The position numbers and the translations under genes are program-made. Under the pieces are notes generated by a model. The model was not told the origin of the DNA. It saw nothing but the letters and a program-made list of their open reading frames with translations, and ran no database searches. From Phaeobacter sp. B1627 (GTDB lineage Bacteria > Pseudomonadota > Alphaproteobacteria > Rhodobacterales > Rhodobacteraceae), in contig NZ_VCNK01000013.1 in the NCBI RefSeq assembly GCF_006265095.1, forward strand, positions 1-64,000: 64,000 bases of DNA, written 5' to 3'. Shown here piece after piece: positions 1 to 64,000 of this stretch. Numbering within the stretch: position 1 is the stretch's first letter; each line of letters begins with the position of its first letter.

Positions 1-204
1 TATTCCGTCCTTGCACATGCAAACAGGTTTGAGTATGCCGCCCTCCGCCTTTTGAGTGCAGTCGCCCCGACCAAATACAACAGAGCTGGCCCACTGCTCG
101 CATCCTCCGGCGCCTTGCACACAGCCGCGCTTCGGGTCACAGTGATCCGGTCTGACCAGGTGCCCGTGACCCGTCAGCGGGAGGGAGAGCCAGCTGTTGT
201 TTAA
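1..204 (+). other. Open frame running in from the left edge, possible 3' end of an upstream gene
   Basis: Frame 1 is open from the first base to a TAA at 202-204, about 67 codons with no start needed inside the window. Its end overlaps the TTG start of the histidine kinase by 8 nt, as in a translationally coupled pair. Third-position GC is lower than in the neighbouring genes and I recognise no domain. It may be the tail of a real gene or only the leader of the kinase gene. Confidence 0.25.
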
Positions 205-2188
205 ATCCGTCCGCCTGCGCTTGTTGATCCTCGCGCTCCTGCCCCTCATCGTCCTGATGCCGCTCCTGATGGTTCTGGCGATGGCCCGCTGGAACAGCGA
301 TTACGACAAGGTTCTGATCGCAAACGTGGAAAGCGACCTTCGGATTGCCGAACAATACCTGGGCCAGCTCCAAAGCAACTCCGCCCGCACCCTTCAGGGG
401 CTGGCGGATTCCGCACGTCTCGCCGACCTCCTGGAGGCCGACGCCACAATACTCGACAGGTTTCTGACCGAGCAGCAAGAAGCGCTCGATCTGGATTTCC
501 TCTACCTCCTGCAAGGCGACGCCCTGACCCAAGCGAAAGCAAAATGGCCTGTCATCCATTCTGCTGCGGCCGGTTTCATGTCCTCTGAAATAGATATCCT
601 GTCATCCGAGGACCTGCAGAGCCGTTCTCCGGAACTGGCGGCCCGGGCCCGCATCGATCTGATCGACACCGAGGCCGCAGCCCCCGCCGACCGCACGGTC
701 GAGGATCGCGGCATGGTCGTTCACACCGCAGCCCCCCTTCGCGGGCCGCGCGCCAACGGCGTCTTGGTGGGAGGGCTGCTGTTGAACCGCAACCTCGACT
801 TCATCGATACCATCAACGCATTGGTCTATCTGCACGGGCAGTCCGATGTCAGCCGGCAGGGCACTGCCACCCTCTTTCTCGAGGACACCCGCGTATCAAC
901 CAACGTACGTCTCTTTGAGGACGTGCGGGCCCTGGGCACACGGGTGTCTGCTGCGGTGCGCGGAGCCGTTCTGACAGAGGGCACAACCTGGCTCGACCGC
1001 GCTTTCGTCGTCAATGACTGGTATATCTCCGGCTATCTGCCCCTGACCGACAGTTTCGGCAAACGGGTCGGGATGCTCTATGTCGGCTTCCTCGAGGCCC
1101 CCTATCAATCCGCGAAACGCGCCGCCTACTGGACCGTTTTTGGCGCCTTTGTACTGGTGATCGCGCTGTCGATTCCGCTGTTCCTGTGGCTGGCCAAAGG
1201 CATATTCGCACCGCTCGAGCAGATGACCCGCACCATGGGGCGGGTCAAACGTGGCGACCTGACCGCCCGCAACGGCACCAGCGGGCGCAGCGACGAAATC
1301 GGGCAGGTCGCGACCCATCTCGACACGCTCCTGGATCAGGTACAGGAGCGGGACCGGCGGCTGCGCAATTGGGCGGGCGAGCTGAATGCCCGCGTCGAGG
1401 AACGCACCAGCGAGCTGAAAATTGCCAATGCCAAGCTGGAAGAAACCTTCCGCCAGCTTGTTATGAGCGAAAAGCTCGCCTCGATCGGCGAAATCACGGC
1501 CGGCGTCGCGCATGAGATCAACAATCCCGTTGCCGTCATCCAGGGCAATGTGGATGTGATGCGCATGACGCTCGGAGCGCAGGCAGACCCGGTCAAAACC
1601 GAGCTGGATTTGATCGACAATCAGGTCATGCGGATCGGCGCCATTGTCGGCAAGCTGCTCCAGTTCGCCCGCCCTTCGGAATTTGGCACCTTCGCCGAGA
1701 GCGTCGACATGGCCGCCGTCGTGCAGGACTGTCTGGTTCTGGTTGACCACGTCATATCAAAGCAGGAAATCCGCGTCCTGACCCAGCTCGACCCGGCCCC
1801 GCTGACGCGAATTGACCCGGGTGAGCTGCAACAGGTGATCATCAACATCATGATCAACGCCAGTCAGGCCATGGACGGGCACGGCACGCTCGCGATTTCC
1901 CTCTGTGCCGAGGATCGCAACGGCCGCCCGGGCGCGGCTCTTCGGATTGCCGACACGGGGGCGGGTATTCCTGCGGACCGGATCGACAAGATCTTTGATC
2001 CGTTCTTCACCACCAAACGCGGCGAAGGCACCGGGCTTGGCCTGTCGATCAGCCAGACCCTGATCCAGCGCGCAGGCGGCCGCATCACCGTGCGCAACCG
2101 GCGTGCCAGAGGCGCGGAGTTCCTGATCTGGTTGCCCATGGCCACCGCCGACCAGGACTTCGAAGCGGCGCAGGTCCGGATCATCTAG
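197..2188 (+). CDS. Membrane sensor histidine kinase (Cache-HAMP-HisKA-HATPase)
   Basis: This is a 663-aa inner-membrane sensor kinase that should autophosphorylate on His and pass phosphate to a response regulator. The order seen is an N-terminal membrane segment (residues about 8-30), a large periplasmic Cache-like sensor, a second membrane segment (about 313-335), HAMP, a coiled linker, HisKA with phospho-acceptor His439 in AHEINNP, and an HATPase domain with DTGAGIP, DPFFTTK and GTGLGLS. The TTG start at 197 is preceded by GGGAGAG at 7 nt. The gene converges on the NtrC-like regulator at 2231-3580, only 42 bp away, so the two are probably a two-component pair for the formate dehydrogenase region. 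The pairing is inferred from position, and the ligand cannot be read from sequence. Confidence 0.9.
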   Translation: MFKSVRLRLLILALLPLIVLMPLLMVLAMARWNSDYDKVLIANVESDLRIAEQYLGQLQSNSARTLQGLADSARLADLLEADATILDRFLTEQQEALDLDFLYLLQGDALTQAKAKWPVIHSAAAGFMSSEIDILSSEDLQSRSPELAARARIDLIDTEAAAPADRTVEDRGMVVHTAAPLRGPRANGVLVGGLLLNRNLDFIDTINALVYLHGQSDVSRQGTATLFLEDTRVSTNVRLFEDVRALGTRVSAAVRGAVLTEGTTWLDRAFVVNDWYISGYLPLTDSFGKRVGMLYVGFLEAPYQSAKRAAYWTVFGAFVLVIALSIPLFLWLAKGIFAPLEQMTRTMGRVKRGDLTARNGTSGRSDEIGQVATHLDTLLDQVQERDRRLRNWAGELNARVEERTSELKIANAKLEETFRQLVMSEKLASIGEITAGVAHEINNPVAVIQGNVDVMRMTLGAQADPVKTELDLIDNQVMRIGAIVGKLLQFARPSEFGTFAESVDMAAVVQDCLVLVDHVISKQEIRVLTQLDPAPLTRIDPGELQQVIINIMINASQAMDGHGTLAISLCAEDRNGRPGAALRIADTGAGIPADRIDKIFDPFFTTKRGEGTGLGLSISQTLIQRAGGRITVRNRRARGAEFLIWLPMATADQDFEAAQVRII

Positions 2189-2230
2189 GCAACAGGCAGG
2201 AACGCGGCGCGCGTGGAGGCTCCGCCAGCG

Positions 2231-3580
2231 TCAGACGCCCCAGCTTGCGCATTTCCTGTCAATCGTCTTGCGCGAGATCCCCAACCGCCGCGCCGCCTCT
2301 GCCCGGTTCCCGTCACTCTCATCCAGCACATGCATGATGTGGCGCTGCATCACCATATCGAGGTTGTCGACGGCGGCCACCCCGGTGACCGAGCCCGTTC
2401 CCGCAAACGCCTCGGGAAAGGCGCCGAGGATCACCGAACGCTCTATCAGATTGCGCAACTCGCGGACATTGCCGGGCCAGTCATAGCGGGAGAATTTGAG
2501 CAATGTCTCCTCGTCCAGCGTCAGCGCAGGCATTCCGAGGCTCAGGGAGAACTGTTCCATGAACAGCGATGCCAGCTCGACTATGTCCTCGATCCGGGCC
2601 TTCAGAGATGGCATCTCGATATTGACCACATTGATCCGGTGATAGAGATCCGCCCGAAACCGGCCCTCCTCCACCGCCTGTGGCAGATCTGCGTTGGTGG
2701 CAAACAGAAACCGAAGATTCAGCGGGATGTCACGTTCGGCCCCGACCGGTCGCACCTTCTGATCTTCCAGGACCCGCAACAGCGCGGCCTGCACCTGTTC
2801 CGGCATTTGCGCCACTTCATCAAGAAACAGCGTGCCGCCATCGGCGTGCAGGAACAGACCATCGCGCCGCCGGTCCTGGGCATCGATGACGCCAAACAGC
2901 TCTTCCGCCAGTCGCCCAGCAGACAGGCTGGCGCAATTGACGGCCACAAACGGCTTGTCGGCCCGGTCAGACAGAGAATGCAACGTCCGCGCGGCGATTT
3001 CCTTGCCCGTTCCGGAGGCCCCGGTAAACAGCACCGGAGTCGGCAACGGAGCCAACCGCTTCAACATATCGCGCGCCTTCACGATGGCGGCAGACTTACC
3101 CAGCAGCCGACCGCGCGCTCCGGTGTGTTCCGCCGACAAGGCGTGTTTCAACAGGTAGTTTTCACGCCGCAGATATTTTCGGTCGAGCGCCCGTGCGACA
3201 GCATTGAGGATCTGGTTGGCGCGAAATGGCTTCAGCACGAAATCGGCGATCCCGATCCGCAGGGCCTGGATCGCCGTGTCCAGATCCGCGTAGGCCGTTA
3301 CCAGGATCGTGTCGGCAAACAGCCCGACCCGCCGCTGCTCCGCGACCCAGTCCAAGCCGGTTTTGCCGGGCATGATATTGTCCAGAACGATCAGATCAAA
3401 ATGCGCTTTGTCCAGAATGTCCGACGCTTCACTGGCAGAGGCGGCCTGTTCAACCCGCTTGCACCGCGGCGCCAGAATTTTGGTCATGAAGTTGCGCATC
3501 CCCGGTTCGTCATCGATCACGAGGATCGACGCGGACGACAGGGATTCGGAGTATTCGTCGCGAATGACTGTGACGTTCAT
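2231..3580 (-). CDS. NtrC-family response regulator without a GAFTGA loop
   Basis: This 449-aa protein has a receiver domain (acidic pocket D23/D24, phospho-acceptor D67, K117), a AAA+ domain (Walker A GASGTGKE at 187-194, Walker B GGTLFLDE near 248-255, WPGNVREL) and a Fis-type helix-turn-helix ending in RRLGISRKTI. In sigma-54 activators the sequence after ELFG carries GAFTGA, which contacts sigma-54. Here ELFG (227-230) is followed by VIDAQDRRRDGLF, so the loop is missing. The NtrC of Rhodobacter capsulatus also lacks this loop and works with the housekeeping sigma factor, so the same is likely here. It lies last in the formate dehydrogenase gene row and faces the histidine kinase. Confidence 0.9.
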   Translation of the reverse strand: MNVTVIRDEYSESLSSASILVIDDEPGMRNFMTKILAPRCKRVEQAASASEASDILDKAHFDLIVLDNIMPGKTGLDWVAEQRRVGLFADTILVTAYADLDTAIQALRIGIADFVLKPFRANQILNAVARALDRKYLRRENYLLKHALSAEHTGARGRLLGKSAAIVKARDMLKRLAPLPTPVLFTGASGTGKEIAARTLHSLSDRADKPFVAVNCASLSAGRLAEELFGVIDAQDRRRDGLFLHADGGTLFLDEVAQMPEQVQAALLRVLEDQKVRPVGAERDIPLNLRFLFATNADLPQAVEEGRFRADLYHRINVVNIEMPSLKARIEDIVELASLFMEQFSLSLGMPALTLDEETLLKFSRYDWPGNVRELRNLIERSVILGAFPEAFAGTGSVTGVAAVDNLDMVMQRHIMHVLDESDGNRAEAARRLGISRKTIDRKCASWGV

Positions 3581-3593
3581 CGTCGATGCGCCA

Positions 3594-3719
3594 TCAATTC
3601 AAGCGCACGGCTGTACCGGAATTACGATCCTGAGCCGAAAACCCTACCCCATCGAGCGTAAGATCGGCCCCTACAGCGATAAGAGCAATCAGAGCAAACC
3701 CTGCCAGCATGGCTTTCAT
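3594..3719 (-). CDS. 41-aa membrane or secreted peptide in the FDH operon
   Basis: A 42-codon reading frame starts with ATG one base after the stop of the WD40-cytochrome c gene and has a strong ribosome site (AGGAGG, 9 nt before ATG) inside that gene's last codons. The product has a Lys near the N-terminus and then a hydrophobic stretch (MKAMLAGFALIALIAVGAD). A short polar tail follows, so it is either a single-span membrane peptide or a short exported peptide. It ends 13 bp before the response-regulator start. I do not recognise a family. The coupling and the ribosome site argue that it is translated. Confidence 0.6.
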   Translation of the reverse strand: MKAMLAGFALIALIAVGADLTLDGVGFSAQDRNSGTAVRLN

Positions 3720-3720
3720 A

Positions 3721-5016
3721 TCAGTTGTCCTCCTGAGTGTTGGTCGCGATTTTCAAGTAGTCTATCAGATCCTGCCGGTCTGCGGAGGCCGTGATCCGCT
3801 GCATCGGCATCTTGGACCCCGGAATATAGTGGTCGGGGCCAAGATCGAAAAGCGCATCAATGGTTTGGGCGGTCCAGACGATCTCCGAACCCGTCAGCGT
3901 ATCAGAATAGCGATACCCGGTCAGACTGCCGGCCCGGCGGCCGAAGAGATCCGCCAGATGCGGGCCCGCCTTGCGGGCGCCGGTGTCGCTGAGGGCGTGA
4001 CAGATGGAGCATTTGCGCATGAACTGACGCTCTCCGTTCGTCATGGTCTCGGGATCCTGCAGGAAGCTCCGGGGGGCTGCATCAACCGCGTCAAACTGAT
4101 CCATCAAGGCCACCGGCCATCCGTAGACCAGATCATGGATCCCCCCGGCCCAGATGCGGCCCCCATCCGGAGCAAAGGCAAGCGCCCAAACCGGTCCCTC
4201 GCGCATCGCACGGAAATCGCGGGCAATGCGCCAGGTCTGCGTATCGATCAGCATGATATAGCCCTGACCGTCTCCGACTGCGATCTGACCGGAGGCCGGG
4301 TGGTGCGCCAAAGCCAGAATTGGCCGTCGGTCAAGGGTGAAATCCGCAATTGCCGCGCCCGTTTCGGCATCGATGGCCCGGGTGACACCGTCCACCGCCC
4401 CGTAGACCAGCCAGCCCTGCTCCGAGATCAGCAGCCGGTTGATGCCGAACCCCTGCCGTACCAACTCCCGCGCGGGCGCGTGCGGGTCCTCGTACACGAG
4501 AATTTCGCCGGTCGCGGTCGCCGCAATAAGCTGCCCTGCCGGGCCGAACTGCACATCGTTGACGCCAGAGCCGACCTCGATCATATGCGGCGTTCCTGTC
4601 GCCAATGGCCCCAGTGGCCATATCCCGATCCGGCCGTCCCATCCGGCAGAGGCCAGCCAGCGCCCGTCGTCTGAGACATGCAAGGCCCGGATCTTGCCTG
4701 CGTGGCGGCCAATCTCCGTCGCGCCATGCACGGACCAGCGATAAATCACGAAATCATCCCCGGCACTGAACAGATCGCCATCTGCCCCGAGGGTCACAGC
4801 GGTCACCGCCGCATCATGCGCCTCCAGCCACGTCGGGCTGCCGTTCTGCCAGAGGGCAACGGCATTATCGAAACTGCCGCTTGCAACCCGACCATCGCGA
4901 TCGACCGAGATCGCCATCACCGGCCCGCCATGCCCCTTCAGCGTCAGAAACTCCCCGTCCTCGTCGCCCATCGCAAGTGTGGCAGACAGGGACAGGGCCA
5001 GCACGAGCGCTTTCAT
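3721..5016 (-). CDS. Periplasmic WD40-repeat / cytochrome c fusion protein
   Basis: The 431-aa product begins with a signal peptide (MKALVLALSLSATLAMG) and continues with about 300 residues of WD40-type beta-propeller repeats (LKGHGGPVMAISVD, LASAGWDGRIGIWPLG, AHHPASGQIAVGDG). It ends in a class I cytochrome c domain with haem motif CSICH (C336, C339, H340) and a probable axial Met in GSKMPMQR. It directly follows the FDH gamma subunit (5-bp gap, GGCGGAG ribosome site), so it is probably a periplasmic electron-transfer partner of the formate dehydrogenase or a redox sensor for it. The domain calls are firm and the role is inference. Confidence 0.87.
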   Translation of the reverse strand: MKALVLALSLSATLAMGDEDGEFLTLKGHGGPVMAISVDRDGRVASGSFDNAVALWQNGSPTWLEAHDAAVTAVTLGADGDLFSAGDDFVIYRWSVHGATEIGRHAGKIRALHVSDDGRWLASAGWDGRIGIWPLGPLATGTPHMIEVGSGVNDVQFGPAGQLIAATATGEILVYEDPHAPARELVRQGFGINRLLISEQGWLVYGAVDGVTRAIDAETGAAIADFTLDRRPILALAHHPASGQIAVGDGQGYIMLIDTQTWRIARDFRAMREGPVWALAFAPDGGRIWAGGIHDLVYGWPVALMDQFDAVDAAPRSFLQDPETMTNGERQFMRKCSICHALSDTGARKAGPHLADLFGRRAGSLTGYRYSDTLTGSEIVWTAQTIDALFDLGPDHYIPGSKMPMQRITASADRQDLIDYLKIATNTQEDN

Positions 5017-5021
5017 CCACG

Positions 5022-6242
5022 CTACTCCGCCGGTGTCGCGCCCGCCTTGCCTGCCGAGGTGCGGTCCTTCTCCTGCACCTCCTCAAGCCAGATCGAGTGG
5101 TGCTGATGTGCCCAGGCCTCGTCCACCTCGCCGGAGCCCATCGCATCATAGGCGCCCTCCATGCCAAGCGTGCCGATATAGATATGGGCGATGATGATCG
5201 CCATCAGGACGAAGGCGACGATGGCATGCCACAATTGCGCCAGCTGCATTTCCTCCTGCGGCGCGAGGCTGGTGGGCAACGCATCATAGCCCAACAACTG
5301 GGGCGCTCCGAGATCGTTCAGAATGCCGAAGGTCTTGGCAAACAGCGGCAGCTCAAACGGAAACAGAAGCGAAAGACCCGAGATCGAAATCGAGGCGCCG
5401 AACAGGATGACCGACCAGAAGATGACCTTTTGACCGGCGTTGAATTTCTTGGCCGGTGGGTGTTTCTTGCCGATGATGCCACCGAACTGCTTCAGCCAGA
5501 CCAGATCCGTCCTGTTGGGAATATTGTGGGCCACCCACATGAAAAACACGGTGGCCAGTGCCAGCATGAAGGCCCAGGAGACCGAGTTGTGGATCCATTT
5601 CGACCCGATCAACAGCAATGAGTTCACGTCCTTGCCCAGATACGGCAGGATCGCCACCCGGCCAAAAAGAGTGAGCAAGCCGGTCACGCCAAGCAGGATG
5701 AAGGAGCCCGCAAGCGTCCAATGCGCCATTCTTTCAACGAACTCGAACCGCGTGACGGTGCGGCCTGTTTTTTCGGCGTCAATGCGGATGCGTCCGCGGA
5801 CCAGAAAGAATACCGCGAGAACCGCAATCGTGCCCAGAAGCAGCCAGCCGCCGTATGTCCGCAACGGGCCTGCGCGAAACGCCAGCCAGCTCATGCCGCC
5901 GTCCTGCACCAGAACCGTCGCCACCTCGCCGCCGGCCGATACGCGGATATCGGCGGAATTGTAGCGTAGCGCGCGCCAGATCTCCGGGTCGGAGACCCCG
6001 CCCAGCGTGCCCAGCTGCTGATCAATCCCTGCGGCGCCCTCCGGATTTCCGGTAGCGGTACTGCGGAAACTGTCTTCGACGGCCTCGCCCCGCTGGCGCG
6101 CCATGATGTCTTCGAGTGTCTGGGCACCGCCTGTGGCGCTTCGGTCCGGCGCGTCGGGGGCGGCGTCCTGTGCTTGGGCCGAGAGGCCGCACATCAGGGC
6201 CAGGTTCAGAAAAATCGCAAATATCAGGCGCGGCATGGGCAT
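5022..6242 (-). CDS. Formate dehydrogenase gamma subunit (cytochrome b)
   Basis: This is the membrane anchor of a respiratory formate dehydrogenase. It carries electrons from the beta subunit to the quinone pool through haem b. It has a cleavable signal peptide (ending SAQAQ), a periplasmic segment of about 110 residues and then five hydrophobic helices. Candidate haem histidines lie in RMAHWTLAG, WIHNSVSW, VAHNIPN and LWHAIVAFVLM. The open frame extends upstream to 6344, but ATG at 6242 (or 6236) after GGGGGGAG fits the signal peptide, giving about 406 aa. The periplasmic extension before the first core helix makes it longer than E. coli FdnI. Confidence 0.9.
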   Translation of the reverse strand: MPMPRLIFAIFLNLALMCGLSAQAQDAAPDAPDRSATGGAQTLEDIMARQRGEAVEDSFRSTATGNPEGAAGIDQQLGTLGGVSDPEIWRALRYNSADIRVSAGGEVATVLVQDGGMSWLAFRAGPLRTYGGWLLLGTIAVLAVFFLVRGRIRIDAEKTGRTVTRFEFVERMAHWTLAGSFILLGVTGLLTLFGRVAILPYLGKDVNSLLLIGSKWIHNSVSWAFMLALATVFFMWVAHNIPNRTDLVWLKQFGGIIGKKHPPAKKFNAGQKVIFWSVILFGASISISGLSLLFPFELPLFAKTFGILNDLGAPQLLGYDALPTSLAPQEEMQLAQLWHAIVAFVLMAIIIAHIYIGTLGMEGAYDAMGSGEVDEAWAHQHHSIWLEEVQEKDRTSAGKAGATPAE

Positions 6243-6362
6243 ACTCCCCCCGGGCTCCGCTTCGGAAGCCGGATTTGAAAATCTGTTGTTCCGTGATCCG
6301 GAGGGGCCCGCCAACTGGCGGGCCGCCCCGATCCGGATTGCCAATTTGCTCAGTCAGGGGCG

Positions 6363-6956
6363 TCAGCCACCCTTCTGATCATAGGCGGTCCCCCACCCCC
6401 AGGCGCCGGAGCCGAAGCCACGGGCCACCACACGTTCGCGGTAGACAGCCGAGACCACGTCGCCGTCCCCTGCCAGAAGCGCCTTGGTCGAGCACATCTC
6501 GGCACAGATCGGCAGTTTGCCCTCGGCGATCCGGTTGCGGCCGTATTTCTGGAACTCCGCCTGAGAGTTGTTCTCCTCCGGGCCACCGGCGCAGAAGGTA
6601 CATTTGTCCATCTTGCCGCGAGAGCCGAAGTTGCCCGCCTGCGGATACTGAGGCGCGCCAAAGGGGCAGGCGTAGAAACAGTAGCCACAACCGATGCAGA
6701 GGTCCTTGGAGTGCAGAACCACCCCTTCTTCGGACTGGTAGAAACAGTCCACCGGGCAAACCGCCATGCAGGGCGCATCAGAGCAATGCATGCAGGCGAC
6801 CGAAATCGACCGTTCGCCGGGTTTGCCGTCATTGATGGTAACCACCCGACGGCGGTTGATGCCCCAGGGCACCTCGTGCTCGTTCTTACAGGCGGTGACG
6901 CAGGCGTTGCATTCGATGCAGCGTTCGGCGTCGCACAGGAATTTAGCTCGTGCCAT
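6363..6956 (-). CDS. fdh3B: Formate dehydrogenase beta subunit, 4x[4Fe-4S] (FDH3 type)
   Basis: This 197-aa ferredoxin-like subunit relays electrons from the alpha subunit to the gamma subunit. Cysteines fall into four cluster sets: 13/16/19/23, 55/58/63/67, 87/90/93/97 and 119/122/151/155. The pattern matches the FdnH/DmsB/NrfC family. It is shorter than E. coli FdnH because the C-terminal membrane helix is absent, which is usual for the FDH3 type. The ATG has AAGGAG at 8 nt. It lies 12 bp after the alpha-subunit gene. Confidence 0.95.
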   Translation of the reverse strand: MARAKFLCDAERCIECNACVTACKNEHEVPWGINRRRVVTINDGKPGERSISVACMHCSDAPCMAVCPVDCFYQSEEGVVLHSKDLCIGCGYCFYACPFGAPQYPQAGNFGSRGKMDKCTFCAGGPEENNSQAEFQKYGRNRIAEGKLPICAEMCSTKALLAGDGDVVSAVYRERVVARGFGSGAWGWGTAYDQKGG

Positions 6957-6968
6957 AAATCCGTCTCC

Positions 6969-9900
6969 TTACGCTGGCATGATTTTGCAGAGAGTGGCCT
7001 TGGTCTCCTGCATTTGGGTGACCGAGTCATAGCCATAGGTCTGGGCCGTATTGGTGCTTTCGCCCAGAACATAGGGGTCCGCTCCGTCCGGGTATTTGGA
7101 CCGCTGGTCCTCGCCCTGGAAATGACCGCCAAAGTGGAAGGGCATGAAGGCAACGCCCGATCCCACCCGCTCCGTGACCATCGCCATGACCTTGACCTTG
7201 CCGCCTTCGGGACCTTCGACCCAGACCTGCGCCCCGTCACGCACGCCAATATCATTGGCATCTCGGGGGTTGATCTCGATGAACATGTCCTGCTGCAACT
7301 CGGCCAGCCATGGGTTGGAGCGGGTTTCGTCACCGCCCCCCTCGTATTCGACCAGACGGCCGGAGGTCAGGATGATCGGATACTCCTTGGACACATCGTT
7401 CTTTTGGATCGAGGCGTACATGGTGGGCAGACGGTAGAATTTCCGGTCCTCATAGGTCGGATAATCCGCCACCAGATCCCTCCGGTTGGAGTAGAGCGGT
7501 TCACGGTGCAGCGGGATCGGATCCGGGAAGGTCCAGACCACCGCACGGGCCTTGGCATTGCCGAAGGGGGCGCAGCCGTGTTTGATCGCAACCCGCTGAA
7601 TACCGCCCGAGAGGTCGGTCTTCCAGTTCACAGACGCGCTCTTGGCGTTGAAATCGGAGGGGAACGGAGACATTGATTGCTCGCCCACCTCTTCACCATT
7701 GCCCTGGGTTCCGTCACCGCTGGTGATGCCTTCGCCCATGCCGTTGAGCTGGATGCCTGCAACGCTTGCGATAATGGTGCGTTCTTCATCTGTGAGATCC
7801 TTGTCCCAACCCAGATCCACCAGCATCTGCATGGTGAATTCGGGATAGCCATCCTGGATCTCGGCACCGGGGTTGGACACGCCCTCTGCCAGCAGATTAT
7901 CGCCGTCACGTTCAACCCCGAACCGGGCACGGAAACACAATCCGCCTTCGGCCACGGGTTTGGACATGTCATAGAGGTTCGGCGTCCCCGGGTGCTTCAT
8001 CTCTGCCGTTCCCCAGCAGGGCCACGGCATACCGTAGTAGTCGCCGTCCGCCGGGCCGCCCAGCGCCCGAAGCGTGGTGCGGTCAAACGTGTGCTGGTTC
8101 GCCATATGCAGTTTGATCCGCTCCGGGCTCTGGCCCGTGTAGCCGACCGTCCACATACCGGAGTTGAACTCGCGGGTGATGCTTTCGATGTTCGGCGTCT
8201 CGGCGTCTTCCATCTCGATATTGCGGAAGAGACGATCCCCCCAGCCGAACTTGTTCGCGAACTTCGCAATGATCACGTGATCAGGCAGGCTCTCGAACAG
8301 CGGATCGACGACCTTGTCGCGCCATTGGATCGACCGGTTGGAGGCGGTGACCGAACCGCGGGTTTCGAACTGCGTCGCAGCCGGCAGCAGATACACGCCA
8401 TCGGTGCGGTCGTGCAGCACAGCTGACACCGTCGGATATGGATCGACCACGACAAGCATGTCGAGCTGTTCCATTGCCGTTTTCATCTCCGGCATCCGGG
8501 TCTGGGAATTGGGCGCATGGCCCCAAAGAACCATGGCCCGGACCTTGTTCGGCTGGTCCATGTTTTCCGCATCTTCCAACACGCCATCGATCCAGCGGCT
8601 GACCGGGATCCCGGTTTCCTGCATCAGGTTCTTGTCTTTGCCGTCAGCGCCCTTCACGGTCTGGAACTGCGCCTTGAGCCAGTCCATATCCTCGCCCCAG
8701 ACGCGGCCCCAGTGGCCCCATGCGCCTGCTGACAGACCATAGTAGCCGGGCAAAGTGTGGCTGAGAACGCCAAGATCCGTCGCGCCCTGCACGTTGTCGT
8801 GGCCGCGGAAGATATTGGTGCCGCCGCCTTCGGTGCCCATGTTGCCCAATGCGAGCTGCAGGATACAGTAGGCGCGGGTGTTGTTGTTGCCGTTGGTGTG
8901 CTGCGTGCCGCCCATACACCAGATCACGGTACCAGGACGGTTGTTGGCAAGGGTCCGGGCCACTCGCTTCAGCTGACTGCCGGGCGTTCCGGTGACACGT
9001 TCAACTTCTTCAGGCGTCCACTTGGCCACTTCGTCACGGATCTGATCCATGCCCCAGACACGGGTCCGGATGAACTCCTTGTCCTCCCAGCCGTTCTCGA
9101 AGATATGCCACAGGATGCCCCAGACCAGTGCCACGTCCGAACCGGGGCGAAAGCGCACATATTCGTCCGCATGGGCCGCCGTCCGGGTAAAGCGCGGATC
9201 GCAGACGATCAGCGGCGCGTTGTTCTGCTCCTTGGCCTTCAGCACATGCAGCAGCGAAACGGGATGCGCCTCTGCCGGGTTGCCGCCGATAATAAAGATC
9301 GCCTTGGAGTTGTGGATGTCATTGTACGAATTGGTCATCGCCCCATAGCCCCAGGTGTTGGCAACACCTGCAACCGTGGTCGAGTGACAGATCCGGGCCT
9401 GGTGATCCACGTTGTTCGTGCCCCAATAGGCTGCGAACTTGCGGAACAGATAGGCCTGCTCGTTGTTGTGCTTGGCCGAGCCGAGCCAATAGACGCTGTC
9501 AGGTCCGCTTTCTTCGCGGATCTGCATCATGCCGTCGCCGATCTCGTCGATCGCCTGCTCCCAGGAAATGCGCTTCCACTCGCCGCCCTCTTTCTTCATC
9601 GGGTACTTCAGGCGACGCTCGCCATGGGCGTGTTCGCGCACCGAGGCCCCCTTGGCGCAATGCGAACCGAGGTTGAAGGGGCTGTCCCAACCGGGCTCCT
9701 GCCCGACCCAGACGCCATTTTGCACCTCGGCCACGACGGTGCAACCGACCGAGCAATGGGTGCAAACGGATTTGATGGTTTCGACCGATCCGGTCGCGGA
9801 GACGGCCGCATTGGCCTGCGTCACCGTACCGCCGGTGGCGCTGATCGCTGCAAGCCCGCCAATGGCGAGGCCTGACCCGCGCAGGAATGCGCGGCGGTCG

Positions 9901-9980
9901 ACGGATGTTTCACCGACCTTGGACAGGATACTTGTCCGCTGGGGGCGTCGCGCAACCCCGTTGGTCTTTTTCCTAAGCAT
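6969..9980 (-). CDS. fdhA: Formate dehydrogenase alpha subunit, Tat-exported molybdopterin enzyme (Cys type)
   Basis: This 1003-aa catalytic subunit oxidises formate to CO2 at a Mo or W bis-MGD centre. A long n-region precedes a twin-arginine motif (DRRAFLRG, residues 28-35) and a hydrophobic stretch, so the folded enzyme should be exported by Tat. The [4Fe-4S] ligands are C73, C76, C80 and C108. The metal ligand is Cys198 in QARICHSTTV, where E. coli FdnG has selenocysteine, so no Sec machinery is needed. The GAMTNS and GGNPAEAHP motifs are typical. The ATG has GGGAGG at 8 nt. It is followed by the beta and gamma genes and preceded by its Tat-signal partner and chaperone genes. Confidence 0.96.
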   Translation of the reverse strand: MLRKKTNGVARRPQRTSILSKVGETSVDRRAFLRGSGLAIGGLAAISATGGTVTQANAAVSATGSVETIKSVCTHCSVGCTVVAEVQNGVWVGQEPGWDSPFNLGSHCAKGASVREHAHGERRLKYPMKKEGGEWKRISWEQAIDEIGDGMMQIREESGPDSVYWLGSAKHNNEQAYLFRKFAAYWGTNNVDHQARICHSTTVAGVANTWGYGAMTNSYNDIHNSKAIFIIGGNPAEAHPVSLLHVLKAKEQNNAPLIVCDPRFTRTAAHADEYVRFRPGSDVALVWGILWHIFENGWEDKEFIRTRVWGMDQIRDEVAKWTPEEVERVTGTPGSQLKRVARTLANNRPGTVIWCMGGTQHTNGNNNTRAYCILQLALGNMGTEGGGTNIFRGHDNVQGATDLGVLSHTLPGYYGLSAGAWGHWGRVWGEDMDWLKAQFQTVKGADGKDKNLMQETGIPVSRWIDGVLEDAENMDQPNKVRAMVLWGHAPNSQTRMPEMKTAMEQLDMLVVVDPYPTVSAVLHDRTDGVYLLPAATQFETRGSVTASNRSIQWRDKVVDPLFESLPDHVIIAKFANKFGWGDRLFRNIEMEDAETPNIESITREFNSGMWTVGYTGQSPERIKLHMANQHTFDRTTLRALGGPADGDYYGMPWPCWGTAEMKHPGTPNLYDMSKPVAEGGLCFRARFGVERDGDNLLAEGVSNPGAEIQDGYPEFTMQMLVDLGWDKDLTDEERTIIASVAGIQLNGMGEGITSGDGTQGNGEEVGEQSMSPFPSDFNAKSASVNWKTDLSGGIQRVAIKHGCAPFGNAKARAVVWTFPDPIPLHREPLYSNRRDLVADYPTYEDRKFYRLPTMYASIQKNDVSKEYPIILTSGRLVEYEGGGDETRSNPWLAELQQDMFIEINPRDANDIGVRDGAQVWVEGPEGGKVKVMAMVTERVGSGVAFMPFHFGGHFQGEDQRSKYPDGADPYVLGESTNTAQTYGYDSVTQMQETKATLCKIMPA

Positions 9981-10100
9981 ATTCTACCTCCCTTGCTTAT
10001 TTCCAACATTGGAAACGCGCTGGGTTTGACGAAATCCTTTGCTCAGTCGGGCGTCACGCAACCAGTCGGCAAAGGCATGAGAAACAACCGGATCCTTGGC

Positions 10101-10289
10101 TCAGAACCGGGTGCTGTCGTAGTAGGCGCGGGTATGCGCGGTATCCTGCATCTTGTCAGATGTCGGATCAGGAGCTGCAGCCTCGGCTTCGCCTCCTGTG
10201 GTCGCCAGGGCCACTGCCGCTACGGGCGTCGTGGTTGCCGCCAGCTTCAGAAAGTCACGGCGACTGGCGCCATCCTCTTTTTGTGCCAT
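10101..10289 (-). CDS. Formate dehydrogenase region Tat-target small protein
   Basis: This 62-aa protein has a twin-arginine signal (ASRRDFLKLAATTTPVAAVA) and a short polar tail ending AYYDSTRF. It matches the small family found just upstream of FDH alpha subunits (TIGR02811-like, recalled from memory). The true start is ATG 10289 with GAGGAGG upstream. The frame is open to 10529 but overlaps the chaperone gene. It may be a small extra subunit that co-exports with FDH. Confidence 0.85.
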   Translation of the reverse strand: MAQKEDGASRRDFLKLAATTTPVAAVALATTGGEAEAAAPDPTSDKMQDTAHTRAYYDSTRF

Positions 10290-10405
10290 ATCAGGTCTCC
10301 TCCTCATTGCGTTATCGGAACCGATATTTCCGGTTCCTGTACGGGGCAGCCGGTCCGCCCCACCCTGCACGCGATCACCCCGTGCGCCGAAAGTCTCCGT
10401 GGCCC

Positions 10406-11032
10406 TCAGCTCCCCATCCGGAATGCGTCGGCCTCGATCTCCATGAAGGCACGACCGACAGTCCCGAGCGACGCATAAAGAACAGAGTTCTTCGCGCCTT
10501 CGAGGTCGGAAAAGAAATGCCCGGCCCATGGGCCTATGTGCTTGTTGAAAAACGTTTTCTGATCATCCAGATGCGCGGGCGTGCCGAACCGGCCAACAAT
10601 CAATGCGCCCATCATCTCCATCAGCGAGGCGATATTGTCTTCGGGTTCGAACACATTGTCCGCTCTGCTCAGGCCTCGGGCCGTCATGTCATTGCGCAGC
10701 GCCGCCAGCGGTTTTTCGTTCAGGAACCCAGTCAGATAGTAGCTGGCATAGGGCAACAGCTCGCCCCGGCCCAGGCCGATGAACAATGCGTTGAACTCAC
10801 GCTCGGCCGCCGCCGGTTTGGTGCGTTTGGCCACCCGCGCCAGCTGTGTGACCCCCTGCCCCAGCGGCGAGTCGTCGCCCGAAAGCGCTGCGGTCTGATC
10901 CAACAGCATCTGATCCGGAGCCGCCGCCAGCATCAGGCCGATATAGTTGTAGAGGTCCGCGCGCAGGCGGTCTTCTTCGCTCACGGGTGGCACGGCCAGC
11001 GCTGCGTCTGTCATTCTGTTGTCCTCTGTCAT
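10406..11032 (-). CDS. TorD/DmsD-family molybdoenzyme chaperone
   Basis: This all-helical 208-aa cytoplasmic chaperone is expected to bind the Tat signal peptide of the FDH alpha subunit and hold it until cofactor insertion. The family is recognised from RADLYNYIGLMLAAAPD near the N-terminus, EFNALFIGLGRGELLPYASYY and the conserved EPEDNIASLMEMMGALI block. ATG 11032 overlaps the DUF3306 stop by ATGA, which fixes the start; upstream extension in frame runs through DUF3306. It is followed by the Tat-target gene. Confidence 0.9.
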   Translation of the reverse strand: MTEDNRMTDAALAVPPVSEEDRLRADLYNYIGLMLAAAPDQMLLDQTAALSGDDSPLGQGVTQLARVAKRTKPAAAEREFNALFIGLGRGELLPYASYYLTGFLNEKPLAALRNDMTARGLSRADNVFEPEDNIASLMEMMGALIVGRFGTPAHLDDQKTFFNKHIGPWAGHFFSDLEGAKNSVLYASLGTVGRAFMEIEADAFRMGS

Positions 11033-11757
11033 GCGGTTTCTCCAGCGCCACCAAAGACGAACCGCATCCTGCGCGGCACCGCCGCCAGCAACGCGTCCTC
11101 TTCGATTTCGCAACCGGCAGCCCGCCGTGTGTCTGCATTTTCATCTGTGTCTGGATTTTCATCGCTGGCTGAAACAGCTGCCGAAGGCACCGGATCAGGG
11201 CCCGCAATCTGCGCCGTCTCGGCCGACGGATCCTCGGACCCGGGCGCCTCTCCGTCAGCAGCGTTGTCGGCGGCCTCCAGCTCCGTTTCGCCGGGCGCGT
11301 CGTCGATCTTTTCTGCGCACCGAGACAGCGCCTCGGTCCGCTCAGCCTCTTCCTCCGCCTGACGGGCCAGCTCCTCGACATGCGCCGTCATCCCCTTGCC
11401 CACCTGATAGGCGGTCTGGATATTCTCCACCGCCATCGCGGCATCGGTAAAATCCTCGCCATAATCCAGCAGGCCATCGACATTTGCGAGCACCGGATTG
11501 GTCGTCCACAACCTGCGCAAGGCGCGCGTCTTGATGCGCGCAGGAACCGCTTCGGTCAGGAAGGCCTTGAAATCATCGCCGATCCCAAGCGTGTCCGGGT
11601 CTGGCAGGTCCAGCTCCGCGAGGATGTCCGCATCGTCCTTTTCGGCATGTTCCGCCTCACGCAGCGCCGCTTCCGCCTCGATGGATGCGCGGCGTTCGGC
11701 CTGCTGCTCCGCCTCGACCGCAGCCCGGCGGCGATCCCAGAACGTCCGGCCGGTCAT
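11029..11757 (-). CDS. DUF3306 protein of the FDH cluster
   Basis: This 242-aa protein starts MTGRTFWDRRRAAVEAE and is rich in Ala and Glu. The recognisable core (LPDPDTLGIGDDFKAFL, ALRRLWTTNPVLANVDGLLDYGEDFTD) is typical of DUF3306 proteins encoded beside FDH3. The C-terminal third is acidic and of low complexity. ATG 11757 overlaps the DUF3305 stop by ATGA, so the longer frame to 11925 is rejected. The function is unknown, with a role in FDH maturation inferred from constant neighbourhood. Confidence 0.87.
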   Translation of the reverse strand: MTGRTFWDRRRAAVEAEQQAERRASIEAEAALREAEHAEKDDADILAELDLPDPDTLGIGDDFKAFLTEAVPARIKTRALRRLWTTNPVLANVDGLLDYGEDFTDAAMAVENIQTAYQVGKGMTAHVEELARQAEEEAERTEALSRCAEKIDDAPGETELEAADNAADGEAPGSEDPSAETAQIAGPDPVPSAAVSASDENPDTDENADTRRAAGCEIEEDALLAAVPRRMRFVFGGAGETA

Positions 11758-12317
11758 TGCAGACGCTCCTTCCGGCTTTTTGCCGGAGCCCGGTACACAT
11801 CCGTCAACTGCGGAATACGGGCGTCGCCGACGCCGTCCTCCTCCAGATCGGTTCGCGTGCGGTCCCGGCGGCGCTTGCGGAATTCCTCTTCCTTGAAATG
11901 GGCCAGGGTGAAATCGCGCACCCAAGCCACAAGACCCGCAGGCATTTCCACTTTCTCGACCTGGTCCTCGCCGGTGTCGGCGTAATCCTGCGCCTCAAAT
12001 GGCGAGGCCGTCACCAGCGTCAGATCGGGGCGGTCGAGCGCGCCGCTGCGCATCACCACATAGACGCTGGGCGGCGACGCGGTCAGCCCCTGCATATAGG
12101 CCTCCGCATCGGCGCGGTGCAATTCCAGCGGCAGGGTCGCGGCGTGAAACTCGGACACGCCCTCGCCTTCGCGCAGGAGCGTCCAATCCGCTGCGGCGGC
12201 GCCGGGCAAGACAGCGACCGCTTTCCACGCCCAACGCGCCCAGGGCGTCACCCCGGCGGTGCGACGCATGACGATACCGAGCGGCATCATGTCGATCTTT
12301 GCGTTGGCTTGGTCCAA
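11754..12317 (-). CDS. DUF3305 protein of the FDH cluster
   Basis: This protein of about 187 aa carries the DUF3305 core (MPLGIVMRRT, WARWAWKAVAVLPGA, LELHRADAEAYM, PSVYVVMR). It is the first gene of the leftward FDH operon. Three starts are possible: GTG 12386, TTG 12317 (with AAGGACAG upstream, chosen here) and ATG 12290, which matches the usual family N-terminus. The basic stretch EEEFRKRRRDRTRTDLEEDG lies near the C-terminus. The biochemical role is unknown. Confidence 0.85.
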   Translation of the reverse strand: MDQANAKIDMMPLGIVMRRTAGVTPWARWAWKAVAVLPGAAAADWTLLREGEGVSEFHAATLPLELHRADAEAYMQGLTASPPSVYVVMRSGALDRPDLTLVTASPFEAQDYADTGEDQVEKVEMPAGLVAWVRDFTLAHFKEEEFRKRRRDRTRTDLEEDGVGDARIPQLTDVYRAPAKSRKERLQ

Positions 12318-12655
12318 TCGTCTGTCCTTGCTTGTGCCCCGCAAGACTGCCGCAAACCCGACCGCATGCGAAAGAACACTGTTCACCGACCGCTCGCATT
12401 TTCAGCACAACCGGACATTTTGGACAGCCTGCCCCCCGATGTCCCCACCCGCAGGACTAAATGTCTATTTCTAGCATTTTTATCAGGCATTCAATTTCGC
12501 TGATCACCGCGCGAATCACCTGACCCATTGCACCCGTTCGCCTGTGTCCCCGCAGCTGTCAGAGTGGTTTACGAGCGCAGGGAATCATGTCTAGGGTATG
12601 GTCCTGACCCGAGAAACCGGCGCCGATTGCCAGCCTGACCGCCAGCGAGGAAACA
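12318..12655. promoter_or_regulatory. Divergent intergenic region between the two FDH gene rows
   Basis: About 340 bp separate the start of DUF3305 (leftward) from the poly-ferredoxin gene (rightward), so promoters for both rows should lie here. The part around 12470-12500 is less GC-rich than its surroundings. I see no clear sigma-54 promoter, which agrees with the regulator lacking GAFTGA. No gene is supported inside. Confidence 0.5.
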
Positions 12656-14614
12656 ATGTCCAAACGTCTGATTTTATGTGATTGTTCCGGGACGCAACCG
12701 CTCGACCCGGCGGCGCTTTCCGACCTCACCGGCCTTGACTGCTCAAAGGTGCATTCTGCCCTGTGCACCACCGAAACCGATGCGGCTCTGCAGGCTCTTG
12801 CCCAGCCGGACACAATTTTTTGTTGTGGACAGGAGAGCCGCCTTTTTGCTGAGCTGGCGGCCGAAACCGGGGTCGAAGCCCCCCCCTTTCTGGACCTGAG
12901 GGACCGGGCAGGATGGTCCGCCGACGCGGCGACACCGGCGGCAATACTACCCAAAATGTCCGCATTGATCGCCGAATCCCGGATGCAAGGCACCGCCGCC
13001 AAGACTGTCGATGTCATCAGCGAAGGCCTCTGCCTCATTGTAGGCCCCGCCGAAATCACGCTGGCCGCCGCTGAAAAGCTGCAGGATCTCCTGAGCGTGA
13101 CCGTGCTGCTGACAGAGCCGGCAGATCCCCCACTCGGCCGCGGGTTCGACACGGTGCAAGGGCGCCTGCGCAGCGCGCGCGGTGCGTTGGGCAACTTTGA
13201 GGTGACGATAGACGCGCTGCAACAGCTCGACACCACCGGGCGCAGCTGGTCCTGGGACAGCCCCCGGGACGGTGGCCGCTCCAGCTGTGACATCCTCCTT
13301 GATTTGCGCGGCGAGGCCCCCCTGTTCCCCGCCCCGGAAAAACGCGAAGGCTACCTGCGCCCGGATCCCAAATCCGCGAGCGCCGTCGCCGATGCAATCC
13401 TCACCGCCAGCCAGCTCATCGGGACCTTCGAAAAGCCGCTCTATGTGAAGACAGAGCCTCTTCTTTGCGCCCATTCGCGGGCCAGTCAGGCCGGCTGCAA
13501 CCGCTGTCTGGACGTCTGCCCTACCGGCGCCATCACTTCGGCCGGCGATCACGTCACCATCGACCCGATGATCTGCGCGGGCTGCGGCTCCTGTGCCTCG
13601 CTCTGCCCCTCCGGCGCCATCACCTATGACGCACCCCCGGCAAGCGATCTGTTCCGACGTGTGCAAACCCTGGCCAAAGCCTTCCTTGACGCGGGCGGCC
13701 AAGCGCCGCGCCTGCTGGTGGTGGATGCCCATGGGGCCGAGATGATCCGGCTCGCCGCGCGCTTTGACAGGGGCCTGCCGGCGGCGGTGATCCCGCTGGA
13801 GGTCGAGGCCCTGAACACTTTCGGGCACGCCGAAATCCTCGCGGCGCGGGCCGCGGGCTTTGTCGAAGTGACCATTCTGCCGGGGCCTCGGGCCGACCTT
13901 TCAGTGCAGGAACAGGAGGTGCGGCTGGCCAACGCCATCTCTCCCGTTGCGGCCGAACTCCTCGACATCACCGACCCGGAGGCCCTGTGTGACGCGCTCT
14001 ATCAAACCCGCGCGCGCCCGGCGCCGGTCACGACCCCGCAGCGCCCCATGGGAACACGGCGGCAGATCACCCGCCAGGCCGCATTGGCGCTGAACGGCCC
14101 GGACGTGCCCCTGCCCTTGCCCGAGGGCGCGCCCTATGGTGCGGTCCTCGTCGATCAGGACGCCTGCTCCCTGTGCCTGTCCTGCGTGTCGCTCTGCCCG
14201 TCCGGCGCATTGGGGGACAATCCCGATCTGCCCCAGCTGCGCTTTCAGGAGGATGCCTGTCTGCAATGCGGCCTTTGCGCCAATATCTGCCCCGAGGATG
14301 CCATCACCTATGAACCCCGCCTGAACCTCGCCGCCAGCGCGCTCGATCAGGTGGTGCTGCACGAAGAGGAACCCTTTGCCTGTGTCGAATGCGGGGCGCT
14401 CTTTGGTGTCAAATCCACGGTAGAGAAGATCACCGAAAAACTGGCCGGCAAACACTCCATGTTCGCCAACGCAAATGCGGCCCGGATGATCCAGATGTGC
14501 GACGATTGCCGTGTCAACGCACAGTTCCACCAGCAGAACTCCCCCTTTGCCGGGGCGGATCGCCCACGGGTCCGGACCACCGAAGACTATCTCAGCAAAC
14601 GTCGCGACCACTGA
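12656..14614 (+). CDS. Poly-[4Fe-4S] ferredoxin-domain protein of the FDH region
   Basis: This 652-aa cytoplasmic protein has four ferredoxin-type cluster motifs in two pairs. The first pair is CNRCLDVCPTGAI and CAGCGSCASLCPSGAI (residues about 282-325). The second is CSLCLSCVSLCPSGAL and CLQCGLCANICPEDAI (about 503-550). Extra Cys pairs lie at the N-terminus (CDCSG, CCGQE) and C-terminus (CVECG, CDDC). No signal peptide is seen. It is divergent from the FDH operon and belongs to a family regularly found with FDH3, DUF3305 and DUF3306. An electron-transfer or cofactor-sulfuration role in FDH maturation is inferred. The ribosome site is GCGAGGAAACA before ATG. Confidence 0.88.
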   Translation: MSKRLILCDCSGTQPLDPAALSDLTGLDCSKVHSALCTTETDAALQALAQPDTIFCCGQESRLFAELAAETGVEAPPFLDLRDRAGWSADAATPAAILPKMSALIAESRMQGTAAKTVDVISEGLCLIVGPAEITLAAAEKLQDLLSVTVLLTEPADPPLGRGFDTVQGRLRSARGALGNFEVTIDALQQLDTTGRSWSWDSPRDGGRSSCDILLDLRGEAPLFPAPEKREGYLRPDPKSASAVADAILTASQLIGTFEKPLYVKTEPLLCAHSRASQAGCNRCLDVCPTGAITSAGDHVTIDPMICAGCGSCASLCPSGAITYDAPPASDLFRRVQTLAKAFLDAGGQAPRLLVVDAHGAEMIRLAARFDRGLPAAVIPLEVEALNTFGHAEILAARAAGFVEVTILPGPRADLSVQEQEVRLANAISPVAAELLDITDPEALCDALYQTRARPAPVTTPQRPMGTRRQITRQAALALNGPDVPLPLPEGAPYGAVLVDQDACSLCLSCVSLCPSGALGDNPDLPQLRFQEDACLQCGLCANICPEDAITYEPRLNLAASALDQVVLHEEEPFACVECGALFGVKSTVEKITEKLAGKHSMFANANAARMIQMCDDCRVNAQFHQQNSPFAGADRPRVRTTEDYLSKRRDH

Positions 14615-14869
14615 TGAGCCCATCGCATGAGCGGATCTCTTCACCGACAACGGGCGTCTGCCGCCAGCGGCAGCCCACCCCGCCCGCGGGCGCATACCCT
14701 GCCCCGCATTGCCGTCGAGGCAGAGGCTGCGCGCCCGCGACCGGCCCGCTTCGCATACCGCTTGTCCCTGTCGCATGTACCGCAGCCCATGCTAGGACAG
14801 CTGCAAGACCTCCGTCACGCGGACCGACCCGCCTCTGACTTTCACCGTCCAACCAAGGAGTAGCCCCGC

Positions 14870-15934
14870 GTGTCCATAACCCGCGACGCCGTTCTCGACG
14901 CCCTCAAGACCCTCACCGACCCCATCAGCGGCAGCGATATCGTCGCGGCCGGAATTGTCCGTGCCCTGACGCTCGACGGCGCCAATGTCCGCTTCGTACT
15001 GGAGATCGACCCCGCCCGGTCCGAGACCTACGCCCCCATTCGCGATCAGGCAGAGGCCCTGATCAAGGATCTTGCCGGAGTGGGCACCGTGTCTGCCTTG
15101 ATGACCGCGCATAGCACCCAGGCTCCGCCGGACCTGAAACCCTCGAAGCCCGCCGCCCCCTCCGGTCCGCAGAAGATCCCCGGCGTGGACCGCATAATCG
15201 CGGTCGCGTCCGGCAAGGGCGGCGTCGGCAAATCCACAGTATCGGCCAACCTGGCCTGCGCATTGGCCCAGGCCGGTCGCCGGGTCGGTCTGCTGGACGC
15301 CGATGTCTATGGCCCCAGTCAACCCCGCATGCTGGGGGTCTCCGGCCGTCCCGCCAGCCCGGATGGCAAGACCATCCTGCCCCTGCGCAACCACGGCGTC
15401 ACCATGATGTCGATCGGCCTGATGACCAATGACGACCAGGCCGTCGTCTGGCGCGGGCCGATGCTGATGGGCGCGCTGCAGCAGATGATGATGCAGGTAC
15501 AATGGGGCGCGCTGGACGTGCTGATCGTGGACCTGCCCCCCGGAACCGGCGATGTGCAGATGACGCTGGCACAAAAGGCTCATGTGGATGGGGCGATCGT
15601 GGTCTCCACTCCGCAGGATGTCGCCTTGATCGACGCCCGCAAAGGCATCGACATGTTCAACAAGCTGAACGTGCCGATCCTTGGCCTGATCGAAAACATG
15701 TCGACGCATATCTGCTCCAGTTGTGGCTATGAGGAACATATTTTCGGCCATGGTGGCGTGGCCGCCGAGGCGCAAAAGATGAACGTGCCGCTGCTGGCCG
15801 AAGTGCCCCTGCATCTGGATGTGCGGCTTGCCGCTGACGGTGGCGCGCCGATCGTCGTCTCCAAACCCGACAGCCCGCAGGCCAAGGCGTTTCAGGACAT
15901 TGCCGCCGGTCTGGTGGAGCGAGGCGCGGCATGA
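14870..15934 (+). CDS. mrp: Mrp/NBP35-family Fe-S cluster carrier ATPase
   Basis: This 354-aa P-loop ATPase binds and hands on [4Fe-4S] clusters. The N-terminal MIP18-like domain (about 1-85) is followed by the deviant Walker A GKGGVGKST, the switch DLPPGTGD and the CxxC bridging motif in HICSSCGYEE. The GTG start has AAGGAG upstream. It overlaps the next gene by ATGA. Its place between the poly-ferredoxin gene and other FDH-linked genes suggests use in assembling FDH clusters, although Mrp proteins are general-purpose. Confidence 0.95.
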   Translation: MSITRDAVLDALKTLTDPISGSDIVAAGIVRALTLDGANVRFVLEIDPARSETYAPIRDQAEALIKDLAGVGTVSALMTAHSTQAPPDLKPSKPAAPSGPQKIPGVDRIIAVASGKGGVGKSTVSANLACALAQAGRRVGLLDADVYGPSQPRMLGVSGRPASPDGKTILPLRNHGVTMMSIGLMTNDDQAVVWRGPMLMGALQQMMMQVQWGALDVLIVDLPPGTGDVQMTLAQKAHVDGAIVVSTPQDVALIDARKGIDMFNKLNVPILGLIENMSTHICSSCGYEEHIFGHGGVAAEAQKMNVPLLAEVPLHLDVRLAADGGAPIVVSKPDSPQAKAFQDIAAGLVERGAA

Positions 15935-16635
15935 CCGGAGACGTCACCTTTCCGCCGCTGATGTCCGGCGAAGCAGCAGGTCCGGGCCTCGATCCGTTCG
16001 ATCTCGCCTGCCAGAAGGCCGAGCTGGGCGTGGATGCGGGACTGGTGATCTACGACCTCGGCGCCGATACCCTGCGGGCGGCCCTGATTTTGGCGCCGGA
16101 TGTCGCGTTGCTCAAAGCCATGGCCATGCTTCCGGTCTGTGGCTTGGGGTTCCAGAACGCCCTTGGTGCGCTGGCCCCCCCCGAGGTCGCCGTCCATCTG
16201 GACTGGGACGGAGGCCTGCGGATCAATGGCGCATCCTGCGGGGCCCTGCGCGTCGCCGCCAGCGGTGATGACCCGGAGCGCGTGCCAGACTGGCTGGTGA
16301 TCGGCCTGACCTTGCCGCTCTGGCCGACAGGCGACGGCGGCCAGACGCCGGATCAAACCGCGCTTTATGCCGAGGGCTGCGCGGATGTGGCCGCACCCCA
16401 GCTTCTGGAAAGCTGGACCCGCCATTGCCTGCACTGGATCAACCGGTGGGAGGATGGCGACCACAAAGCCCTGCACGCGGACTGGCGCGGTCTGGCCCAT
16501 GGCCTGGGCGAGGAGACGACCCGCGCGGGCCTCACCGGAACCTTCCTCGGCGTGGACGAGGATTTCGGAATGCTGTTGCGCGACCGAGAAACCACCCACC
16601 TGATCCCTCTGACCAGCGTTTTGGTCCGGGACTGA
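15931..16635 (+). CDS. Biotin/lipoate ligase-like protein (DUF4444), probably catalytically degenerate
   Basis: This 234-aa protein resembles the LplA/BirA fold family with a C-terminal DUF4444 SH3-like domain (about 180-234: GTFLGVDEDFGMLLRD). The segment INGASCGALRVA lines up with the KxGGI region of ligases, but the catalytic Lys is absent. The N-terminal GRGR..W motif is also not seen, so ligase activity is doubtful. It is coupled to mrp by a 4-nt overlap. A role in FDH biogenesis is possible from context. Confidence 0.72.
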   Translation: MTGDVTFPPLMSGEAAGPGLDPFDLACQKAELGVDAGLVIYDLGADTLRAALILAPDVALLKAMAMLPVCGLGFQNALGALAPPEVAVHLDWDGGLRINGASCGALRVAASGDDPERVPDWLVIGLTLPLWPTGDGGQTPDQTALYAEGCADVAAPQLLESWTRHCLHWINRWEDGDHKALHADWRGLAHGLGEETTRAGLTGTFLGVDEDFGMLLRDRETTHLIPLTSVLVRD

Positions 16636-16652
16636 CAGGAAAGAGAGACGAT

Positions 16653-17129
16653 ATGAAACTGGCCCGTGCCATCCATTTCGACGAAAGCGACATGAACGTC
16701 TTTGCAAGCCCCGCCCGGACCGGCGAATGGTGCATCTCCGGCGGCTTTGAATTCTCCAACTGGACCGAGGGTGATCTGGTCGGAAAGCAGCGGCAGGCCT
16801 TTGCCAATGGCTGGATGGGGCTGGACACAGCAGGCCGCGTGACCTTTGTCGCCGTGACCCAGATCGAACCGGAAGAAAGGCGCGCGTTGATCGAGCAGCT
16901 GGCCCAACATTTCGTGACAGTCTACGGCGCCCCCGATGTCAACGCGGCCCGTCCGGTCGCAGAGGCTGAGATACAGCAGATGTCAGATCTGTGCGACGAT
17001 CATTCGGCCAACACCCTTCTGACCGTCGCGCGCGAGCTGACCGAAGCCGGCGTGCGCGAAAGTTACCGCACCATCGCGCCCCAGGACGCGGGCCTGGAAC
17101 AGTTCGCCATCCACGTGACGTCCGATTGA
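16653..17129 (+). CDS. DUF6505-type hypothetical protein of the FDH region
   Basis: This soluble 158-aa protein begins MKLARAIHFDESDMNVF and is an uncharacterised family that I recall beside FDH genes in roseobacters (DUF6505). ATG 16653 has AGGAAAGAG upstream; the open frame begins far upstream inside the previous gene. It is acidic, with the conserved-looking block CDDHSANTLLTVARELTEAG in the second half. No catalytic motif is visible and the function is unknown. Confidence 0.75.
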   Translation: MKLARAIHFDESDMNVFASPARTGEWCISGGFEFSNWTEGDLVGKQRQAFANGWMGLDTAGRVTFVAVTQIEPEERRALIEQLAQHFVTVYGAPDVNAARPVAEAEIQQMSDLCDDHSANTLLTVARELTEAGVRESYRTIAPQDAGLEQFAIHVTSD

Positions 17130-17205
17130 CACTGCGCCGCGTTGAGGATTTGGCAGGATTTCACCTTTAGCTTGCTGCATTATCAATTTTACTCAGGACT
17201 GTTTC

Positions 17206-17790
17206 ATGTTCATGCTGAAATCCATCGCCGGGACCAAAACGCGTCTCTCCGGTTCAATTCTGTCTGGCTTCATGATCTTCGCGGCAACGCTAGCACAGGC
17301 CGGGGACCGCTATTTCGAAAGCGGGAACTGGGCGAGTGTCAAAATCGGCCGCAATTGCCACGTCTTCTCGCTGCAGGCCGCGCCCAATACCAGTGGTTTG
17401 CTGCAATTCGTCTTTGGCGAAGGCGGCTACGATGCGATGTTCGACTACATCTATCTGCCATGGACCGAGAACGACGTGGATCCGCCCTGGGACATGGAAC
17501 AGGACAGCGTGTCCCTCTATGTCGACAATCAGCCGGTCTGGATGGGCGAAGAGATGTTCTTTTTCAACGGTGAAGCCTTCACCTTTGGCGCATCGATGAC
17601 AAGCTCGATCGTGCCGGAAGTGGTCGCGAGCATGCTGGCGGCGCAAAACAGCTTGGGGTTTGCCGTTGACCGGGCAGCCGAAGGGGAGGTCTGGCTCTAC
17701 GGTGATTTTTCCACTGCGGGCTTTGGCCAGGTCATGGACGCCGCAGGGAGCCAGTGCAGCTTCAACCCCCGGTCGTTGCCCGCATCCTGA
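17206..17790 (+). CDS. Exported hypothetical protein
   Basis: This 194-aa protein has a long signal peptide (hydrophobic SILSGFMIFAATLAQAG) and a mature part with two cysteines (in GRNCHVF and SQCSFNP) that could form a disulfide. Many aromatic residues suggest a beta-rich periplasmic domain. I do not recognise the family with certainty; it faintly recalls periplasmic response proteins of the invasion-associated locus B kind. It stands alone, convergent with the gtr operon. Confidence 0.7.
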   Translation: MFMLKSIAGTKTRLSGSILSGFMIFAATLAQAGDRYFESGNWASVKIGRNCHVFSLQAAPNTSGLLQFVFGEGGYDAMFDYIYLPWTENDVDPPWDMEQDSVSLYVDNQPVWMGEEMFFFNGEAFTFGASMTSSIVPEVVASMLAAQNSLGFAVDRAAEGEVWLYGDFSTAGFGQVMDAAGSQCSFNPRSLPAS

Positions 17791-17893
17791 CGCCTGTAGC
17801 TATGCGTGGGGGGAGACCAGGCCAATCTGCGGCTCCCCTCGGGCTCATACTTCCGGCCATCATCCCCCATCACCTCTGTCGTCGTCCCTGCCA

Positions 17894-19342
17894 TCAACGG
17901 CTTGGGATTTTTGGCGGTCGCAGCGCCGCATCTGACAAACGCAGCTCTATTCCTGCTGCGCTGCGCGACAGGGACCAGCCGGTTTCCGGATCTGGTCCTT
18001 TGAGGCTCGCCGACAGGACCTCACAGGCGGCTGGCGTTTCTTCACACAGGATCACCTGCCGCCCCGTGAGGTACTGCAGACGCAGCCGGAACCCACGCGC
18101 ATGCTGAATGCCTGCACCCAGAACCGAGGGCAGTGACAGGTAGGTCCCACTCACGAACACGGCTTCGGGACCTGTGCCAATCTGTTCAGCCATCGCCCGC
18201 GTTTCGTGTTGCCAGGGAACCATTTCCCTGTGCTGCAGGATCGAAAACATTGCAAACAGCATCGCAAGCCCGGCCAGCATGGCCCTTGCGATCCGTTCTG
18301 GCAGTCTGCGCGACACATGCCCCAGCAGAACCGCATAGAACACCAGCGCAAAGCCGAGAACACGGGGCGGCATGACCACGCCGCTTTTCACGGCCTGCAC
18401 CGCGATCAGGGCCAACCCGATCCCGATCCCCGTCAGCGAATAGATCACCTCCCACGGGTTTCGCCGTCCGACCCAAACAACCGCGAGCCCCCCCAGCCCG
18501 AGCAAACCATAGGTCAGTGGCATGAAATTATATGCGACCACGCGCGCCGCGATGCCCATCACATCGCCCATCCGCACCAGATTGCTGAGCGCAGAGGCCA
18601 TGTCATAGGCCGGTGTCGGTGTCCGCCAGGCCGCCATCGGAATGCCGAAGACCCCGTGGAAATGAAGGTTCAGCGTATAGATCACCCCCATGCCCAAAGC
18701 GAAACTGGTTACAAACAGCGCCAATACCTTGGCCAGATGCAACGCCGACCGCGGTGCGTCGCGCCGGGTCAGACAAATCGCCAAAAGCAGGAGCGGGTTC
18801 ATCGTGTATCCCATCAGGGCCAGGGGCACGAAGGGAAGAAGCAACCAGCGGCCCCAGCGCTCGGATAGGGTGGCGCAGAGAAGCGCATAGGCCGCGCAAA
18901 CCATGAGGCCCGGCAGTAACGTGTTGAACCACAGTGAAATCAACAAAGTCGGGGCCGCCAGACCCGCAATCATCGCCACGGAGAGCTTGCGCCAGACCGC
19001 ATCCCCGGCGCCAAACGCAAGATGGACAAGCGTACCGAGGTAGATCGCCCAACAGGCCTGATAAAGGATATAGGTGACTGGGGCCGACAAGGCTGGCGAC
19101 CACGCCAACCAGAGGTAGTTCAGCCACCGCCCCTCGCTCAGGGTTTTGGGATAGTAGCCGCGCGCGTCGTTGAAAAGCGCCTGAAAATCATCGTGGCGGA
19201 GCAACGGATCCATGATCTGCGGCGCGGAGGCCAGCAGGATCCCGGCAAAACACAGGAGGATCAGACGCAACAGATCGCGCCACGGCAGATTTTGCGGATT
19301 CTGCCCTCTTTCGGTGCCGATGACGGGAGGGGCATCGGTCAC
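17894..19342 (-). CDS. GtrII-type membrane glucosyltransferase
   Basis: This 482-aa integral membrane protein has about ten hydrophobic helices and periplasmic loops. The start of the protein (LASAPQIMDPLLRHDDFQALF) resembles GtrII enzymes, in which acidic residues of the first loop are catalytic. It should move a sugar from the polyprenyl-phosphate carrier flipped by GtrA onto a surface glycan. It starts with GTG whose last bases overlap the stop of the 62-aa ORF (GTGA). It is last in the gtrB-gtrA-ORF-gtrII operon. Confidence 0.8.
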   Translation of the reverse strand: MTDAPPVIGTERGQNPQNLPWRDLLRLILLCFAGILLASAPQIMDPLLRHDDFQALFNDARGYYPKTLSEGRWLNYLWLAWSPALSAPVTYILYQACWAIYLGTLVHLAFGAGDAVWRKLSVAMIAGLAAPTLLISLWFNTLLPGLMVCAAYALLCATLSERWGRWLLLPFVPLALMGYTMNPLLLLAICLTRRDAPRSALHLAKVLALFVTSFALGMGVIYTLNLHFHGVFGIPMAAWRTPTPAYDMASALSNLVRMGDVMGIAARVVAYNFMPLTYGLLGLGGLAVVWVGRRNPWEVIYSLTGIGIGLALIAVQAVKSGVVMPPRVLGFALVFYAVLLGHVSRRLPERIARAMLAGLAMLFAMFSILQHREMVPWQHETRAMAEQIGTGPEAVFVSGTYLSLPSVLGAGIQHARGFRLRLQYLTGRQVILCEETPAACEVLSASLKGPDPETGWSLSRSAAGIELRLSDAALRPPKIPSR

Positions 19343-19527
19343 CGCAAAGGTCCACCACTGACGGTGAAACCGCGCGCGCCTCCGTCACGGTGGTGCGCCA
19401 CCTGCGAGATCGGATCTTCGCCCGCATTCGGGGTCCATTGAGACACCCCAAAGCCGCAGCCAAAGGACGTCGGCGGCACGCGACACTCATCGACCTCCGG
19501 ATGGTGCATCGGGTTCGGGCCCCTCAT
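19339..19527 (-). CDS. 62-aa ORF coupled on both sides inside the gtr operon
   Basis: ATG 19527 overlaps the gtrA stop (ATGA) and its own stop overlaps the GTG start of the gtrII-like gene (GTGA), so the frame fits exactly between the two genes. The product has no signal peptide or membrane helix. It contains the Cys-bearing segment CRVPPTSFGCGFG and a Gly-rich C-terminus. I recognise no family. The exact double overlap is the evidence that it is translated. Confidence 0.6.
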   Translation of the reverse strand: MRGPNPMHHPEVDECRVPPTSFGCGFGVSQWTPNAGEDPISQVAHHRDGGARGFTVSGGPLR

Positions 19528-19997
19528 TTCGCTGCTGCGGCAAAAACCCAGATCCGGAACATGACGTAATTCTGGATCGGCAACCATAGCATGACGACGG
19601 CCCCGGAAAGCGCCGGAGGCCAGCCCAGATGCGGCCCGACATGCGCCGTAATCAGGGTCGAGACGACAAAGCCCAAACCGATGGTACAGGCAAACCGCAA
19701 GATCTGCTCTGGCACCGCCAGCGGCCGGCGAAAGGTCCAGGCCGTCTGAGCAATATACTGCACCACGACGGCACAGCCGAGACTGATGATATTGGCCGCA
19801 GCTTCGGCCAGCCCAAGCTCCACCCCCAGCAGGAACAGCCCGAGATAGAGCCCCGCCACACCGGTCCCGACGACGCAGAACCGCAGGATCTGATCCCGGT
19901 CCGTTCGCATTGTGCGGGGCCGATCCGGCACGGTATCTGATGGTACAGTATCGGATGGTACAGTATCTGATAGCACGTCGGTGGCCATTGCGCTCAT
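19524..19997 (-). CDS. gtrA: GtrA-family polyprenyl-linked sugar flippase
   Basis: This 157-aa protein has four membrane helices (VVGTGVAGLYLGLFLL, ANIISLGCAVVVQYIA, FACTIGLGFVVSTLI, VVMLWLPIQNYVMF) and the family end NYVMFRIWVF. GtrA proteins are thought to flip undecaprenyl-phosphate-sugar to the periplasm. The N-terminus carries an unusual SDTVP pentapeptide repeated three times. The gene overlaps gtrB by ATGA and the 62-aa ORF by ATGA. Confidence 0.9.
   Translation of the reverse strand: MSAMATDVLSDTVPSDTVPSDTVPDRPRTMRTDRDQILRFCVVGTGVAGLYLGLFLLGVELGLAEAAANIISLGCAVVVQYIAQTAWTFRRPLAVPEQILRFACTIGLGFVVSTLITAHVGPHLGWPPALSGAVVMLWLPIQNYVMFRIWVFAAAAK
19921..19975. repeat. 15-bp tandem repeat inside gtrA
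   Basis: Two near-perfect 15-bp units (TCTGATGGTACAGTA at 19936-19950 and TCGGATGGTACAGTA at 19951-19965), with partial units on both sides, encode the SDTVP repeats near the GtrA N-terminus. In-frame 15-bp units allow copy changes without frameshift. Confidence 0.8.
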
Positions 19998-20974
19998 CTC
20001 GCCTGACGGCGACGGCCTGTTTCCGCCTCGATGTCGGCGAATGTCTCACTTTGGTAGTCGCCGGTCTCCCGATCGAGAAAGAACAGAGGGCGCTGCTTCA
20101 TTTCCATATAGAGGCGGCCAATGTATTCCCCCATGATCCCCAGCGTCAGCAACTGGATACCTGAAAAGAACGACATCGCCAGCAGCATCGAGGCCCAGCC
20201 CGGAGCGGTCTGATACAGGATCAGTGAGTGAAATACATAGATCGCCACCAATGCCGAGACCCCGAGGGTGCAGAATGACAGACGGGTGGCAAAGCGCAGT
20301 GGTTTGATCGAAAATCCGGTGAGCGCATCGGTGGCCAGCTTCAGCATCGCCCGCAGCGGGTATTTTGTTTCCCCGACCATACGGGCATCGCGCTGATATT
20401 CCACGCCAATCTGGCGAAACCCGACCCAGGCGAACATGCCACGGACAAACCGCGAGCGCTCCGGCATCTGCAGAACACTGTCCAGAGCGCGACGGCTGAC
20501 GAGGCGAAAGTCACCGGTATCCTTGGGGATTTTCACATCCGACAGAGCGTTCAGGAACCGGTAGAAGGCCCAGGCCGACAGCTTCTTGAACGGGGTTTCG
20601 CCCTGACGCTGGGCCCGCTTGCCGTAGACCACATCATAGCCCGTATCCATCAGGCTCATCATCTCCGGCAACAGTTCAGGCGGGTCCTGAAGGTCGGCGT
20701 CCAGCATGAAAACACGCTGCCCCTCGGCGGCGGCGAGACCGGCGGTCAGGGCAATCTGGTGACCACGATTGGCCGAAAGCTTCAGGCCACGCACCTCGGG
20801 ATGGGACGCATGCGCCGCTTCCAGAGCGGCCCAGGTGCCATCGGTTGATCCGTCATCGATCAGGATGATCTCGGTCTGCCCCGCCCAGGGCGCAACTGCC
20901 GCCAAAAGGCGGTCCACCAAAAGCGGGATCGCCTCTTCCTCATTGTAGCACGGTACAACCACCGACAGTAGCAT
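19994..20974 (-). CDS. gtrB: GtrB-type polyprenyl-phosphate glycosyltransferase (GT2)
   Basis: This enzyme of about 326 aa transfers a sugar from a nucleotide donor to undecaprenyl phosphate on the cytoplasmic side. It has the GT2 nucleotide-binding start VVVPCYNEEEAIP, the DxD motif in LDADLQDPPE, the DFRLVSRRAL block and two C-terminal membrane helices. ATG 20974 with GAGGG upstream is preferred over GTG 20998. It is the first gene of the operon and overlaps gtrA by ATGA. Confidence 0.92.
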   Translation of the reverse strand: MLLSVVVPCYNEEEAIPLLVDRLLAAVAPWAGQTEIILIDDGSTDGTWAALEAAHASHPEVRGLKLSANRGHQIALTAGLAAAEGQRVFMLDADLQDPPELLPEMMSLMDTGYDVVYGKRAQRQGETPFKKLSAWAFYRFLNALSDVKIPKDTGDFRLVSRRALDSVLQMPERSRFVRGMFAWVGFRQIGVEYQRDARMVGETKYPLRAMLKLATDALTGFSIKPLRFATRLSFCTLGVSALVAIYVFHSLILYQTAPGWASMLLAMSFFSGIQLLTLGIMGEYIGRLYMEMKQRPLFFLDRETGDYQSETFADIEAETGRRRQAR

Positions 20975-21141
20975 GGGGCATGCCCTCACTTTTTCCACCT
21001 GCTTGATCGAGACCCAATCTGCAGGACAGCCCCGCGAAATTTCAAACGCAGACAGGCGCGTGACAGCATTTTCGCACCAATTGATTAACGCGCTGTGAGC
21101 TTTTGAACACGCATCATGTCATCGAGGTGTCAGCGGTGTGT

Positions 21142-21170
21142 GTGGTGCCACAATCCCGCCATGGCACCAC
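21142..21170. repeat. Perfect inverted repeat GTGGTGCCA / TGGCACCAC
   Basis: Nine-base arms (21142-21150 and 21162-21170) are separated by 11 bases. The repeat lies between the end of the leftward CocE-like gene and the start of gtrB, also leftward. It could be a terminator for the former, without a T-run on that strand, or an operator of the gtr promoter. Confidence 0.5.
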
Positions 21171-21216
21171 CTGTTTTGCCTTTGAAACCCCGCAATCAAC
21201 AGGGTCGCAAGACCGT

Positions 21217-23226
21217 TCACAGGACACCGCGCAGCAATGATTCGGTCCATTCCCGGGTCAGCACAATCGCCCCGCCTTCCTTTGCCGTGACCCGTCTCCA
21301 CAGGTGGAAATGCGTCCGGTCACAGGTCATGCGGTTCTCGGTCCCGATCTCGACCCCCCAGTCACCGCGGGCAAATTCGAACGTCCAATCGCTCTCGAAC
21401 GTGGCGGAGGAAGGATCGTCCGGGTGGATTTTATAGCGCATCATCACAGTGCTGTCGGCGATCAGACCATGGTCCGAGTTTTCCGCCCGACCGTAGTCGT
21501 CAAAGGTTTCCAGCACATGGGTGCCATCCGCCTCCACGCGCCGTTCCGAGGTGCCGGAGGCCGCGCGGAAGTCTCGCCCGCCGATGGTCGGGTAGTCTCG
21601 TGCCGGGGGCGGTGCCATCGGCGCGATCTCTTCGGTCACATTGCGCTCGGGCAGAACCAGCATGCATCCCTCAAGCGCCAGTGTGATCTCTGCGGCCTCT
21701 GGCGCGGGCCACACGATGGGCCAGTAGGAGGTGGACAGAGCCAGCCGCAAACGGTGCCCCTCCACCAATCGATGGGCGCATTCGTTCAGCTCAAACTCCA
21801 CCTCATAGACCCGGCCCGGCTCCAGTCGCGTCGCCACCTCGTGGCTGTCGTCATGACACAGGTTGCGGGCCCGGTAGCTGATCCGCTGCGACACCCCACC
21901 CGGGGCCACGTCACAGAGCCGCGCCATGACCTGAGCCACGGGGCGGTCGACGCTGAACCTCAGCCGCACCCGCGGGCGACCGAGCAGCTCCAGCGGCGCC
22001 GTCAGCGGGGCGGTCTCGAAACAGGCGGACAGCGCATCGTCGGCCTGCTGATCCTCGGGCAGCTCATTGTCAATCCGCATCCCGGCGCAGAAATATCCCC
22101 CCGCCTGCCCCAGCGTGGCCGGGTTGGCCACAGTGACTGAACCAGTCTGGGGTGTTTCAGCAAAGCCGCCGGGCGCCAGTGGCAAGCACAGGTCCTGTAC
22201 ATGCGGCGACGGCCACTGCGCCTCTGCCACCCATCGTCCCTTGCGTGGTGTGTTCTTGGCCGTGGGGTTGAAATGCTCCTGCATGTAGGCGCGATAATCG
22301 GGCAAGGCCTCCGCGCCGCTGTCCTCGCCCTTCAGGTACTGATCAAACCAGCGCAGCACCTCGCCATGGAAATCCGAGGGCTCCAGTTTTGAGATATGCC
22401 CGTAGCGATGCTCCCATGGGCCCATCAACGCCTTGCCCGGTGCGTTCGTCAGCCTGGCCGCAATCGCAGGCGGGGCGTTCACATAGGCATCCGCCCAGCC
22501 GGTGATGGCCAGAACCGGCGCCGTGATCGCCGACCAGTCTTCGCAGACGGAGCCATGTTTCCAGAATTCGTCCCGTGTCTGATGGCTCAGCCAGTCGGCC
22601 CCCATGAACGGCAGATCCCGGATCCGGCCCAGCCATTCCTCGCGCCAGTCCGGGCGCAGATCCGGGTCCAGCGGCCGGGTCATATAGGCAAACATCTGGC
22701 TCGACCAATTCTTGTTGTCGCTCAGCAGGCAGCCGCCCATATAGTGGATGTCATCGGCATAGCGATCGACGGTAGAGGCAACCGAGACCACCGCCTTCAG
22801 CGCCTCCGGACGGCGCCAGGCGAGCTGCAAGCCGTTGAAACCACCCCAGGATATGCCGATCATGCCGACGCGTCCGGTGGACCAGGGCTGAGCCGCAATC
22901 CAGGTCAGAACCGCTTCGCCATCGGCCAGTTCCTGCTCGGAATATTCATCATCGAACCGACCGTCGCTATCGCCGGAACCGGTGATATCCACCCGGAGGC
23001 AGGCGTAGCCATGGGCGGCAAACACCGGGTGCGTGGTGGCATCGCGCGGCGCGGTGCCGTCGCGTTTGCGATAGGGCAGATATTCAAGGATCGCCGGAAA
23101 CGGGCCAGCCCCCTCCGGCATCCAGAGCCGCGCCGCAAGACGGCGGCCATCGGGCAGCGGAATCCAGAGATGATCTGTCGTGGTGACGGCGGTCTGCTCG
23201 CTGGGCACGTCTGTGTTGTCCTTCAT
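21217..23226 (-). CDS. CocE/NonD-family X-Pro dipeptidyl-peptidase-like hydrolase
   Basis: This 669-aa alpha/beta hydrolase has nucleophile Ser in GISWGGFNG (about residue 126) and a C-terminal jelly-roll domain typical of the PepX/CocE family. The members cut esters, amides or acyl-peptides. It has no signal peptide, so it should be cytoplasmic. ATG 23226 is preferred over TTG 23232. It is divergent from an HTH regulator that may control it. The substrate cannot be named from sequence. Confidence 0.87.
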   Translation of the reverse strand: MKDNTDVPSEQTAVTTTDHLWIPLPDGRRLAARLWMPEGAGPFPAILEYLPYRKRDGTAPRDATTHPVFAAHGYACLRVDITGSGDSDGRFDDEYSEQELADGEAVLTWIAAQPWSTGRVGMIGISWGGFNGLQLAWRRPEALKAVVSVASTVDRYADDIHYMGGCLLSDNKNWSSQMFAYMTRPLDPDLRPDWREEWLGRIRDLPFMGADWLSHQTRDEFWKHGSVCEDWSAITAPVLAITGWADAYVNAPPAIAARLTNAPGKALMGPWEHRYGHISKLEPSDFHGEVLRWFDQYLKGEDSGAEALPDYRAYMQEHFNPTAKNTPRKGRWVAEAQWPSPHVQDLCLPLAPGGFAETPQTGSVTVANPATLGQAGGYFCAGMRIDNELPEDQQADDALSACFETAPLTAPLELLGRPRVRLRFSVDRPVAQVMARLCDVAPGGVSQRISYRARNLCHDDSHEVATRLEPGRVYEVEFELNECAHRLVEGHRLRLALSTSYWPIVWPAPEAAEITLALEGCMLVLPERNVTEEIAPMAPPPARDYPTIGGRDFRAASGTSERRVEADGTHVLETFDDYGRAENSDHGLIADSTVMMRYKIHPDDPSSATFESDWTFEFARGDWGVEIGTENRMTCDRTHFHLWRRVTAKEGGAIVLTREWTESLLRGVL

Positions 23227-23374
23227 TGTCAAAGTGGATTTTCGTCAACGTGGCTTTTCGGGGCCGGTTTCATGCAACATTTTGCGACGCCGACGCCGTG
23301 ATAGGAACTGCGCGCTTGTACGCATCTGTCAGCAGGTTTACGCAGAACTGCGTCACATCGCGAAAGGGACAGTG

Positions 23375-24175
23375 ATGAGCAGCGAGTTTTCCCGGAACCT
23401 GCGGTTTCTCTGTGCCGAGGCGACCTCCATCGCGCAGGTCTGCCGCGAGATCGGTCTGAACCGACAGCAATTCAATCGATACCTCTCCGGGGCGGGCTTG
23501 CCCTCGGCCCATAACCTGCGCCGTATTGCGCGGCACTTTGACCTGAGCGAAGCAGATCTGCTTGGCGATCACGCGTCCCTATGTGCCCACCGCAGCCGTG
23601 CCAGTGAAACCAGGCTGCCCGCGCCGCTGCTGCATCTGGGGCAGGGTTTTGCAGGACAGGCGCGACACATGCGCCGGTTCCTCGGGAGCTATCATTCCTA
23701 TTACCGCACGCCCACCTGGCCCGGTCAGGTTCTGCGCGCGCTGGTCCGCCTGAAAGAAGCCGACGGCTATGTCATGAGCCATACATTCGAACGCGCCAGC
23801 GCCCGTGACGGCAGTATCCGCCAACGCAGTGCCTATCAGGGGCTGGCGAGCCTGCGCGGCGAGCGGATCTGCCTCTGCGAACGTCCCCGCAACGCCACCA
23901 GCGCCATATCAGAGACCATTCTGATGCCCGCACACCCGCATCAGATCTCATACCTGCAGGGGCTGACGCTCGGGGTTTCTGCCGGGGCCAGTCGTCGCCC
24001 GTTTTCCGCCCGCACGGTCTGGGTACGGCTGGAGGAGAAAGTCACCGCCCGCGAGGCCGTCGCCGCCACAGGCGCCCTACCCCAGGACAGCCCCCGTCTC
24101 GACCCGAAGGTGCGCCGCCTGCTGGGCGAGGACACGCCCCTGTGCCTCGCCGTCGAGACATTCCCGCCGCGCTGA
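23375..24175 (+). CDS. HTH transcriptional regulator
   Basis: This 266-aa protein has an N-terminal Cro/XRE-like helix-turn-helix (IAQVCREIGLNRQQFNRYLSG, about residues 17-37). About 200 residues of ligand-binding or effector domain without a recognised family follow. ATG 23375 has GAAAGGGA upstream; the open frame starts further upstream at 23180. It is divergently placed, with about 150 bp between the starts, from the CocE-like hydrolase, the likely target. Confidence 0.78.
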   Translation: MSSEFSRNLRFLCAEATSIAQVCREIGLNRQQFNRYLSGAGLPSAHNLRRIARHFDLSEADLLGDHASLCAHRSRASETRLPAPLLHLGQGFAGQARHMRRFLGSYHSYYRTPTWPGQVLRALVRLKEADGYVMSHTFERASARDGSIRQRSAYQGLASLRGERICLCERPRNATSAISETILMPAHPHQISYLQGLTLGVSAGASRRPFSARTVWVRLEEKVTAREAVAATGALPQDSPRLDPKVRRLLGEDTPLCLAVETFPPR

Positions 24176-24245
24176 GGCCGCTGTTTTGAGGTCCCTGTGT
24201 TGAGATCGCAGTGTGGACGGCATCGCAATCAGTAGCGGATGCTGC

Positions 24246-25358
24246 TCAGTCGTCCTGTCGCGGCAGCACCGGTGCCGAACGCTCCAGCGCCAGTTCGGCC
24301 TCTGAAAAGACCCATGGCCCCCGCACCCCCGGCACGCCTTCCGGCGAAATCTGCATCCCCCGGTGGATCGTCTGCGGGTCGTCAAAGGCCTGACCGATGC
24401 TGTTGATCGGCCCCGCTGGCACAGTCGCCTCCTCGAGCGCGGCGAGCAGCGCCGCCTGCTCCCATTGCGCCAGGGCCGCGCCGAGCATCGGGGTCAGATC
24501 GTCCCGGTTCGCAACCCGCAATTGATTGCTCTGAAACCGGGGGTCCGTTTTCACGCCGCCCAGATTCAGCACATCGCAGAGACGGGTGAACTGGCCGTCA
24601 TTGCCGACCGCAAGGATCACATGGCCGTCGCGCACAGCCATCACCTGATAGGGTGAGATATTGGGATGTTCATTGCCCATCCGCGTCGGGCTGGTGCCGG
24701 TGGTCAGGTAGTTCATGTTCTGATTTGCCAGCATCGCCGTCGCGCAGTCCAGCAACGACATGTCGATATGCTGCCCGAGGCCTGTGCGGTGGCGCTGCTC
24801 CACCGCCGCCAGAATGCCGATGGTGCCGTATAGGCCCGTGACGATATCGGTGATGGCAACCCCCACCTTCTGCGGCTCCCCGTCCGGCGCCCCCGTGACC
24901 GACATCAAGCCCGACATGCCTTGCAGCAGAAAATCATATCCCGCCCGGCTCGCATAGGGTCCGTCCTGACCGAAACCCGTGACAGAACAGTAGATCAGGC
25001 GCGGGTTGATCAGGCGCAGGCTCTCATAGTCCAGCCCGTATTTCTTCAAGCCCCCCACCTTGAAGTTCTCGATCAGAATGTCGGCCCCTGCCACCAGATC
25101 CCGCACCTGCGCCTGCCCTTTGTCCGTGCGGAAATCCGCCGTAACGCAGTGTTTGCCGCGATTGGCTGCGTAGTAATAGGCGGCCGTGCTGTCACCGTCG
25201 CGCTCGATAAACGGCGGTCCCCAGCGCCGGGTGTCGTCCCCCTCGGGGCTTTCCACTTTCACCACATCAGCGCCAAGATCCGCCAGCGACTGGCCAATCC
25301 AGGGACCTGCGAGAATACGGGCGAGTTCCACCACCTTGAGGCCTTGAAGCGGAGTCAT
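24246..25358 (-). CDS. CaiB/BaiF-family CoA-transferase
   Basis: This 370-aa class III CoA-transferase has the family N-terminus LQGLKVVELARILAGP and the SVTGFGQDGPY motif. The probable catalytic Asp171 lies in the ITDIVTGLYG block, matching Asp169 of formyl-CoA transferase. It moves CoA between carboxylic acids, but which acids is not evident. It stands alone downstream of the urt operon. Confidence 0.9.
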   Translation of the reverse strand: MTPLQGLKVVELARILAGPWIGQSLADLGADVVKVESPEGDDTRRWGPPFIERDGDSTAAYYYAANRGKHCVTADFRTDKGQAQVRDLVAGADILIENFKVGGLKKYGLDYESLRLINPRLIYCSVTGFGQDGPYASRAGYDFLLQGMSGLMSVTGAPDGEPQKVGVAITDIVTGLYGTIGILAAVEQRHRTGLGQHIDMSLLDCATAMLANQNMNYLTTGTSPTRMGNEHPNISPYQVMAVRDGHVILAVGNDGQFTRLCDVLNLGGVKTDPRFQSNQLRVANRDDLTPMLGAALAQWEQAALLAALEEATVPAGPINSIGQAFDDPQTIHRGMQISPEGVPGVRGPWVFSEAELALERSAPVLPRQDD

Positions 25359-25543
25359 GAGGGGCGTCCTTTTCGGGATGTAGGGGTCAATTCAACGCCC
25401 TCCATACCCGAGCCGAAGCGGCGAGGCCAAGCCCGGACAGCCACATGTTTTTCAGGACCGCGACAGATTGTCCCCGCAGGCGCTCCCCAGCGTCTTGGGC
25501 GGCCCGGCCCGCATGGGGTCATCTCGCCCGGTCATGCGCGCCG

Positions 25544-25568
25544 GGCAGCGCGCCGCAGGCGCGCTGCC
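25544..25568. terminator. GC-rich hairpin downstream of the urt operon
   Basis: Perfect 11-base arms (GGCAGCGCGCC at 25544-25554 and GGCGCGCTGCC at 25558-25568) flank a 3-base loop. It lies 66 bp after urtE in the leftward direction, with no T-run, and is likely a terminator or mRNA-end stabiliser. The 25359-25633 gap otherwise shows no gene. Confidence 0.6.
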
Positions 25569-25633
25569 ACGCCCAACGGGGATGTCTGCATATTCAATGC
25601 AGGCAGCACGGGCGGGAGCGCCACCGCCGCATC

Positions 25634-26329
25634 TCAGACCGACACGCCCTCCAGCAAATCGTCACGCGCCAGTTCGCCTTTGCGGCCTGCCAGCACCACC
25701 TCCCCGCGGCGCAGCACCACAAAGCGGTCCGCCAGCGCATAGGCAAAGTCGAAATATTGTTCCACCAGCACAATCGCCATCTCGCCCTGGTCACGCAACA
25801 GGCTGATCACTTCGCCAATCTGAGTGATGATATTGGGCTGGATCCCTTCTGTCGGCTCGTCCAGAACCAGCAATTTCGGCCGCGTGATCAGGGCGCGGGC
25901 AATCGCCAGCTGCTGTTGCTGCCCGCCGGACAGATCGCCGCCGCGCCGGGTGATCATGTCTTTCAGCACCGGAAACAGCTCAAACACCTGATCGGGGATG
26001 TGATGTTCGCTGGCTGGCAGGCAGGAGAACCCCGTTTCGAGATTTTCCTTCACCGTCAGCAACGGAAAAATGTCGCGCCCCTGAGGCACATAGGCAATCC
26101 CTTTCTGCGCCAGCGCATGGGCCGGGAGCACGCCGAGGATCTCGCCGTCCAGTGAAACCGTCCCGCCCGAGCGTGCATGGGTGCCGGTAATCGCCTTCAT
26201 CAGCGAGGTCTTCCCAACCCCGTTGCAGCCCATGACACAGGTCACCTCACCCAGCTGGGCCTGCATGGAAATCCCCTTCAGGATCTGGCTGTGACCATAG
26301 TGCAGAGTGATATTGTTCAGATCCAGCAT
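25634..26329 (-). CDS. urtE: Urea ABC transporter ATP-binding subunit UrtE
   Basis: This 231-aa LivF-type ATPase energises urea import with UrtD. Walker A is GCNGVGKTS, the signature is LSGGQQQQLAIARALI and Walker B is LLVLDEPTEGIQP. The EGIQP after Walker B and the place as last gene of urtABCDE identify UrtE rather than a LivF. It sits 4 bp after urtD. Confidence 0.95.
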   Translation of the reverse strand: MLDLNNITLHYGHSQILKGISMQAQLGEVTCVMGCNGVGKTSLMKAITGTHARSGGTVSLDGEILGVLPAHALAQKGIAYVPQGRDIFPLLTVKENLETGFSCLPASEHHIPDQVFELFPVLKDMITRRGGDLSGGQQQQLAIARALITRPKLLVLDEPTEGIQPNIITQIGEVISLLRDQGEMAIVLVEQYFDFAYALADRFVVLRRGEVVLAGRKGELARDDLLEGVSV

Positions 26330-26333
26330 CTTG

Positions 26334-27083
26334 TTAACGTCCCAGATAGACGTCGATGACGTCAGGGTTGGCGGTCACATGGTCGAGACCGCCTTCGGCG
26401 AGTACAGATCCCTCATGCAGAACGGTGACCTTGCAATTGAGGCGGCGAACGAACTCCATATCATGCTCAACAACCACCACAGCCCGGGTCTTGGCAGCCT
26501 CCACCAGCAGATCAGTGGTATGCTCCCGCTCCTGCGGTGTCATGCCGGCGGCCGGTTCATCGACCAGCAGGAGCCGTGGCTCCTGTGCCAACAGCATGCC
26601 AATCTCCAGCCATTGCTTCTGACCATGAGAGAGCTCACCGGCCACCCGGTCCAGGTGTTCCTGCAACCCGACTTCCTGTGCCAGTTCCTCGACGCGGGTT
26701 CTATCCTGCGCGCTGGCGCGAAAGGTCAGAACCGCCCACCAGCTGCGCGGCGCACGACGCGCCATCATCAGGTTTTCGCGCACCGACTGCTCTTCAAACA
26801 CGGTGGGTTTCTGAAACTTTCGCCCCACCCCGGCCTGGGCAATCTGCGCCTCGTTCAGGGCCAGCAGGGAGATGGATTTTTCGCCCCAGAGCACTCGCCC
26901 TTCGTCCGGACGGGTCTTGCCGGTTACGATATCCATGAAGGTGGTCTTTCCCGCGCCATTCGGCCCGATCACCGCCCGGAGTTCTGAAGGGCCGATCTGG
27001 AAGCTGAGGTTGTTGATGGCGCGAAACCCGTCAAAGGACACCGAGACGCCAGACACCTCCAGCAGCGTGTTCATCTGGCTCAT
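26334..27083 (-). CDS. urtD: Urea ABC transporter ATP-binding subunit UrtD
   Basis: This 249-aa LivG-type ATPase has Walker A GPNGAGKTT, signature LSHGQKQWLEIGMLLAQ and Walker B LLLVDEPAAGMTPQE. The LSHGQKQWLEIG signature is characteristic of UrtD. It overlaps urtC by ATGA. Confidence 0.96.
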   Translation of the reverse strand: MSQMNTLLEVSGVSVSFDGFRAINNLSFQIGPSELRAVIGPNGAGKTTFMDIVTGKTRPDEGRVLWGEKSISLLALNEAQIAQAGVGRKFQKPTVFEEQSVRENLMMARRAPRSWWAVLTFRASAQDRTRVEELAQEVGLQEHLDRVAGELSHGQKQWLEIGMLLAQEPRLLLVDEPAAGMTPQEREHTTDLLVEAAKTRAVVVVEHDMEFVRRLNCKVTVLHEGSVLAEGGLDHVTANPDVIDVYLGR

Positions 27084-28246
27084 GCCTTGTCCTCGCGTTT
27101 GAGCAGATCAAAAAGACCGCCGATGCCCTTGGGCGCAAACAGCGTCACCAGGACAAAAGACAATCCCAGGATCACCTGCCACCAATCCACCCATTGCACC
27201 GTGTAAAACCCGAGATTGATATCCGGTGCCTGCCCCCCCGTGAACCAGGTCGACACCAGCGACACAAAAGCCGCCCCGAGCACGGCCCCGTAAAGTCGGC
27301 CCCGCCCGCCAATGGCGACCCAGACCGCAAGATAGATCGAGGCAATCGGCGCAATTTCTGCGGGGTTTATGATCCCTGCCTGAGGATAGTAGAGCGCCCC
27401 TGCCACGGCGGCGATCATGGCTGTCAGGGTGAACAACATCAGCTTGAAGCTCTCGACCGGGTAGCCCAGGAACCGCACCCGCGCCTCATTGTCGCGAATG
27501 CCGCGAATGACCGAGCCGAATTTACCCGAGACCACCCAGGCACTCAGGATATAACCGGCTCCCAAAGCCAGAGCCGAAGCCCAGAAAAACCACAGGGAGA
27601 CCGCCGACTGCGGTGCGGTGACACCGGGCAGGTTCTGCAGACCCGAGAGCCCGTTGTTGCCGCGCAGGCCGCTGTCGTTCTGGAACAGATACAGGGCCAA
27701 GGCCAATGTCATCGCCTGTGTCAGGATCGACAGGTAGACGCCGGTCACGCGGGACCGGAATGCCAGCCAGCCGAAGACCAGCGCCAACAGGCCCGGCACC
27801 ACAAGCACCAACAGAAGCTGGCTCATAAGGCTGTCGGCAAAGGTCCAGACCACCGGAAAATCCGAGCTCCCGACGACACCGAAGATCTGATTTCCGATAC
27901 CGTCGATAATCTCCTGCGGGGTCGGAGGTATATCCCCCTGCGCCAGAGCGCCTTCGACGATGATCTCGGTGCGGGCATACATGAGCCACATGCCCACCAT
28001 ATAGCCACCCAGCCCAAAAAAGGCGAAATGGCCGAGGCTGAGGATGCCACAATAGCCCCAGATCAGATCCATGGCGATCGCCACCAGGCACAGACACAGG
28101 GTTTTGCCCAGGGTCTTGATGAAGCTGGTGGAGAGGGCTCCGACGCCGAAGCCCTCGGCCAGGACGGTGACCACCACCGTGAAGAGGGAAAGGCAGATCA
28201 GGAAGACCAAGACTGATGGGTTTTGTGCAACAAAGGACTTACGCAT
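27080..28246 (-). CDS. urtC: Urea ABC transporter permease UrtC
   Basis: This 388-aa LivM-type inner-membrane permease has about ten hydrophobic helices and the conserved start LCLCLVAIAMDLIWGYCGILSLG. It forms the channel with UrtB. It is separated from urtB by 87 bp that hold a dispersed hairpin element, unlike the tight spacing downstream. Confidence 0.95.
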   Translation of the reverse strand: MRKSFVAQNPSVLVFLICLSLFTVVVTVLAEGFGVGALSTSFIKTLGKTLCLCLVAIAMDLIWGYCGILSLGHFAFFGLGGYMVGMWLMYARTEIIVEGALAQGDIPPTPQEIIDGIGNQIFGVVGSSDFPVVWTFADSLMSQLLLVLVVPGLLALVFGWLAFRSRVTGVYLSILTQAMTLALALYLFQNDSGLRGNNGLSGLQNLPGVTAPQSAVSLWFFWASALALGAGYILSAWVVSGKFGSVIRGIRDNEARVRFLGYPVESFKLMLFTLTAMIAAVAGALYYPQAGIINPAEIAPIASIYLAVWVAIGGRGRLYGAVLGAAFVSLVSTWFTGGQAPDINLGFYTVQWVDWWQVILGLSFVLVTLFAPKGIGGLFDLLKREDKA

Positions 28247-28263
28247 GTCTGTGATCCTTGCCT

Positions 28264-28312
28264 GCGGGGGGCCAGCCCCCCGCGCCCCCCGAGGTATTTT
28301 GAAAAAGATGAA
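28264..28312 (+). repeat. Dispersed hairpin element, copy 1
   Basis: Hairpin arms GCGGGGGGC (28264-28272) and GCCCCCCGC (28275-28283) are followed by CCCCGAGGTATTTTGAAAAAGATGAA. The same core recurs at about 44624-44672 (opposite strand) and 53346-53400. This copy lies between urtB and urtC, inside the operon. Confidence 0.75.
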
Positions 28313-28333
28313 CAGGACAGTTCAGGCTCATGG

Positions 28334-30379
28334 TCAGTCCCCCGCCGCCCGGCCCTTGAGGGCGATGATGCCACGCGGCCGGAACTGGATGAAAACGATG
28401 ATGAAGATGATCATGTAGGTTTGCGCCGCCAGTGTGTTTGACGGGTTCAGCCATTCGATCCCCTTCTGCAGGGTGCCGATCATTGTCGCGCCCAGAAGGG
28501 CGCCCCAGATATTGCCAACCCCGCCGACGACCACGGTCATGAAACTTTGCACGATATAGTCGGCCCCCAGTTCCGACGTCACCTTGGCATAGAGCCCGAT
28601 GGCGACGCCCGCGATGCCTGCGATGCCGGAGCCAAGCCCGAAGGTCAGCATGTTCACCCGGCCCGGGTTGATGCCCATCGAGGCCGCCATGCGGGGGTTT
28701 TGCGTGACCGCGCGGGTTTCCAGGCCAAGGCGCGTGCGCTTCATCAGGAAGAGGAAGAAGCCGAGGAAGATCAACGCCAGCACAAAGATCGCAATGCGGA
28801 TGTAGCTGATCGCGACCACGTCATTCAAGACCAGCGCCCCGTCAAGCCAGCCGGGCGCGGTCAGGGGGCGGGCCTGGGTGCCGAAGAGGTTCTTGGCCAG
28901 CTGCTGCAAGGCGATGGAGATCCCGAATGTTGCCAGAAGGGTTTCGAGGGGGCGGTGGTAGAGGTGGCGGATCACCAGACGCTCCATCGCCACACCGGCG
29001 GCAAAGGTCACCGCGAAGGCCAGCGGGATCGCAACCAGAATGGAGACTGTGTGATTGGGGATCACCTGTTGCACCACATATCCGGTGTAGGCCCCCATCA
29101 TGATGAACTCGCCATGGGCCATATTGATGACCCCCATCAGGCCAAAGGTGATGGCCAGACCGATGGCGGCAAGGAAGTAGATCGACGCGAGCGAGATCGC
29201 ATCCAATCCCAGATCGAGTGATTGGTTCAGCCCCACCCGCGTTGCAATCGTCGCAAGCGCCGCCTCTGCCGCATCCGTCACCGCCGGGTCGGGCTCGGCG
29301 TAGGTTTCAAAGAAAACATGTGAGGCGAGTGCATTGTCGATATCGGCGTCCGACACCCGTGGCGGCACCAGCCCAGCCGCGAAAAGCGCGCTATAGGCCG
29401 TCACCCGTGCCTCCGGGTCCGACAGTTGCGCAACGGGAACCCCGCCGACGCGGCCGCCGTCGATATGAGTTGCCAGCAGGGTCTTAATCTCTGCCGAAGA
29501 TCGCCGCGGCGGGGCGAGATCTTCGGCGACCAGCATGTCATAGGCTGCGAGCCGGTCCAGCTGCGGGCTGCCCGGCGCCAGCACCCGCGCGACATTCCGG
29601 TCGTCGGGAAGCGTCGCGGCGGTGGTCAGCGTGGTGGCAACCAGCGGGTTCAGGGCCGCGCGGACGTCAACACCGAGATCATGTGACATCGCTTCTATTG
29701 CCGCGATCCGTTCCTTGGGATCGCGATCATAGGCGATGCTGAGGAGCCGCTCGATCCGCATCTTGCGTGCCTTCAGATCCGGGTCGGGCTCCGCAGCGAC
29801 GGACGCCCTGAGCGGCAGCAGCAGATCGGGACCGGGGCGGCGCTCAATCGCGACGAGGGCCTCTTCGCGGGTGGCCCGGTCGGGATCGGACAATTGAAAC
29901 TGTACCAGCGCGGTGGCAATCAGCCCGCGCACGCCACTGTTCGGTTTCAACTGGACCAATGCGTCCTTGGGATAGTCGCCGACCACTGAATCGCTGTCGA
30001 GATCCGTCAGCACGAAACTCCGGTCGCCGGTTTCGCCGGCGACAAAAAACAGACCGTCGGATTTGCGCTGCCAGATGCGTTTGTTCTGCCAGGCGGACAA
30101 AAAGGCAGGCACGCCGGGCAATTCAGAGGATAGGATGTGATCAATCACCGGCCCGATTGTCTTGCGCGACGCCTTGGTGATCAGCGCGGCCTCTTCTTGC
30201 AGAACAGATTGCAATGGGCCGATGCCGGGCTCGGTCTGGGTGAGCGCTGGTTCGGCGCTGAGTTCGGCGCTGGGTTCAACCCTGGGTTCGGCCGTGGTGT
30301 CCTGCGCCGAAGCGACCTGTGCCAGGGCCAGCAGCGCACCGCAGATCAAAATGCGGCAGACGCGAATGAGATGTGTCAT
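28334..30379 (-). CDS. urtB: Urea ABC transporter permease UrtB with periplasmic extension
   Basis: This 681-aa protein has a signal peptide (ALLALAQVASAQ) and about 350 residues of helical, HEAT-like periplasmic extension. A LivH-type permease domain follows (SLASIYFLAAIGLAITFGLMGV, NMAHGEFIMMGAY, GLAKNLFG-like region). The long N-terminal extension is typical of urea-type UrtB and separates it from LivH. It is followed by urtC after 87 bp. Confidence 0.95.
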   Translation of the reverse strand: MTHLIRVCRILICGALLALAQVASAQDTTAEPRVEPSAELSAEPALTQTEPGIGPLQSVLQEEAALITKASRKTIGPVIDHILSSELPGVPAFLSAWQNKRIWQRKSDGLFFVAGETGDRSFVLTDLDSDSVVGDYPKDALVQLKPNSGVRGLIATALVQFQLSDPDRATREEALVAIERRPGPDLLLPLRASVAAEPDPDLKARKMRIERLLSIAYDRDPKERIAAIEAMSHDLGVDVRAALNPLVATTLTTAATLPDDRNVARVLAPGSPQLDRLAAYDMLVAEDLAPPRRSSAEIKTLLATHIDGGRVGGVPVAQLSDPEARVTAYSALFAAGLVPPRVSDADIDNALASHVFFETYAEPDPAVTDAAEAALATIATRVGLNQSLDLGLDAISLASIYFLAAIGLAITFGLMGVINMAHGEFIMMGAYTGYVVQQVIPNHTVSILVAIPLAFAVTFAAGVAMERLVIRHLYHRPLETLLATFGISIALQQLAKNLFGTQARPLTAPGWLDGALVLNDVVAISYIRIAIFVLALIFLGFFLFLMKRTRLGLETRAVTQNPRMAASMGINPGRVNMLTFGLGSGIAGIAGVAIGLYAKVTSELGADYIVQSFMTVVVGGVGNIWGALLGATMIGTLQKGIEWLNPSNTLAAQTYMIIFIIVFIQFRPRGIIALKGRAAGD

Positions 30380-30433
30380 GGGTGGTGATCCGGCCCTATT
30401 GCCGCCCGGTTCGTCCGGGGGTCATGTTTGCAT

Positions 30434-30460
30434 CACCCGGGCCGCAGTACCGCCCGGGTG
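30434..30460. promoter_or_regulatory. Hairpin between urtA and urtB
   Basis: Perfect 9-base arms CACCCGGGC (30434-30442) and GCCCGGGTG (30452-30460) enclose a 9-base loop. The hairpin sits just after the urtA stop. It would protect the urtA 3' end or attenuate read-through, giving more binding protein than permease. There is no T-run. Confidence 0.6.
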
Positions 30461-30484
30461 AATGTCCCTCAGGTGAGGATCAGA

Positions 30485-31765
30485 TCAGTAATTCGATTTG
30501 ATCTGCACGCAGGTTTCGGTGGCCGTGTTGTACATGCCGCAGCCGAGGTCTTTCCAATCGGATTTCAGGACCGCAGAGTCGGGCAGAAAATCGGTCCAGG
30601 CATCGCCCGGCACGGGATCGGTCGCGGAGATGATATCAAACTGGCCGTCTTCCTGGATTTCGCCGATCAGCACGGGTTTCGCGAGGTGGTGGTTCGGCAG
30701 CATCACGGCGGTGCCGCCGGTCAGGTTCGGGAACTCCTGCCCGTACATCGCGGTCCGCACAGCATCGACATCCGTGGTTTCAGCGGCTGTGACCGCGTTT
30801 GCCCACATGTTGAAGCCGATATAGTGGGCCTCCATCGGGTCATTTGTCACCCGCTCTTCGCCCATCAGGGTCTTCCATTTGTCGATGAAGCCCGCGTTGG
30901 CCTCGGTATCGGCGGACTGGAAGTAGTTCCAAGCGGCCAGATGCCCGACCAGATTGGAGGTATCAAGCCCCGACAGCTCTTCCTCGCCGACCGAGAAGGC
31001 CACGACGGGGATGTCATCGGCAGAGATGCCAGCCGCGGCCAGCTCCTTGTAGAAGCCGATGTTGGCATCGCCGTTGATGGTGGAGATCACGCCAACTTTC
31101 TTGCCGTCCGCGCCCAGCGCCACAACGTCAGAGACGATCTTGGACCAGTCGGAGTGACCGAAGGGCGTGTAGTTCACAAAGATATCGGACTCGGCGATGC
31201 CTTTGCTTTTCAGATAGCTTTCGAGGATATTGTTTGTGGTGCGCGGATACACGTAGTCGGTGCCCAGCAGAGCGAATTTCTCCACGCCCAGCTCATCCAG
31301 GAAATAGTCGGTCGCCGGGATCGCCTGCTGGTTCGGGGCAGCGCCGGTGTAGAAGACGTTCTTTGACGATTCCTCACCTTCATACTGCACCGGATAGAAC
31401 AACAGCCCGTTCAGTTCTTCGATCACCGGCAGCACCGATTTGCGGCTGACAGAGGTCCAGTTGCCAAAGATCACGTCAACGTCATGCACGCTCAGCAGCT
31501 CGCGCGCTTTTTCGGCGAAGAGCGGCCAGTCGGACGCAGGATCGACCACCACGGCCTCCAGTTCGCAGCCCAGCAGGCCGCCTTTTTCGTTCTGATCGGC
31601 CACCAGCATCAGCATGGTGTCCTTCAGGGTGGTCTCGGAAATTGCCATGGTGCCCGACAGAGAGTGCAAAACACCCACTTTGATCGGGCAATCGGCGGCC
31701 ATGGCAGCGCCGGCGCCAATGGTCAGCGCCAGCGCGCTGGCAGCGGTTTTATTCAGAAACGTCAT
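30485..31765 (-). CDS. urtA: Urea ABC transporter substrate-binding protein UrtA
   Basis: This 426-aa periplasmic protein binds urea. It has a signal peptide (KTAASALALTIGAGAAMAA), then DCPIKVGVLHSLSGTMAISE and the blocks LFYPVQYEGEESS and FALLGTDYVYPRTTN typical of UrtA/FmdD. ATG 31765 with GGAGGG upstream is preferred over 31786. It is the first gene of the leftward urt operon, divergent from the urease genes. Confidence 0.95.
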   Translation of the reverse strand: MTFLNKTAASALALTIGAGAAMAADCPIKVGVLHSLSGTMAISETTLKDTMLMLVADQNEKGGLLGCELEAVVVDPASDWPLFAEKARELLSVHDVDVIFGNWTSVSRKSVLPVIEELNGLLFYPVQYEGEESSKNVFYTGAAPNQQAIPATDYFLDELGVEKFALLGTDYVYPRTTNNILESYLKSKGIAESDIFVNYTPFGHSDWSKIVSDVVALGADGKKVGVISTINGDANIGFYKELAAAGISADDIPVVAFSVGEEELSGLDTSNLVGHLAAWNYFQSADTEANAGFIDKWKTLMGEERVTNDPMEAHYIGFNMWANAVTAAETTDVDAVRTAMYGQEFPNLTGGTAVMLPNHHLAKPVLIGEIQEDGQFDIISATDPVPGDAWTDFLPDSAVLKSDWKDLGCGMYNTATETCVQIKSNY

Positions 31766-32198
31766 AGATCCCTCCATGCAGGGCACGCAAATAACGAACG
31801 CTTGCCCCGGGGGCCGCGGAACGATATTTTGCCTCCCTGCAACTGTTGTTGCGTATTGAGTGTGGCGGCCCGACCGAGGTGCAATTCATACGGTCGCCAC
31901 ACATCTTTCCAATCAGGTCGAAACGCTTGTGACATCTCTTCCGGATGTCTATCCGCCCCCCGACCCGCCAAGGTTTCAGCAGCGTCGCGCAGCTTTGCAA
32001 TTGCGCGACGGGAGCGACCCTGGCGAAATCCACACATGCCCAATTCATGAGCAGATTTTGCGGGAAACGCCGCAAAATTCACCAGAACAGCCATCAGCTG
32101 TCGCAATTTTGCGGTAGAAAATGGCAGTATCGCGACGAGACTGGGAAAAGACGGTCAAACAAGGTGAACCGCTCCCGGTGCAGGTATGGTGCAGGTAT
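31766..32198. promoter_or_regulatory. Divergent urtA / ureD control region
   Basis: About 350-430 bp without a gene separate the two divergent operons. The region holds three copies of ATTTTGCGG: 32055-32063, an inverted copy at 32070-32078 and 32106-32114. The first two form a palindrome with a 6-base spacer. They lie just before the ureD start and are good candidates for a regulator site. Promoter boxes cannot be set with confidence. Confidence 0.5.
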
Positions 32199-33116
32199 AT
32201 GGACCAGCAGCGCGGGCGACCCAGGGGGAGAAAACAGATCAACAGCTTGGCCAGGATCACGGCACAGGACGCCCAGGATGCGCAACCGGCAGAGGAACAA
32301 CCTCGCGCCGTCGGACGTGCCTCGGTGTCGACGAAATGCCGGGCCGACGGCTGCGTTGCGATTGACCAGCTGCATCAGGCCGGAGCGTTGAAACTGCTGT
32401 TCCCGCGCGGCCGCCCCCCGGTGGAGGCTGTCATGGTCAACACGGCCGGCGGCATCACTGGCGGAGATCGCTTCACCCTTGATGCAAGTGCAGGCCCCAA
32501 CAGCCAGCTGACCCTCACCACCCAGGCGGCCGAGCGCGCCTATCGGGCTCAGCCCGGCCAAACGGGTCGGGTGCAGACGACACTGACCGTTGCCGAGGGG
32601 GCGCGTCTCACCTGGGTGCCGCAGGAAACCATCCTGTTTCAGAATTGTGATTTTGACCGGCGCCTGCGGGTGGATCTGGGGTCGGATGCGCGGCTCTTGC
32701 TGGCCGAACCGGTGGTCTTTGGCCGGGCGGCCATGGGCGAACGCCTGACCTCGGCGCGGTTTCAGGACCGGATCGACATCTATCGCGGCGACCGGCGCAT
32801 CTATCATGACGCGATCCGCGTGCGCGGCGACCTTGCCGCCGCCCTTGCGGGTGCTGCCACGGGGGGCGGTCTGTCCGCGCCCTCGGGGGCGATGGCGACG
32901 CTGGTGCTGGCCGCGCCCGACGCCGAGGCGACCCTCGACTGGATCCGGGCCGCATTGCCGTCCGGTGGCACCGCGATTGGCGGCGCCTCCCTTTTGGCGC
33001 CCGACCTTCTTCACCTGAGGCTGCTGGCGGTGGACAGTTTCGTCCTGCGCCAGAGCCTTCTGCCCCTTCTTGATCGCCTGACCGACGGCGGCCTGCCCCG
33101 CTGCTGGAGACTGTGA
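32199..33116 (+). CDS. ureD: Urease accessory protein UreD
   Basis: UreD is a scaffold on apo-urease that receives UreF and UreG during nickel insertion. The family is recognised from LKLLFPRG, NTAGGITGGDRF, QAAERAYRA and LTWVPQETILFQNC. The start is uncertain: the frame is open from ATG 32121 and ATG 32199 is used here, giving 305 aa. It is the first gene of the urease operon. Confidence 0.93.
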   Translation: MDQQRGRPRGRKQINSLARITAQDAQDAQPAEEQPRAVGRASVSTKCRADGCVAIDQLHQAGALKLLFPRGRPPVEAVMVNTAGGITGGDRFTLDASAGPNSQLTLTTQAAERAYRAQPGQTGRVQTTLTVAEGARLTWVPQETILFQNCDFDRRLRVDLGSDARLLLAEPVVFGRAAMGERLTSARFQDRIDIYRGDRRIYHDAIRVRGDLAAALAGAATGGGLSAPSGAMATLVLAAPDAEATLDWIRAALPSGGTAIGGASLLAPDLLHLRLLAVDSFVLRQSLLPLLDRLTDGGLPRCWRL

Positions 33117-33120
33117 CCTC

Positions 33121-33171
33121 ATGACCTGTGATCCCATGACCTGTGACCTCATGAAAGTGTGGACCCGATGA
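33121..33171 (+). other. 16-codon mini-ORF between ureD and ureA
   Basis: A frame starting 4 nt after the ureD stop encodes [16 protein letters not shown] and ends in a TGA that overlaps the ureA ATG. It consists largely of a 15-bp tandem repeat (ATGACCTGTGATCCC at 33121-33135, ATGACCTGTGACCTC at 33136-33150), with a partial copy at the ureD stop. It may couple translation of ureD to ureA. Whether it is translated is not known. Confidence 0.4.
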
Positions 33172-33470
33172 ACCTGACCCCCAGAGAAAAAGACAAACTG
33201 CTGGTCGCCATGGCTGCCGAAGTCGCCAGAAAGCGACTGGCGCGTGGTGTCAAACTGAACCACCCGGAAGCCATCGCGCTGATCACCGATGCCGTGGTCG
33301 AAGGGGCCCGTGACGGGCGCTCGGTGGCGCAGATGATGCAGGAAGGCGCCGAGGTCGTCACCCGTGATCAATGCATGGAGGGCATTGCCGAGATGATCCA
33401 CGAGGTTCAGGTCGAGGCCACCTTTCCCGACGGCACCAAGCTGGTGACCGTGCACAACCCCATTCGATAG
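33168..33470 (+). CDS. ureA: Urease gamma subunit
   Basis: This 100-aa structural subunit has the standard start [20 protein letters not shown] and the conserved [21 protein letters not shown]. It is of normal length. It has a poor ribosome site of its own and may rely on coupling from the mini-ORF upstream. Confidence 0.98.
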
Positions 33471-33492
33471 ATCCAGACAGGAGAGTTTCCGG

Positions 33493-33672
33493 ATGAAACG
33501 CCAAATGAAACCATTGACCGCTCTCGTCCCTGCCCTCGCGCTCACTGCGGGACCCGCACTCGCCCACGGCGGCGCGCATGTTCACCCCCACGGCGCCGAA
33601 GTCTGGCTCGCCCTCGCCCTGGTTGCGGTGGTGGTCCTCGGATGCGTCAGCCTGATGCGGGGCCGCAAATGA
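33493..33672 (+). CDS. 59-aa His-containing small membrane protein in the urease operon
   Basis: The frame runs from ATG 33493 (AGGAGAG upstream) to a TGA that overlaps the ureB start (ATGA). The product has a signal-like N-terminus ending ALA, a short His-rich stretch ([10 protein letters not shown], four His) and one membrane helix ([19 protein letters not shown]) with a basic C-terminus. The His cluster would face the periplasm. I do not know a named family. Nickel binding or sensing is a guess from context. Confidence 0.75.
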
Positions 33673-33974
33673 TCCCCGGGGAACTCCTGCCGGCTGCCGG
33701 GGATCTGATCCTCAACGAAGGCGCCGAGGTCATCGCACTGATGGTTGCCAATACCGGGGACCGCCCGGTTCAGGTGGGAAGTCACTATCATTTCGCCGAG
33801 ACCAATCCGGCGCTGGAGTTCGACCGGGCCGCCGCCCATGGCCTGCGGTTGGACATCGCCGCCGGAACTGCCGTGCGGTTCGAACCCGGCCAACGCCGCG
33901 AAGTGCAGCTGATCCCGATCAGCGGCGCCCGCAAGATCTATGGTTTCAACGCAAAGGTGATGGGGGCGCTCTAG
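33669..33974 (+). CDS. ureB: Urease beta subunit
   Basis: This 101-aa subunit starts [18 protein letters not shown] and has the conserved [11 protein letters not shown] and [12 protein letters not shown] 33669 overlaps the previous small gene by ATGA, which fixes the start. Confidence 0.98.
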
Positions 33975-34050
33975 CGCCCACCAGCGCCACGCCCGAACGC
34001 GCCCCAAAGCCATCCGCCCGACAGATCCCCCGTCTCATCAGGAGAGACCA

Positions 34051-35787
34051 ATGCCTGCAAAAATTTCACGCGCCGATTATGCTGCCATGTATGGCCCGAC
34101 CACCGGGGACAAGCTGCGGCTGGCCGATACTGATCTGATCATCGAGGTCGAGCGCGACCTGACCGCGCTTGCGGCCGGACAGAATGCGCCGATGTATGGC
34201 GAAGAGGTCAAATTCGGCGGCGGCAAAGTGATCCGCGACGGCATGGGGCAATCCCAGGCCACGCGTGCCGCCGGGGCGGTCGATACCGTCATCACAAATG
34301 CGCTGATCCTGGACTGGACCGGTATCTACAAGGCGGATGTGGGGCTTCGCGACGGGCGCATCGCGGCCATCGGCAAGGCCGGGAATCCGGACACGCAACC
34401 CGGCGTCGACATCATCGTCGGCCCCGGCACCGAGGTCATCGCGGGCGAGGGGCGGATCCTGACGGCGGGCGGCTTTGACAGCCATATTCATTTCATCTGC
34501 CCGCAACAGATCGAGGACGCGCTGCATTCCGGCCTGACCACCATGCTGGGCGGTGGCACCGGGCCGGCCCATGGCACTTTGGCCACCACCTGTACCCCCG
34601 GTGCCTGGCACCTTGGCCGTATGATGCAGGCCGCAGATGCGTTTCCGATGAACCTCGCCTTCGCAGGCAAAGGCAATGCCTCGCTGCCGGCCGCGCTGGA
34701 AGAACAGGTCAACGCCGGTGCCTGCGCCCTGAAACTGCACGAGGACTGGGGCACCACGCCCGCCGCCATCGACTGCTGCCTCGGCGTTGCGGATGCGATG
34801 GATGTGCAGGTGATGATCCACACCGACACGCTCAACGAAAGCGGCTTTGTCGAGCATACGGTCGCCGCCATGAAGGGCCGCACGATCCACGCCTTTCACA
34901 CCGAAGGCGCAGGCGGCGGCCACGCGCCGGACATCATCAAGATCTGTGGCGAGGAACATGTGCTGCCCTCCTCGACCAACCCCACCCGCCCCTTCACGGT
35001 GAACACGCTCGAGGAACATCTCGACATGCTGATGGTCTGCCACCACCTCGACAAGTCGATCCCCGAGGACGTGGCCTTTGCCGAGAGCCGCATCCGGCGC
35101 GAAACCATCGCGGCAGAGGATATCCTGCACGACATGGGCGCCTTTTCGATTATCGCCAGCGACAGCCAGGCCATGGGCCGCGTCGGCGAGGTCATCATCC
35201 GCACCTGGCAGACCGCCGACAAGATGAAGAAACAGCGCGGACGTCTGGCGGATGAAACCGGCGAGAACGACAATTTCCGCGTCCGCCGCTATGTCGCCAA
35301 ATATACCATCAACCCGGCAATTGCCCATGGCATCGCGCATGAGATCGGCTCGATCGAAGTGGGCAAACGCGCGGATCTGGTGCTCTGGAACCCGGCGTTC
35401 TTTGGCGTGAAGCCCGAGATGGTGCTGATGGGCGGCACCATTGCCTGCGCCCAGATGGGCGATCCGAATGCCTCGATCCCGACACCGCAACCGGTGTATT
35501 CCCGCCCGATGTGGGGGGCCTATGGGCGCTCGGTCGAGAATTCAGCCGTCACCTTCGTGTCCGAAGCGGCGCAGGCCGCCAGCATCGGCAAGACCCTCGG
35601 TCTGGCGAAACAGACACTGGCGGTCAAAGGCACCCGCGGGATCGGCAAATCGGCGCTGAAGCTCAACGATGCGACCCCCCAAATCGAGGTCCATCCCGAA
35701 ACCTACGAGGTCCGGGCCGACGGCGAGCTGCTGACCTGCCAGCCCGCCACCGAACTGCCAATGGCGCAGCGGTATTTCCTGTTCTAG
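34051..35787 (+). CDS. ureC: Urease alpha subunit (catalytic)
   Basis: This 578-aa nickel enzyme hydrolyses urea to ammonia and carbamate. The nickel-bridging carbamylated Lys is K228 in ALKLHEDWG. Metal and active-site His lie in [14 protein letters not shown] and [15 protein letters not shown], and the flap has [14 protein letters not shown]. It is full length and follows ureB by 76 bp with AGGAGAG before ATG. Confidence 0.99.
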
Positions 35788-36047
35788 TGTCACCACAACA
35801 GGCAGGGGCAGCCGCTGCCCGGCCATCCAACTGCCCGTTTTCTGTGCATCCGCCTCTGTGCGGATCCGGAGACGGGACAGACCCGAAATCGATCAGGGCT
35901 TTGAAATAATGCGCGAATTTTCAACACACCCCACAGTGTTGCCTCTGATGCATGACGGAAATGCGTCAGCACTACTAACCTATTTGCTGCGATGCGGCTA
36001 TGTAGATGCCACGGGAGACGAAACCTCGAACACAGGAGCATTCCCAA

Positions 36048-36275
36048 ATGGCATATACTTCGAACGCGCAAACAGCCTCGACCTTCAACCCGCTGGCCCT
36101 CATCGTTGGCTTCTTCCGTGCAATCGGAAATGGCATGGTGAAAATGGGCGAAGCAAACTACCGGGTGGATCGCGCACGGACCCTGATGGCCCTGTCGGAC
36201 GAAGAGCTGGCCGCACGCGGCATGAAACGCGACGACGTGGTCAAGCACGTGTTTGGCGACATCATGTACCTCTGA
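36048..36275 (+). CDS. DUF1127-family small protein
   Basis: This 75-aa protein has an amphipathic or hydrophobic segment (ALIVGFFRAIGNGMVKM) and a DUF1127-like C-terminus (MALSDEELAARGMKRDDVVKHVF). Such proteins in alphaproteobacteria are often stress or nutrient linked and act in RNA or phosphate metabolism. ATG 36048 has AGGAGC upstream. It sits between ureC and ureE and may have its own promoter in the 260-bp gap, which also holds a small GGGCAG/CTGCCC hairpin at 35806-35820. Confidence 0.8.
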   Translation: MAYTSNAQTASTFNPLALIVGFFRAIGNGMVKMGEANYRVDRARTLMALSDEELAARGMKRDDVVKHVFGDIMYL

Positions 36276-36336
36276 ATGTCCCTCTGAGCCATCGCGTTCA
36301 ATCGGACATTCCATATCGCAGCCAGGGGGGCCGGAC

Positions 36337-36873
36337 ATGAGCGCCCCCCGGTTGATCGCACGCCACTACCACGCCCATGCGCATGAGGATGCGCCCCACG
36401 ACAGCGTGGTGCTGGACTATGACGGACGCTTCCTGCGCCGCAAGGTTCTGACCTGCGAGAGTGGCGACCGCCTGCTGGTGGACCTGCCGCAGACCACATC
36501 GCTCGACCATGGTGGGGTTCTATGCCTGGAGGGCGGCGGCGAAGTCACCGTTCTGGCCGCATCCGAACCGCTTCTGTCGGTCACCGCGGACCATCTGCCG
36601 CGCATTGCCTGGCACATCGGCAACCGCCACACCCCCTGTCAGATCGAAGAGACCCGCCTGTTGATCCAGCGCGATCACGTGATCCGTGCGATGCTGGACC
36701 ATCTTGGCGCCCACTGCGAGGAGGTGGAGGAGCCGTTCACGCCGGAAGGCGGGGCCTATGGTCACGGCCGCACCCATTCCCATGAACATGGCCATACCCA
36801 TCACGATGGCAGCCACAGCCACGCCACGGACCACAGCCACGCGCACGCACATGGCCGCCCGCATGACCACTGA
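36337..36873 (+). CDS. ureE: Urease accessory protein UreE (nickel metallochaperone)
   Basis: This 178-aa nickel-binding protein has the UreE core (LPRIAWHIGNRHTPCQ with the metal-binding His) and a strongly His-rich C-terminal tail from about residue 145, with well over a dozen His. ATG 36337 is chosen because the start of the UreE fold lies there; the frame is open further upstream. Confidence 0.95.
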   Translation: MSAPRLIARHYHAHAHEDAPHDSVVLDYDGRFLRRKVLTCESGDRLLVDLPQTTSLDHGGVLCLEGGGEVTVLAASEPLLSVTADHLPRIAWHIGNRHTPCQIEETRLLIQRDHVIRAMLDHLGAHCEEVEEPFTPEGGAYGHGRTHSHEHGHTHHDGSHSHATDHSHAHAHGRPHDH

Positions 36874-37507
36874 CGGGACGCTGCTGTTGATGCAATGGCT
36901 CTCGCCTGCCTATCCGGTCGGGGCATTCGCCTATTCCCACGGGCTGGAGGGCGCGGTCGAGGCCGGGATGGTCACGACGGGGGCCACTCTCTCTGATTGG
37001 CTCGCGGATTTGCTGTCTCATGGCGGCGCGCGCTCCGACGCGCAGCTGCTTGCCTGCGCCTATCGCGCCGAAACGCAGGAGGAGCTGGCAGAGATAGACA
37101 GCACGGCCCGCGCCTTTTGCCCCTCGGCCGAACGCCTGCGGGAAACCGATCTGCAGGGCGCCGCCTTCTGCCAGACCACTGCCGGGATCTGGGGCGATGA
37201 TGCTGGCGCGCTCACCTATCCGGTGGCGGTTGGCCATGCAGCCCGGCGCCATGACATCCCGCTGGAGCTGACCCTGCAGATGTATCTTCAGGCCTTCACC
37301 TCCAACCTCATCGCAGCCGGTCAGCGGCTGTTGTCACTCGGGCAGCTCGAGGCACAGCAGCGCCTCGCAGCGCTTGCGCCCGAAATCTGCGAGACGGCCC
37401 GGGCTGCCCTGGCCGGTGATCTCGACGATCTGCATGGCGCAACATTTGCCGCCGACATCGCCTCCATGCGGCACGAAACCCAATACTCAAGGATCTTTCG
37501 CTCATGA
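36863..37507 (+). CDS. ureF: Urease accessory protein UreF
   Basis: This helical 214-aa protein forms the UreD-UreF-UreG complex. It begins [15 protein letters not shown] with the conserved [13 protein letters not shown]. It overlaps the end of ureE; ATG 36851 is an alternative start. It overlaps ureG by ATGA. Confidence 0.95.
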
Positions 37508-38145
37508 CATCACACAACGGCCCTCTGCGTGTTGGAATCGGCGGCCCCGTGGGCGCAGGCAAGACCACCCTCACAGCGCAGCTCGCCCGCGCCCTCAAGG
37601 ATCACCACTCCATCGGTGTCATCACCAATGACATCTATACCCAGGAAGACGCCGAAGCGCTGATGCGCCAGCAGATCCTGCCCCAGGATCGGGTGATCGG
37701 GGTCGAGACCGGCGGCTGCCCGCATACAGCCATCCGCGAGGATGCCTCGATCAACCTCGCCGCAGTGGCAGAAATGCGCACGCGCCACCCCGAGATCGAA
37801 ATCGTATTGATCGAATCCGGTGGCGACAATCTCTCTGCGACATTCTCGCCGGAACTGGCGGATGTGACGCTCTATGTGATCGACGTGGCCGCAGGCGAGG
37901 AGATCCCGCGCAAGGGTGGCCCTGCCATCACCCGGTCAGATCTGCTGATCATCAACAAGACCGATCTGGCCCCCTATGTGGGCGCCTCGCTCGAGGTGAT
38001 GGAGCGTGACGCCACCCGGATGCGGCGCGGCTTGCCCTTTGTCTTCACCGCCCTGCGCCATGGCAAAGGGGTGGAGGACGTGGTGCGCCACCTCTGCGAG
38101 ATCGGCGGCATCGACGCGCCTGCGGTTGCCGAAGAACGGGCCTGA
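37504..38145 (+). CDS. ureG: Urease accessory GTPase UreG
   Basis: This 213-aa SIMIBI GTPase drives nickel insertion. The P-loop is [12 protein letters not shown], the nickel-binding motif is CPH (in [13 protein letters not shown]) and the specificity motif is NKTD. It is the last gene of the urease operon. Confidence 0.98.
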
Positions 38146-38305
38146 TCCTGAAGCCGCAGAACTGTTCTGACCGCAGGGACATCCGATAGACCTGTCGTCA
38201 GGGAGCGTCATCAGGCGGCGGGGGCGTCAGGGGAAAAGCGTCACGCGGTACCACATCATGACGGGCCGGCTGCAAAACCCAACGGCCCGGCGGCGATCCC
38301 GGCTG

Positions 38306-38440
38306 TCACAGCCCGGCGGTCACGTCCTGATGGATGGCATGGGACGCCCTGTGACACCCTCCCTCGGCGGCATAGGCCTTGGACAGGGAGACGCCCGCAA
38401 TCAGGGCAACGAGGGCAACAGTTTTAATGTGCTGAATCAT
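38306..38440 (-). CDS. 44-aa secreted peptide
   Basis: A 45-codon frame with a strong ribosome site (CGGAGGAC, 7 nt before ATG) encodes a clear signal peptide (HIKTVALVALIAGVSLSKAYA) followed by only about 20 residues with one Cys and three His. It is divergent from pgi. I do not recognise a family. The ribosome site and signal peptide support it. Confidence 0.55.
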   Translation of the reverse strand: MIQHIKTVALVALIAGVSLSKAYAAEGGCHRASHAIHQDVTAGL

Positions 38441-38825
38441 ATCAATGTCCTCCGACAGCTGAGCGCGCAAAAGCGCCCTTCGATAGGACTTTGATACACC
38501 CGATGCCGCGCCCGAAATATGAACCGCTTCACACAGGCTGTGAAAAAGTCAGATCTCCTGTTGGTCCGTCTCCGCCCCCGTGCCATATAGTTTCAAGGTA
38601 GGGACAAGCGGGAAATCCAGTCCATGCGGGCAATGACGACAGACCGGCCCTTCTGTGCGCCCCTTCCTGCGCGCGCCCTGACATGGCATTGTAACACTTG
38701 AGAAATAGAACTGGAATTGTTAGCGCTAACTTGGCATATAGGCGAAGAGACTCACCCCCTGAGCCCCCTGCGCCAAGGTCAGGCCTCTTCTGTCCAACGC
38801 CCGAGACCCACAAGGAGCTGATCCG
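38441..38825. promoter_or_regulatory. Region upstream of pgi
   Basis: These 385 bp separate the 44-aa peptide (leftward) from pgi (rightward). They contain the LacI-type palindrome at 38719-38730. No protein gene is supported; the short frames here lack ribosome sites. Confidence 0.5.
38719..38730. promoter_or_regulatory. LacI-family operator GTTAGCGCTAAC
   Basis: A perfect 12-bp palindrome lies 95 bp before the pgi start. The centre TTAGCGCTAA is the usual LacI/GalR-family operator type, so the ED operon is probably repressed by a sugar-responsive LacI-type protein not encoded in this window. Confidence 0.7.
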
Positions 38826-40436
38826 ATGAGCGATATTTGGCACCAACTCACCGCCCACCGCGCCACCACCGAAGCCACACCGATTGCATCACTGTTCGAC
38901 GCGGACAACGCCCGGTTTGACGGCTTCTCGGCCGAGGTCGACGGTCTGTTGATGGATTATTCCAAAACCGCGCTGGATGGCACGGCGCGCACGCTTTTGC
39001 TGCAGCTTGCCGATCAAGCCGGCCTCAAGGGCCGCATCGACGCGCTGATGTCGGGGGAAAAGATCAATACCACCGAAGACCGGGCGGTTCTGCACACCGC
39101 CCTGCGTGCACCTGAGGACGCCGAAATCACGGTGGACGGGGAAAATGTCGTGCCCGCCATTCAGGACGTGCTGAGCCGGATGGGCGCGTTTTCCACCGCA
39201 TTGCGGACCGGCAGCTACACCACCGCCTCAGGCGCGGCGTTTACCGATGTGGTGAACATCGGCATCGGCGGCTCTGACCTTGGTCCGGCGATGGCGACGC
39301 TGGCGCTCGCGCCCTATCACGACGGGCCGCAGTGCCATTTTGTGTCCAACGTGGACGGTGCCCATATCCATGACGTGCTGAACCGTCTTGATCCGGCGAC
39401 GACGCTGATTATCATCGCCTCCAAGACCTTCACCACGATCGAAACGATGACCAATGCCAGGACCGCGATCTCCTGGCTGCAGTCCGCCTTGGGACAGGAC
39501 GTCTCCGGCCATCTGGCGGCCGTGTCCACCGCAATGGACAAGACCGCCGCCATGGGCATTCCCGACTCGCGCGTGTTTGGCTTTGCCGACTGGGTCGGCG
39601 GCCGCTATTCGATGTGGGGGCCGATCGGCCTGCCGATCATGATCGCAGTCGGCCCGGACAACTTTCGCGCCTTTCTTCAGGGCGCGGCTGCAATGGATAC
39701 CCATTTCCGCACCGCCCCGCTTGATCGGAACCTGCCTGCGCTTCTGGGGCTGATCGGCATCTGGCACAGCAACATCTGCGGCTACGGATCCCGCGCGGTG
39801 CTGCCCTATGATCAGCGGCTGGCCCGCCTGCCCGCCTACCTGCAGCAGCTCGACATGGAATCCAACGGCAAATCGGTCGCTTTGGACGGCACCCCGCTGC
39901 CGCGCAGCTCCGGCCCTGTTGTCTGGGGCGAGCCGGGCACCAATGGCCAACACGCCTTTTACCAGCTGCTGCATCAGGGCACACAGGCGATCCCGGCGGA
40001 ATTCCTGATTGCGGCCGAAGGTCACGAAAGCGACCTCGGGCATCAGCACAATCTCCTCAAGGCGAACTGCCTCGCCCAATCCGAGGCGCTGATGCTGGGA
40101 CGGTCCCACACTGAGGCCCGCAAAATCGCCGAGAGCCGGGGCTTTGAGGGGGCCGATGCGGACCGTATGGCCGGGCACCTTGCCTTCCCCGGCAACCGCC
40201 CGTCGGTCACGCTGGCCTATCCGAAACTCACACCTTTCGTGCTTGGGCAGATCATCGCACTATATGAACACCGGGTCTTCACCGAAGGCGCGATATGGGG
40301 CATCAATTCCTTTGACCAATGGGGCGTTGAGCTGGGCAAGGAATTGGCGACCGGCCTTCTGCCCATGGTCGAGGGGGGCGATGCTTCCGCAAAAGACGGC
40401 TCCACCCGTGGCCTGCTCGCCAGACTGAACACGTGA
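38826..40436 (+). CDS. pgi: Glucose-6-phosphate isomerase
   Basis: This 536-aa enzyme interconverts glucose 6-phosphate and fructose 6-phosphate. The motifs are [23 protein letters not shown]-type region [12 protein letters not shown] and the C-terminal [23 protein letters not shown] precedes ATG. It is first in the pgi-zwf-edd-eda row and links fructose to the Entner-Doudoroff route. Confidence 0.97.
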
Positions 40437-40513
40437 CCCAACCCATACCCCGTGGCTGAGCATTCAGACACGACACATCAGACACCAAAGCCAGACAAGA
40501 GGACGACACCCCA

Positions 40514-41965
40514 ATGGTATCCCGCGTCATCCCCGTAGACAGTTTCGATTTCGTCCTCTTCGGCGCCACCGGCGACCTTGCGCGGCGCAAAATCCTGCCC
40601 AGCCTGTTCCACCGGTTCCAGATCGGCCAGTTCGACGAAAGCTGCCGCATCATCGGTGCCTCGCGCAGCCAGATGGATCAGGCCGGATTTCAGACCCTGG
40701 TCAGCGACGCGCTGACCGAATTCGGCGGCGTCCCCAAAGAGGACCAGGCCGATGTCGACCGGTTTCTGGCGCTGCTGGACTATGCGTCGGTCGATGCCCG
40801 TGGTGACGGTGGCTGGTCCGATCTCGGTGCCAAGCTGCGCGAAGGGGTCGTGCGCGCCTTCTATCTTTCGGTCGCGCCCAGCCTGTTTGGGGATATCGCC
40901 GGTCAGCTCAAGGCGACCGGCATCGCGGATGACGAAAGCCGTATCGTGGTCGAGAAACCCTTTGGCCACGATCTGGCCTCGGCTCAGGCGCTAAACGCCG
41001 CGCTGCGGGCCCATTTCCGCGAAGACCAGATCTACCGGATCGACCACTACCTCGGCAAGGAGACGGTGCAGAACCTGATGGCCCTGCGCTTTGCCAACTC
41101 GCTGTTTGAGCCGCAGTGGAATTCGCACCACATCGACCATGTCCAGATCACCGTCGCCGAGAGCATCGGCGTCGCCGGGCGTGGCGAATACTATGACAAA
41201 TCCGGCGCCATGCGGGACATGGTGCAGAACCACCTGATGCAGCTCCTCTGCCTCACCGCGATGGAGCCGCCCTCCACCTTTGAACCCAACGCGGTTCGCA
41301 ACGAGAAACTGAAGGTGATCGAAAGCCTGGAGGCGACGCCGATCGACAATATCGTGCGCGGTCAGTACCGGGCCAAGGAAGGCGGCGACAGCTACCTTGA
41401 TCATGCCGGCGACCGGCATTCGCGCACCGAGAGCTTTGTCGCGATGAAGGTCGAGGTGGCCAACTGGCGCTGGGCGGGAACGCCCTTCTATCTGCGGACC
41501 GGGAAATGCCTGCGCCAACGGGTCTCGGAGATCGCAGTCTACTTCCGCAAGCCGCCGCACAACATCTTTGGCGAGGACAATGCGATCGACGGCAATATGC
41601 TGGTGATCCGGCTGCAGCCGGACGAAGGCATCACGCTCAAGACCACCATCAAGGACCCCGGCCCCGGCGGCATGCGCCTCACCAGCGCGGATCTGGACAT
41701 GACCTTTGCCGACAGCCTGCCCGAGGCCGGACGCCCGCAGGACGCATACGAGCGGCTGATCATGGATGTGATCCGCGGCAACCAGACCCTGTTCATGCGC
41801 GGCGATGAGGTCGAGGCCGCCTGGGCCTGGGCCGATCCCATCGTGACCGCATGGGACGACTCCACCCGGGAGCCGCAGCCCTATGATCAGGGCGGCTCCG
41901 GTCCGGAGGATGCGCTTTTGCTGCTGCACCGCGATGGTCGTCGCTGGCGCCCCATCGGCGCCTGA
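40514..41965 (+). CDS. zwf: Glucose-6-phosphate dehydrogenase
   Basis: This 483-aa NAD(P)-dependent enzyme makes 6-phosphogluconolactone. The coenzyme-binding start is FGATGDLARRKILPSL and the active site is RIDHYLGKETVQN. It lies 77 bp after pgi. The usual lactonase gene pgl is not found next to it. Confidence 0.97.
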   Translation: MVSRVIPVDSFDFVLFGATGDLARRKILPSLFHRFQIGQFDESCRIIGASRSQMDQAGFQTLVSDALTEFGGVPKEDQADVDRFLALLDYASVDARGDGGWSDLGAKLREGVVRAFYLSVAPSLFGDIAGQLKATGIADDESRIVVEKPFGHDLASAQALNAALRAHFREDQIYRIDHYLGKETVQNLMALRFANSLFEPQWNSHHIDHVQITVAESIGVAGRGEYYDKSGAMRDMVQNHLMQLLCLTAMEPPSTFEPNAVRNEKLKVIESLEATPIDNIVRGQYRAKEGGDSYLDHAGDRHSRTESFVAMKVEVANWRWAGTPFYLRTGKCLRQRVSEIAVYFRKPPHNIFGEDNAIDGNMLVIRLQPDEGITLKTTIKDPGPGGMRLTSADLDMTFADSLPEAGRPQDAYERLIMDVIRGNQTLFMRGDEVEAAWAWADPIVTAWDDSTREPQPYDQGGSGPEDALLLLHRDGRRWRPIGA

Positions 41966-42063
41966 CCAACGCCCCTGATCAATACCCCTGACCGGGGCAC
42001 CCCGATCAAAGCCCGCCCAGAGACCCGTGACACGCAATCGAACTGACCGAAAAGAGGCACGCC

Positions 42064-43875
42064 ATGACGCTCCACGCCACGCTCGCCGCCGTTACTGACC
42101 GTATCATCGAACGCAGCGCCCCCACCCGTGACGCCTATCTGGCGCGGATGCGTGCCGCGAGCCTCAAGGGTCCGGCCCGCGCCCACCTCAGCTGCTCCGG
42201 GCAGGCCCATGCCTATGCCGCCACCGGCGAGGATCAGGACACGCTGGCCAGCGGCACCGGCGGTCACCTCGGCATTGTCACCGCCTATAACGACATGCTT
42301 TCGGCGCATCAGCCGTTTGAAACCTACCCGATGCTGATCCGGGAGGCCGTGCGCGAGGTCGGCGGCACCGCTCAGGTCGCAGGCGGCGTGCCCGCGATGT
42401 GCGATGGCGTCACCCAGGGCGAGGCCGGCATGGAGCTGTCTCTTTTCTCGCGCGACAGCATTGCCATGTCCGTGGGCATCGCCCTGTCGCACAATGTCTT
42501 TGACGCCGCTGTCTTTCTCGGCGTCTGCGACAAGATCGTCCCGGGTCTGGTGATCGGGGCGCAGGCGTTTGGCCACCTGCCCTCCGTCTTCCTGCCGGCC
42601 GGACCAATGACCTCGGGGCTGTCGAACGACGAAAAGGCCCAGATCCGTCAGAAGTTCGCCAAGGGCGAGGTCGGCCGGGACGAGCTGCTCAAGGCCGAAA
42701 TGGCCGCCTACCATGGTCCCGGCACCTGCACCTTCTACGGGACCGCCAACACCAACCAGATGTTGATGGAGTTCATGGGGCTGCACCTGCCCGGCTCTTC
42801 CTTTGTCAATCCGGGCACCGAGCTCCGCGATGCGCTGACCCGCGAAGGCGCCAAACGGGCGCTGTCGCTCTCTGCGCTCGGCAATGCCTACACCCCCACC
42901 TGCGATATCCTCGACGAGAAAGCATTCGTGAACGGCATCACCGGGCTGATGGCCACCGGGGGGTCGACCAACCTACTGATCCACCTGATCGCCATGGCGC
43001 GCGCCGGCGGCATCATCCTCGACTGGCAGGACTTCTCGGAAATCTCCGACGTGGTGCCGCTGCTGGCCCGCGTCTACCCCAACGGGCTCGCGGATGTGAA
43101 CCACTTCCATGCCAGCGGCGGCCTGGGCTATATGATCGGCCAGCTGCTGGACGCGGGCTTCCTGCATCCTGATACCAAGACGGTCACGGGCGAAGGCCTC
43201 GGCTCCTACCTGATGGAGCCCTTCCTCGACGGGCCCACCCTGACATGGCGTCAGGGCACACGCGAGAGCCTCAACGACAAGATCCTGCGCCCGACCTCCG
43301 ATCCGTTCCAGGCCAGCGGCGGGCTGGCGCGCCTGTCGGGCAATCTCGGGACCGGCGTGATGAAAATCTCCGCCGTCGCCGAGGAAAACCGGATCGTGGA
43401 GGCGCCTGCGCGCGTGTTTCATGACCAGGACGAGGCCAAGGCCGCCTTCAAGGCCGGCGAGCTGAACGAAGGCGATGTGGTGATCGTCGTCCGCTTCCAG
43501 GGGCCGAAGGCCAACGGCATGCCGGAACTTCATTCCATGACCCCCTTTCTGTCCATCATGCAAGGGCGCGGCCAGAAGGTGGCCCTGGTCACCGACGGCC
43601 GCATGTCCGGTGCTTCCGGCAAGGTGCCCTCGGCGATCCACGTGGTCCCCGAGGCGCTGGACGGCGGCCCGATCGCCAAGCTTCAGGACGGCGATATGGT
43701 CCGCGTCGACGCCGTCAGCGGCACGCTGGAGGTGCTGACCGAAGGTGTGATGGACCGCCCGGCCACCACCGCCGACCTCTCCGCCTATCAGCACGGAACC
43801 GGCCGCGAACTCTTTGCCCTGTTCCGAAATTCCGTCACTTCCGCCGATACAGGCGCAACCGTATTTGGAGTCTGA
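42064..43875 (+). CDS. edd: Phosphogluconate dehydratase
   Basis: This 603-aa Fe-S enzyme of the IlvD/Edd family turns 6-phosphogluconate into KDPG. Motifs are [31 protein letters not shown] and [12 protein letters not shown], with cluster cysteines. It is full length and has AAAGAGG upstream. Confidence 0.97.
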
Positions 43876-43878
43876 TCC

Positions 43879-44529
43879 ATGCCCATTCTGCCCCAGGACG
43901 CCAGCAAACAGGCGCGCGAGATCTGCGCCCTTGCCCCTATCGTTCCCGTACTCGTGGTCCATGACGTTGCCCACGCCCGTCCCCTTGCCGAAGCGCTGGT
44001 CGCGGGTGGGTTGCCCGCGCTGGAGGTCACGCTGCGGACACCCGTCGCACTGGAGGTGATCCGCGAGATGGCCAAGGTCGAAGGCGGCGTCGTCGGTGCC
44101 GGTACTCTGGTCACCCCGGCCGACATTCGCGCCGCACTGGAGGCGGGCGCCAAATTCGGCGTCTCGCCCGGGGCCACCGACGTGCTGATGGAAGCCGCCG
44201 AGGCAGAAGGTCTGGCGATGCTGCCCGGCGCGGCCACCGCATCCGAGGCGATGGCGCTGCTGGCGCGGGGCTATGACATGCTGAAATTCTTCCCCGCCGA
44301 AGCCTCTGGCGGTGCCCCTGCCCTGAAGGCCATTGGCGCGCCCCTGCCGCAGATCTCCTTCTGTCCGACCGGTGGCGTCAGCCCGGCCAATGCCGACAGC
44401 TACCTGAGCCTGCCCAATGTGATCTGCGCCGGTGGCAGCTGGGTTGCGCCTGCGAAACTGGTCGAGGCAGGCGATTGGGCCGCAATCGAGGAGCTGGCCC
44501 GTGCCGCCAGCCAGTTGCCACGCGGCTGA
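43879..44529 (+). CDS. eda: KDPG aldolase (2-dehydro-3-deoxyphosphogluconate aldolase)
   Basis: This 216-aa class I aldolase splits KDPG into pyruvate and glyceraldehyde 3-phosphate. It shows GGLPALEVTLRTPVALE, the Schiff-base Lys in MLKFFPAEASGG and FCPTGGVS. It starts 3 bp after edd and ends the operon. Confidence 0.97.
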   Translation: MPILPQDASKQAREICALAPIVPVLVVHDVAHARPLAEALVAGGLPALEVTLRTPVALEVIREMAKVEGGVVGAGTLVTPADIRAALEAGAKFGVSPGATDVLMEAAEAEGLAMLPGAATASEAMALLARGYDMLKFFPAEASGGAPALKAIGAPLPQISFCPTGGVSPANADSYLSLPNVICAGGSWVAPAKLVEAGDWAAIEELARAASQLPRG

Positions 44530-44621
44530 TCTCCGCCATCTGCGGCCCCGTTTTGACACCCCGGCTCCGGCCCCTTCTCCGGCCGTGACCGCAGGTGCCG
44601 TGACGGGGGTGCAATTTTCCA

Positions 44622-44672
44622 CTTCATCTTTTCAAAAATACCTCGGGGAGCGCGAGGGGCAGCGCCCCTCGC
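44622..44672 (-). repeat. Dispersed hairpin element, copy 2 (reverse)
   Basis: Hairpin arms GCGAGGGGC (44652-44660) and GCCCCTCGC (44664-44672) are joined to the reverse complement of CCCCGAGGTATTTTTGAAAAGATGAA. It lies between the convergent eda and frcK genes, where it may act as a two-way terminator. Confidence 0.75.
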
Positions 44673-44753
44673 CACCAACAAAATCCGAATAATCAGATCA
44701 AACGGCGAACCAGTCTGAATGTCACTACACGCCCAGACTGCCCCGGTTTCCAG

Positions 44754-45428
44754 TCACGGCCACGTCAGATCAGACGGCAAGGATGCAGCATTGATGCGCG
44801 CCACATTCGCAAGATCATTGCCCCGCGCCCGCGCCTGTGCAGCAGCTTGGTCCAGACCATGGTCCCGCCAGCGTTGGACCAACCGTGCTTCCAGCTCCTC
44901 CACCGGCACAACAAGACGTACGGACAGGTCCCACAGCTCCGCCAGGTCGCGCCAGCCCGGTTCATCCAGCAGCAGATAGTTTCCTTCCACGATCACCACC
45001 CTGCAGCCGGGACCGACCTCTGCCGCTCCGGCCACGGCTATGTCGCGCGCGCGGTCAAACAACGGGTAGACCACCCGCTCCGAGGACTTCAGCGCCGCGC
45101 ACAGACGGGCAAAACCGTCGAGATCGAAGCTCTCGGGCGCCCCTTTTCGCTCCAGCAACCCCCGCGGCGCCAACATGGAGTTGTCGAGATGGAATCCATC
45201 CATCGGCACCACCTCGGTCGCAACTCCCCGGGCCGACATCGCCGCCGCCAAGGGGGCGGACAGCGTGGATTTCCCACTACCCGGCGCTCCTGAAATCGCA
45301 ACCAGCTGCCGCCGCGCGCTGCTCAGGTCAAGCCGCCCAAGCACCGTATCGCAGAGCGCCTGAAGGTCGGCCTCTGACGGGGCGCCTGCGGAGACGGCAC
45401 CCCGCATGTCACTCGGCGCTGCGGTCAT
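44754..45428 (-). CDS. frcK: Nucleoside/sugar kinase-like protein, FrcK type
   Basis: This 224-aa P-loop kinase of the uridine kinase/PanK (YfdC-like) family has Walker A SGAPGSGKSTL and MDGFHLDN. It overlaps the ABC ATPase gene by ATGA, the same place that frcK has in the rhizobial fructose operon. The phosphorylated substrate is not established for the family, and the symbol rests mainly on gene order. Confidence 0.8.
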   Translation of the reverse strand: MTAAPSDMRGAVSAGAPSEADLQALCDTVLGRLDLSSARRQLVAISGAPGSGKSTLSAPLAAAMSARGVATEVVPMDGFHLDNSMLAPRGLLERKGAPESFDLDGFARLCAALKSSERVVYPLFDRARDIAVAGAAEVGPGCRVVIVEGNYLLLDEPGWRDLAELWDLSVRLVVPVEELEARLVQRWRDHGLDQAAAQARARGNDLANVARINAASLPSDLTWP

Positions 45429-46201
45429 GCCGCGGACATGGCCGGATCCGGTTCCCGCGCGCCTGTCATATAGGCCACCGCATCTGACATCTCATGTTGC
45501 TTCGGATCAATCACACAGAGCCGCTTGCCCAGGCGATGCACATGGATGCGGTCTGCAACCTCAAACACATGGGGCATGTTGTGGCTGATCAGAATGATCG
45601 GAATACCACGCGAGCGGACGTCCTGGATCAACTCCAGCACCCGGCGGCTCTCCTTGACACCAAGCGCCGCAGTCGGCTCGTCCAGAATGATCACCTTGGA
45701 GCCAAAGGCTGCGGCGCGGGCCACGGCCACCCCCTGACGCTGACCGCCAGACAGGGTCTCGACCGCCTGGTTGATGTTCTGAATCGTCATCAACCCCAGA
45801 TCGTTCAGCTTTTCACGGGCCACATTTTCCATTCTGGCCCGGTCCAGCTGCCGCAGCACCTGGCCGCGCCAGCCGGGTTTGCGCAATTCGCGCCCCATGA
45901 ACATATTGTCGGCGATGGACAAGGCCGGAGACATGGCCAGCGTCTGATACACCGTCTCGATCCCGGCCTCGCGGGCGTCGATGGGAGAGTGGAAATTCAC
46001 CGGTTTGCCATCCAGCTCCACTGTGCCTTCGTCCGGGATCACCGCACCGGAGAGCGCCTTGATCAAGGTGGATTTTCCGGCGCCGTTGTCGCCGATCACC
46101 GCAAGGATCTCGCCCGGCATCAACTCGAAATCGCAATGATCTAGCGCCGTCACCCGGCCATAGCGTTTCACCAGACCGCGGCCTTTGAGAATAGGTTGCA
46201 T
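45425..46201 (-). CDS. frcA: Sugar ABC transporter ATP-binding protein, FrcA type
   Basis: This 258-aa single-domain ATPase has Walker A GDNGAGKSTL, signature LSGGQRQGVAVARA and Walker B VIILDEPTAALG. A single nucleotide-binding domain, rather than the double domain of RbsA, fits FrcA. ATG 46201 shares a base with the permease stop (TAATG); the frame upstream is rejected. Confidence 0.92.
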   Translation of the reverse strand: MQPILKGRGLVKRYGRVTALDHCDFELMPGEILAVIGDNGAGKSTLIKALSGAVIPDEGTVELDGKPVNFHSPIDAREAGIETVYQTLAMSPALSIADNMFMGRELRKPGWRGQVLRQLDRARMENVAREKLNDLGLMTIQNINQAVETLSGGQRQGVAVARAAAFGSKVIILDEPTAALGVKESRRVLELIQDVRSRGIPIILISHNMPHVFEVADRIHVHRLGKRLCVIDPKQHEMSDAVAYMTGAREPDPAMSAA

Positions 46202-47262
46202 TATACCGATACCTTTCTGATCCACTGGTCCACTGCGACGGCGGCAATGATCAAGACGCCGATAAGAAGATAGGTCCACTGCGCGTCGGCCCCAAGAAGC
46301 CGTAGCCCCAGCGTGAAGACACCGACAATCAGCGCCCCGAAGAAGGTCCCGAGCACCGAGCCGCGCCCCCCAAAGAGGGATATGCCACCGATCACCACGG
46401 CGGTGATGGACTCGATATTGGCCAGCTGCCCCGAGGTCGGCGACACCGAGCCGATCCGCCCGATCAGGGCCCAGCCCGCAAAGGCGCAGATCAGGCCGGA
46501 GAGCATATAGACCGAGATCAGCACCTTGTCCGTGTCGACACCGGAGAGTTCGGCTGCTTCCTTGTCATCGCCGACCGCGTAGACATGCCGCCCCCAGGCC
46601 GTGTGCCGCAGGATATACGCAAGCAACAGCACCAGCAGCACCATGAACAGGACGCCATAGGTGAAGACCGCGCCGCCGACTTTGAACTTCTCGCCAAAGA
46701 ACTGCAGGAAGGGCGCGTTGGCAGAGATATCCTGGCTCCGGATGGTTTCATTGGCGGAATAGAGGAAGTTTCCGGCCAGAACGATCTGCCACATGCCCAG
46801 CGTCACGATGAAGGGCGGCAGTTTCATACGTGCGACCAGCCAGCCGTTGATGAAACCACAGGCGGTCCCGCAGAGCAGTCCACAGGCAACGCCCACGGCG
46901 GGCGGCAGGCCATAGCGAAAGGTGAACTGCCCCATCACCACCGAGCTCAGCACCATGATCGCACCGACAGAGAGGTCGATCCCCGCCGTCAGGATCACCA
47001 GCGATTGCGCGCAGGCCACGATGCCGACGATCCCCACCTGCTGCAGGATGAGCGTCAGCGCGAAGGGTGAGAAGAATTTGGACCCGAGCAACAGCCCAAA
47101 GATCACAATGGACAGCATCAGCACGATCAGCGGCACCAGCGATGGCGTCACATGCAAGGCGTGCTGGAATTTCTGGATGAAACTTTGATGGCCGTGATCG
47201 AATTCGGCCACCGTTTCCGGACTTCCGGCAGCCGCGGCCTCGTAGCTCTGCGGGGTTGACAT
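46201..47262 (-). CDS. frcC: Sugar ABC transporter permease, FrcC type
   Basis: This 353-aa RbsC-family permease has about nine helices. It has the conserved blocks AGIDLSVGAIMVLSSVV, NGWLVARMKLPPFIVTLGM and GGISLFGGRGSVLGTFFGA. The about 50-residue soluble N-terminal extension is typical of FrcC. It is preceded by an intrinsic terminator after frcB. Confidence 0.93.
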   Translation of the reverse strand: MSTPQSYEAAAAGSPETVAEFDHGHQSFIQKFQHALHVTPSLVPLIVLMLSIVIFGLLLGSKFFSPFALTLILQQVGIVGIVACAQSLVILTAGIDLSVGAIMVLSSVVMGQFTFRYGLPPAVGVACGLLCGTACGFINGWLVARMKLPPFIVTLGMWQIVLAGNFLYSANETIRSQDISANAPFLQFFGEKFKVGGAVFTYGVLFMVLLVLLLAYILRHTAWGRHVYAVGDDKEAAELSGVDTDKVLISVYMLSGLICAFAGWALIGRIGSVSPTSGQLANIESITAVVIGGISLFGGRGSVLGTFFGALIVGVFTLGLRLLGADAQWTYLLIGVLIIAAVAVDQWIRKVSV

Positions 47263-47322
47263 GACACTCCTCCAAATCGCCCGCGGTTTCGGGGCTGGTC
47301 TCTATTGTTTTTATGCAATGCG

Positions 47323-47356
47323 TTAAGAAAAAGGGCGGCCCTTTTTGGTGCCGCCC
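47323..47356 (-). terminator. Intrinsic terminator between frcB and frcC
   Basis: On the minus strand GGGCGGC and GCCGCCC (47333-47356) form a 7-bp stem followed by TTTTTCTT. It lies inside the operon, so partial termination would give more binding protein than membrane parts. Confidence 0.75.
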
Positions 47357-47396
47357 CTCCTCACTGCTCTTGTTCAGACGGGTCTGAGGGCGGGGC

Positions 47397-48404
47397 TCAG
47401 CCCCAGCAGAGGTTGGTGCCCTCTGTGGTATCGATGCTGTCGACGCCCTCGACCGGTTTGTCGGTGACCAGCGCCACGCCGGTGTCAAAGAAATCCTTGC
47501 CCGGTGTTGGTTCCGGCTTCACGCCCTCTTCGGCCCATTTCTGGATCGCTTCGACGCCCAAGGCGGCCATCATCATCGGATATTGCTGCGAGGTGGCACC
47601 GATCACCCCTTCCTTGACGTTTTGCACGCCGGGGCAGCCGCCATCGACAGAGACGATCAGCACGTCGTTTTCGCGACCGATGGATTTCAGCGCCTCATAG
47701 GCACCGGCGGCAGCGGGTTCGTTGATGGTGTAGACCACATTGATCATCGGATCCTGCGCCAACAGGTTTTCCATTGCCTTGCGGCCGCCCTCTTCGTTGC
47801 CGGCGGTCACATCGTTGCCGATGATCCGCGCGTCATCTTCGTCGCCCCATTTGTTGGGGTCATTCAGATCAATGCCAAAGCCCTTGAGGAAGCCCTGATC
47901 GCGCAGCACACCCACGGTGGGTTGGCTGACGGCCAGATCGAGCATGGCGATCTTTGCGGTTGCAGCCTGCTCGCCCAGCGCCGCTGCGGCCCATTGGCCG
48001 ATCAATTCACCGGCGAGGAAATTGTCGGTGGCAAAGGTTGCATCCGCCGCGTCAATCGGGCTGAGCGGGGTGTCGAGCGCGATCACAACCAGCCCGGCAT
48101 CGCGGGCCTGCTGCACGGCCGGAACGATGGAGGACGTGTCAGAGGCCGTCAGCAGGATGCCCTTGGCACCATCCGCGATGCAGGTTTCGATAGCCGCGAC
48201 CTGCGTTTCGTGGTCGCCGTCGATTTTACCCGCAAAGGTCTTGAGCTCCATTCCCAGCTCTTCAGCTTTGGCGGTTGCGCCTTCCTTCATCTTCACAAAG
48301 AACGGATTGGTGTCGGTCTTGGTGATCAGACAGGCGGTGGTGGCCTGCGCTGCACCGGTCATCAGGGTCACACCTGCAATGGTGCTCAGCAGAAATTTCA
48401 TCAT
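47397..48404 (-). CDS. frcB: Sugar ABC transporter substrate-binding protein, FrcB type
   Basis: This 335-aa periplasmic protein of the ribose-binding (peripla_BP_4) family has signal peptide [15 protein letters not shown] and [20 protein letters not shown]. The middle part is typical of FrcB. It is the first gene of the leftward operon, divergent from the ROK regulator. The sugar is inferred to be fructose-like from the operon match. Confidence 0.92.
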
Positions 48405-48511
48405 GGTCTCCTCCCAAAGAACACTGAAGTCATGTTGCGTCGCCCGCTGGTGTTCTCATCCAGCCTCGACGTCGCCTGCCCTCATTAAGGCGCGATTCCA
48501 TGAAAACTGTC

Positions 48512-48536
48512 AATAAGTAATTAAACTTGATTTATT
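48512..48536. promoter_or_regulatory. AT-rich partial palindrome, candidate ROK-regulator site
   Basis: An AT-rich stretch beginning AATAAGTAATT and ending GATTTATT stands out in GC-rich DNA between divergent frcB and the regulator gene. The ends (AATAA/TTATT) are complementary and the middle is imperfect. It is the best candidate operator for the frcR-like protein. Confidence 0.5.
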
Positions 48537-48592
48537 AACGCGAGAGTTGCACCCTCTTGCCTTATCAGGAGGAGAAGGGCAAAGAACCGGCC

Positions 48593-49789
48593 ATGCCAAA
48601 ACTACGCCCCTATAGCAGCGGCGCGAACCAGAGCGAGGTCCGCGCACATAATGAACGGCTGATGCTGTCGGTCCTGCATCAGGACGGCGCCATGCCGGGC
48701 AGTGAAATGGCCCGTCGGACAGGCCTGTCGCCGCAGACCGTTTCGGTCATCCTGCGCAAGTTGGAGCATGACGGGCTGATTCTGCGGGGCGCGAGCCAGA
48801 AAGGGCGCGTTGGCAAACCCTCCGTGCCGATGGATATCAACCCGGAGGGGCTGTTCTCCTACGGGATAAAGATCGGACGCCGCAGTACCGATCTGCTGCT
48901 CACGGATTTCCGCGGCACTGTTCATGCCCAACGGCGCCTGCGCTATCCCTATCCGCAACCGCAAGAGGTTTTTGGCTTTATCGAGCGGAGCCTGAGTGAA
49001 ATCCAGGCTGGGCTGTCTCCCGTCCACCGGCTGCGCGTCTGTGGCATCGGCGTCGCCACACCCTTCAATCTGTGGCGCTGGCATGAAGAGGTCGGAGCCC
49101 CGAAGGCCAGCCTGGAGGCCTGGAAAGAGCTGGATCTGGTGCAAGAGATTGGCAAGTTCAGCGATCTGCATGTCTTTGTGATCAACGATGCCACGGCAGC
49201 CTGCCGCGCCGAGCATATGTTCGGTGGCAGCAGCATCTGGCGCGATTGCGTCTATTTCTTCATTGCCTCGTTTCTCGGCGGCGGGGTCGTGCTCAACAAT
49301 TCCGTTTACGAAGGCAGCCAGGGCAATGCGGGCGCTCTTGGTCCCCTGCCCTCACGCGGGACTGACGGGCGCGAGGCGCGGCTGCTGGATACCGCGTCAA
49401 TCCGGGTCCTGGAACGGCGCCTGATCCAGGCCGATATCGATCCGACCGTGCTGTGGCAACAGCCACAGGACTGGAGCCGCATTCAGGACTACGCCGACCG
49501 CTGGCTGGAGGATACCGCCCAGGCGCTTGCCCGTGCAGCTCTGGCAACCTGCGCGGTGATCGACTTCGAGGCAGTGGTGATCGACGGCGCCATGCCTGCC
49601 GATTTAAGGACCCGGCTCGTCGACCGTGTCCGTGAGGAATTGCCCCTGCTGGATACGCGAGGGCTGATTCTCCCGGTCGTGCAGGAGGGCCGTATCGGGG
49701 CCAATGCCTCGGCGCTTGGGGCCGCAGCCAAGCCATTGATTGCGCAGTTCTTGCTGGATTCTCACTCTGGGTTTTCCCACCCCTACTGA
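48593..49789 (+). CDS. frcR: ROK-family transcriptional regulator, FrcR type
   Basis: This 398-aa protein has an N-terminal winged HTH (MARRTGLSPQTVSVILRKLEHDGLI, about 36-60) and a C-terminal ROK sugar-kinase-like domain (VINDATAACRAEHMFG, FLGGGVVLNNSVYEG). It is divergent from frcB. ATG 48593 is chosen; TTG 48557 is possible. It should sense the imported sugar or its phosphate. Confidence 0.9.
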   Translation: MPKLRPYSSGANQSEVRAHNERLMLSVLHQDGAMPGSEMARRTGLSPQTVSVILRKLEHDGLILRGASQKGRVGKPSVPMDINPEGLFSYGIKIGRRSTDLLLTDFRGTVHAQRRLRYPYPQPQEVFGFIERSLSEIQAGLSPVHRLRVCGIGVATPFNLWRWHEEVGAPKASLEAWKELDLVQEIGKFSDLHVFVINDATAACRAEHMFGGSSIWRDCVYFFIASFLGGGVVLNNSVYEGSQGNAGALGPLPSRGTDGREARLLDTASIRVLERRLIQADIDPTVLWQQPQDWSRIQDYADRWLEDTAQALARAALATCAVIDFEAVVIDGAMPADLRTRLVDRVREELPLLDTRGLILPVVQEGRIGANASALGAAAKPLIAQFLLDSHSGFSHPY

Positions 49790-49979
49790 CCCGACCGGCC
49801 CATCATCGCGGCCGACCTGCGTTCGTCGCATGCCTGTCGCCGTGGCCTGCCTGCTTTCGTGGCGTGCCTGACCGAGCTTGACCAATCTCCCCTGGAAAGC
49901 TACACACCAATCCTAAATTGGTTTTAAATACGGCACCCATTTTCGCCTGCAACAGGCCAACAAACCGGAACAGAACGAC

Positions 49980-50816
49980 ATGCTGGAACTTGGAACATTG
50001 TTGCCCCTACTTGCGGTTGCCGCTGCTGCAGGGGTCATCGGAGGCATTCTTGCGGGGCTGTTGGGCGTTGGAGGTGGTATCGTCATCGTGCCCGCATTGT
50101 ACTTCGCCTTGTCGCTGACCGGCATGGATCCGGCACTGACGATGCAGGTCGCGGTGGGGACCTCTCTTGCGACGATCGTCTTCACCTCGATGTCCTCCGG
50201 CTATGGCCACTACAAGAAGGGTGCGATCGACACCGGGTTGCTGCGGCTTTGGGCGCCATCGATCCTGATCGGCGTGGTCATCGGCGGCATTCTGGGCGGG
50301 CTGGTCTCCGGCAATGTCCTGCTGGTGGTGTTCGCCACTGTTGCGATGGCGGTGGCGCTGGACATGATCCTGCGCAAACCCAATGACGCCCCCGAGCCCA
50401 GGTCGTTCTCGAAACCGGTCTGGGCGGGCCTTGGTGTTTTTGCCGGTGGCGTGTCCGCCATGATGGGGATCGGCGGCGGCACCGTCTGCGTCCCGACGCT
50501 GAGCTTTCTCGGCTATGACATCCGCAAGGCCGTGGGCACATCCGCAGCCATCGGTTTCATCATCGGCCTGCCCGGCGCCGTGATCTATATGGTGACCGGT
50601 TTCGGCGCCGAAGGCCTGCCGCCGCTCTCCTTCGGCTATGTCAATCTGCTGCTTGCGGTGGTGATCATCCCGCTGTCGACAACCTTTGCCCGCGTCGGCG
50701 TGAAGGTGGCGCATGCCATCCCGCGCCGCATGCTGAAGCTGTGTTTCGGCTTTTTCCTGATGCTCACCTCGCTGCGGATGTTCGCCGATCTGGCCCAGCA
50801 GGCAGGCTGGCTGTGA
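49980..50816 (+). CDS. TauE/SafE-family sulfite/anion exporter
   Basis: This 278-aa inner-membrane protein has eight or so helices and the repeated family motifs GGILAGLLGVGGGIVIVPAL and MMGIGGGTVCVPTLSF. Family members export sulfite, sulfoacetate or related anions. It overlaps a GntR/FCD regulator gene by one base (TGATG). A link to sulfite release by the monooxygenase locus 4-9 kb away is possible but unproven. Confidence 0.92.
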   Translation: MLELGTLLPLLAVAAAAGVIGGILAGLLGVGGGIVIVPALYFALSLTGMDPALTMQVAVGTSLATIVFTSMSSGYGHYKKGAIDTGLLRLWAPSILIGVVIGGILGGLVSGNVLLVVFATVAMAVALDMILRKPNDAPEPRSFSKPVWAGLGVFAGGVSAMMGIGGGTVCVPTLSFLGYDIRKAVGTSAAIGFIIGLPGAVIYMVTGFGAEGLPPLSFGYVNLLLAVVIIPLSTTFARVGVKVAHAIPRRMLKLCFGFFLMLTSLRMFADLAQQAGWL

Positions 50817-51484
50817 TGCGCCCGACGCCCACAACGGAGGAATTGCGCGCGGCGATCCTGAGCGGCAGCCTGGCCGTGGACGACAGGCTGCTGCCCGAGC
50901 GCACATTGGCGGATCGGTTGGAGATCTCGCGGAGCCGACTGCGTGCGGTATTGGACGATCTCGCCCGAGAGGGTCTGATCTTTCGCCGCCACGGTCAGGG
51001 GACTTTTCTGCAGCCGCCTCCGGCGCAGGCGTCGGAACGGTTTGGAGTGCTGGCCCGGCGCGTGTCACCGGGCGATCTGATGGAAGTCAGGCTCGAACTG
51101 GAACCGGCCCTCGCTGCCTATGCGGCCGAACGGGGCAGCGCCGAAGACAAGGCCCGCCTGCTGCGGCTGATGGAAAACACGCTGCGTGCGCCGGATCTGG
51201 CCGGGTATGAGCGCGCCGACGATATTTTTCACTATAAAATTGCCGAAATGTCCGGAAACGCCGTTTTCCTGACCCTGTTCGAGGAAATTCGCAGCCTGCG
51301 GCAAGCGGCCGAGTGGACCCGCGCCCGCCAAACGGCCATGGGGCCGGAGGAAATCGCCGAGAATTCGATCCAGCATGGCGCGATCGCCAATGCGATCTGT
51401 GCCGGCGCAGCCCCTTCCGCCAGACGCGCCATGCGCCTGCATCTGCAGCATGTCGAGGCCTCATTGCTGAAGTCCCTGCAGTAG
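50816..51484 (+). CDS. GntR-family regulator with FCD domain
   Basis: This 222-aa regulator has a winged HTH (ERTLADRLEISRSRLRAVLDDLAREGLI) and an FCD ligand domain with its metal-binding Asp/His set (DDIFHYKIAEMSGN, HGAIANAI, HLQHVE). It is coupled to the TauE-like gene and so probably controls it. FCD regulators often sense organic acids. ATG 50816 is fixed by the overlap. Confidence 0.92.
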   Translation: MRPTPTTEELRAAILSGSLAVDDRLLPERTLADRLEISRSRLRAVLDDLAREGLIFRRHGQGTFLQPPPAQASERFGVLARRVSPGDLMEVRLELEPALAAYAAERGSAEDKARLLRLMENTLRAPDLAGYERADDIFHYKIAEMSGNAVFLTLFEEIRSLRQAAEWTRARQTAMGPEEIAENSIQHGAIANAICAGAAPSARRAMRLHLQHVEASLLKSLQ

Positions 51485-51507
51485 CCTCGCAGGGTCGGCA
51501 CTGCCCG

Positions 51508-52836
51508 TCAGGGGCGATCCACCGGAAGCCCGCTGGGCACCTGCTCCGGCACCCCGTAGGGGGGATCCGAGACCGAGAGGGAGCCGGTCAGGCTTCTGAG
51601 AAATGCCACCAGCGCGTCAATCTCGGGCTCTGTGCGCGGCTGCAGGTCGATGTCGCGCCGTGCCGCCTGGCGCGCCATCTCGAAGCGGTCGGCCTGCACC
51701 ATGAAATCCACCGCCGTCAGCCATGGAACCTCCGGCAGGGTCAGATCGCTTCGCCGCCAGTTGCTACGTGCAGTCTCCGGGTCCAGGTGATGGCGGATCA
51801 TCGCCTCAAGGGTCGGATAGGCGCCATTGTGCCCATAGGGGGCGGTCAAGGCCACATTGCGCAGGCTGGGCGTGCGGAAGCGATAGGCATCGGCGAGATC
51901 GTCGCTTTCTCCCATGCGGCCGGTATCTCGCGCGATCAGATCAAAACGGCGGGTGCGGCCGGGCCCGAAGGCCGGGAGCCCGAGTGCCCGGAACCCCTGA
52001 TCGGTGAAGAACGGGCCAGAATGGCATGCGGAGCATCCCGCGTCACCGAAAAACAGGTCCCTGCCCTTCTGCGCCGCCGGTGAAAGCGCCGTTGCATCCC
52101 CCGCAAGATAAGCGTCGAAGGGGCTGTCCGTACTGCGAAATTCCAGACTGATAAAGGCCGCCAGCGCATTTGCGATCTCGACGATGGTGACTTCTTCGGG
52201 CGTGTCGATGTGGTCAAATGCGGAGACGAAACCTGCTCCGTAGGCCGGGATCGTCCGCACCCGCTTTGCCAGGATCGGCCAGCCCTTGTCGATGCGGTCG
52301 AACACGGCCCCTGCGACTTCGTTTTCCTCGGTGCCCCCCGCCATCTCGCGCTCCGAGCTGAGTGGGAACAAGGCCTGAGCGGCCAGAACGCTGTCGAGCC
52401 CCGGCGGCAGCCATTCCTCGGCCGGCGTGTTGAAGCCATTGCCATAGAGGTTATCCCGGCTGATCCGCCCGTCGTGCATCAGCACCCGGAAATGGTTGGC
52501 ACCGAGGTTCCACAGACCGGGCGCATTGCGCGGAACCCGCCGTTCGATCCGCCCCCGCCCCTGCCCGCCGGTCCGCTGCGGCCCGAGCCCCTCGCCGCCC
52601 TCGCCAATTCCGAGAGATAGCGCATCGGAAGAGCCGAATGCCGGGTGATGACAGGTCGCGCAGGCGATATTTCTGTTCCCCGAGAGGATTTTATCATAAA
52701 ACAGGAGCTGACCCAGGTCAGCCTGCGCCTTTGAGACGGGTCGGAAATCCTGAGCCCGCAGCGGCGACAGCGCATCTTCGGCCCATACCGGAGCCGAGAG
52801 CCATAGGCCGAGAACGAAGCTTCCGAGGAGCGACAC
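51508..52836 (-). CDS. Di-heme cytochrome c peroxidase/MauG-family protein
   Basis: This exported protein of about 442 aa has signal peptide LLGSFVLGLWLSAPVWAED and two haem-binding motifs (CATCH near residue 56 and CSACH near 280). It also has the typical LFYDKILSGNRNIAC, RNAPGLWNLG, LMHDGR and PSLRNVALTAPYGHNG. It resembles the MauG/MbnH side of the family more than classic peroxidase. The start is probably GTG 52836; the frame upstream overlaps the divergent gene and is rejected. Confidence 0.87.
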   Translation of the reverse strand: MSLLGSFVLGLWLSAPVWAEDALSPLRAQDFRPVSKAQADLGQLLFYDKILSGNRNIACATCHHPAFGSSDALSLGIGEGGEGLGPQRTGGQGRGRIERRVPRNAPGLWNLGANHFRVLMHDGRISRDNLYGNGFNTPAEEWLPPGLDSVLAAQALFPLSSEREMAGGTEENEVAGAVFDRIDKGWPILAKRVRTIPAYGAGFVSAFDHIDTPEEVTIVEIANALAAFISLEFRSTDSPFDAYLAGDATALSPAAQKGRDLFFGDAGCSACHSGPFFTDQGFRALGLPAFGPGRTRRFDLIARDTGRMGESDDLADAYRFRTPSLRNVALTAPYGHNGAYPTLEAMIRHHLDPETARSNWRRSDLTLPEVPWLTAVDFMVQADRFEMARQAARRDIDLQPRTEPEIDALVAFLRSLTGSLSVSDPPYGVPEQVPSGLPVDRP

Positions 52837-52839
52837 GAT

Positions 52840-53313
52840 ATGATGCGGATCTTTTTGCTGATTTTGGCTCTCATTCCCCTGTCTGCTCAAGCCGACATTG
52901 AGGACGCGCGCGATCTGATGGAAACCGGAGCCTATGAGGCGGCCTATGAGGCGTTTCTGCCTGCGGCGCGATCGGGGAATGCCGATGCGGAGGAACTGAT
53001 CGGCGTGATGTTCGCGCTTGGTCTTGGGGTCACTCAGGACGACGAACGTGCCTTTGAGTGGTATCTGCGCTCCGCCATGAAAGGGCATCCCGGCGCGCAG
53101 TCGGGGGTCGGCTGGTATTATGAGATCGGACGCGGCCTGCCTGCCCCGGATCTGACGCGGGCCTATATGTGGTACACGCTGTCCGCCATCGGCGGGGACC
53201 CTGACGCCGCGATCAGCCTTGAAGAGGTGGTCAAGAAGATGACGCCTGATCAGATCGAAAAAGCGCATATACTGGTCGATGACTACAAGGGTTGGATGTA
53301 TCCGTTTCATTGA
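52840..53313 (+). CDS. Exported Sel1-repeat protein
   Basis: This 157-aa protein has signal peptide MMRIFLLILALIPLSAQA and two to three Sel1-like helical repeats (AEELIGVMFALGLGVTQDDERAFEWY, AQSGVGWYYEIGRGLPAPDLTRAYMWYTLSA). Sel1 repeats bind partner proteins. Its start is only 3 bp from the divergent start of the di-heme cytochrome, so the two may be co-regulated. GAGGAG precedes ATG by 9 nt. Confidence 0.87.
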   Translation: MMRIFLLILALIPLSAQADIEDARDLMETGAYEAAYEAFLPAARSGNADAEELIGVMFALGLGVTQDDERAFEWYLRSAMKGHPGAQSGVGWYYEIGRGLPAPDLTRAYMWYTLSAIGGDPDAAISLEEVVKKMTPDQIEKAHILVDDYKGWMYPFH

Positions 53314-53345
53314 TCCCCCTCAGCGATCCGGTATGAACGTTGTCC

Positions 53346-53463
53346 GGGGCGCTGCCCCCGGCCCATGCGGGCCTCCCCCGAGGTATTTGTAAAAAGATGA
53401 GGGTTGCCGCCTGCTTCCGGCTGGCGCGGAAGCGCCTGAACCTGTGCGCCGCAGGCGCTCCGC
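53346..53463 (+). repeat. Dispersed hairpin element, copy 3, plus second hairpin
   Basis: A short hairpin (GGGGC-GCT-GCCCC) is followed by CCCCCGAGGTATTTGTAAAAAGATGA, the same core as the copies at 28264 and 44622. A second inverted repeat follows (53426-53438 with 53452-53463, one bulged base). It fills most of the gap 53314-53664 between the Sel1 gene and dctP, in which I see no gene. Confidence 0.7.
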
Positions 53464-53591
53464 CGGGTCACCTCGGACTGGCAATGTGCCACGGGCATGG
53501 CCCGCACTTGTGTCGTCGCATCAGCCTGATCGAGTGGCTTAAATGAGGATGACCCGCATGGCCTCCAAATTTGGGCACCAGGCACGCCGTC

Positions 53592-53619
53592 TGCTGTGGC
53601 GATGTGTGCTGTGGCGATG
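53592..53619. repeat. 15-bp period tandem duplication
   Basis: TGCTGTGGCGATG occurs at 53592-53604 and again at 53607-53619 in the non-coding gap downstream of dctP. No function is evident. Confidence 0.6.
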
Positions 53620-53664
53620 GGGCCGACCGGTGGCCCGCCCCATCCTTGTGCGTGCGGTCTCAGA

Positions 53665-54723
53665 CTACTTCAGGTCCTTCATCCGAGCGGCGTTGATTTC
53701 AGTCTCCGCTGCGGCGACCGCCTCAGTCAGGGCGGTGAACGCCGCGTCCCCTTTGGTCACATTGGCTTTGAACCAGTCATAGACCGGTGAAGCGGCGTCT
53801 TTGAACGCGGCTTTTTGGTCGGGTGTTGGTACATAAAGGTCGCCGCCACCTTCTACGAACTCCTGATAGGCGGCAATGGACTTGCGCTTGGGCGAGGCAA
53901 AGGTCGCCTGCTGCAATGCGTAGAACCCGTCGACGACCACCTGCCGCATATCCTCCGGCATGGCCACGAAGGTTTCATTCGACATCCACCACAGCGCGCC
54001 CATGTAGGCGTGACCGTCCAGCGTCACATACTGCAGGCCGGCATCCGGGAACTTCATGCCCATAATGTCGGTAATGCCATTCTTGGAGCCTTCGACGACG
54101 CCCGTCTGGAAGGAGGTGAACAGCTCCGGCCACGGGATCGGAGTGGGCGATGCGCCCAGCGCCTTGACCAGTTCCTGGGGAAGGTCGGCAACCACCGTCC
54201 GGATCTTCAGCCCAGCCATATCGCCCGGCTCTGCCACACGGCGTTTGGTATTGGCAAAGTTCCGCCAGCCGCCAGTGTTGCCGATGGTCATCAGGCGAAT
54301 GGTGTCACCAGAATCCTCGAGCGCCATGTCGCGAATGGTGCGGGTGAAATCGCCGGACAGAACATGTTCCGCCACCCGGTCGTCCGCCATCAGATAGGGC
54401 AGATCAAGCACCTGCACGTAGGGAAACAGCCCCGAGGCGCCGCCAGAGGTGGAGATGTAGACATCGATCGAACCATCGGCCACACCCTGGAGGCATTCTG
54501 CGCCGTTCGAGCACAGTTGGGTGCCGATGAACAGTTCCACCTCGATGGCCCCGTTGGAGGCTGCCTCGACGTAGTTCTTGAACACAACGAGGCCATCATA
54601 ATCCTCGTCATTCTCGTTGGAGTTGGCTGTCGCGCGAATGGTGTAATCCGCAGCGGCTGCCGAGAGCGCGGTCGCGGACAAAAGGGCCGCAACGGCGGCG
54701 GTTTTCAGAGCGGTCTTGAGCAT
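53665..54723 (-). CDS. dctP: TRAP transporter substrate-binding protein DctP
   Basis: This 352-aa periplasmic protein of the DctP family has signal peptide AAVAALLSATALSAAAA. It has the conserved GLKIRTVVADLPQELVKALGASPTPIPWPELFTSFQTGVVEG, in which the Arg usually holds a carboxylate or other acid group. It is the last gene of the leftward catabolic row. The substrate may be an organic acid or, from context, a sulfonated sugar. Confidence 0.94.
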   Translation of the reverse strand: MLKTALKTAAVAALLSATALSAAAADYTIRATANSNENDEDYDGLVVFKNYVEAASNGAIEVELFIGTQLCSNGAECLQGVADGSIDVYISTSGGASGLFPYVQVLDLPYLMADDRVAEHVLSGDFTRTIRDMALEDSGDTIRLMTIGNTGGWRNFANTKRRVAEPGDMAGLKIRTVVADLPQELVKALGASPTPIPWPELFTSFQTGVVEGSKNGITDIMGMKFPDAGLQYVTLDGHAYMGALWWMSNETFVAMPEDMRQVVVDGFYALQQATFASPKRKSIAAYQEFVEGGGDLYVPTPDQKAAFKDAASPVYDWFKANVTKGDAAFTALTEAVAAAETEINAARMKDLK

Positions 54724-54780
54724 ATGGTTTCCTCCCTGGTGCTCTTGTTATTCGTCTTATTCGTCAGATTGTTGGTCGGA

Positions 54781-56073
54781 TCAATTCGCGAACCCGGTCA
54801 AACGCGGGATCGTCATGGAAATCGCGGGGACATAGGTGATCAGAAAGATCACCGCAATCTCCACCGCCAGAAACGGCAGGATCGCACGGGCGATTGTGGT
54901 CACGCGCTCGCCCGACACGGCCGAGGCCACGAACAGCACCAACCCCATGGGCGGTGTCGCCAGGCCAACCGTGAGATTCACGCACATGATGATGGCGAAA
55001 TGGACGGAATCGACACCCATGCCGGTAAACACCGGCCCAAGGATCGGACCCAGGATGATAATGGCAGGCCCCGCATCCAGAAACATCCCGACGCCAAACA
55101 ACAGCAGGTTGATCAAAAACAGCAGCAGCAGCGGGTTTTCGGTCAGCGATAGAATGAAGTCGGCCAGATGTTCGGGCGCATGGCTGAGCGAGACCACGGT
55201 CTTGAACGACATTGCCGCGCCGACCAGCAGCAAGACCACCGCCGAGGTGATCCCGGCCCGGGTCAGGATATTGGGCAATTCCGTCACGGTCAGCGTCCGC
55301 AGGACAAAAAAGCCGATGATCAACGCATAGGCCACGGCCACGGCAGCGGCCTCGGTAGGGGTGAAGACGCCGAGGAGAATACCCCCGAGGATGATCACCG
55401 GGGTCATCAGCGGAAAAAACGCCTTGAGGCTGGCCTGGCCGCGCTCGCCCCAGGTGTAGCGGCGCGAGGCCACCGGGAAATCGTAGCGGTCGGCCATGAC
55501 CTTGACCATCAGCATCAGGCCGACACCGACCAGGATACCGGGCACCAGACCCGCCAGGAACAGCGCCGCAACGCTTTCACCCATGACATAGGCATAGATG
55601 ATCATGATCCCCGAGGGCGGAATGATCGGGCCGATCACGGAACTGGCTGCGGTGATGGCAGCGGCAAATCTGCGACTGTATCCCTGTTTCTCCATCGCCG
55701 GGATCAACATTGACCCAAGCGCCGAAGTATCTGCCACCGCAGAGCCGGACAGCCCGGCAAACAGCATCGACGACAACACGTTCACATGCGCCAGACCGCC
55801 CCGCAGATGCCCCATCAGAGCCTGCGAGAACTCGACCAGACGCAGCGTGATGCCGCCTTTGTTCATCAGCTCACCCGCCAGCATGAAGAAGGGGATCGCC
55901 ATCAGCGGGAAACTGTCCATCCCATTGTAGAGATTGCGGTACAGCAGCGTGATATCGCGCTCTTGCCCGTTGAACCACAACAGCAGGCCCGGCGCCGCCA
56001 GCAGGCCGAAAAACACCGGCAGACCGATCATCAGAAAGACAAGAAAGAGAGGCAGGAACCAGATCAACATCAC
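54781..56073 (-). CDS. dctM: TRAP transporter large permease DctM
   Basis: This 430-aa membrane protein of the DctM family has about twelve helices and the blocks PLMAIPFFMLAGELMNKGGIT, GLSGSAVADTSALGS and IIPPSGIMIIYAYVMGES. GTG 56073 overlaps the dctQ stop (GTGA), and ATG 56070 is equally possible. Confidence 0.95.
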   Translation of the reverse strand: MMLIWFLPLFLVFLMIGLPVFFGLLAAPGLLLWFNGQERDITLLYRNLYNGMDSFPLMAIPFFMLAGELMNKGGITLRLVEFSQALMGHLRGGLAHVNVLSSMLFAGLSGSAVADTSALGSMLIPAMEKQGYSRRFAAAITAASSVIGPIIPPSGIMIIYAYVMGESVAALFLAGLVPGILVGVGLMLMVKVMADRYDFPVASRRYTWGERGQASLKAFFPLMTPVIILGGILLGVFTPTEAAAVAVAYALIIGFFVLRTLTVTELPNILTRAGITSAVVLLLVGAAMSFKTVVSLSHAPEHLADFILSLTENPLLLLFLINLLLFGVGMFLDAGPAIIILGPILGPVFTGMGVDSVHFAIIMCVNLTVGLATPPMGLVLFVASAVSGERVTTIARAILPFLAVEIAVIFLITYVPAISMTIPRLTGFAN

Positions 56074-56660
56074 TCGGCCCCTTCGACTGTGGCGTAGCGG
56101 ATTTCCGGCAGCCGGGCACCGCCGCCAAGGAGCGCGACGATACGGTGCAGGATCAGCTCCGCATTGACAAGGATCAGCAGCCCGATCCCCACCAGCAGCG
56201 ACATCATCATCCAGCTGCGCGGCACCCGATACCAGCTGTCAAAGCCCAGCGACGTCGGCAGGTAGAGCGATGCGGTGGTGAAGCGGCCACCGATGCCGGT
56301 GACCTCTTTGTATCCGATTTGAATGGCGACGATCAGGACCAGCAGGCTGAGACACAGAAGCAGCAGCGACAGCGCGCTGCCGAGCCGGACGGGAAGCAGC
56401 GCCGACAGGGTGTCAATGGCCACAAAGCCACCTTGGCGAAAGGCCGTGGGCGCCATCAGCCCGGTCATCCAAAGCATACAGAACCGGGCGGCTTCATCAG
56501 GCCAGGGCAGCGCGTTGTTCAACACGTAGCGACAGAAGACCTGAATGAGGATGGCCACCACCATGGCGGCCACGGCGGCGCAGCCCACCCAGCGCCCGAG
56601 GCGCAGCAGGGTCGCGTTGACCCAATACAGCGGTGTCACTACCGCCATCAAAGCGTTCAT
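56070..56660 (-). CDS. dctQ: TRAP transporter small permease DctQ
   Basis: This 196-aa protein has four helices and the DctQ blocks QVFCRYVLNNALPWPDEAARFCMLW and GGFVAIDTL. It lies 72 bp after the flavin reductase gene, which places the transporter in the same leftward transcription unit as the monooxygenase genes. Confidence 0.93.
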   Translation of the reverse strand: MNALMAVVTPLYWVNATLLRLGRWVGCAAVAAMVVAILIQVFCRYVLNNALPWPDEAARFCMLWMTGLMAPTAFRQGGFVAIDTLSALLPVRLGSALSLLLLCLSLLVLIVAIQIGYKEVTGIGGRFTTASLYLPTSLGFDSWYRVPRSWMMMSLLVGIGLLILVNAELILHRIVALLGGGARLPEIRYATVEGAE

Positions 56661-56732
56661 TTCCGTCCTCCCCTATACAGACATCCCGAGGCGTCCCTCA
56701 GGCTCTGCACCCTGCCCGGATCAATGCCCGGA

Positions 56733-57254
56733 TCAATGCGCCGAAATTCGTCCCAACTGTCCCTTGAAAAAAGTCAGCGGCTCGCCGCCGTCCCGCATTT
56801 CCGCCCGGTTTACGACGCCCAGCACAATGGCATGGTCTCCTCCGTCGTATACCGCGCGGCGGGTACATTCAAACCGGGCCAGACACCCCTCAAGCACGGG
56901 CACGCCTTCGGCATTGCAGGCCAGATCCAGCGCCCGCAACCCGCCTGCATCCTTTGCCACCCGGAAACACAGGTCGTCCTGATCTGCCGCCAGAACATGG
57001 ATCGCGTAATGCTCGGCGCGTTCGAAATGCGGAAACCGCCGGGAGGTGCGATCCGGCGACCACAGCACCATCGGCGGCGTCAGCGAGACGGACGAAAAGC
57101 TGCTGGCGGTGATCGCCACGACGCCTTCGTCAGTGGCGGCGGTCACGATGGTGACCCCGGTGGCAAAGCGCCCGAAGGCGTCGCGCAGCAGCCGCGTGTT
57201 GCTTTCGTCCGGCACAAAGGCCTGAAAGCTCTTGTCGCTCATCTGTAGGCCCAT
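56733..57254 (-). CDS. Flavin reductase family protein
   Basis: This 173-aa flavin reductase (HpaC-like) has FGRFATGVTIVTA, GVVAITASSFSSVSLTPPMVLW and a C-terminal FFKGQLGRI. It should use NAD(P)H to make FMNH2 for the SsuD-type monooxygenase two genes upstream. It would be the counterpart of SmoA if the locus is a sulfo-SMO pathway. It starts 1 bp after the aldo/keto reductase stop, with GGGAGG upstream. Confidence 0.93.
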   Translation of the reverse strand: MGLQMSDKSFQAFVPDESNTRLLRDAFGRFATGVTIVTAATDEGVVAITASSFSSVSLTPPMVLWSPDRTSRRFPHFERAEHYAIHVLAADQDDLCFRVAKDAGGLRALDLACNAEGVPVLEGCLARFECTRRAVYDGGDHAIVLGVVNRAEMRDGGEPLTFFKGQLGRISAH

Positions 57255-57255
57255 G

Positions 57256-58146
57256 TCACGGAACCTCCCGGCCCAGACCGGTCTGGTAGAGGTTGAACCA
57301 GGTTTCCCGGTCCATCTCGACCGTCAGCGCATCCGAGATAGACTTGATCCGGGTCAGGTTATTGGTGCCCAGAACCGGCAGGATCCGCGCCGGGTGGCGC
57401 AGCAGAAACGCCACCGCCACCGCTGCGCGATCAACGCCCTGTGCCGCTGCGATCTGATCCATCAGCGCCGTCAGATCGCTGGTCCCGGTCATCAGGCTGC
57501 CGCCGCCCAAGGGCGACCAGGCCATGACCGGCTGACCGTTTTTCTGATGGAACGCCAGGTCGCCATTGGTGAAGGGCGACAGCTCGGAGAGGGAAAGCTC
57601 GATCTGGTTGGTGGCCAGCGGCGTGCGCATGCCCGACTGCAGCAGCTCCCAGTCCCAGGGCCGGAAATTCGACACGCCAACGGATTTCACCTTGCCCGCC
57701 TTGACCAGATCATCCAGCGCGGCACCGGTTTCCATATGATCCATCAAAGGATCCGGGCGGTGGATGAGCAGCAGGTCGATCTGCTCTATCGCCATTTCAC
57801 GCAGGGAGGTCTCGACCGACAGCTCGATATGGGTCCGCGAGGTGTCATAATATTTCACCGGTTTGTGCGCATAACGCCCGATCGGGGCGACGATATCGCA
57901 TTTGGTCACGATCTCCATCCGGTCGCGCAGGGAGGGGTTGGCCTTCAATGCGGCACCAAGGATCGCCTCGGCGCCGTAGTCGCCGTAGATATCCGCCTGA
58001 TCAAAGGTGGTGATGCCCTGTTCGAGACAGGCCTCGATCTTGGCCTCTACATGTTTGACGGAGGTGTCGCTGTCGTTGCCGATCCGCCACATGCCGTAAA
58101 TCAGGCGCGAAAATTCCAGGTCATCGTTGAGTTTGATACGGTCCAT
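57256..58146 (-). CDS. Aldo/keto reductase, YdhF type
   Basis: This 296-aa NAD(P)H-dependent reductase is close in layout to E. coli YdhF: FDQADIYG with the catalytic Tyr, then TKCDI, LLLIHRPDPLMD, GVSNFRPWDWELLQS and MAWSPLGGG, and the C-terminal WFNLYQTGLGREVP. It could reduce an aldehyde released by the monooxygenase, as SmoB reduces 6-oxo-glucose to glucose. It overlaps the upstream gene by TAATG. Confidence 0.93.
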   Translation of the reverse strand: MDRIKLNDDLEFSRLIYGMWRIGNDSDTSVKHVEAKIEACLEQGITTFDQADIYGDYGAEAILGAALKANPSLRDRMEIVTKCDIVAPIGRYAHKPVKYYDTSRTHIELSVETSLREMAIEQIDLLLIHRPDPLMDHMETGAALDDLVKAGKVKSVGVSNFRPWDWELLQSGMRTPLATNQIELSLSELSPFTNGDLAFHQKNGQPVMAWSPLGGGSLMTGTSDLTALMDQIAAAQGVDRAAVAVAFLLRHPARILPVLGTNNLTRIKSISDALTVEMDRETWFNLYQTGLGREVP

Positions 58147-59300
58147 TAGCGGCGAACTCCTACACCAAGCGGCGTTTCCGGTGTGCTCGCGGGCACCCGG
58201 CCATAGGCCTCCGGCAGCGAGCAGGTTTTCATATTGGGCAAAATACGGCTGCCAAAATGGCGCGCCTCGTCAATATGCGGATAACCGGACAGGATGAAAG
58301 CGCGGATGCCCATTTTCTGATAGGCTTCCAGCTTGCTCATCACCTGATCGGTGGACCCGACCAGCGCCGCGCCGCAGCCCGACCGCGCCCGCCCGATCCC
58401 TGTCCACAGGTTGGGTTCGATGAAACCGGCATCATCCGCGATTTCCCGGTTTTTGGCCTGATGGCTGACCCCAAGCGATTTGGCATCCAATGCCCGGTCA
58501 CGGATCGCAGTGCCCTGCTCGTCGTCGAGTCTGGAGACGAGGTAATCCGCATATTCCCGCGCTTCTGCCTCGGTGTCACGCACGATGACATGTACCCGCA
58601 GACCATAGTCCAGAGTGCGGTTGTATCTCTCTGCGACCGCGTGAACGGCTTCCATCCGGGCGCGCAGCTCTTCCATTTTTTCCGGCCACATCAGGTAGAC
58701 GTCGCAATGCTGCCCGCACAGCTCCAGCGCCGCCGGGGAATAGCCGCCGAAATACAAAAGCGGCCCGCCGCTCTGATAGGGCCTGGCCGGGTCCGTGGTG
58801 AGGCCCTCGAAATTGTAGACCTCGCCCTTGTAGTTGATCTCATCCTGCGTCCAGGCCTGTTTCAGGATCTCCACCACCTCACGCGAACGCTGATACCGAT
58901 AGTCGCTGGCCGCCGTCTCTCCGGGAAAATCCGAGGAGATGATATTGACCGTCAACCGCCCCTCAAGCATGTGATCCAGCGTCGCAATGGTGCGGGCCAG
59001 CATGATCGGCTGCATCTCGCCGCAGCGCACCGCCGCGAGCATGTTGATCTTTGACGTGATCGGCGCGCAACCCGCAACGAAGGACAGGGTGTCCTGACCG
59101 ACCTGATAGGAAGAGGGGCACAGGATATTGCGGAACCCCTGTTCTTCGGCGGTCTTCACGATCTCGGAACAATGGGCCCAGGAGGACCGCAGGTCCCCGT
59201 CCGGCAACCCGAGAAACTGATAGTCGTCCGAGCACAGAGCCGAAAACCACGAGACTTCGGCGGCATCCAGATCGGGAGAGGTGATGGGGACTACGGTCAT
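58146..59300 (-). CDS. LLM class flavin-dependent oxidoreductase (SsuD-type sulfonate monooxygenase)
   Basis: This 384-aa FMNH2-dependent monooxygenase of the SsuD group should split a C-S bond, giving an aldehyde and sulfite. It shares with SsuD the segments GLRVHVIVRDTEAEA (Arg/His of the active site), EPNLWTGIGRARSGCGAALVG, ILSGYPHIDEA and PLLYFGGYSPAA. A Cys in NILCPSS replaces the nearby SsuD Cys region. Placed first in a row with an AKR and flavin reductase, it best fits a SmoC-like sulfoquinovose monooxygenase. Alkanesulfonate use remains possible. Confidence 0.9.
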   Translation of the reverse strand: MTVVPITSPDLDAAEVSWFSALCSDDYQFLGLPDGDLRSSWAHCSEIVKTAEEQGFRNILCPSSYQVGQDTLSFVAGCAPITSKINMLAAVRCGEMQPIMLARTIATLDHMLEGRLTVNIISSDFPGETAASDYRYQRSREVVEILKQAWTQDEINYKGEVYNFEGLTTDPARPYQSGGPLLYFGGYSPAALELCGQHCDVYLMWPEKMEELRARMEAVHAVAERYNRTLDYGLRVHVIVRDTEAEAREYADYLVSRLDDEQGTAIRDRALDAKSLGVSHQAKNREIADDAGFIEPNLWTGIGRARSGCGAALVGSTDQVMSKLEAYQKMGIRAFILSGYPHIDEARHFGSRILPNMKTCSLPEAYGRVPASTPETPLGVGVRR

Positions 59301-59411
59301 TTCTGTCTCCTGATGAGCGAACGAATTTCCTCTTGCGTAGCAGCAGATTTAAAGTACATCAATGGTGCATCAATTATTTTCATCCCCTCCCCTCCCACAG
59401 TCGGCGATTGC
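59301..59411. promoter_or_regulatory. Divergent promoter region of the sulfonate locus
   Basis: These 111 bp separate the leftward monooxygenase row from the rightward GntR-Gfo/Idh pair. Two direct repeats CATCAAT (59357-59363 and 59368-59374) are spaced 11 bp, one helical turn, and are a candidate site for the GntR regulator. Confidence 0.5.
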
Positions 59412-60134
59412 ATGACCCCGATACATGACCTTGATCGCGACACCCCGACGGCGCTGCCGATCTATATGCAGATCAGCGAATTCCTGATCCGCGAGATTGC
59501 GGCTGGGCGTCTGGTCGACGGGCAGCGGCTGGCGCCGGAACGGGAGCTGGCAAAAAGCCACGGCACAACGGTCCGCACCCTGCGCAAGGCCCTGTCGGAG
59601 CTTGAGAAAAAAGGCATGCTGGAGCGCGTGCAGGGATCGGGGAACTACATCCGGAGCACCCACGCGGCGCCGAGCGTCTATTCCATGTTCCGGCTGGAGC
59701 TGACCACCGGAGGCGGCCTGCCGACAGCGGATATTCTGGACCTTGCCGTGGTGGAGAAACCGGCGGATCTGCCCCGGTTCGGGCGCGCGGATCACGGCAC
59801 CCGCATTCGCCGGCTGCGCTATCTGAACCGCCTGCCCATCGCCGTCGAAGAGATCTGGCTTGATGGGGCGGCGGGAGAGATCAGACCCCAAAAGATGTCG
59901 GATTCGCTCTATCGGACCTATCAGTTGCAGCTGGGCCTGATCATCGCCCGCGCCGAAGACCGGGTCTCGATCGGTGCCGTCCCGGATTGGGCACCGCAGA
60001 GCTTTGCGCTCCGGCCCGGCACGCTCACCGGATTTATCGAACGTTTCAGCTGGGCGCAGGATCCTGCGCCGGTGGAATTTTCCAGAACCTGGTTCGACAC
60101 AGACAAAGCGCTCTATGTTCAGCGCCTGATTTGA
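59412..60134 (+). CDS. GntR-family regulator with UTRA domain
   Basis: This 240-aa protein has a GntR winged HTH (LPIYMQISEFLIREIAAGRL, PERELAKSHGTTVRTLRKAL) and a UTRA ligand domain (RIRRLRYLNRLPIAVEEIWLDG, FIERFSWAQDPAPVEFSRTWF). UTRA regulators usually bind sugars or small acids. ATG 59412 is used. It is 12 bp before the Gfo/Idh gene and divergent from the monooxygenase row, so it probably regulates both. Confidence 0.9.
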   Translation: MTPIHDLDRDTPTALPIYMQISEFLIREIAAGRLVDGQRLAPERELAKSHGTTVRTLRKALSELEKKGMLERVQGSGNYIRSTHAAPSVYSMFRLELTTGGGLPTADILDLAVVEKPADLPRFGRADHGTRIRRLRYLNRLPIAVEEIWLDGAAGEIRPQKMSDSLYRTYQLQLGLIIARAEDRVSIGAVPDWAPQSFALRPGTLTGFIERFSWAQDPAPVEFSRTWFDTDKALYVQRLI

Positions 60135-60146
60135 GGGAGAAGACCC

Positions 60147-61253
60147 GTGTCAGATATCATTCACTACGGCATCATCGGCTGCGGCATGATGGGGCAGGAA
60201 CATCTGCGCAATATCGCGCTGCTGGAGGGGACCCGGGTTTCGGCGATCTTTGAACCGGATCCGCACATGGCCACGGCCAGCCTGGCCTTTGCCCCCGGAG
60301 CGCAACTGGTGAACAGTATCGAGGCGCTGCTGGCGGTCGAAAACCTCGACTGCATTCTCATCGCGAGCCCGAACTTCCGCCATGTGGAGCAACTGGAAGC
60401 GCTCGCCGCCACGCGCCCGCTGCCGGTGCTGGTGGAAAAACCTTTGTTCACCGATGCCGCGCATATCGCCCGGCTCGACGCCTTTCGCGCCGCCTATCCG
60501 GCGCCGGTCTGGGTGGCGATGGAATACCGCTACATGCCGCCCGTCGCGACCCTGCTGACCGAGGCGGAGGCCGCCACCGGCGGCATTCGGATGCTGACCA
60601 TCCGCGAACATCGCTTTCCGTTTCTTGAAAAGGTCGGAGACTGGAACCGGTTCAACCGGTTCACCGGCGGCACCTTCGTCGAGAAATGCTGTCACTTCTT
60701 TGATCTCATGCGGTTTGCACTGAAATCCGAACCCCTGCGGGTGCTGGCCTCCGGCGGCATGGATGTGAACCATCTCGACGAGACATACGATGGCGAGACG
60801 CCAGATATCTTCGACAATGGCTATGTGATTGTGGATTTCGCCAATGGCGCCCGCGCGATGCTGGAGCTGTGCATGTTCGCAGAAGGATCGCGCTATCAGG
60901 AGGAGATTTCGGCAGTGGGGCCCAAGGGCAAGATCGAGGCGCATGTCCCGGGACCGGGGCGGTTCTGGCCTGAACATCTCGGCGCGCCGCCGGTGCCGCA
61001 GGTCGTGGTCTCCCCACGCACCCCCAAGGGGCCGGAGGTGCGGGACATCCCCGTCGATCCGACGCTTCTGGAGGCCGGAGACCACAATGGCTCCACCTTC
61101 TATCAGCATCGCGGGTTTCTCGAAATGGTCCGGGGTCTGCGCCCGCGGCCCGACGTCTCTCTCGAGGACGGCAAAATGGCGGTTCTGATGGGGATGGCTG
61201 CGCAAATCTCCATGACGGAGCACCGGGCCGTGGACATCGCCGAGCTGCTGTAG
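60147..61253 (+). CDS. Gfo/Idh/MocA-family protein, candidate NAD-dependent sulfoquinovosidase
   Basis: This 368-aa Rossmann-fold protein has the NAD site GIIGCGMMGQEHLRNI and the family VEKP. In place of the usual DxGxHxxD active-site motif it has GGTFVEKCCHFFDLMR. The GTG start has GAGGGAGAAG upstream. The family includes dehydrogenases and also glycosidases that use NAD (GH109, GH188). GH188 members release sulfoquinovose from its glycosides, which would suit this locus. A simple sugar dehydrogenase cannot be excluded. Confidence 0.87.
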   Translation: MSDIIHYGIIGCGMMGQEHLRNIALLEGTRVSAIFEPDPHMATASLAFAPGAQLVNSIEALLAVENLDCILIASPNFRHVEQLEALAATRPLPVLVEKPLFTDAAHIARLDAFRAAYPAPVWVAMEYRYMPPVATLLTEAEAATGGIRMLTIREHRFPFLEKVGDWNRFNRFTGGTFVEKCCHFFDLMRFALKSEPLRVLASGGMDVNHLDETYDGETPDIFDNGYVIVDFANGARAMLELCMFAEGSRYQEEISAVGPKGKIEAHVPGPGRFWPEHLGAPPVPQVVVSPRTPKGPEVRDIPVDPTLLEAGDHNGSTFYQHRGFLEMVRGLRPRPDVSLEDGKMAVLMGMAAQISMTEHRAVDIAELL

Positions 61254-61293
61254 CGCCCTCAAGCGCCGGCATGGCCGTCCCCGGGAGAAAAGG

Positions 61294-61320
61294 CCGCCCT
61301 GCCCGACCTGTCGGGCGGTT
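61294..61320. terminator. Hairpin between convergent Gfo/Idh and glk genes
   Basis: CCGCCC (61294-61299) can pair with GGGCGG (61313-61318), or GCCCGA with TCGGGC inside it, and GGTTT follows on the plus strand. Its place between convergent genes fits a terminator. Confidence 0.55.
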
Positions 61321-61362
61321 TGGCGTCCCTGCCCCTCGGGCTTTGGCGCCTCTCGCGAGAGG

Positions 61363-62325
61363 CTAGCGCGCAGCCAGATAGTTGCGCGCGCCGATCAGGC
61401 CAAAATTCGGCTGATGATAGAGGTGCAAGGGCAATTCCTGACGCCAGGACGTATGGCGCCCCCCCGCATTGAACGCATCGACAAAGGCCTGGTCAAAGAT
61501 CCACGGGTTTGCGGCTGCCACACCGCCCGTCACGAACACGCCGCCCTTGGCCGCGAAGACGAGGCCGAGGTCACCGGCGACCCCGGCGAGGTATTGCGCA
61601 AACAATGCAACGCTGCGCACCGCTGCGGTGTCGAGCCGGGCCTTGGCGGATGCAAAAATCTCCGCGCCCGTGGTCAGAGGCGCGGTCAGATGCATGCTCT
61701 TGGCCACCGCCCGGTAGAACACCGGCAGCCCGGTCCCCGACAGGATCGCCTCGGCTTCCACCACCAGCCCCGGCCCCATGCCGACCTCCGGCCATTCCTC
61801 GCGCAATGCTTCGAAAATCGGAACTTCCTCTGGCGTACGCGGCCCCAATGCCACGTGGCCGCCCTCGCCCGGTACGACACAGGGGTCCCCGTTGCTCCAG
61901 ACCAGCGCGCCGACGCCCAGCCCGGTGCCGGGGCCGATGATCAGGCAGGGCTCCTTCGGGAAAACCGCCTGGCCTTGCAGCACGGTCACATCGCTTTCGC
62001 CGACCGAGGCCAGCGACCAGGCGGCGGCTTCGAAATCATTCAGTACGCGCGCGCGCTCAATCTTCAGCGATGACGCAATGCCGCGTTCGGAAAAGCTCTG
62101 GTGGGCGTTGGTCAGCTGTACCGATCCCCCCCGCACCACGCCCGCGGCCGCGATGACGGCCCGACCCGGGGCGCTGCCACGATGGGCCGCAAAATCGGCA
62201 CAGGCCTGCTCCAGATTCAGCGTCCCCTTGGTGTCATAGCGAGACTGCTCAAGGATCTCGCCCTCGGCATTCACGGCCGCAAGCCGCATATTGGTCCCGC
62301 CTACATCAGCGATGAGATTCCACAT
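61363..62325 (-). CDS. glk: Glucokinase
   Basis: This 320-aa Glk-type hexokinase phosphorylates glucose with ATP. It has DVGGTNMRLA (phosphate loop), LNDFEAAAWSL, IIGPGTGLGVGAL and GEGGHVALGP. GGAGGGG precedes ATG. It converges on the Gfo/Idh gene. If the locus yields glucose from a sulfonated sugar, this is the step that feeds the zwf-edd-eda route at 38.8-44.5 kb. Confidence 0.95.
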   Translation of the reverse strand: MWNLIADVGGTNMRLAAVNAEGEILEQSRYDTKGTLNLEQACADFAAHRGSAPGRAVIAAAGVVRGGSVQLTNAHQSFSERGIASSLKIERARVLNDFEAAAWSLASVGESDVTVLQGQAVFPKEPCLIIGPGTGLGVGALVWSNGDPCVVPGEGGHVALGPRTPEEVPIFEALREEWPEVGMGPGLVVEAEAILSGTGLPVFYRAVAKSMHLTAPLTTGAEIFASAKARLDTAAVRSVALFAQYLAGVAGDLGLVFAAKGGVFVTGGVAAANPWIFDQAFVDAFNAGGRHTSWRQELPLHLYHQPNFGLIGARNYLAAR

Positions 62326-62555
62326 CTTTGCCCCTCCAGACCGACGCAGCCGGAAGGCCGCGCGACTTCGATGCTCAGGTTGTCATTTGCCAGTGGTCAA
62401 ACAGGCTCATGCGGCGCAGGTCAAGCCCTGCCCGCGCTTTCGCCCCTGCTTTGCAGCAGATCCTCCGCCGTCAGTGCAGGTCATGGCACGCAAAATGCAA
62501 AACACAGGCGTTTGCGCCTCCACCAAGGCCGGCCATGGCTCAGGACAGCCAAGGC

Positions 62556-63278
62556 TCAGGACAGAATGGCAACCGGTTCGAAATGATGCATGGTCTCAAA
62601 ATTGCACAGCTCCAGCGGCCCGAGATCAATCCGCGACAACCGATCCCTGTGGCGGGCAAACACCTCGTCGGAAAAAGAAATCAGGTCAGAGGCCTCGGAC
62701 GCGTCCAGCCAGCGCAGCAGATAGCCCAGCGTGCTGTGGAACGTATAGGTGTCGAAATGATCATGACGCAGGCCGGTCAAATCCCGCAACGACAGGCGCG
62801 TGGCCCGCAGCCGGGCCTCCTCGGTGGCATCCGCCCCCTCAAGCGTCACGGAATGCCCGGCATAGAGGCCCCGTGCGCGGACCTGGTGGTGCGATGGCAG
62901 GCCCTGCTCAATCAGACGATCATAGAACTCCGCCGTGACCTCATCGCGTGAGGCCTCCGGGCGGATGCCCCGGGGCCAGTTCTGCTCGCCCGGCGAGATA
63001 CCCTGAAAAACCGTCATATGGAGGCTCGACGGCGGCAGGTAGGTGAACAATGCGCCAAAGTCGCTGGCGCGCACCTCAACCTGCATGTCGCAGAGTGCGG
63101 CATGGGCATCGCTGGCAGGATCGATATGGCAGATGACCGTGTTACCGGGAAATGGCAGGGGCGCGCCGTCAGGGGTGAACTTGCCACCCTGTCCCGGTTC
63201 CGTGATGGCCCGGGGGCGCGATGTGTCTGCGCTCGCACCGGTCAGGAAACGCATTGGATCGGGGCGAAACGTGGTCAT
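62556..63278 (-). CDS. DUF1868 protein, 2H-phosphoesterase-like
   Basis: This protein of about 240 aa has two H-x-S/T motifs (LHMTVF and YTFHSTLGY) as in the 2H phosphoesterase (LigT-like) superfamily, which acts on cyclic or 2'-5' phosphodiesters. The surrounding sequence fits DUF1868. ATG 63278 with GAAGGAC upstream is preferred over GTG 63311. The substrate is unknown. The 230-bp gap before glk shows nothing. Confidence 0.8.
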   Translation of the reverse strand: MTTFRPDPMRFLTGASADTSRPRAITEPGQGGKFTPDGAPLPFPGNTVICHIDPASDAHAALCDMQVEVRASDFGALFTYLPPSSLHMTVFQGISPGEQNWPRGIRPEASRDEVTAEFYDRLIEQGLPSHHQVRARGLYAGHSVTLEGADATEEARLRATRLSLRDLTGLRHDHFDTYTFHSTLGYLLRWLDASEASDLISFSDEVFARHRDRLSRIDLGPLELCNFETMHHFEPVAILS

Positions 63279-63356
63279 GGCTGTCAGTGTCCTTCGGATT
63301 GGCGTACCCACCGGGTGTACGCGCCGATCATGTCAGTCATTTGACAGCCGGGAAAA

Positions 63357-64000
63357 TCAGCCCGAGGAGACGGCGGATACCGCTTGTCCGGTCAGCCCCT
63401 TGAGGCTGTTGACAGTGCGCACCAGGGCAGGTCCGACCTGTTCACGGATACGCTGATCGCTGAGGTCGTCCACATTTGCGCCACAGAAGAACGAAACCGG
63501 CTCGCCGATCTCGGACGGGTGAAAGGGCGTCGCCACAGCGTTGATCGACCTGGAATAGCGGGCCTCCCCCTGCACAAAGGCATAGCCGTCGCGACGCAGC
63601 TGCGACCGTTCCCTGGACCAGACCTCGGCACAGTCGGCGGCCGCCTCTTCCGGCATCAGGGTTTCCAGCCTTTCCCGTTCTTCGCGCGACAATGCCCCGA
63701 GATAGGCGATCCCGGAGGAGGAGGTCAGCACCGGCATCCGGTAGCCCACATCCAGCCAGATCGTGTGGGATTGGGCCGGGCGCCAGGTCTTGACGATCAA
63801 CATATTGCCGTCGTCCTGAATGGAGACGCCGACCAGCGCGTTCACCTCATCGGCCAGTTTCTGCATCAGGGGCGAGGCGACCGTGACAAAGCCGAAGGCC
63901 GCCGAGGCGATATTGCCCAAGGCCAGCGCCGCAGGCCCGAGACGGTATTTGTCGAAATGCCGCCCGTGGGTCAGGTAGCCAAGGGCGCAGAGGGTGAAGG
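63357..64000 (-). CDS. IclR-family transcriptional regulator (5' end outside the window)
   Basis: About 214 C-terminal residues are seen. The frame is open to the right edge, with the end of the winged HTH linker (TLCALGYLTHGRHFDKYRLGPAALALG) followed by the IclR effector domain (LMQKLADEVNALVGVSI, VLTSSSGIAYLGAL, RRDGYAFVQGE, INAVATPFHP). The TTG at 63920 is not the start. The regulated genes lie outside the view or are the DUF1868 gene below it. Confidence 0.88.
   Translation of the reverse strand, partial: FTLCALGYLTHGRHFDKYRLGPAALALGNIASAAFGFVTVASPLMQKLADEVNALVGVSIQDDGNMLIVKTWRPAQSHTIWLDVGYRMPVLTSSSGIAYLGALSREERERLETLMPEEAAADCAEVWSRERSQLRRDGYAFVQGEARYSRSINAVATPFHPSEIGEPVSFFCGANVDDLSDQRIREQVGPALVRTVNSLKGLTGQAVSAVSSG

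Follow-up and report, generated by a model that had tools for sequence, protein, structure and literature searches.

A Roseobacter-clade sulfo-SMO locus with a predicted TRAP importer, a GH188 sulfoquinovosidase, SmoABC and a GntR regulator

Gene content and predicted pathway

Sequence comparison leaves us highly confident that a Tritonibacter-group genome carries a marine sulfo-SMO locus of the Roseobacter clade, including TRAP uptake, a GH188 enzyme, SmoABC and GntR control. The cluster very probably lets this marine bacterium import sulfoquinovose (SQ), release SQ from its glycosides and remove the sulfur to give glucose. The window analysed was a stretch of 64,000 nucleotides. The original prediction of a sulfo-SMO locus gained strong sequence support, with identities of 75-77% for SmoC and 65% for SmoB together with the trees of both. 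Two further parts of its interval had gone unnamed: at 53665-56660 lies a complete TRAP transporter, and at 59412-61253 a divergent pair of gntR and GH188 genes. Gene identity, gene order, conservation and active-site residues were observed directly, and the cluster was conserved among named relatives and across the family. Its features are as follows.

53665..54723, (-): dctP, TRAP substrate-binding protein, candidate SQ or sulfoquinovosyl glycerol (SQGro) binder (PF03480)
54781..56073, (-): dctM, TRAP large membrane subunit (PF06808)
56070..56660, (-): dctQ, TRAP small membrane subunit (PF04290)
56733..57254, (-): smoA, flavin reductase (PF01613; 1 bp after smoB)
57256..58146, (-): smoB, AKR predicted to reduce 6-oxo-glucose to glucose (identity to 7bby, tree)
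58146..59300, (-): smoC, FMNH2-dependent sulfoquinovose monooxygenase (identity to 7olf/7oh2, tree)
59358..59373, (-): candidate operator, TTGATGCACCATTGAT (single exact copy in the genome)
59412..60134, (+): gntR, GntR/UTRA regulator (PF00392, PF07702; ATG at 59412)
60147..61253, (+): predicted sqgA-type GH188 NAD+-dependent sulfoquinovosidase (scores, residues)

From these genes we infer substrates, transport, regulation and flux. SQ or SQGro would enter through the TRAP transporter DctPQM, and the GH188 enzyme with NAD+ would free SQ from glycosides. SmoA would reduce FMN, SmoC would use FMNH2 and O2 to cleave the C-S bond, giving 6-oxo-glucose and sulfite, and SmoB would then reduce 6-oxo-glucose to glucose.

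The desulfonation enzymes

The tight smoC-smoB-smoA row described originally was borne out: the ORFs were intact, the TAATG overlap at the smoC/smoB junction and the 1-bp gap between smoB and smoA were both real, and Pfam confirmed the families. The row goes beyond chance, because SmoB was present in 79/80 named relatives and SmoA in 78/80.

SmoC was 76.5% identical to 7olf and 75.2% to 7oh2, which we take to be the published SmoC structures, and 33.5% identical to SsuD 1m41. It did not group with alkanesulfonate enzymes, the grouping that the original prediction had set against itself; the tree placed it with SmoC-type chains, split from SsuD at 100/100 support. An SsuD/MsuD-type alkanesulfonate desulfonation system, with the AKR an unrelated neighbour, would account for the match of the monooxygenase to the SsuD model TIGR03565 (245.7 bits), and SsuD is its nearest characterised kin apart from SmoC (188 bits). 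However, the TIGR03565 score fell below the model cut-off of 518.2, the identity to SsuD (33%) was far below that to the SmoC chains, the tree separated the two, and a GH188 gene lay next to the monooxygenase gene in 75 of the 77 loci with enough flank. Such a system is extremely improbable here, and scores and tree ruled out SsuD as the identity of the monooxygenase.

SmoB was 64.7% identical to 7bby, presumably the SmoB structure, and 43.1% identical to YdhF. The earlier description of a YdhF-type aldo/keto reductase was right as to the AKR family, but the protein scored higher against the SmoB chain (410 bits) than against YdhF (200 bits), and the tree split it from YdhF at 100/100 support. 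Scores, identity and tree thus ruled out YdhF itself. The putative SmoA was assigned by its flavin reductase family and its position only.

The GH188 sulfoquinovosidase

The protein encoded at 60147-61253(+) scored 554 bits to 8zn9 and 371 and 367 bits to the SqgA structures, against 62 bits to the best inositol dehydrogenase. Eight of the nine SqgA catalytic and sulfonate-binding residues named in PMC10755693 were identical. The ninth, Glu163 in the numbering of that paper, lines up with Val in the ArSqgA chain and with Arg in the present protein, and the following residue is Glu in both. It could be argued that this member of the Gfo/Idh/MocA family is just a common dehydrogenase acting on sugars or inositol and that the cluster uses free SQ only, as the protein matches generic Pfam models and also the inositol 2-dehydrogenase model TIGR04380, the latter below cut-off. 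Against this stand the scores given above and the retention of the sulfonate triad and catalytic residues, and we regard an ordinary dehydrogenase as very unlikely.

As originally reported, the cluster has neither a GH31 sulfoquinovosidase nor an ABC importer of the known type. This leaves no gap, because the GH188 enzyme and the TRAP transporter occupy both places; a reading in which the sulfoquinovosidase is missing was ruled out. No GH31 sulfoquinovosidase was found elsewhere in the genome, where the sole GH31 protein resembles an alpha-glucosidase.

Regulator and candidate operator

The start of gntR was taken as the ATG at 59412, re-assigned from 59172, and the gene was adjacent to the cluster in 79/80 named loci. 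The site at 59358-59373 upstream of smoC is a probable operator: a similar site was found upstream of smoC in 90/90 loci, and three weaker operator-like sites occurred at other places in the genome. The divergent GntR/UTRA protein would probably govern both transcription units through this conserved site between them. A sigma-70-like promoter read by eye in the smoC-gntR gap was dropped, as a scan of the gap found none.

The TRAP transporter and SQ uptake

All three TRAP subunits were present, each Pfam match being above cut-off, and the gene neighbourhood suggests that this transporter (53665-56660, (-)) is likely the importer of the sulfo-SMO locus. Among 80 named sulfo-SMO loci, the slot after smoA was filled by TRAP genes in 62 and by ABC systems in 9, and the two kinds of system substitute for each other there. 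Eight of the 80 had neither TRAP nor either of two ABC types; therefore other uptake routes exist. A 46% paralogue of the binding protein of the first ABC type was found elsewhere in the genome, beside a mannonate-dehydratase-like gene, and could in principle serve as an alternative SQ importer.

The putative anion-site residues R154, R175 and N215 of DctP were present in 76/76 aligned sequences. Judged by these residues the site would be compatible with a sulfonate and would fit a carboxylate equally well. Import of some other organic acid or sulfonate by a transporter that is merely a frequent neighbour is unlikely but deserves more weight than the alternatives above: carboxylates are the ligands of most known DctP proteins, TRAP genes are absent from some SmoC clusters, and two DctP genomes (G031, G065) had neither SmoC nor GH188 within 12 kb. 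On the other hand, the transporter has a fixed position after smoA, where ABC systems replace it, and GH188 co-occurred with DctP in 40/42 DctP genomes against 17/78 others, counts that ignore relatedness. TRAP and GH188 genes also stood together in eight loci of a different, SQ-isomerase-like pathway. A role for the TRAP transporter as SQ importer is the reading we prefer.

A possible entry module shared by two pathways

In these eight SmoC-less loci of family members (L107-L113, L115) TRAP orthologues and GH188 accompanied a kinase/SQ-isomerase-like pathway. The clusters, which are sulfo-EMP-like (SQ isomerase, kinase, aldolase), share TRAP and GH188 with the present locus in 8/8 cases and differ from it in a DeoR regulator (7/8), kinase and isomerase (8/8), an aldolase (7/8) and the lack of Smo enzymes. 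Six of the eight also contained a divergent gene pair that flanks the cluster here.

51508..52836, (-): MauG-like di-haem CCP-family protein, candidate accessory (PF03150; two CxxCH motifs)
52840..53313, (+): Sel1-repeat protein, candidate accessory (PF08238; divergent from the MauG-like gene)

The MauG-like gene was in the downstream flank of 42/80 named loci, and a divergent Sel1 gene lay within 200 bp in 49 of the 52 loci having it. The pair is an unexplained companion and may hint at a step outside the cytoplasm. We give about even chances to a marine Rhodobacterales SQ entry module of dedicated TRAP and GH188, joined either to sulfo-SMO or to the SQ-isomerase/kinase pathway, with an undescribed, presumably periplasmic MauG-like/Sel1 accessory. 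A TRAP importer common to two pathways and the adjoining pair are possibly new.

Other neighbouring genes

Three further features of the window were considered.

38826-44529: pgi, zwf, edd and eda (Pfam)
49980-50816: TauE/SafE exporter
61363-62325, (-): glucokinase (intact ORF, Pfam)

The argument from a nearby glucokinase did not hold: of the 70 named loci whose upstream flank spans 4 kb or more, two (L017, L018) had the gene near the cluster, and it was ruled out as a cluster member. Among ten further loci of the genus it occurred in L098, L100 and L097, the last from the genome of L017. The Entner-Doudoroff genes invoked in the original prediction are indeed present, but nothing was found to tie them to the cluster, presence alone having been examined. 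The TauE/SafE exporter, at an identity of at least 60%, was limited to three named loci (L016-L018) and to L097, L098 and L100, and was therefore set aside as a genus-level neighbour. No dedicated sulfite-handling gene was conserved beside the sulfo-SMO locus.

Comparison with known systems

About 10 billion tons of sulfoquinovose are made and degraded per year, according to PMC10755693. Its degraders in the sea include Roseobacter-clade bacteria, and in the literature as partly seen its entry into these cells appears less settled than its breakdown. A TRAP transporter common to two breakdown pathways would be a specific answer on entry and a possible metagenome marker.

GH188 in Roseobacter-clade sulfo-SMO clusters is already published, the combination being near-universal there, and the portion of PMC10755693 at hand establishes no difference from our locus, which has the same pairing in the same clade. 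In the isethionate-binding TRAP protein IseP two conserved Arg and one Asn hold the sulfonate (PMC11668362, in the part available). DctP has these three residues but is distant from IseP (95 bits), and C71 and C77 are invariant across its 76 aligned sequences. The sulfo-SMO (sulfo-ASMO) systems of Agrobacterium tumefaciens and Novosphingobium aromaticivorans, as far as the available parts of PMC9594981 and PMC12890257 describe them, share with the present locus the row of SmoC, SmoB and flavin reductase and the predicted products, glucose and sulfite. They differ in having GH31 where this locus has GH188, and Agrobacterium is reported to have an SQGro ABC transporter where this locus has TRAP.

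Gene order and identity of the Smo enzymes

The smo genes form a close row on the minus strand with three genes of a TRAP transporter, and gntR and a Gfo/Idh/MocA-type gene diverge from it.

38826-44529, pgi, zwf, edd and eda
51508-52836, di-haem CCP/MauG-family protein, beside dctP
52840-53313, Sel1-repeat protein, divergent from the MauG-like gene
53665-54723, minus strand, dctP, last of the close row
54781-56073, minus strand, dctM, in the row
56070-56660, minus strand, dctQ, following smoA
56733-57254, minus strand, smoA, flavin reductase assigned from its Pfam match and position only
57256-58146, minus strand, smoB, in the row
58146-59300, minus strand, smoC, in the row
59358-59373, minus strand, candidate operator in the smoC-gntR gap
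59412-60134, plus strand, gntR, divergent from the smoC row
60147-61253, plus strand, Gfo/Idh/MocA-type gene (GH188), beside gntR
61363-62325, minus strand, glucokinase, after the GH188 gene

The source genome comprises 4.35 Mb in 134 contigs. As stated in the original prediction, smoC and smoB overlap at TAATG and 1 bp separates smoB from smoA. The end of eda is about 9 kb from dctP and about 14 kb from smoC. A TauE/SafE-type exporter gene overlaps that of a GntR/FCD regulator at 49980-51484, and is near the cluster only in some members of the genus.

SmoC was 76.5% identical to chain 7olf and 75.2% to 7oh2, which we take to be published SmoC structures, and only 33% to SsuD (1m41) and 7jv3. 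SmoB was 64.7% identical to 7bby versus 43.1% to YdhF; 7bby and 7bbz are presumably the published SmoB structures. The PDB titles of these chains read only 'Methanesulfonate sulfonatase', 'Alkanesulfonate monooxygenase' and 'Aryl-alcohol dehydrogenase'. Trees bore out the predicted assignment, separating SmoC-type from SsuD-type monooxygenases and SmoB from YdhF, each with 100/100 support. The window very probably holds a Roseobacter-type sulfo-SMO locus.

A predicted GH188 sulfoquinovosidase

The Gfo/Idh/MocA protein matched 8zn9 with 554 bits and two SqgA structures with 371 and 367 bits; the next best match, inositol dehydrogenase, scored 62 bits. Active-site residues of ArSqgA are named in PMC10755693. 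In the alignment, Lys107, Tyr136, Arg166, Leu170 and Lys172 correspond to K98, Y127, R156, L160 and K162 of the window protein, and Glu189, His193 and His321 to E179, H183 and H313. Glu163 of that source aligned with valine in the ArSqgA chain and arginine in the window protein, and the following residue is Glu in both (E154 in the latter). The sole GH31 match in the genome scored 255 bits with alpha-glycosidase versus 91 with YihQ; therefore no GH31 sulfoquinovosidase was apparent in this genome; the prediction likewise saw none at the locus.

Conservation of the cluster

A scan of genome contigs gave at least 575 confirmed relatives, of which the best 80 were named. Among these best 80, SmoB was present in 79, a neighboring GntR gene likewise in 79, and SmoA was encoded in 78. 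Where the sequence reached 2.1 kb or more upstream (77 loci), a divergent GH188 gene adjoined the cluster in 75; L042 and L081 were the exceptions. The slot after smoA was occupied in the same best 80 by TRAP genes in 62, a first ABC type in 6 (incomplete in L039), a second ABC type in 3 (L048, L051 and L068) and neither in 8, one locus being too short to tell. SmoC was found at E <= 1e-100 in 14 of 18 genus genomes, the source genome counted, with TRAP in 11, the first ABC type in 2 and neither in 1. In a survey of 120 family genomes, SmoC was found in 47, DctP in 42 and GH188 in 57, counts that depend on the E-value limits used. The 47 SmoC genomes had GH188 in 46 (within 10 kb in 43) and DctP in 31 (within 10 kb in 30).

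In L048, the transporter genes have an alpha-amylase-family gene in their midst. A glycerol-3-phosphate dehydrogenase-like gene near the cluster (L020, 18471-20051; L048; L051) would fit glycerol set free from sulfoquinovosyl glycerol. Downstream of the cluster, 18 of the best 80 of at least 575 relatives (L020, 17478-18467, and 17 others) encode on the smo strand a PF03601 membrane protein, presumably of the YeiH family of putative anion exporters. A MAG contig labelled Granulosicoccaceae (L089) carries a smo-TRAP row with 83% SmoC identity, through either horizontal transfer or mis-binning.

The TRAP transporter as probable importer

In the family survey, SmoC was missing from 11 of the 42 DctP genomes, nine of which had GH188 within 12 kb. 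All 11 SmoC-less loci were examined. Eight (L107-L113 and L115) had a sugar kinase, an isomerase and GH188, seven of them also an aldolase; kinase, aldolase and isomerase were found in none of the 90 SmoC loci at E <= 1e-10. Family scans covered L107, one L112 dehydrogenase and some proteins of L114 and L115, and the single NCBIfam match of the L107 isomerase was the sulfoquinovose isomerase SftI model (279 bits against a cut-off of 700). L114 had TRAP genes with the MauG-like/Sel1 pair, and L117 smoA with TRAP genes. L116 had smoA, smoB, gntR, GH188 and TRAP genes with smoC absent (cluster at 7374-10839, an operator-like site included), which may reflect a lost gene, an assembly artefact or another desulfonating enzyme.

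Since loci with Smo enzymes and loci with kinase and isomerase both carry the transporter and GH188, two different pathways have these in common, often with the MauG-like/Sel1 pair, as would be the pattern given by a common entry module. DctP residues R154, R175, N215 and W198 were kept in 76 of 76 sequences (that of the window among them; a few genomes contributed more than one) and align with Arg152, Arg173, Asn213 and aromatic 196 of 4P47. PMC11668362 reports that in IseP, which binds isethionate, the sulfonate is held by the Arg pair and the Asn at these positions, and the window DctP, like IseP, has all three. Judged from sequence, its anion site would be compatible with a sulfonate and equally with a carboxylate. 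Against a TRAP importer, a 46% paralogue of the binding protein of the first ABC type is encoded elsewhere in the genome, adjoining a mannonate-dehydratase-like gene, and 8 of the best 80 clusters (of at least 575) lack both transporter types. The TRAP transporter is nevertheless likely to be the importer of sulfoquinovose or sulfoquinovosyl glycerol for the locus.

The MauG-like/Sel1 pair

The best NCBIfam match of the MauG-like protein was the MauG-like family TIGR03981, below cut-off. The downstream flank encoded a relative in 42 of the best 80 loci (of at least 575), 41 of them TRAP loci. Of the 52 loci with the MauG-like gene at >=50% identity, 49 had a divergent Sel1 gene no more than 200 bp away. 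At >=53% the protein occurred in 29 of the 120 family genomes, within 10 kb of DctP in 22; it was present in 27 of the 42 genomes that have DctP and in 2 of the 78 that do not (Fisher P 5e-14, kinship ignored). Of the 59 genomes with weaker paralogues, only G023 had one within 10 kb of DctP and only G072 one within 10 kb of SmoC. No copy was found next to the cluster in L016-L018, L098 and L099, all close relatives, and the gene is therefore not an essential member. On balance we favor the pair as a functional part of the locus.

In loci of both pathways, the pair recurs next to the candidate sulfoquinovose TRAP genes. A PhyH-type dioxygenase gene lies near it in L114 (4633-5379), L115 (8913-9605) and L112 (14725-15390), with further matches in L022, L024 and L049.

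A candidate operator

In 90 of 90 SmoC loci, a site with at most one mismatch to TTGATNCANNATTGAT was located 67-201 bp upstream of smoC and on its strand; the reversed-pattern control gave no match in the same loci. The stricter TTGATRCACYATTGAT was exact in 69 of the best 80 loci (of at least 575) and in all 10 further genus loci. Among the 11 SmoC-less loci only L116 had the site. In the source genome the strict form matched exactly once, between smoC and gntR; three further sites, all elsewhere, carry two mismatches each. GntR presumably binds this site. A scan of the gap detected no sigma-70-like promoter.

Comparison with known systems

No description of a TRAP transporter with a sulfoquinovose monooxygenase was found in the literature searched, key Roseobacter and sulfo-SMO papers lying outside that search. 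Papers mentioning sulfoquinovose together with cytochrome c peroxidase, or with a TRAP transporter or dctP, concerned other subjects, judged by title. Published work, such as Liu 2023, Ma 2025 or the PNAS paper on sulfo-SMO, may already report the TRAP link. PMC10755693 describes GH188 as near-universal in Roseobacter-clade sulfo-SMO clusters, and PMC13372026 predicts sulfo-SMO in many aquatic genomes; on these reports, the locus belongs to the already described Roseobacter-clade type that combines sulfo-SMO with GH188.
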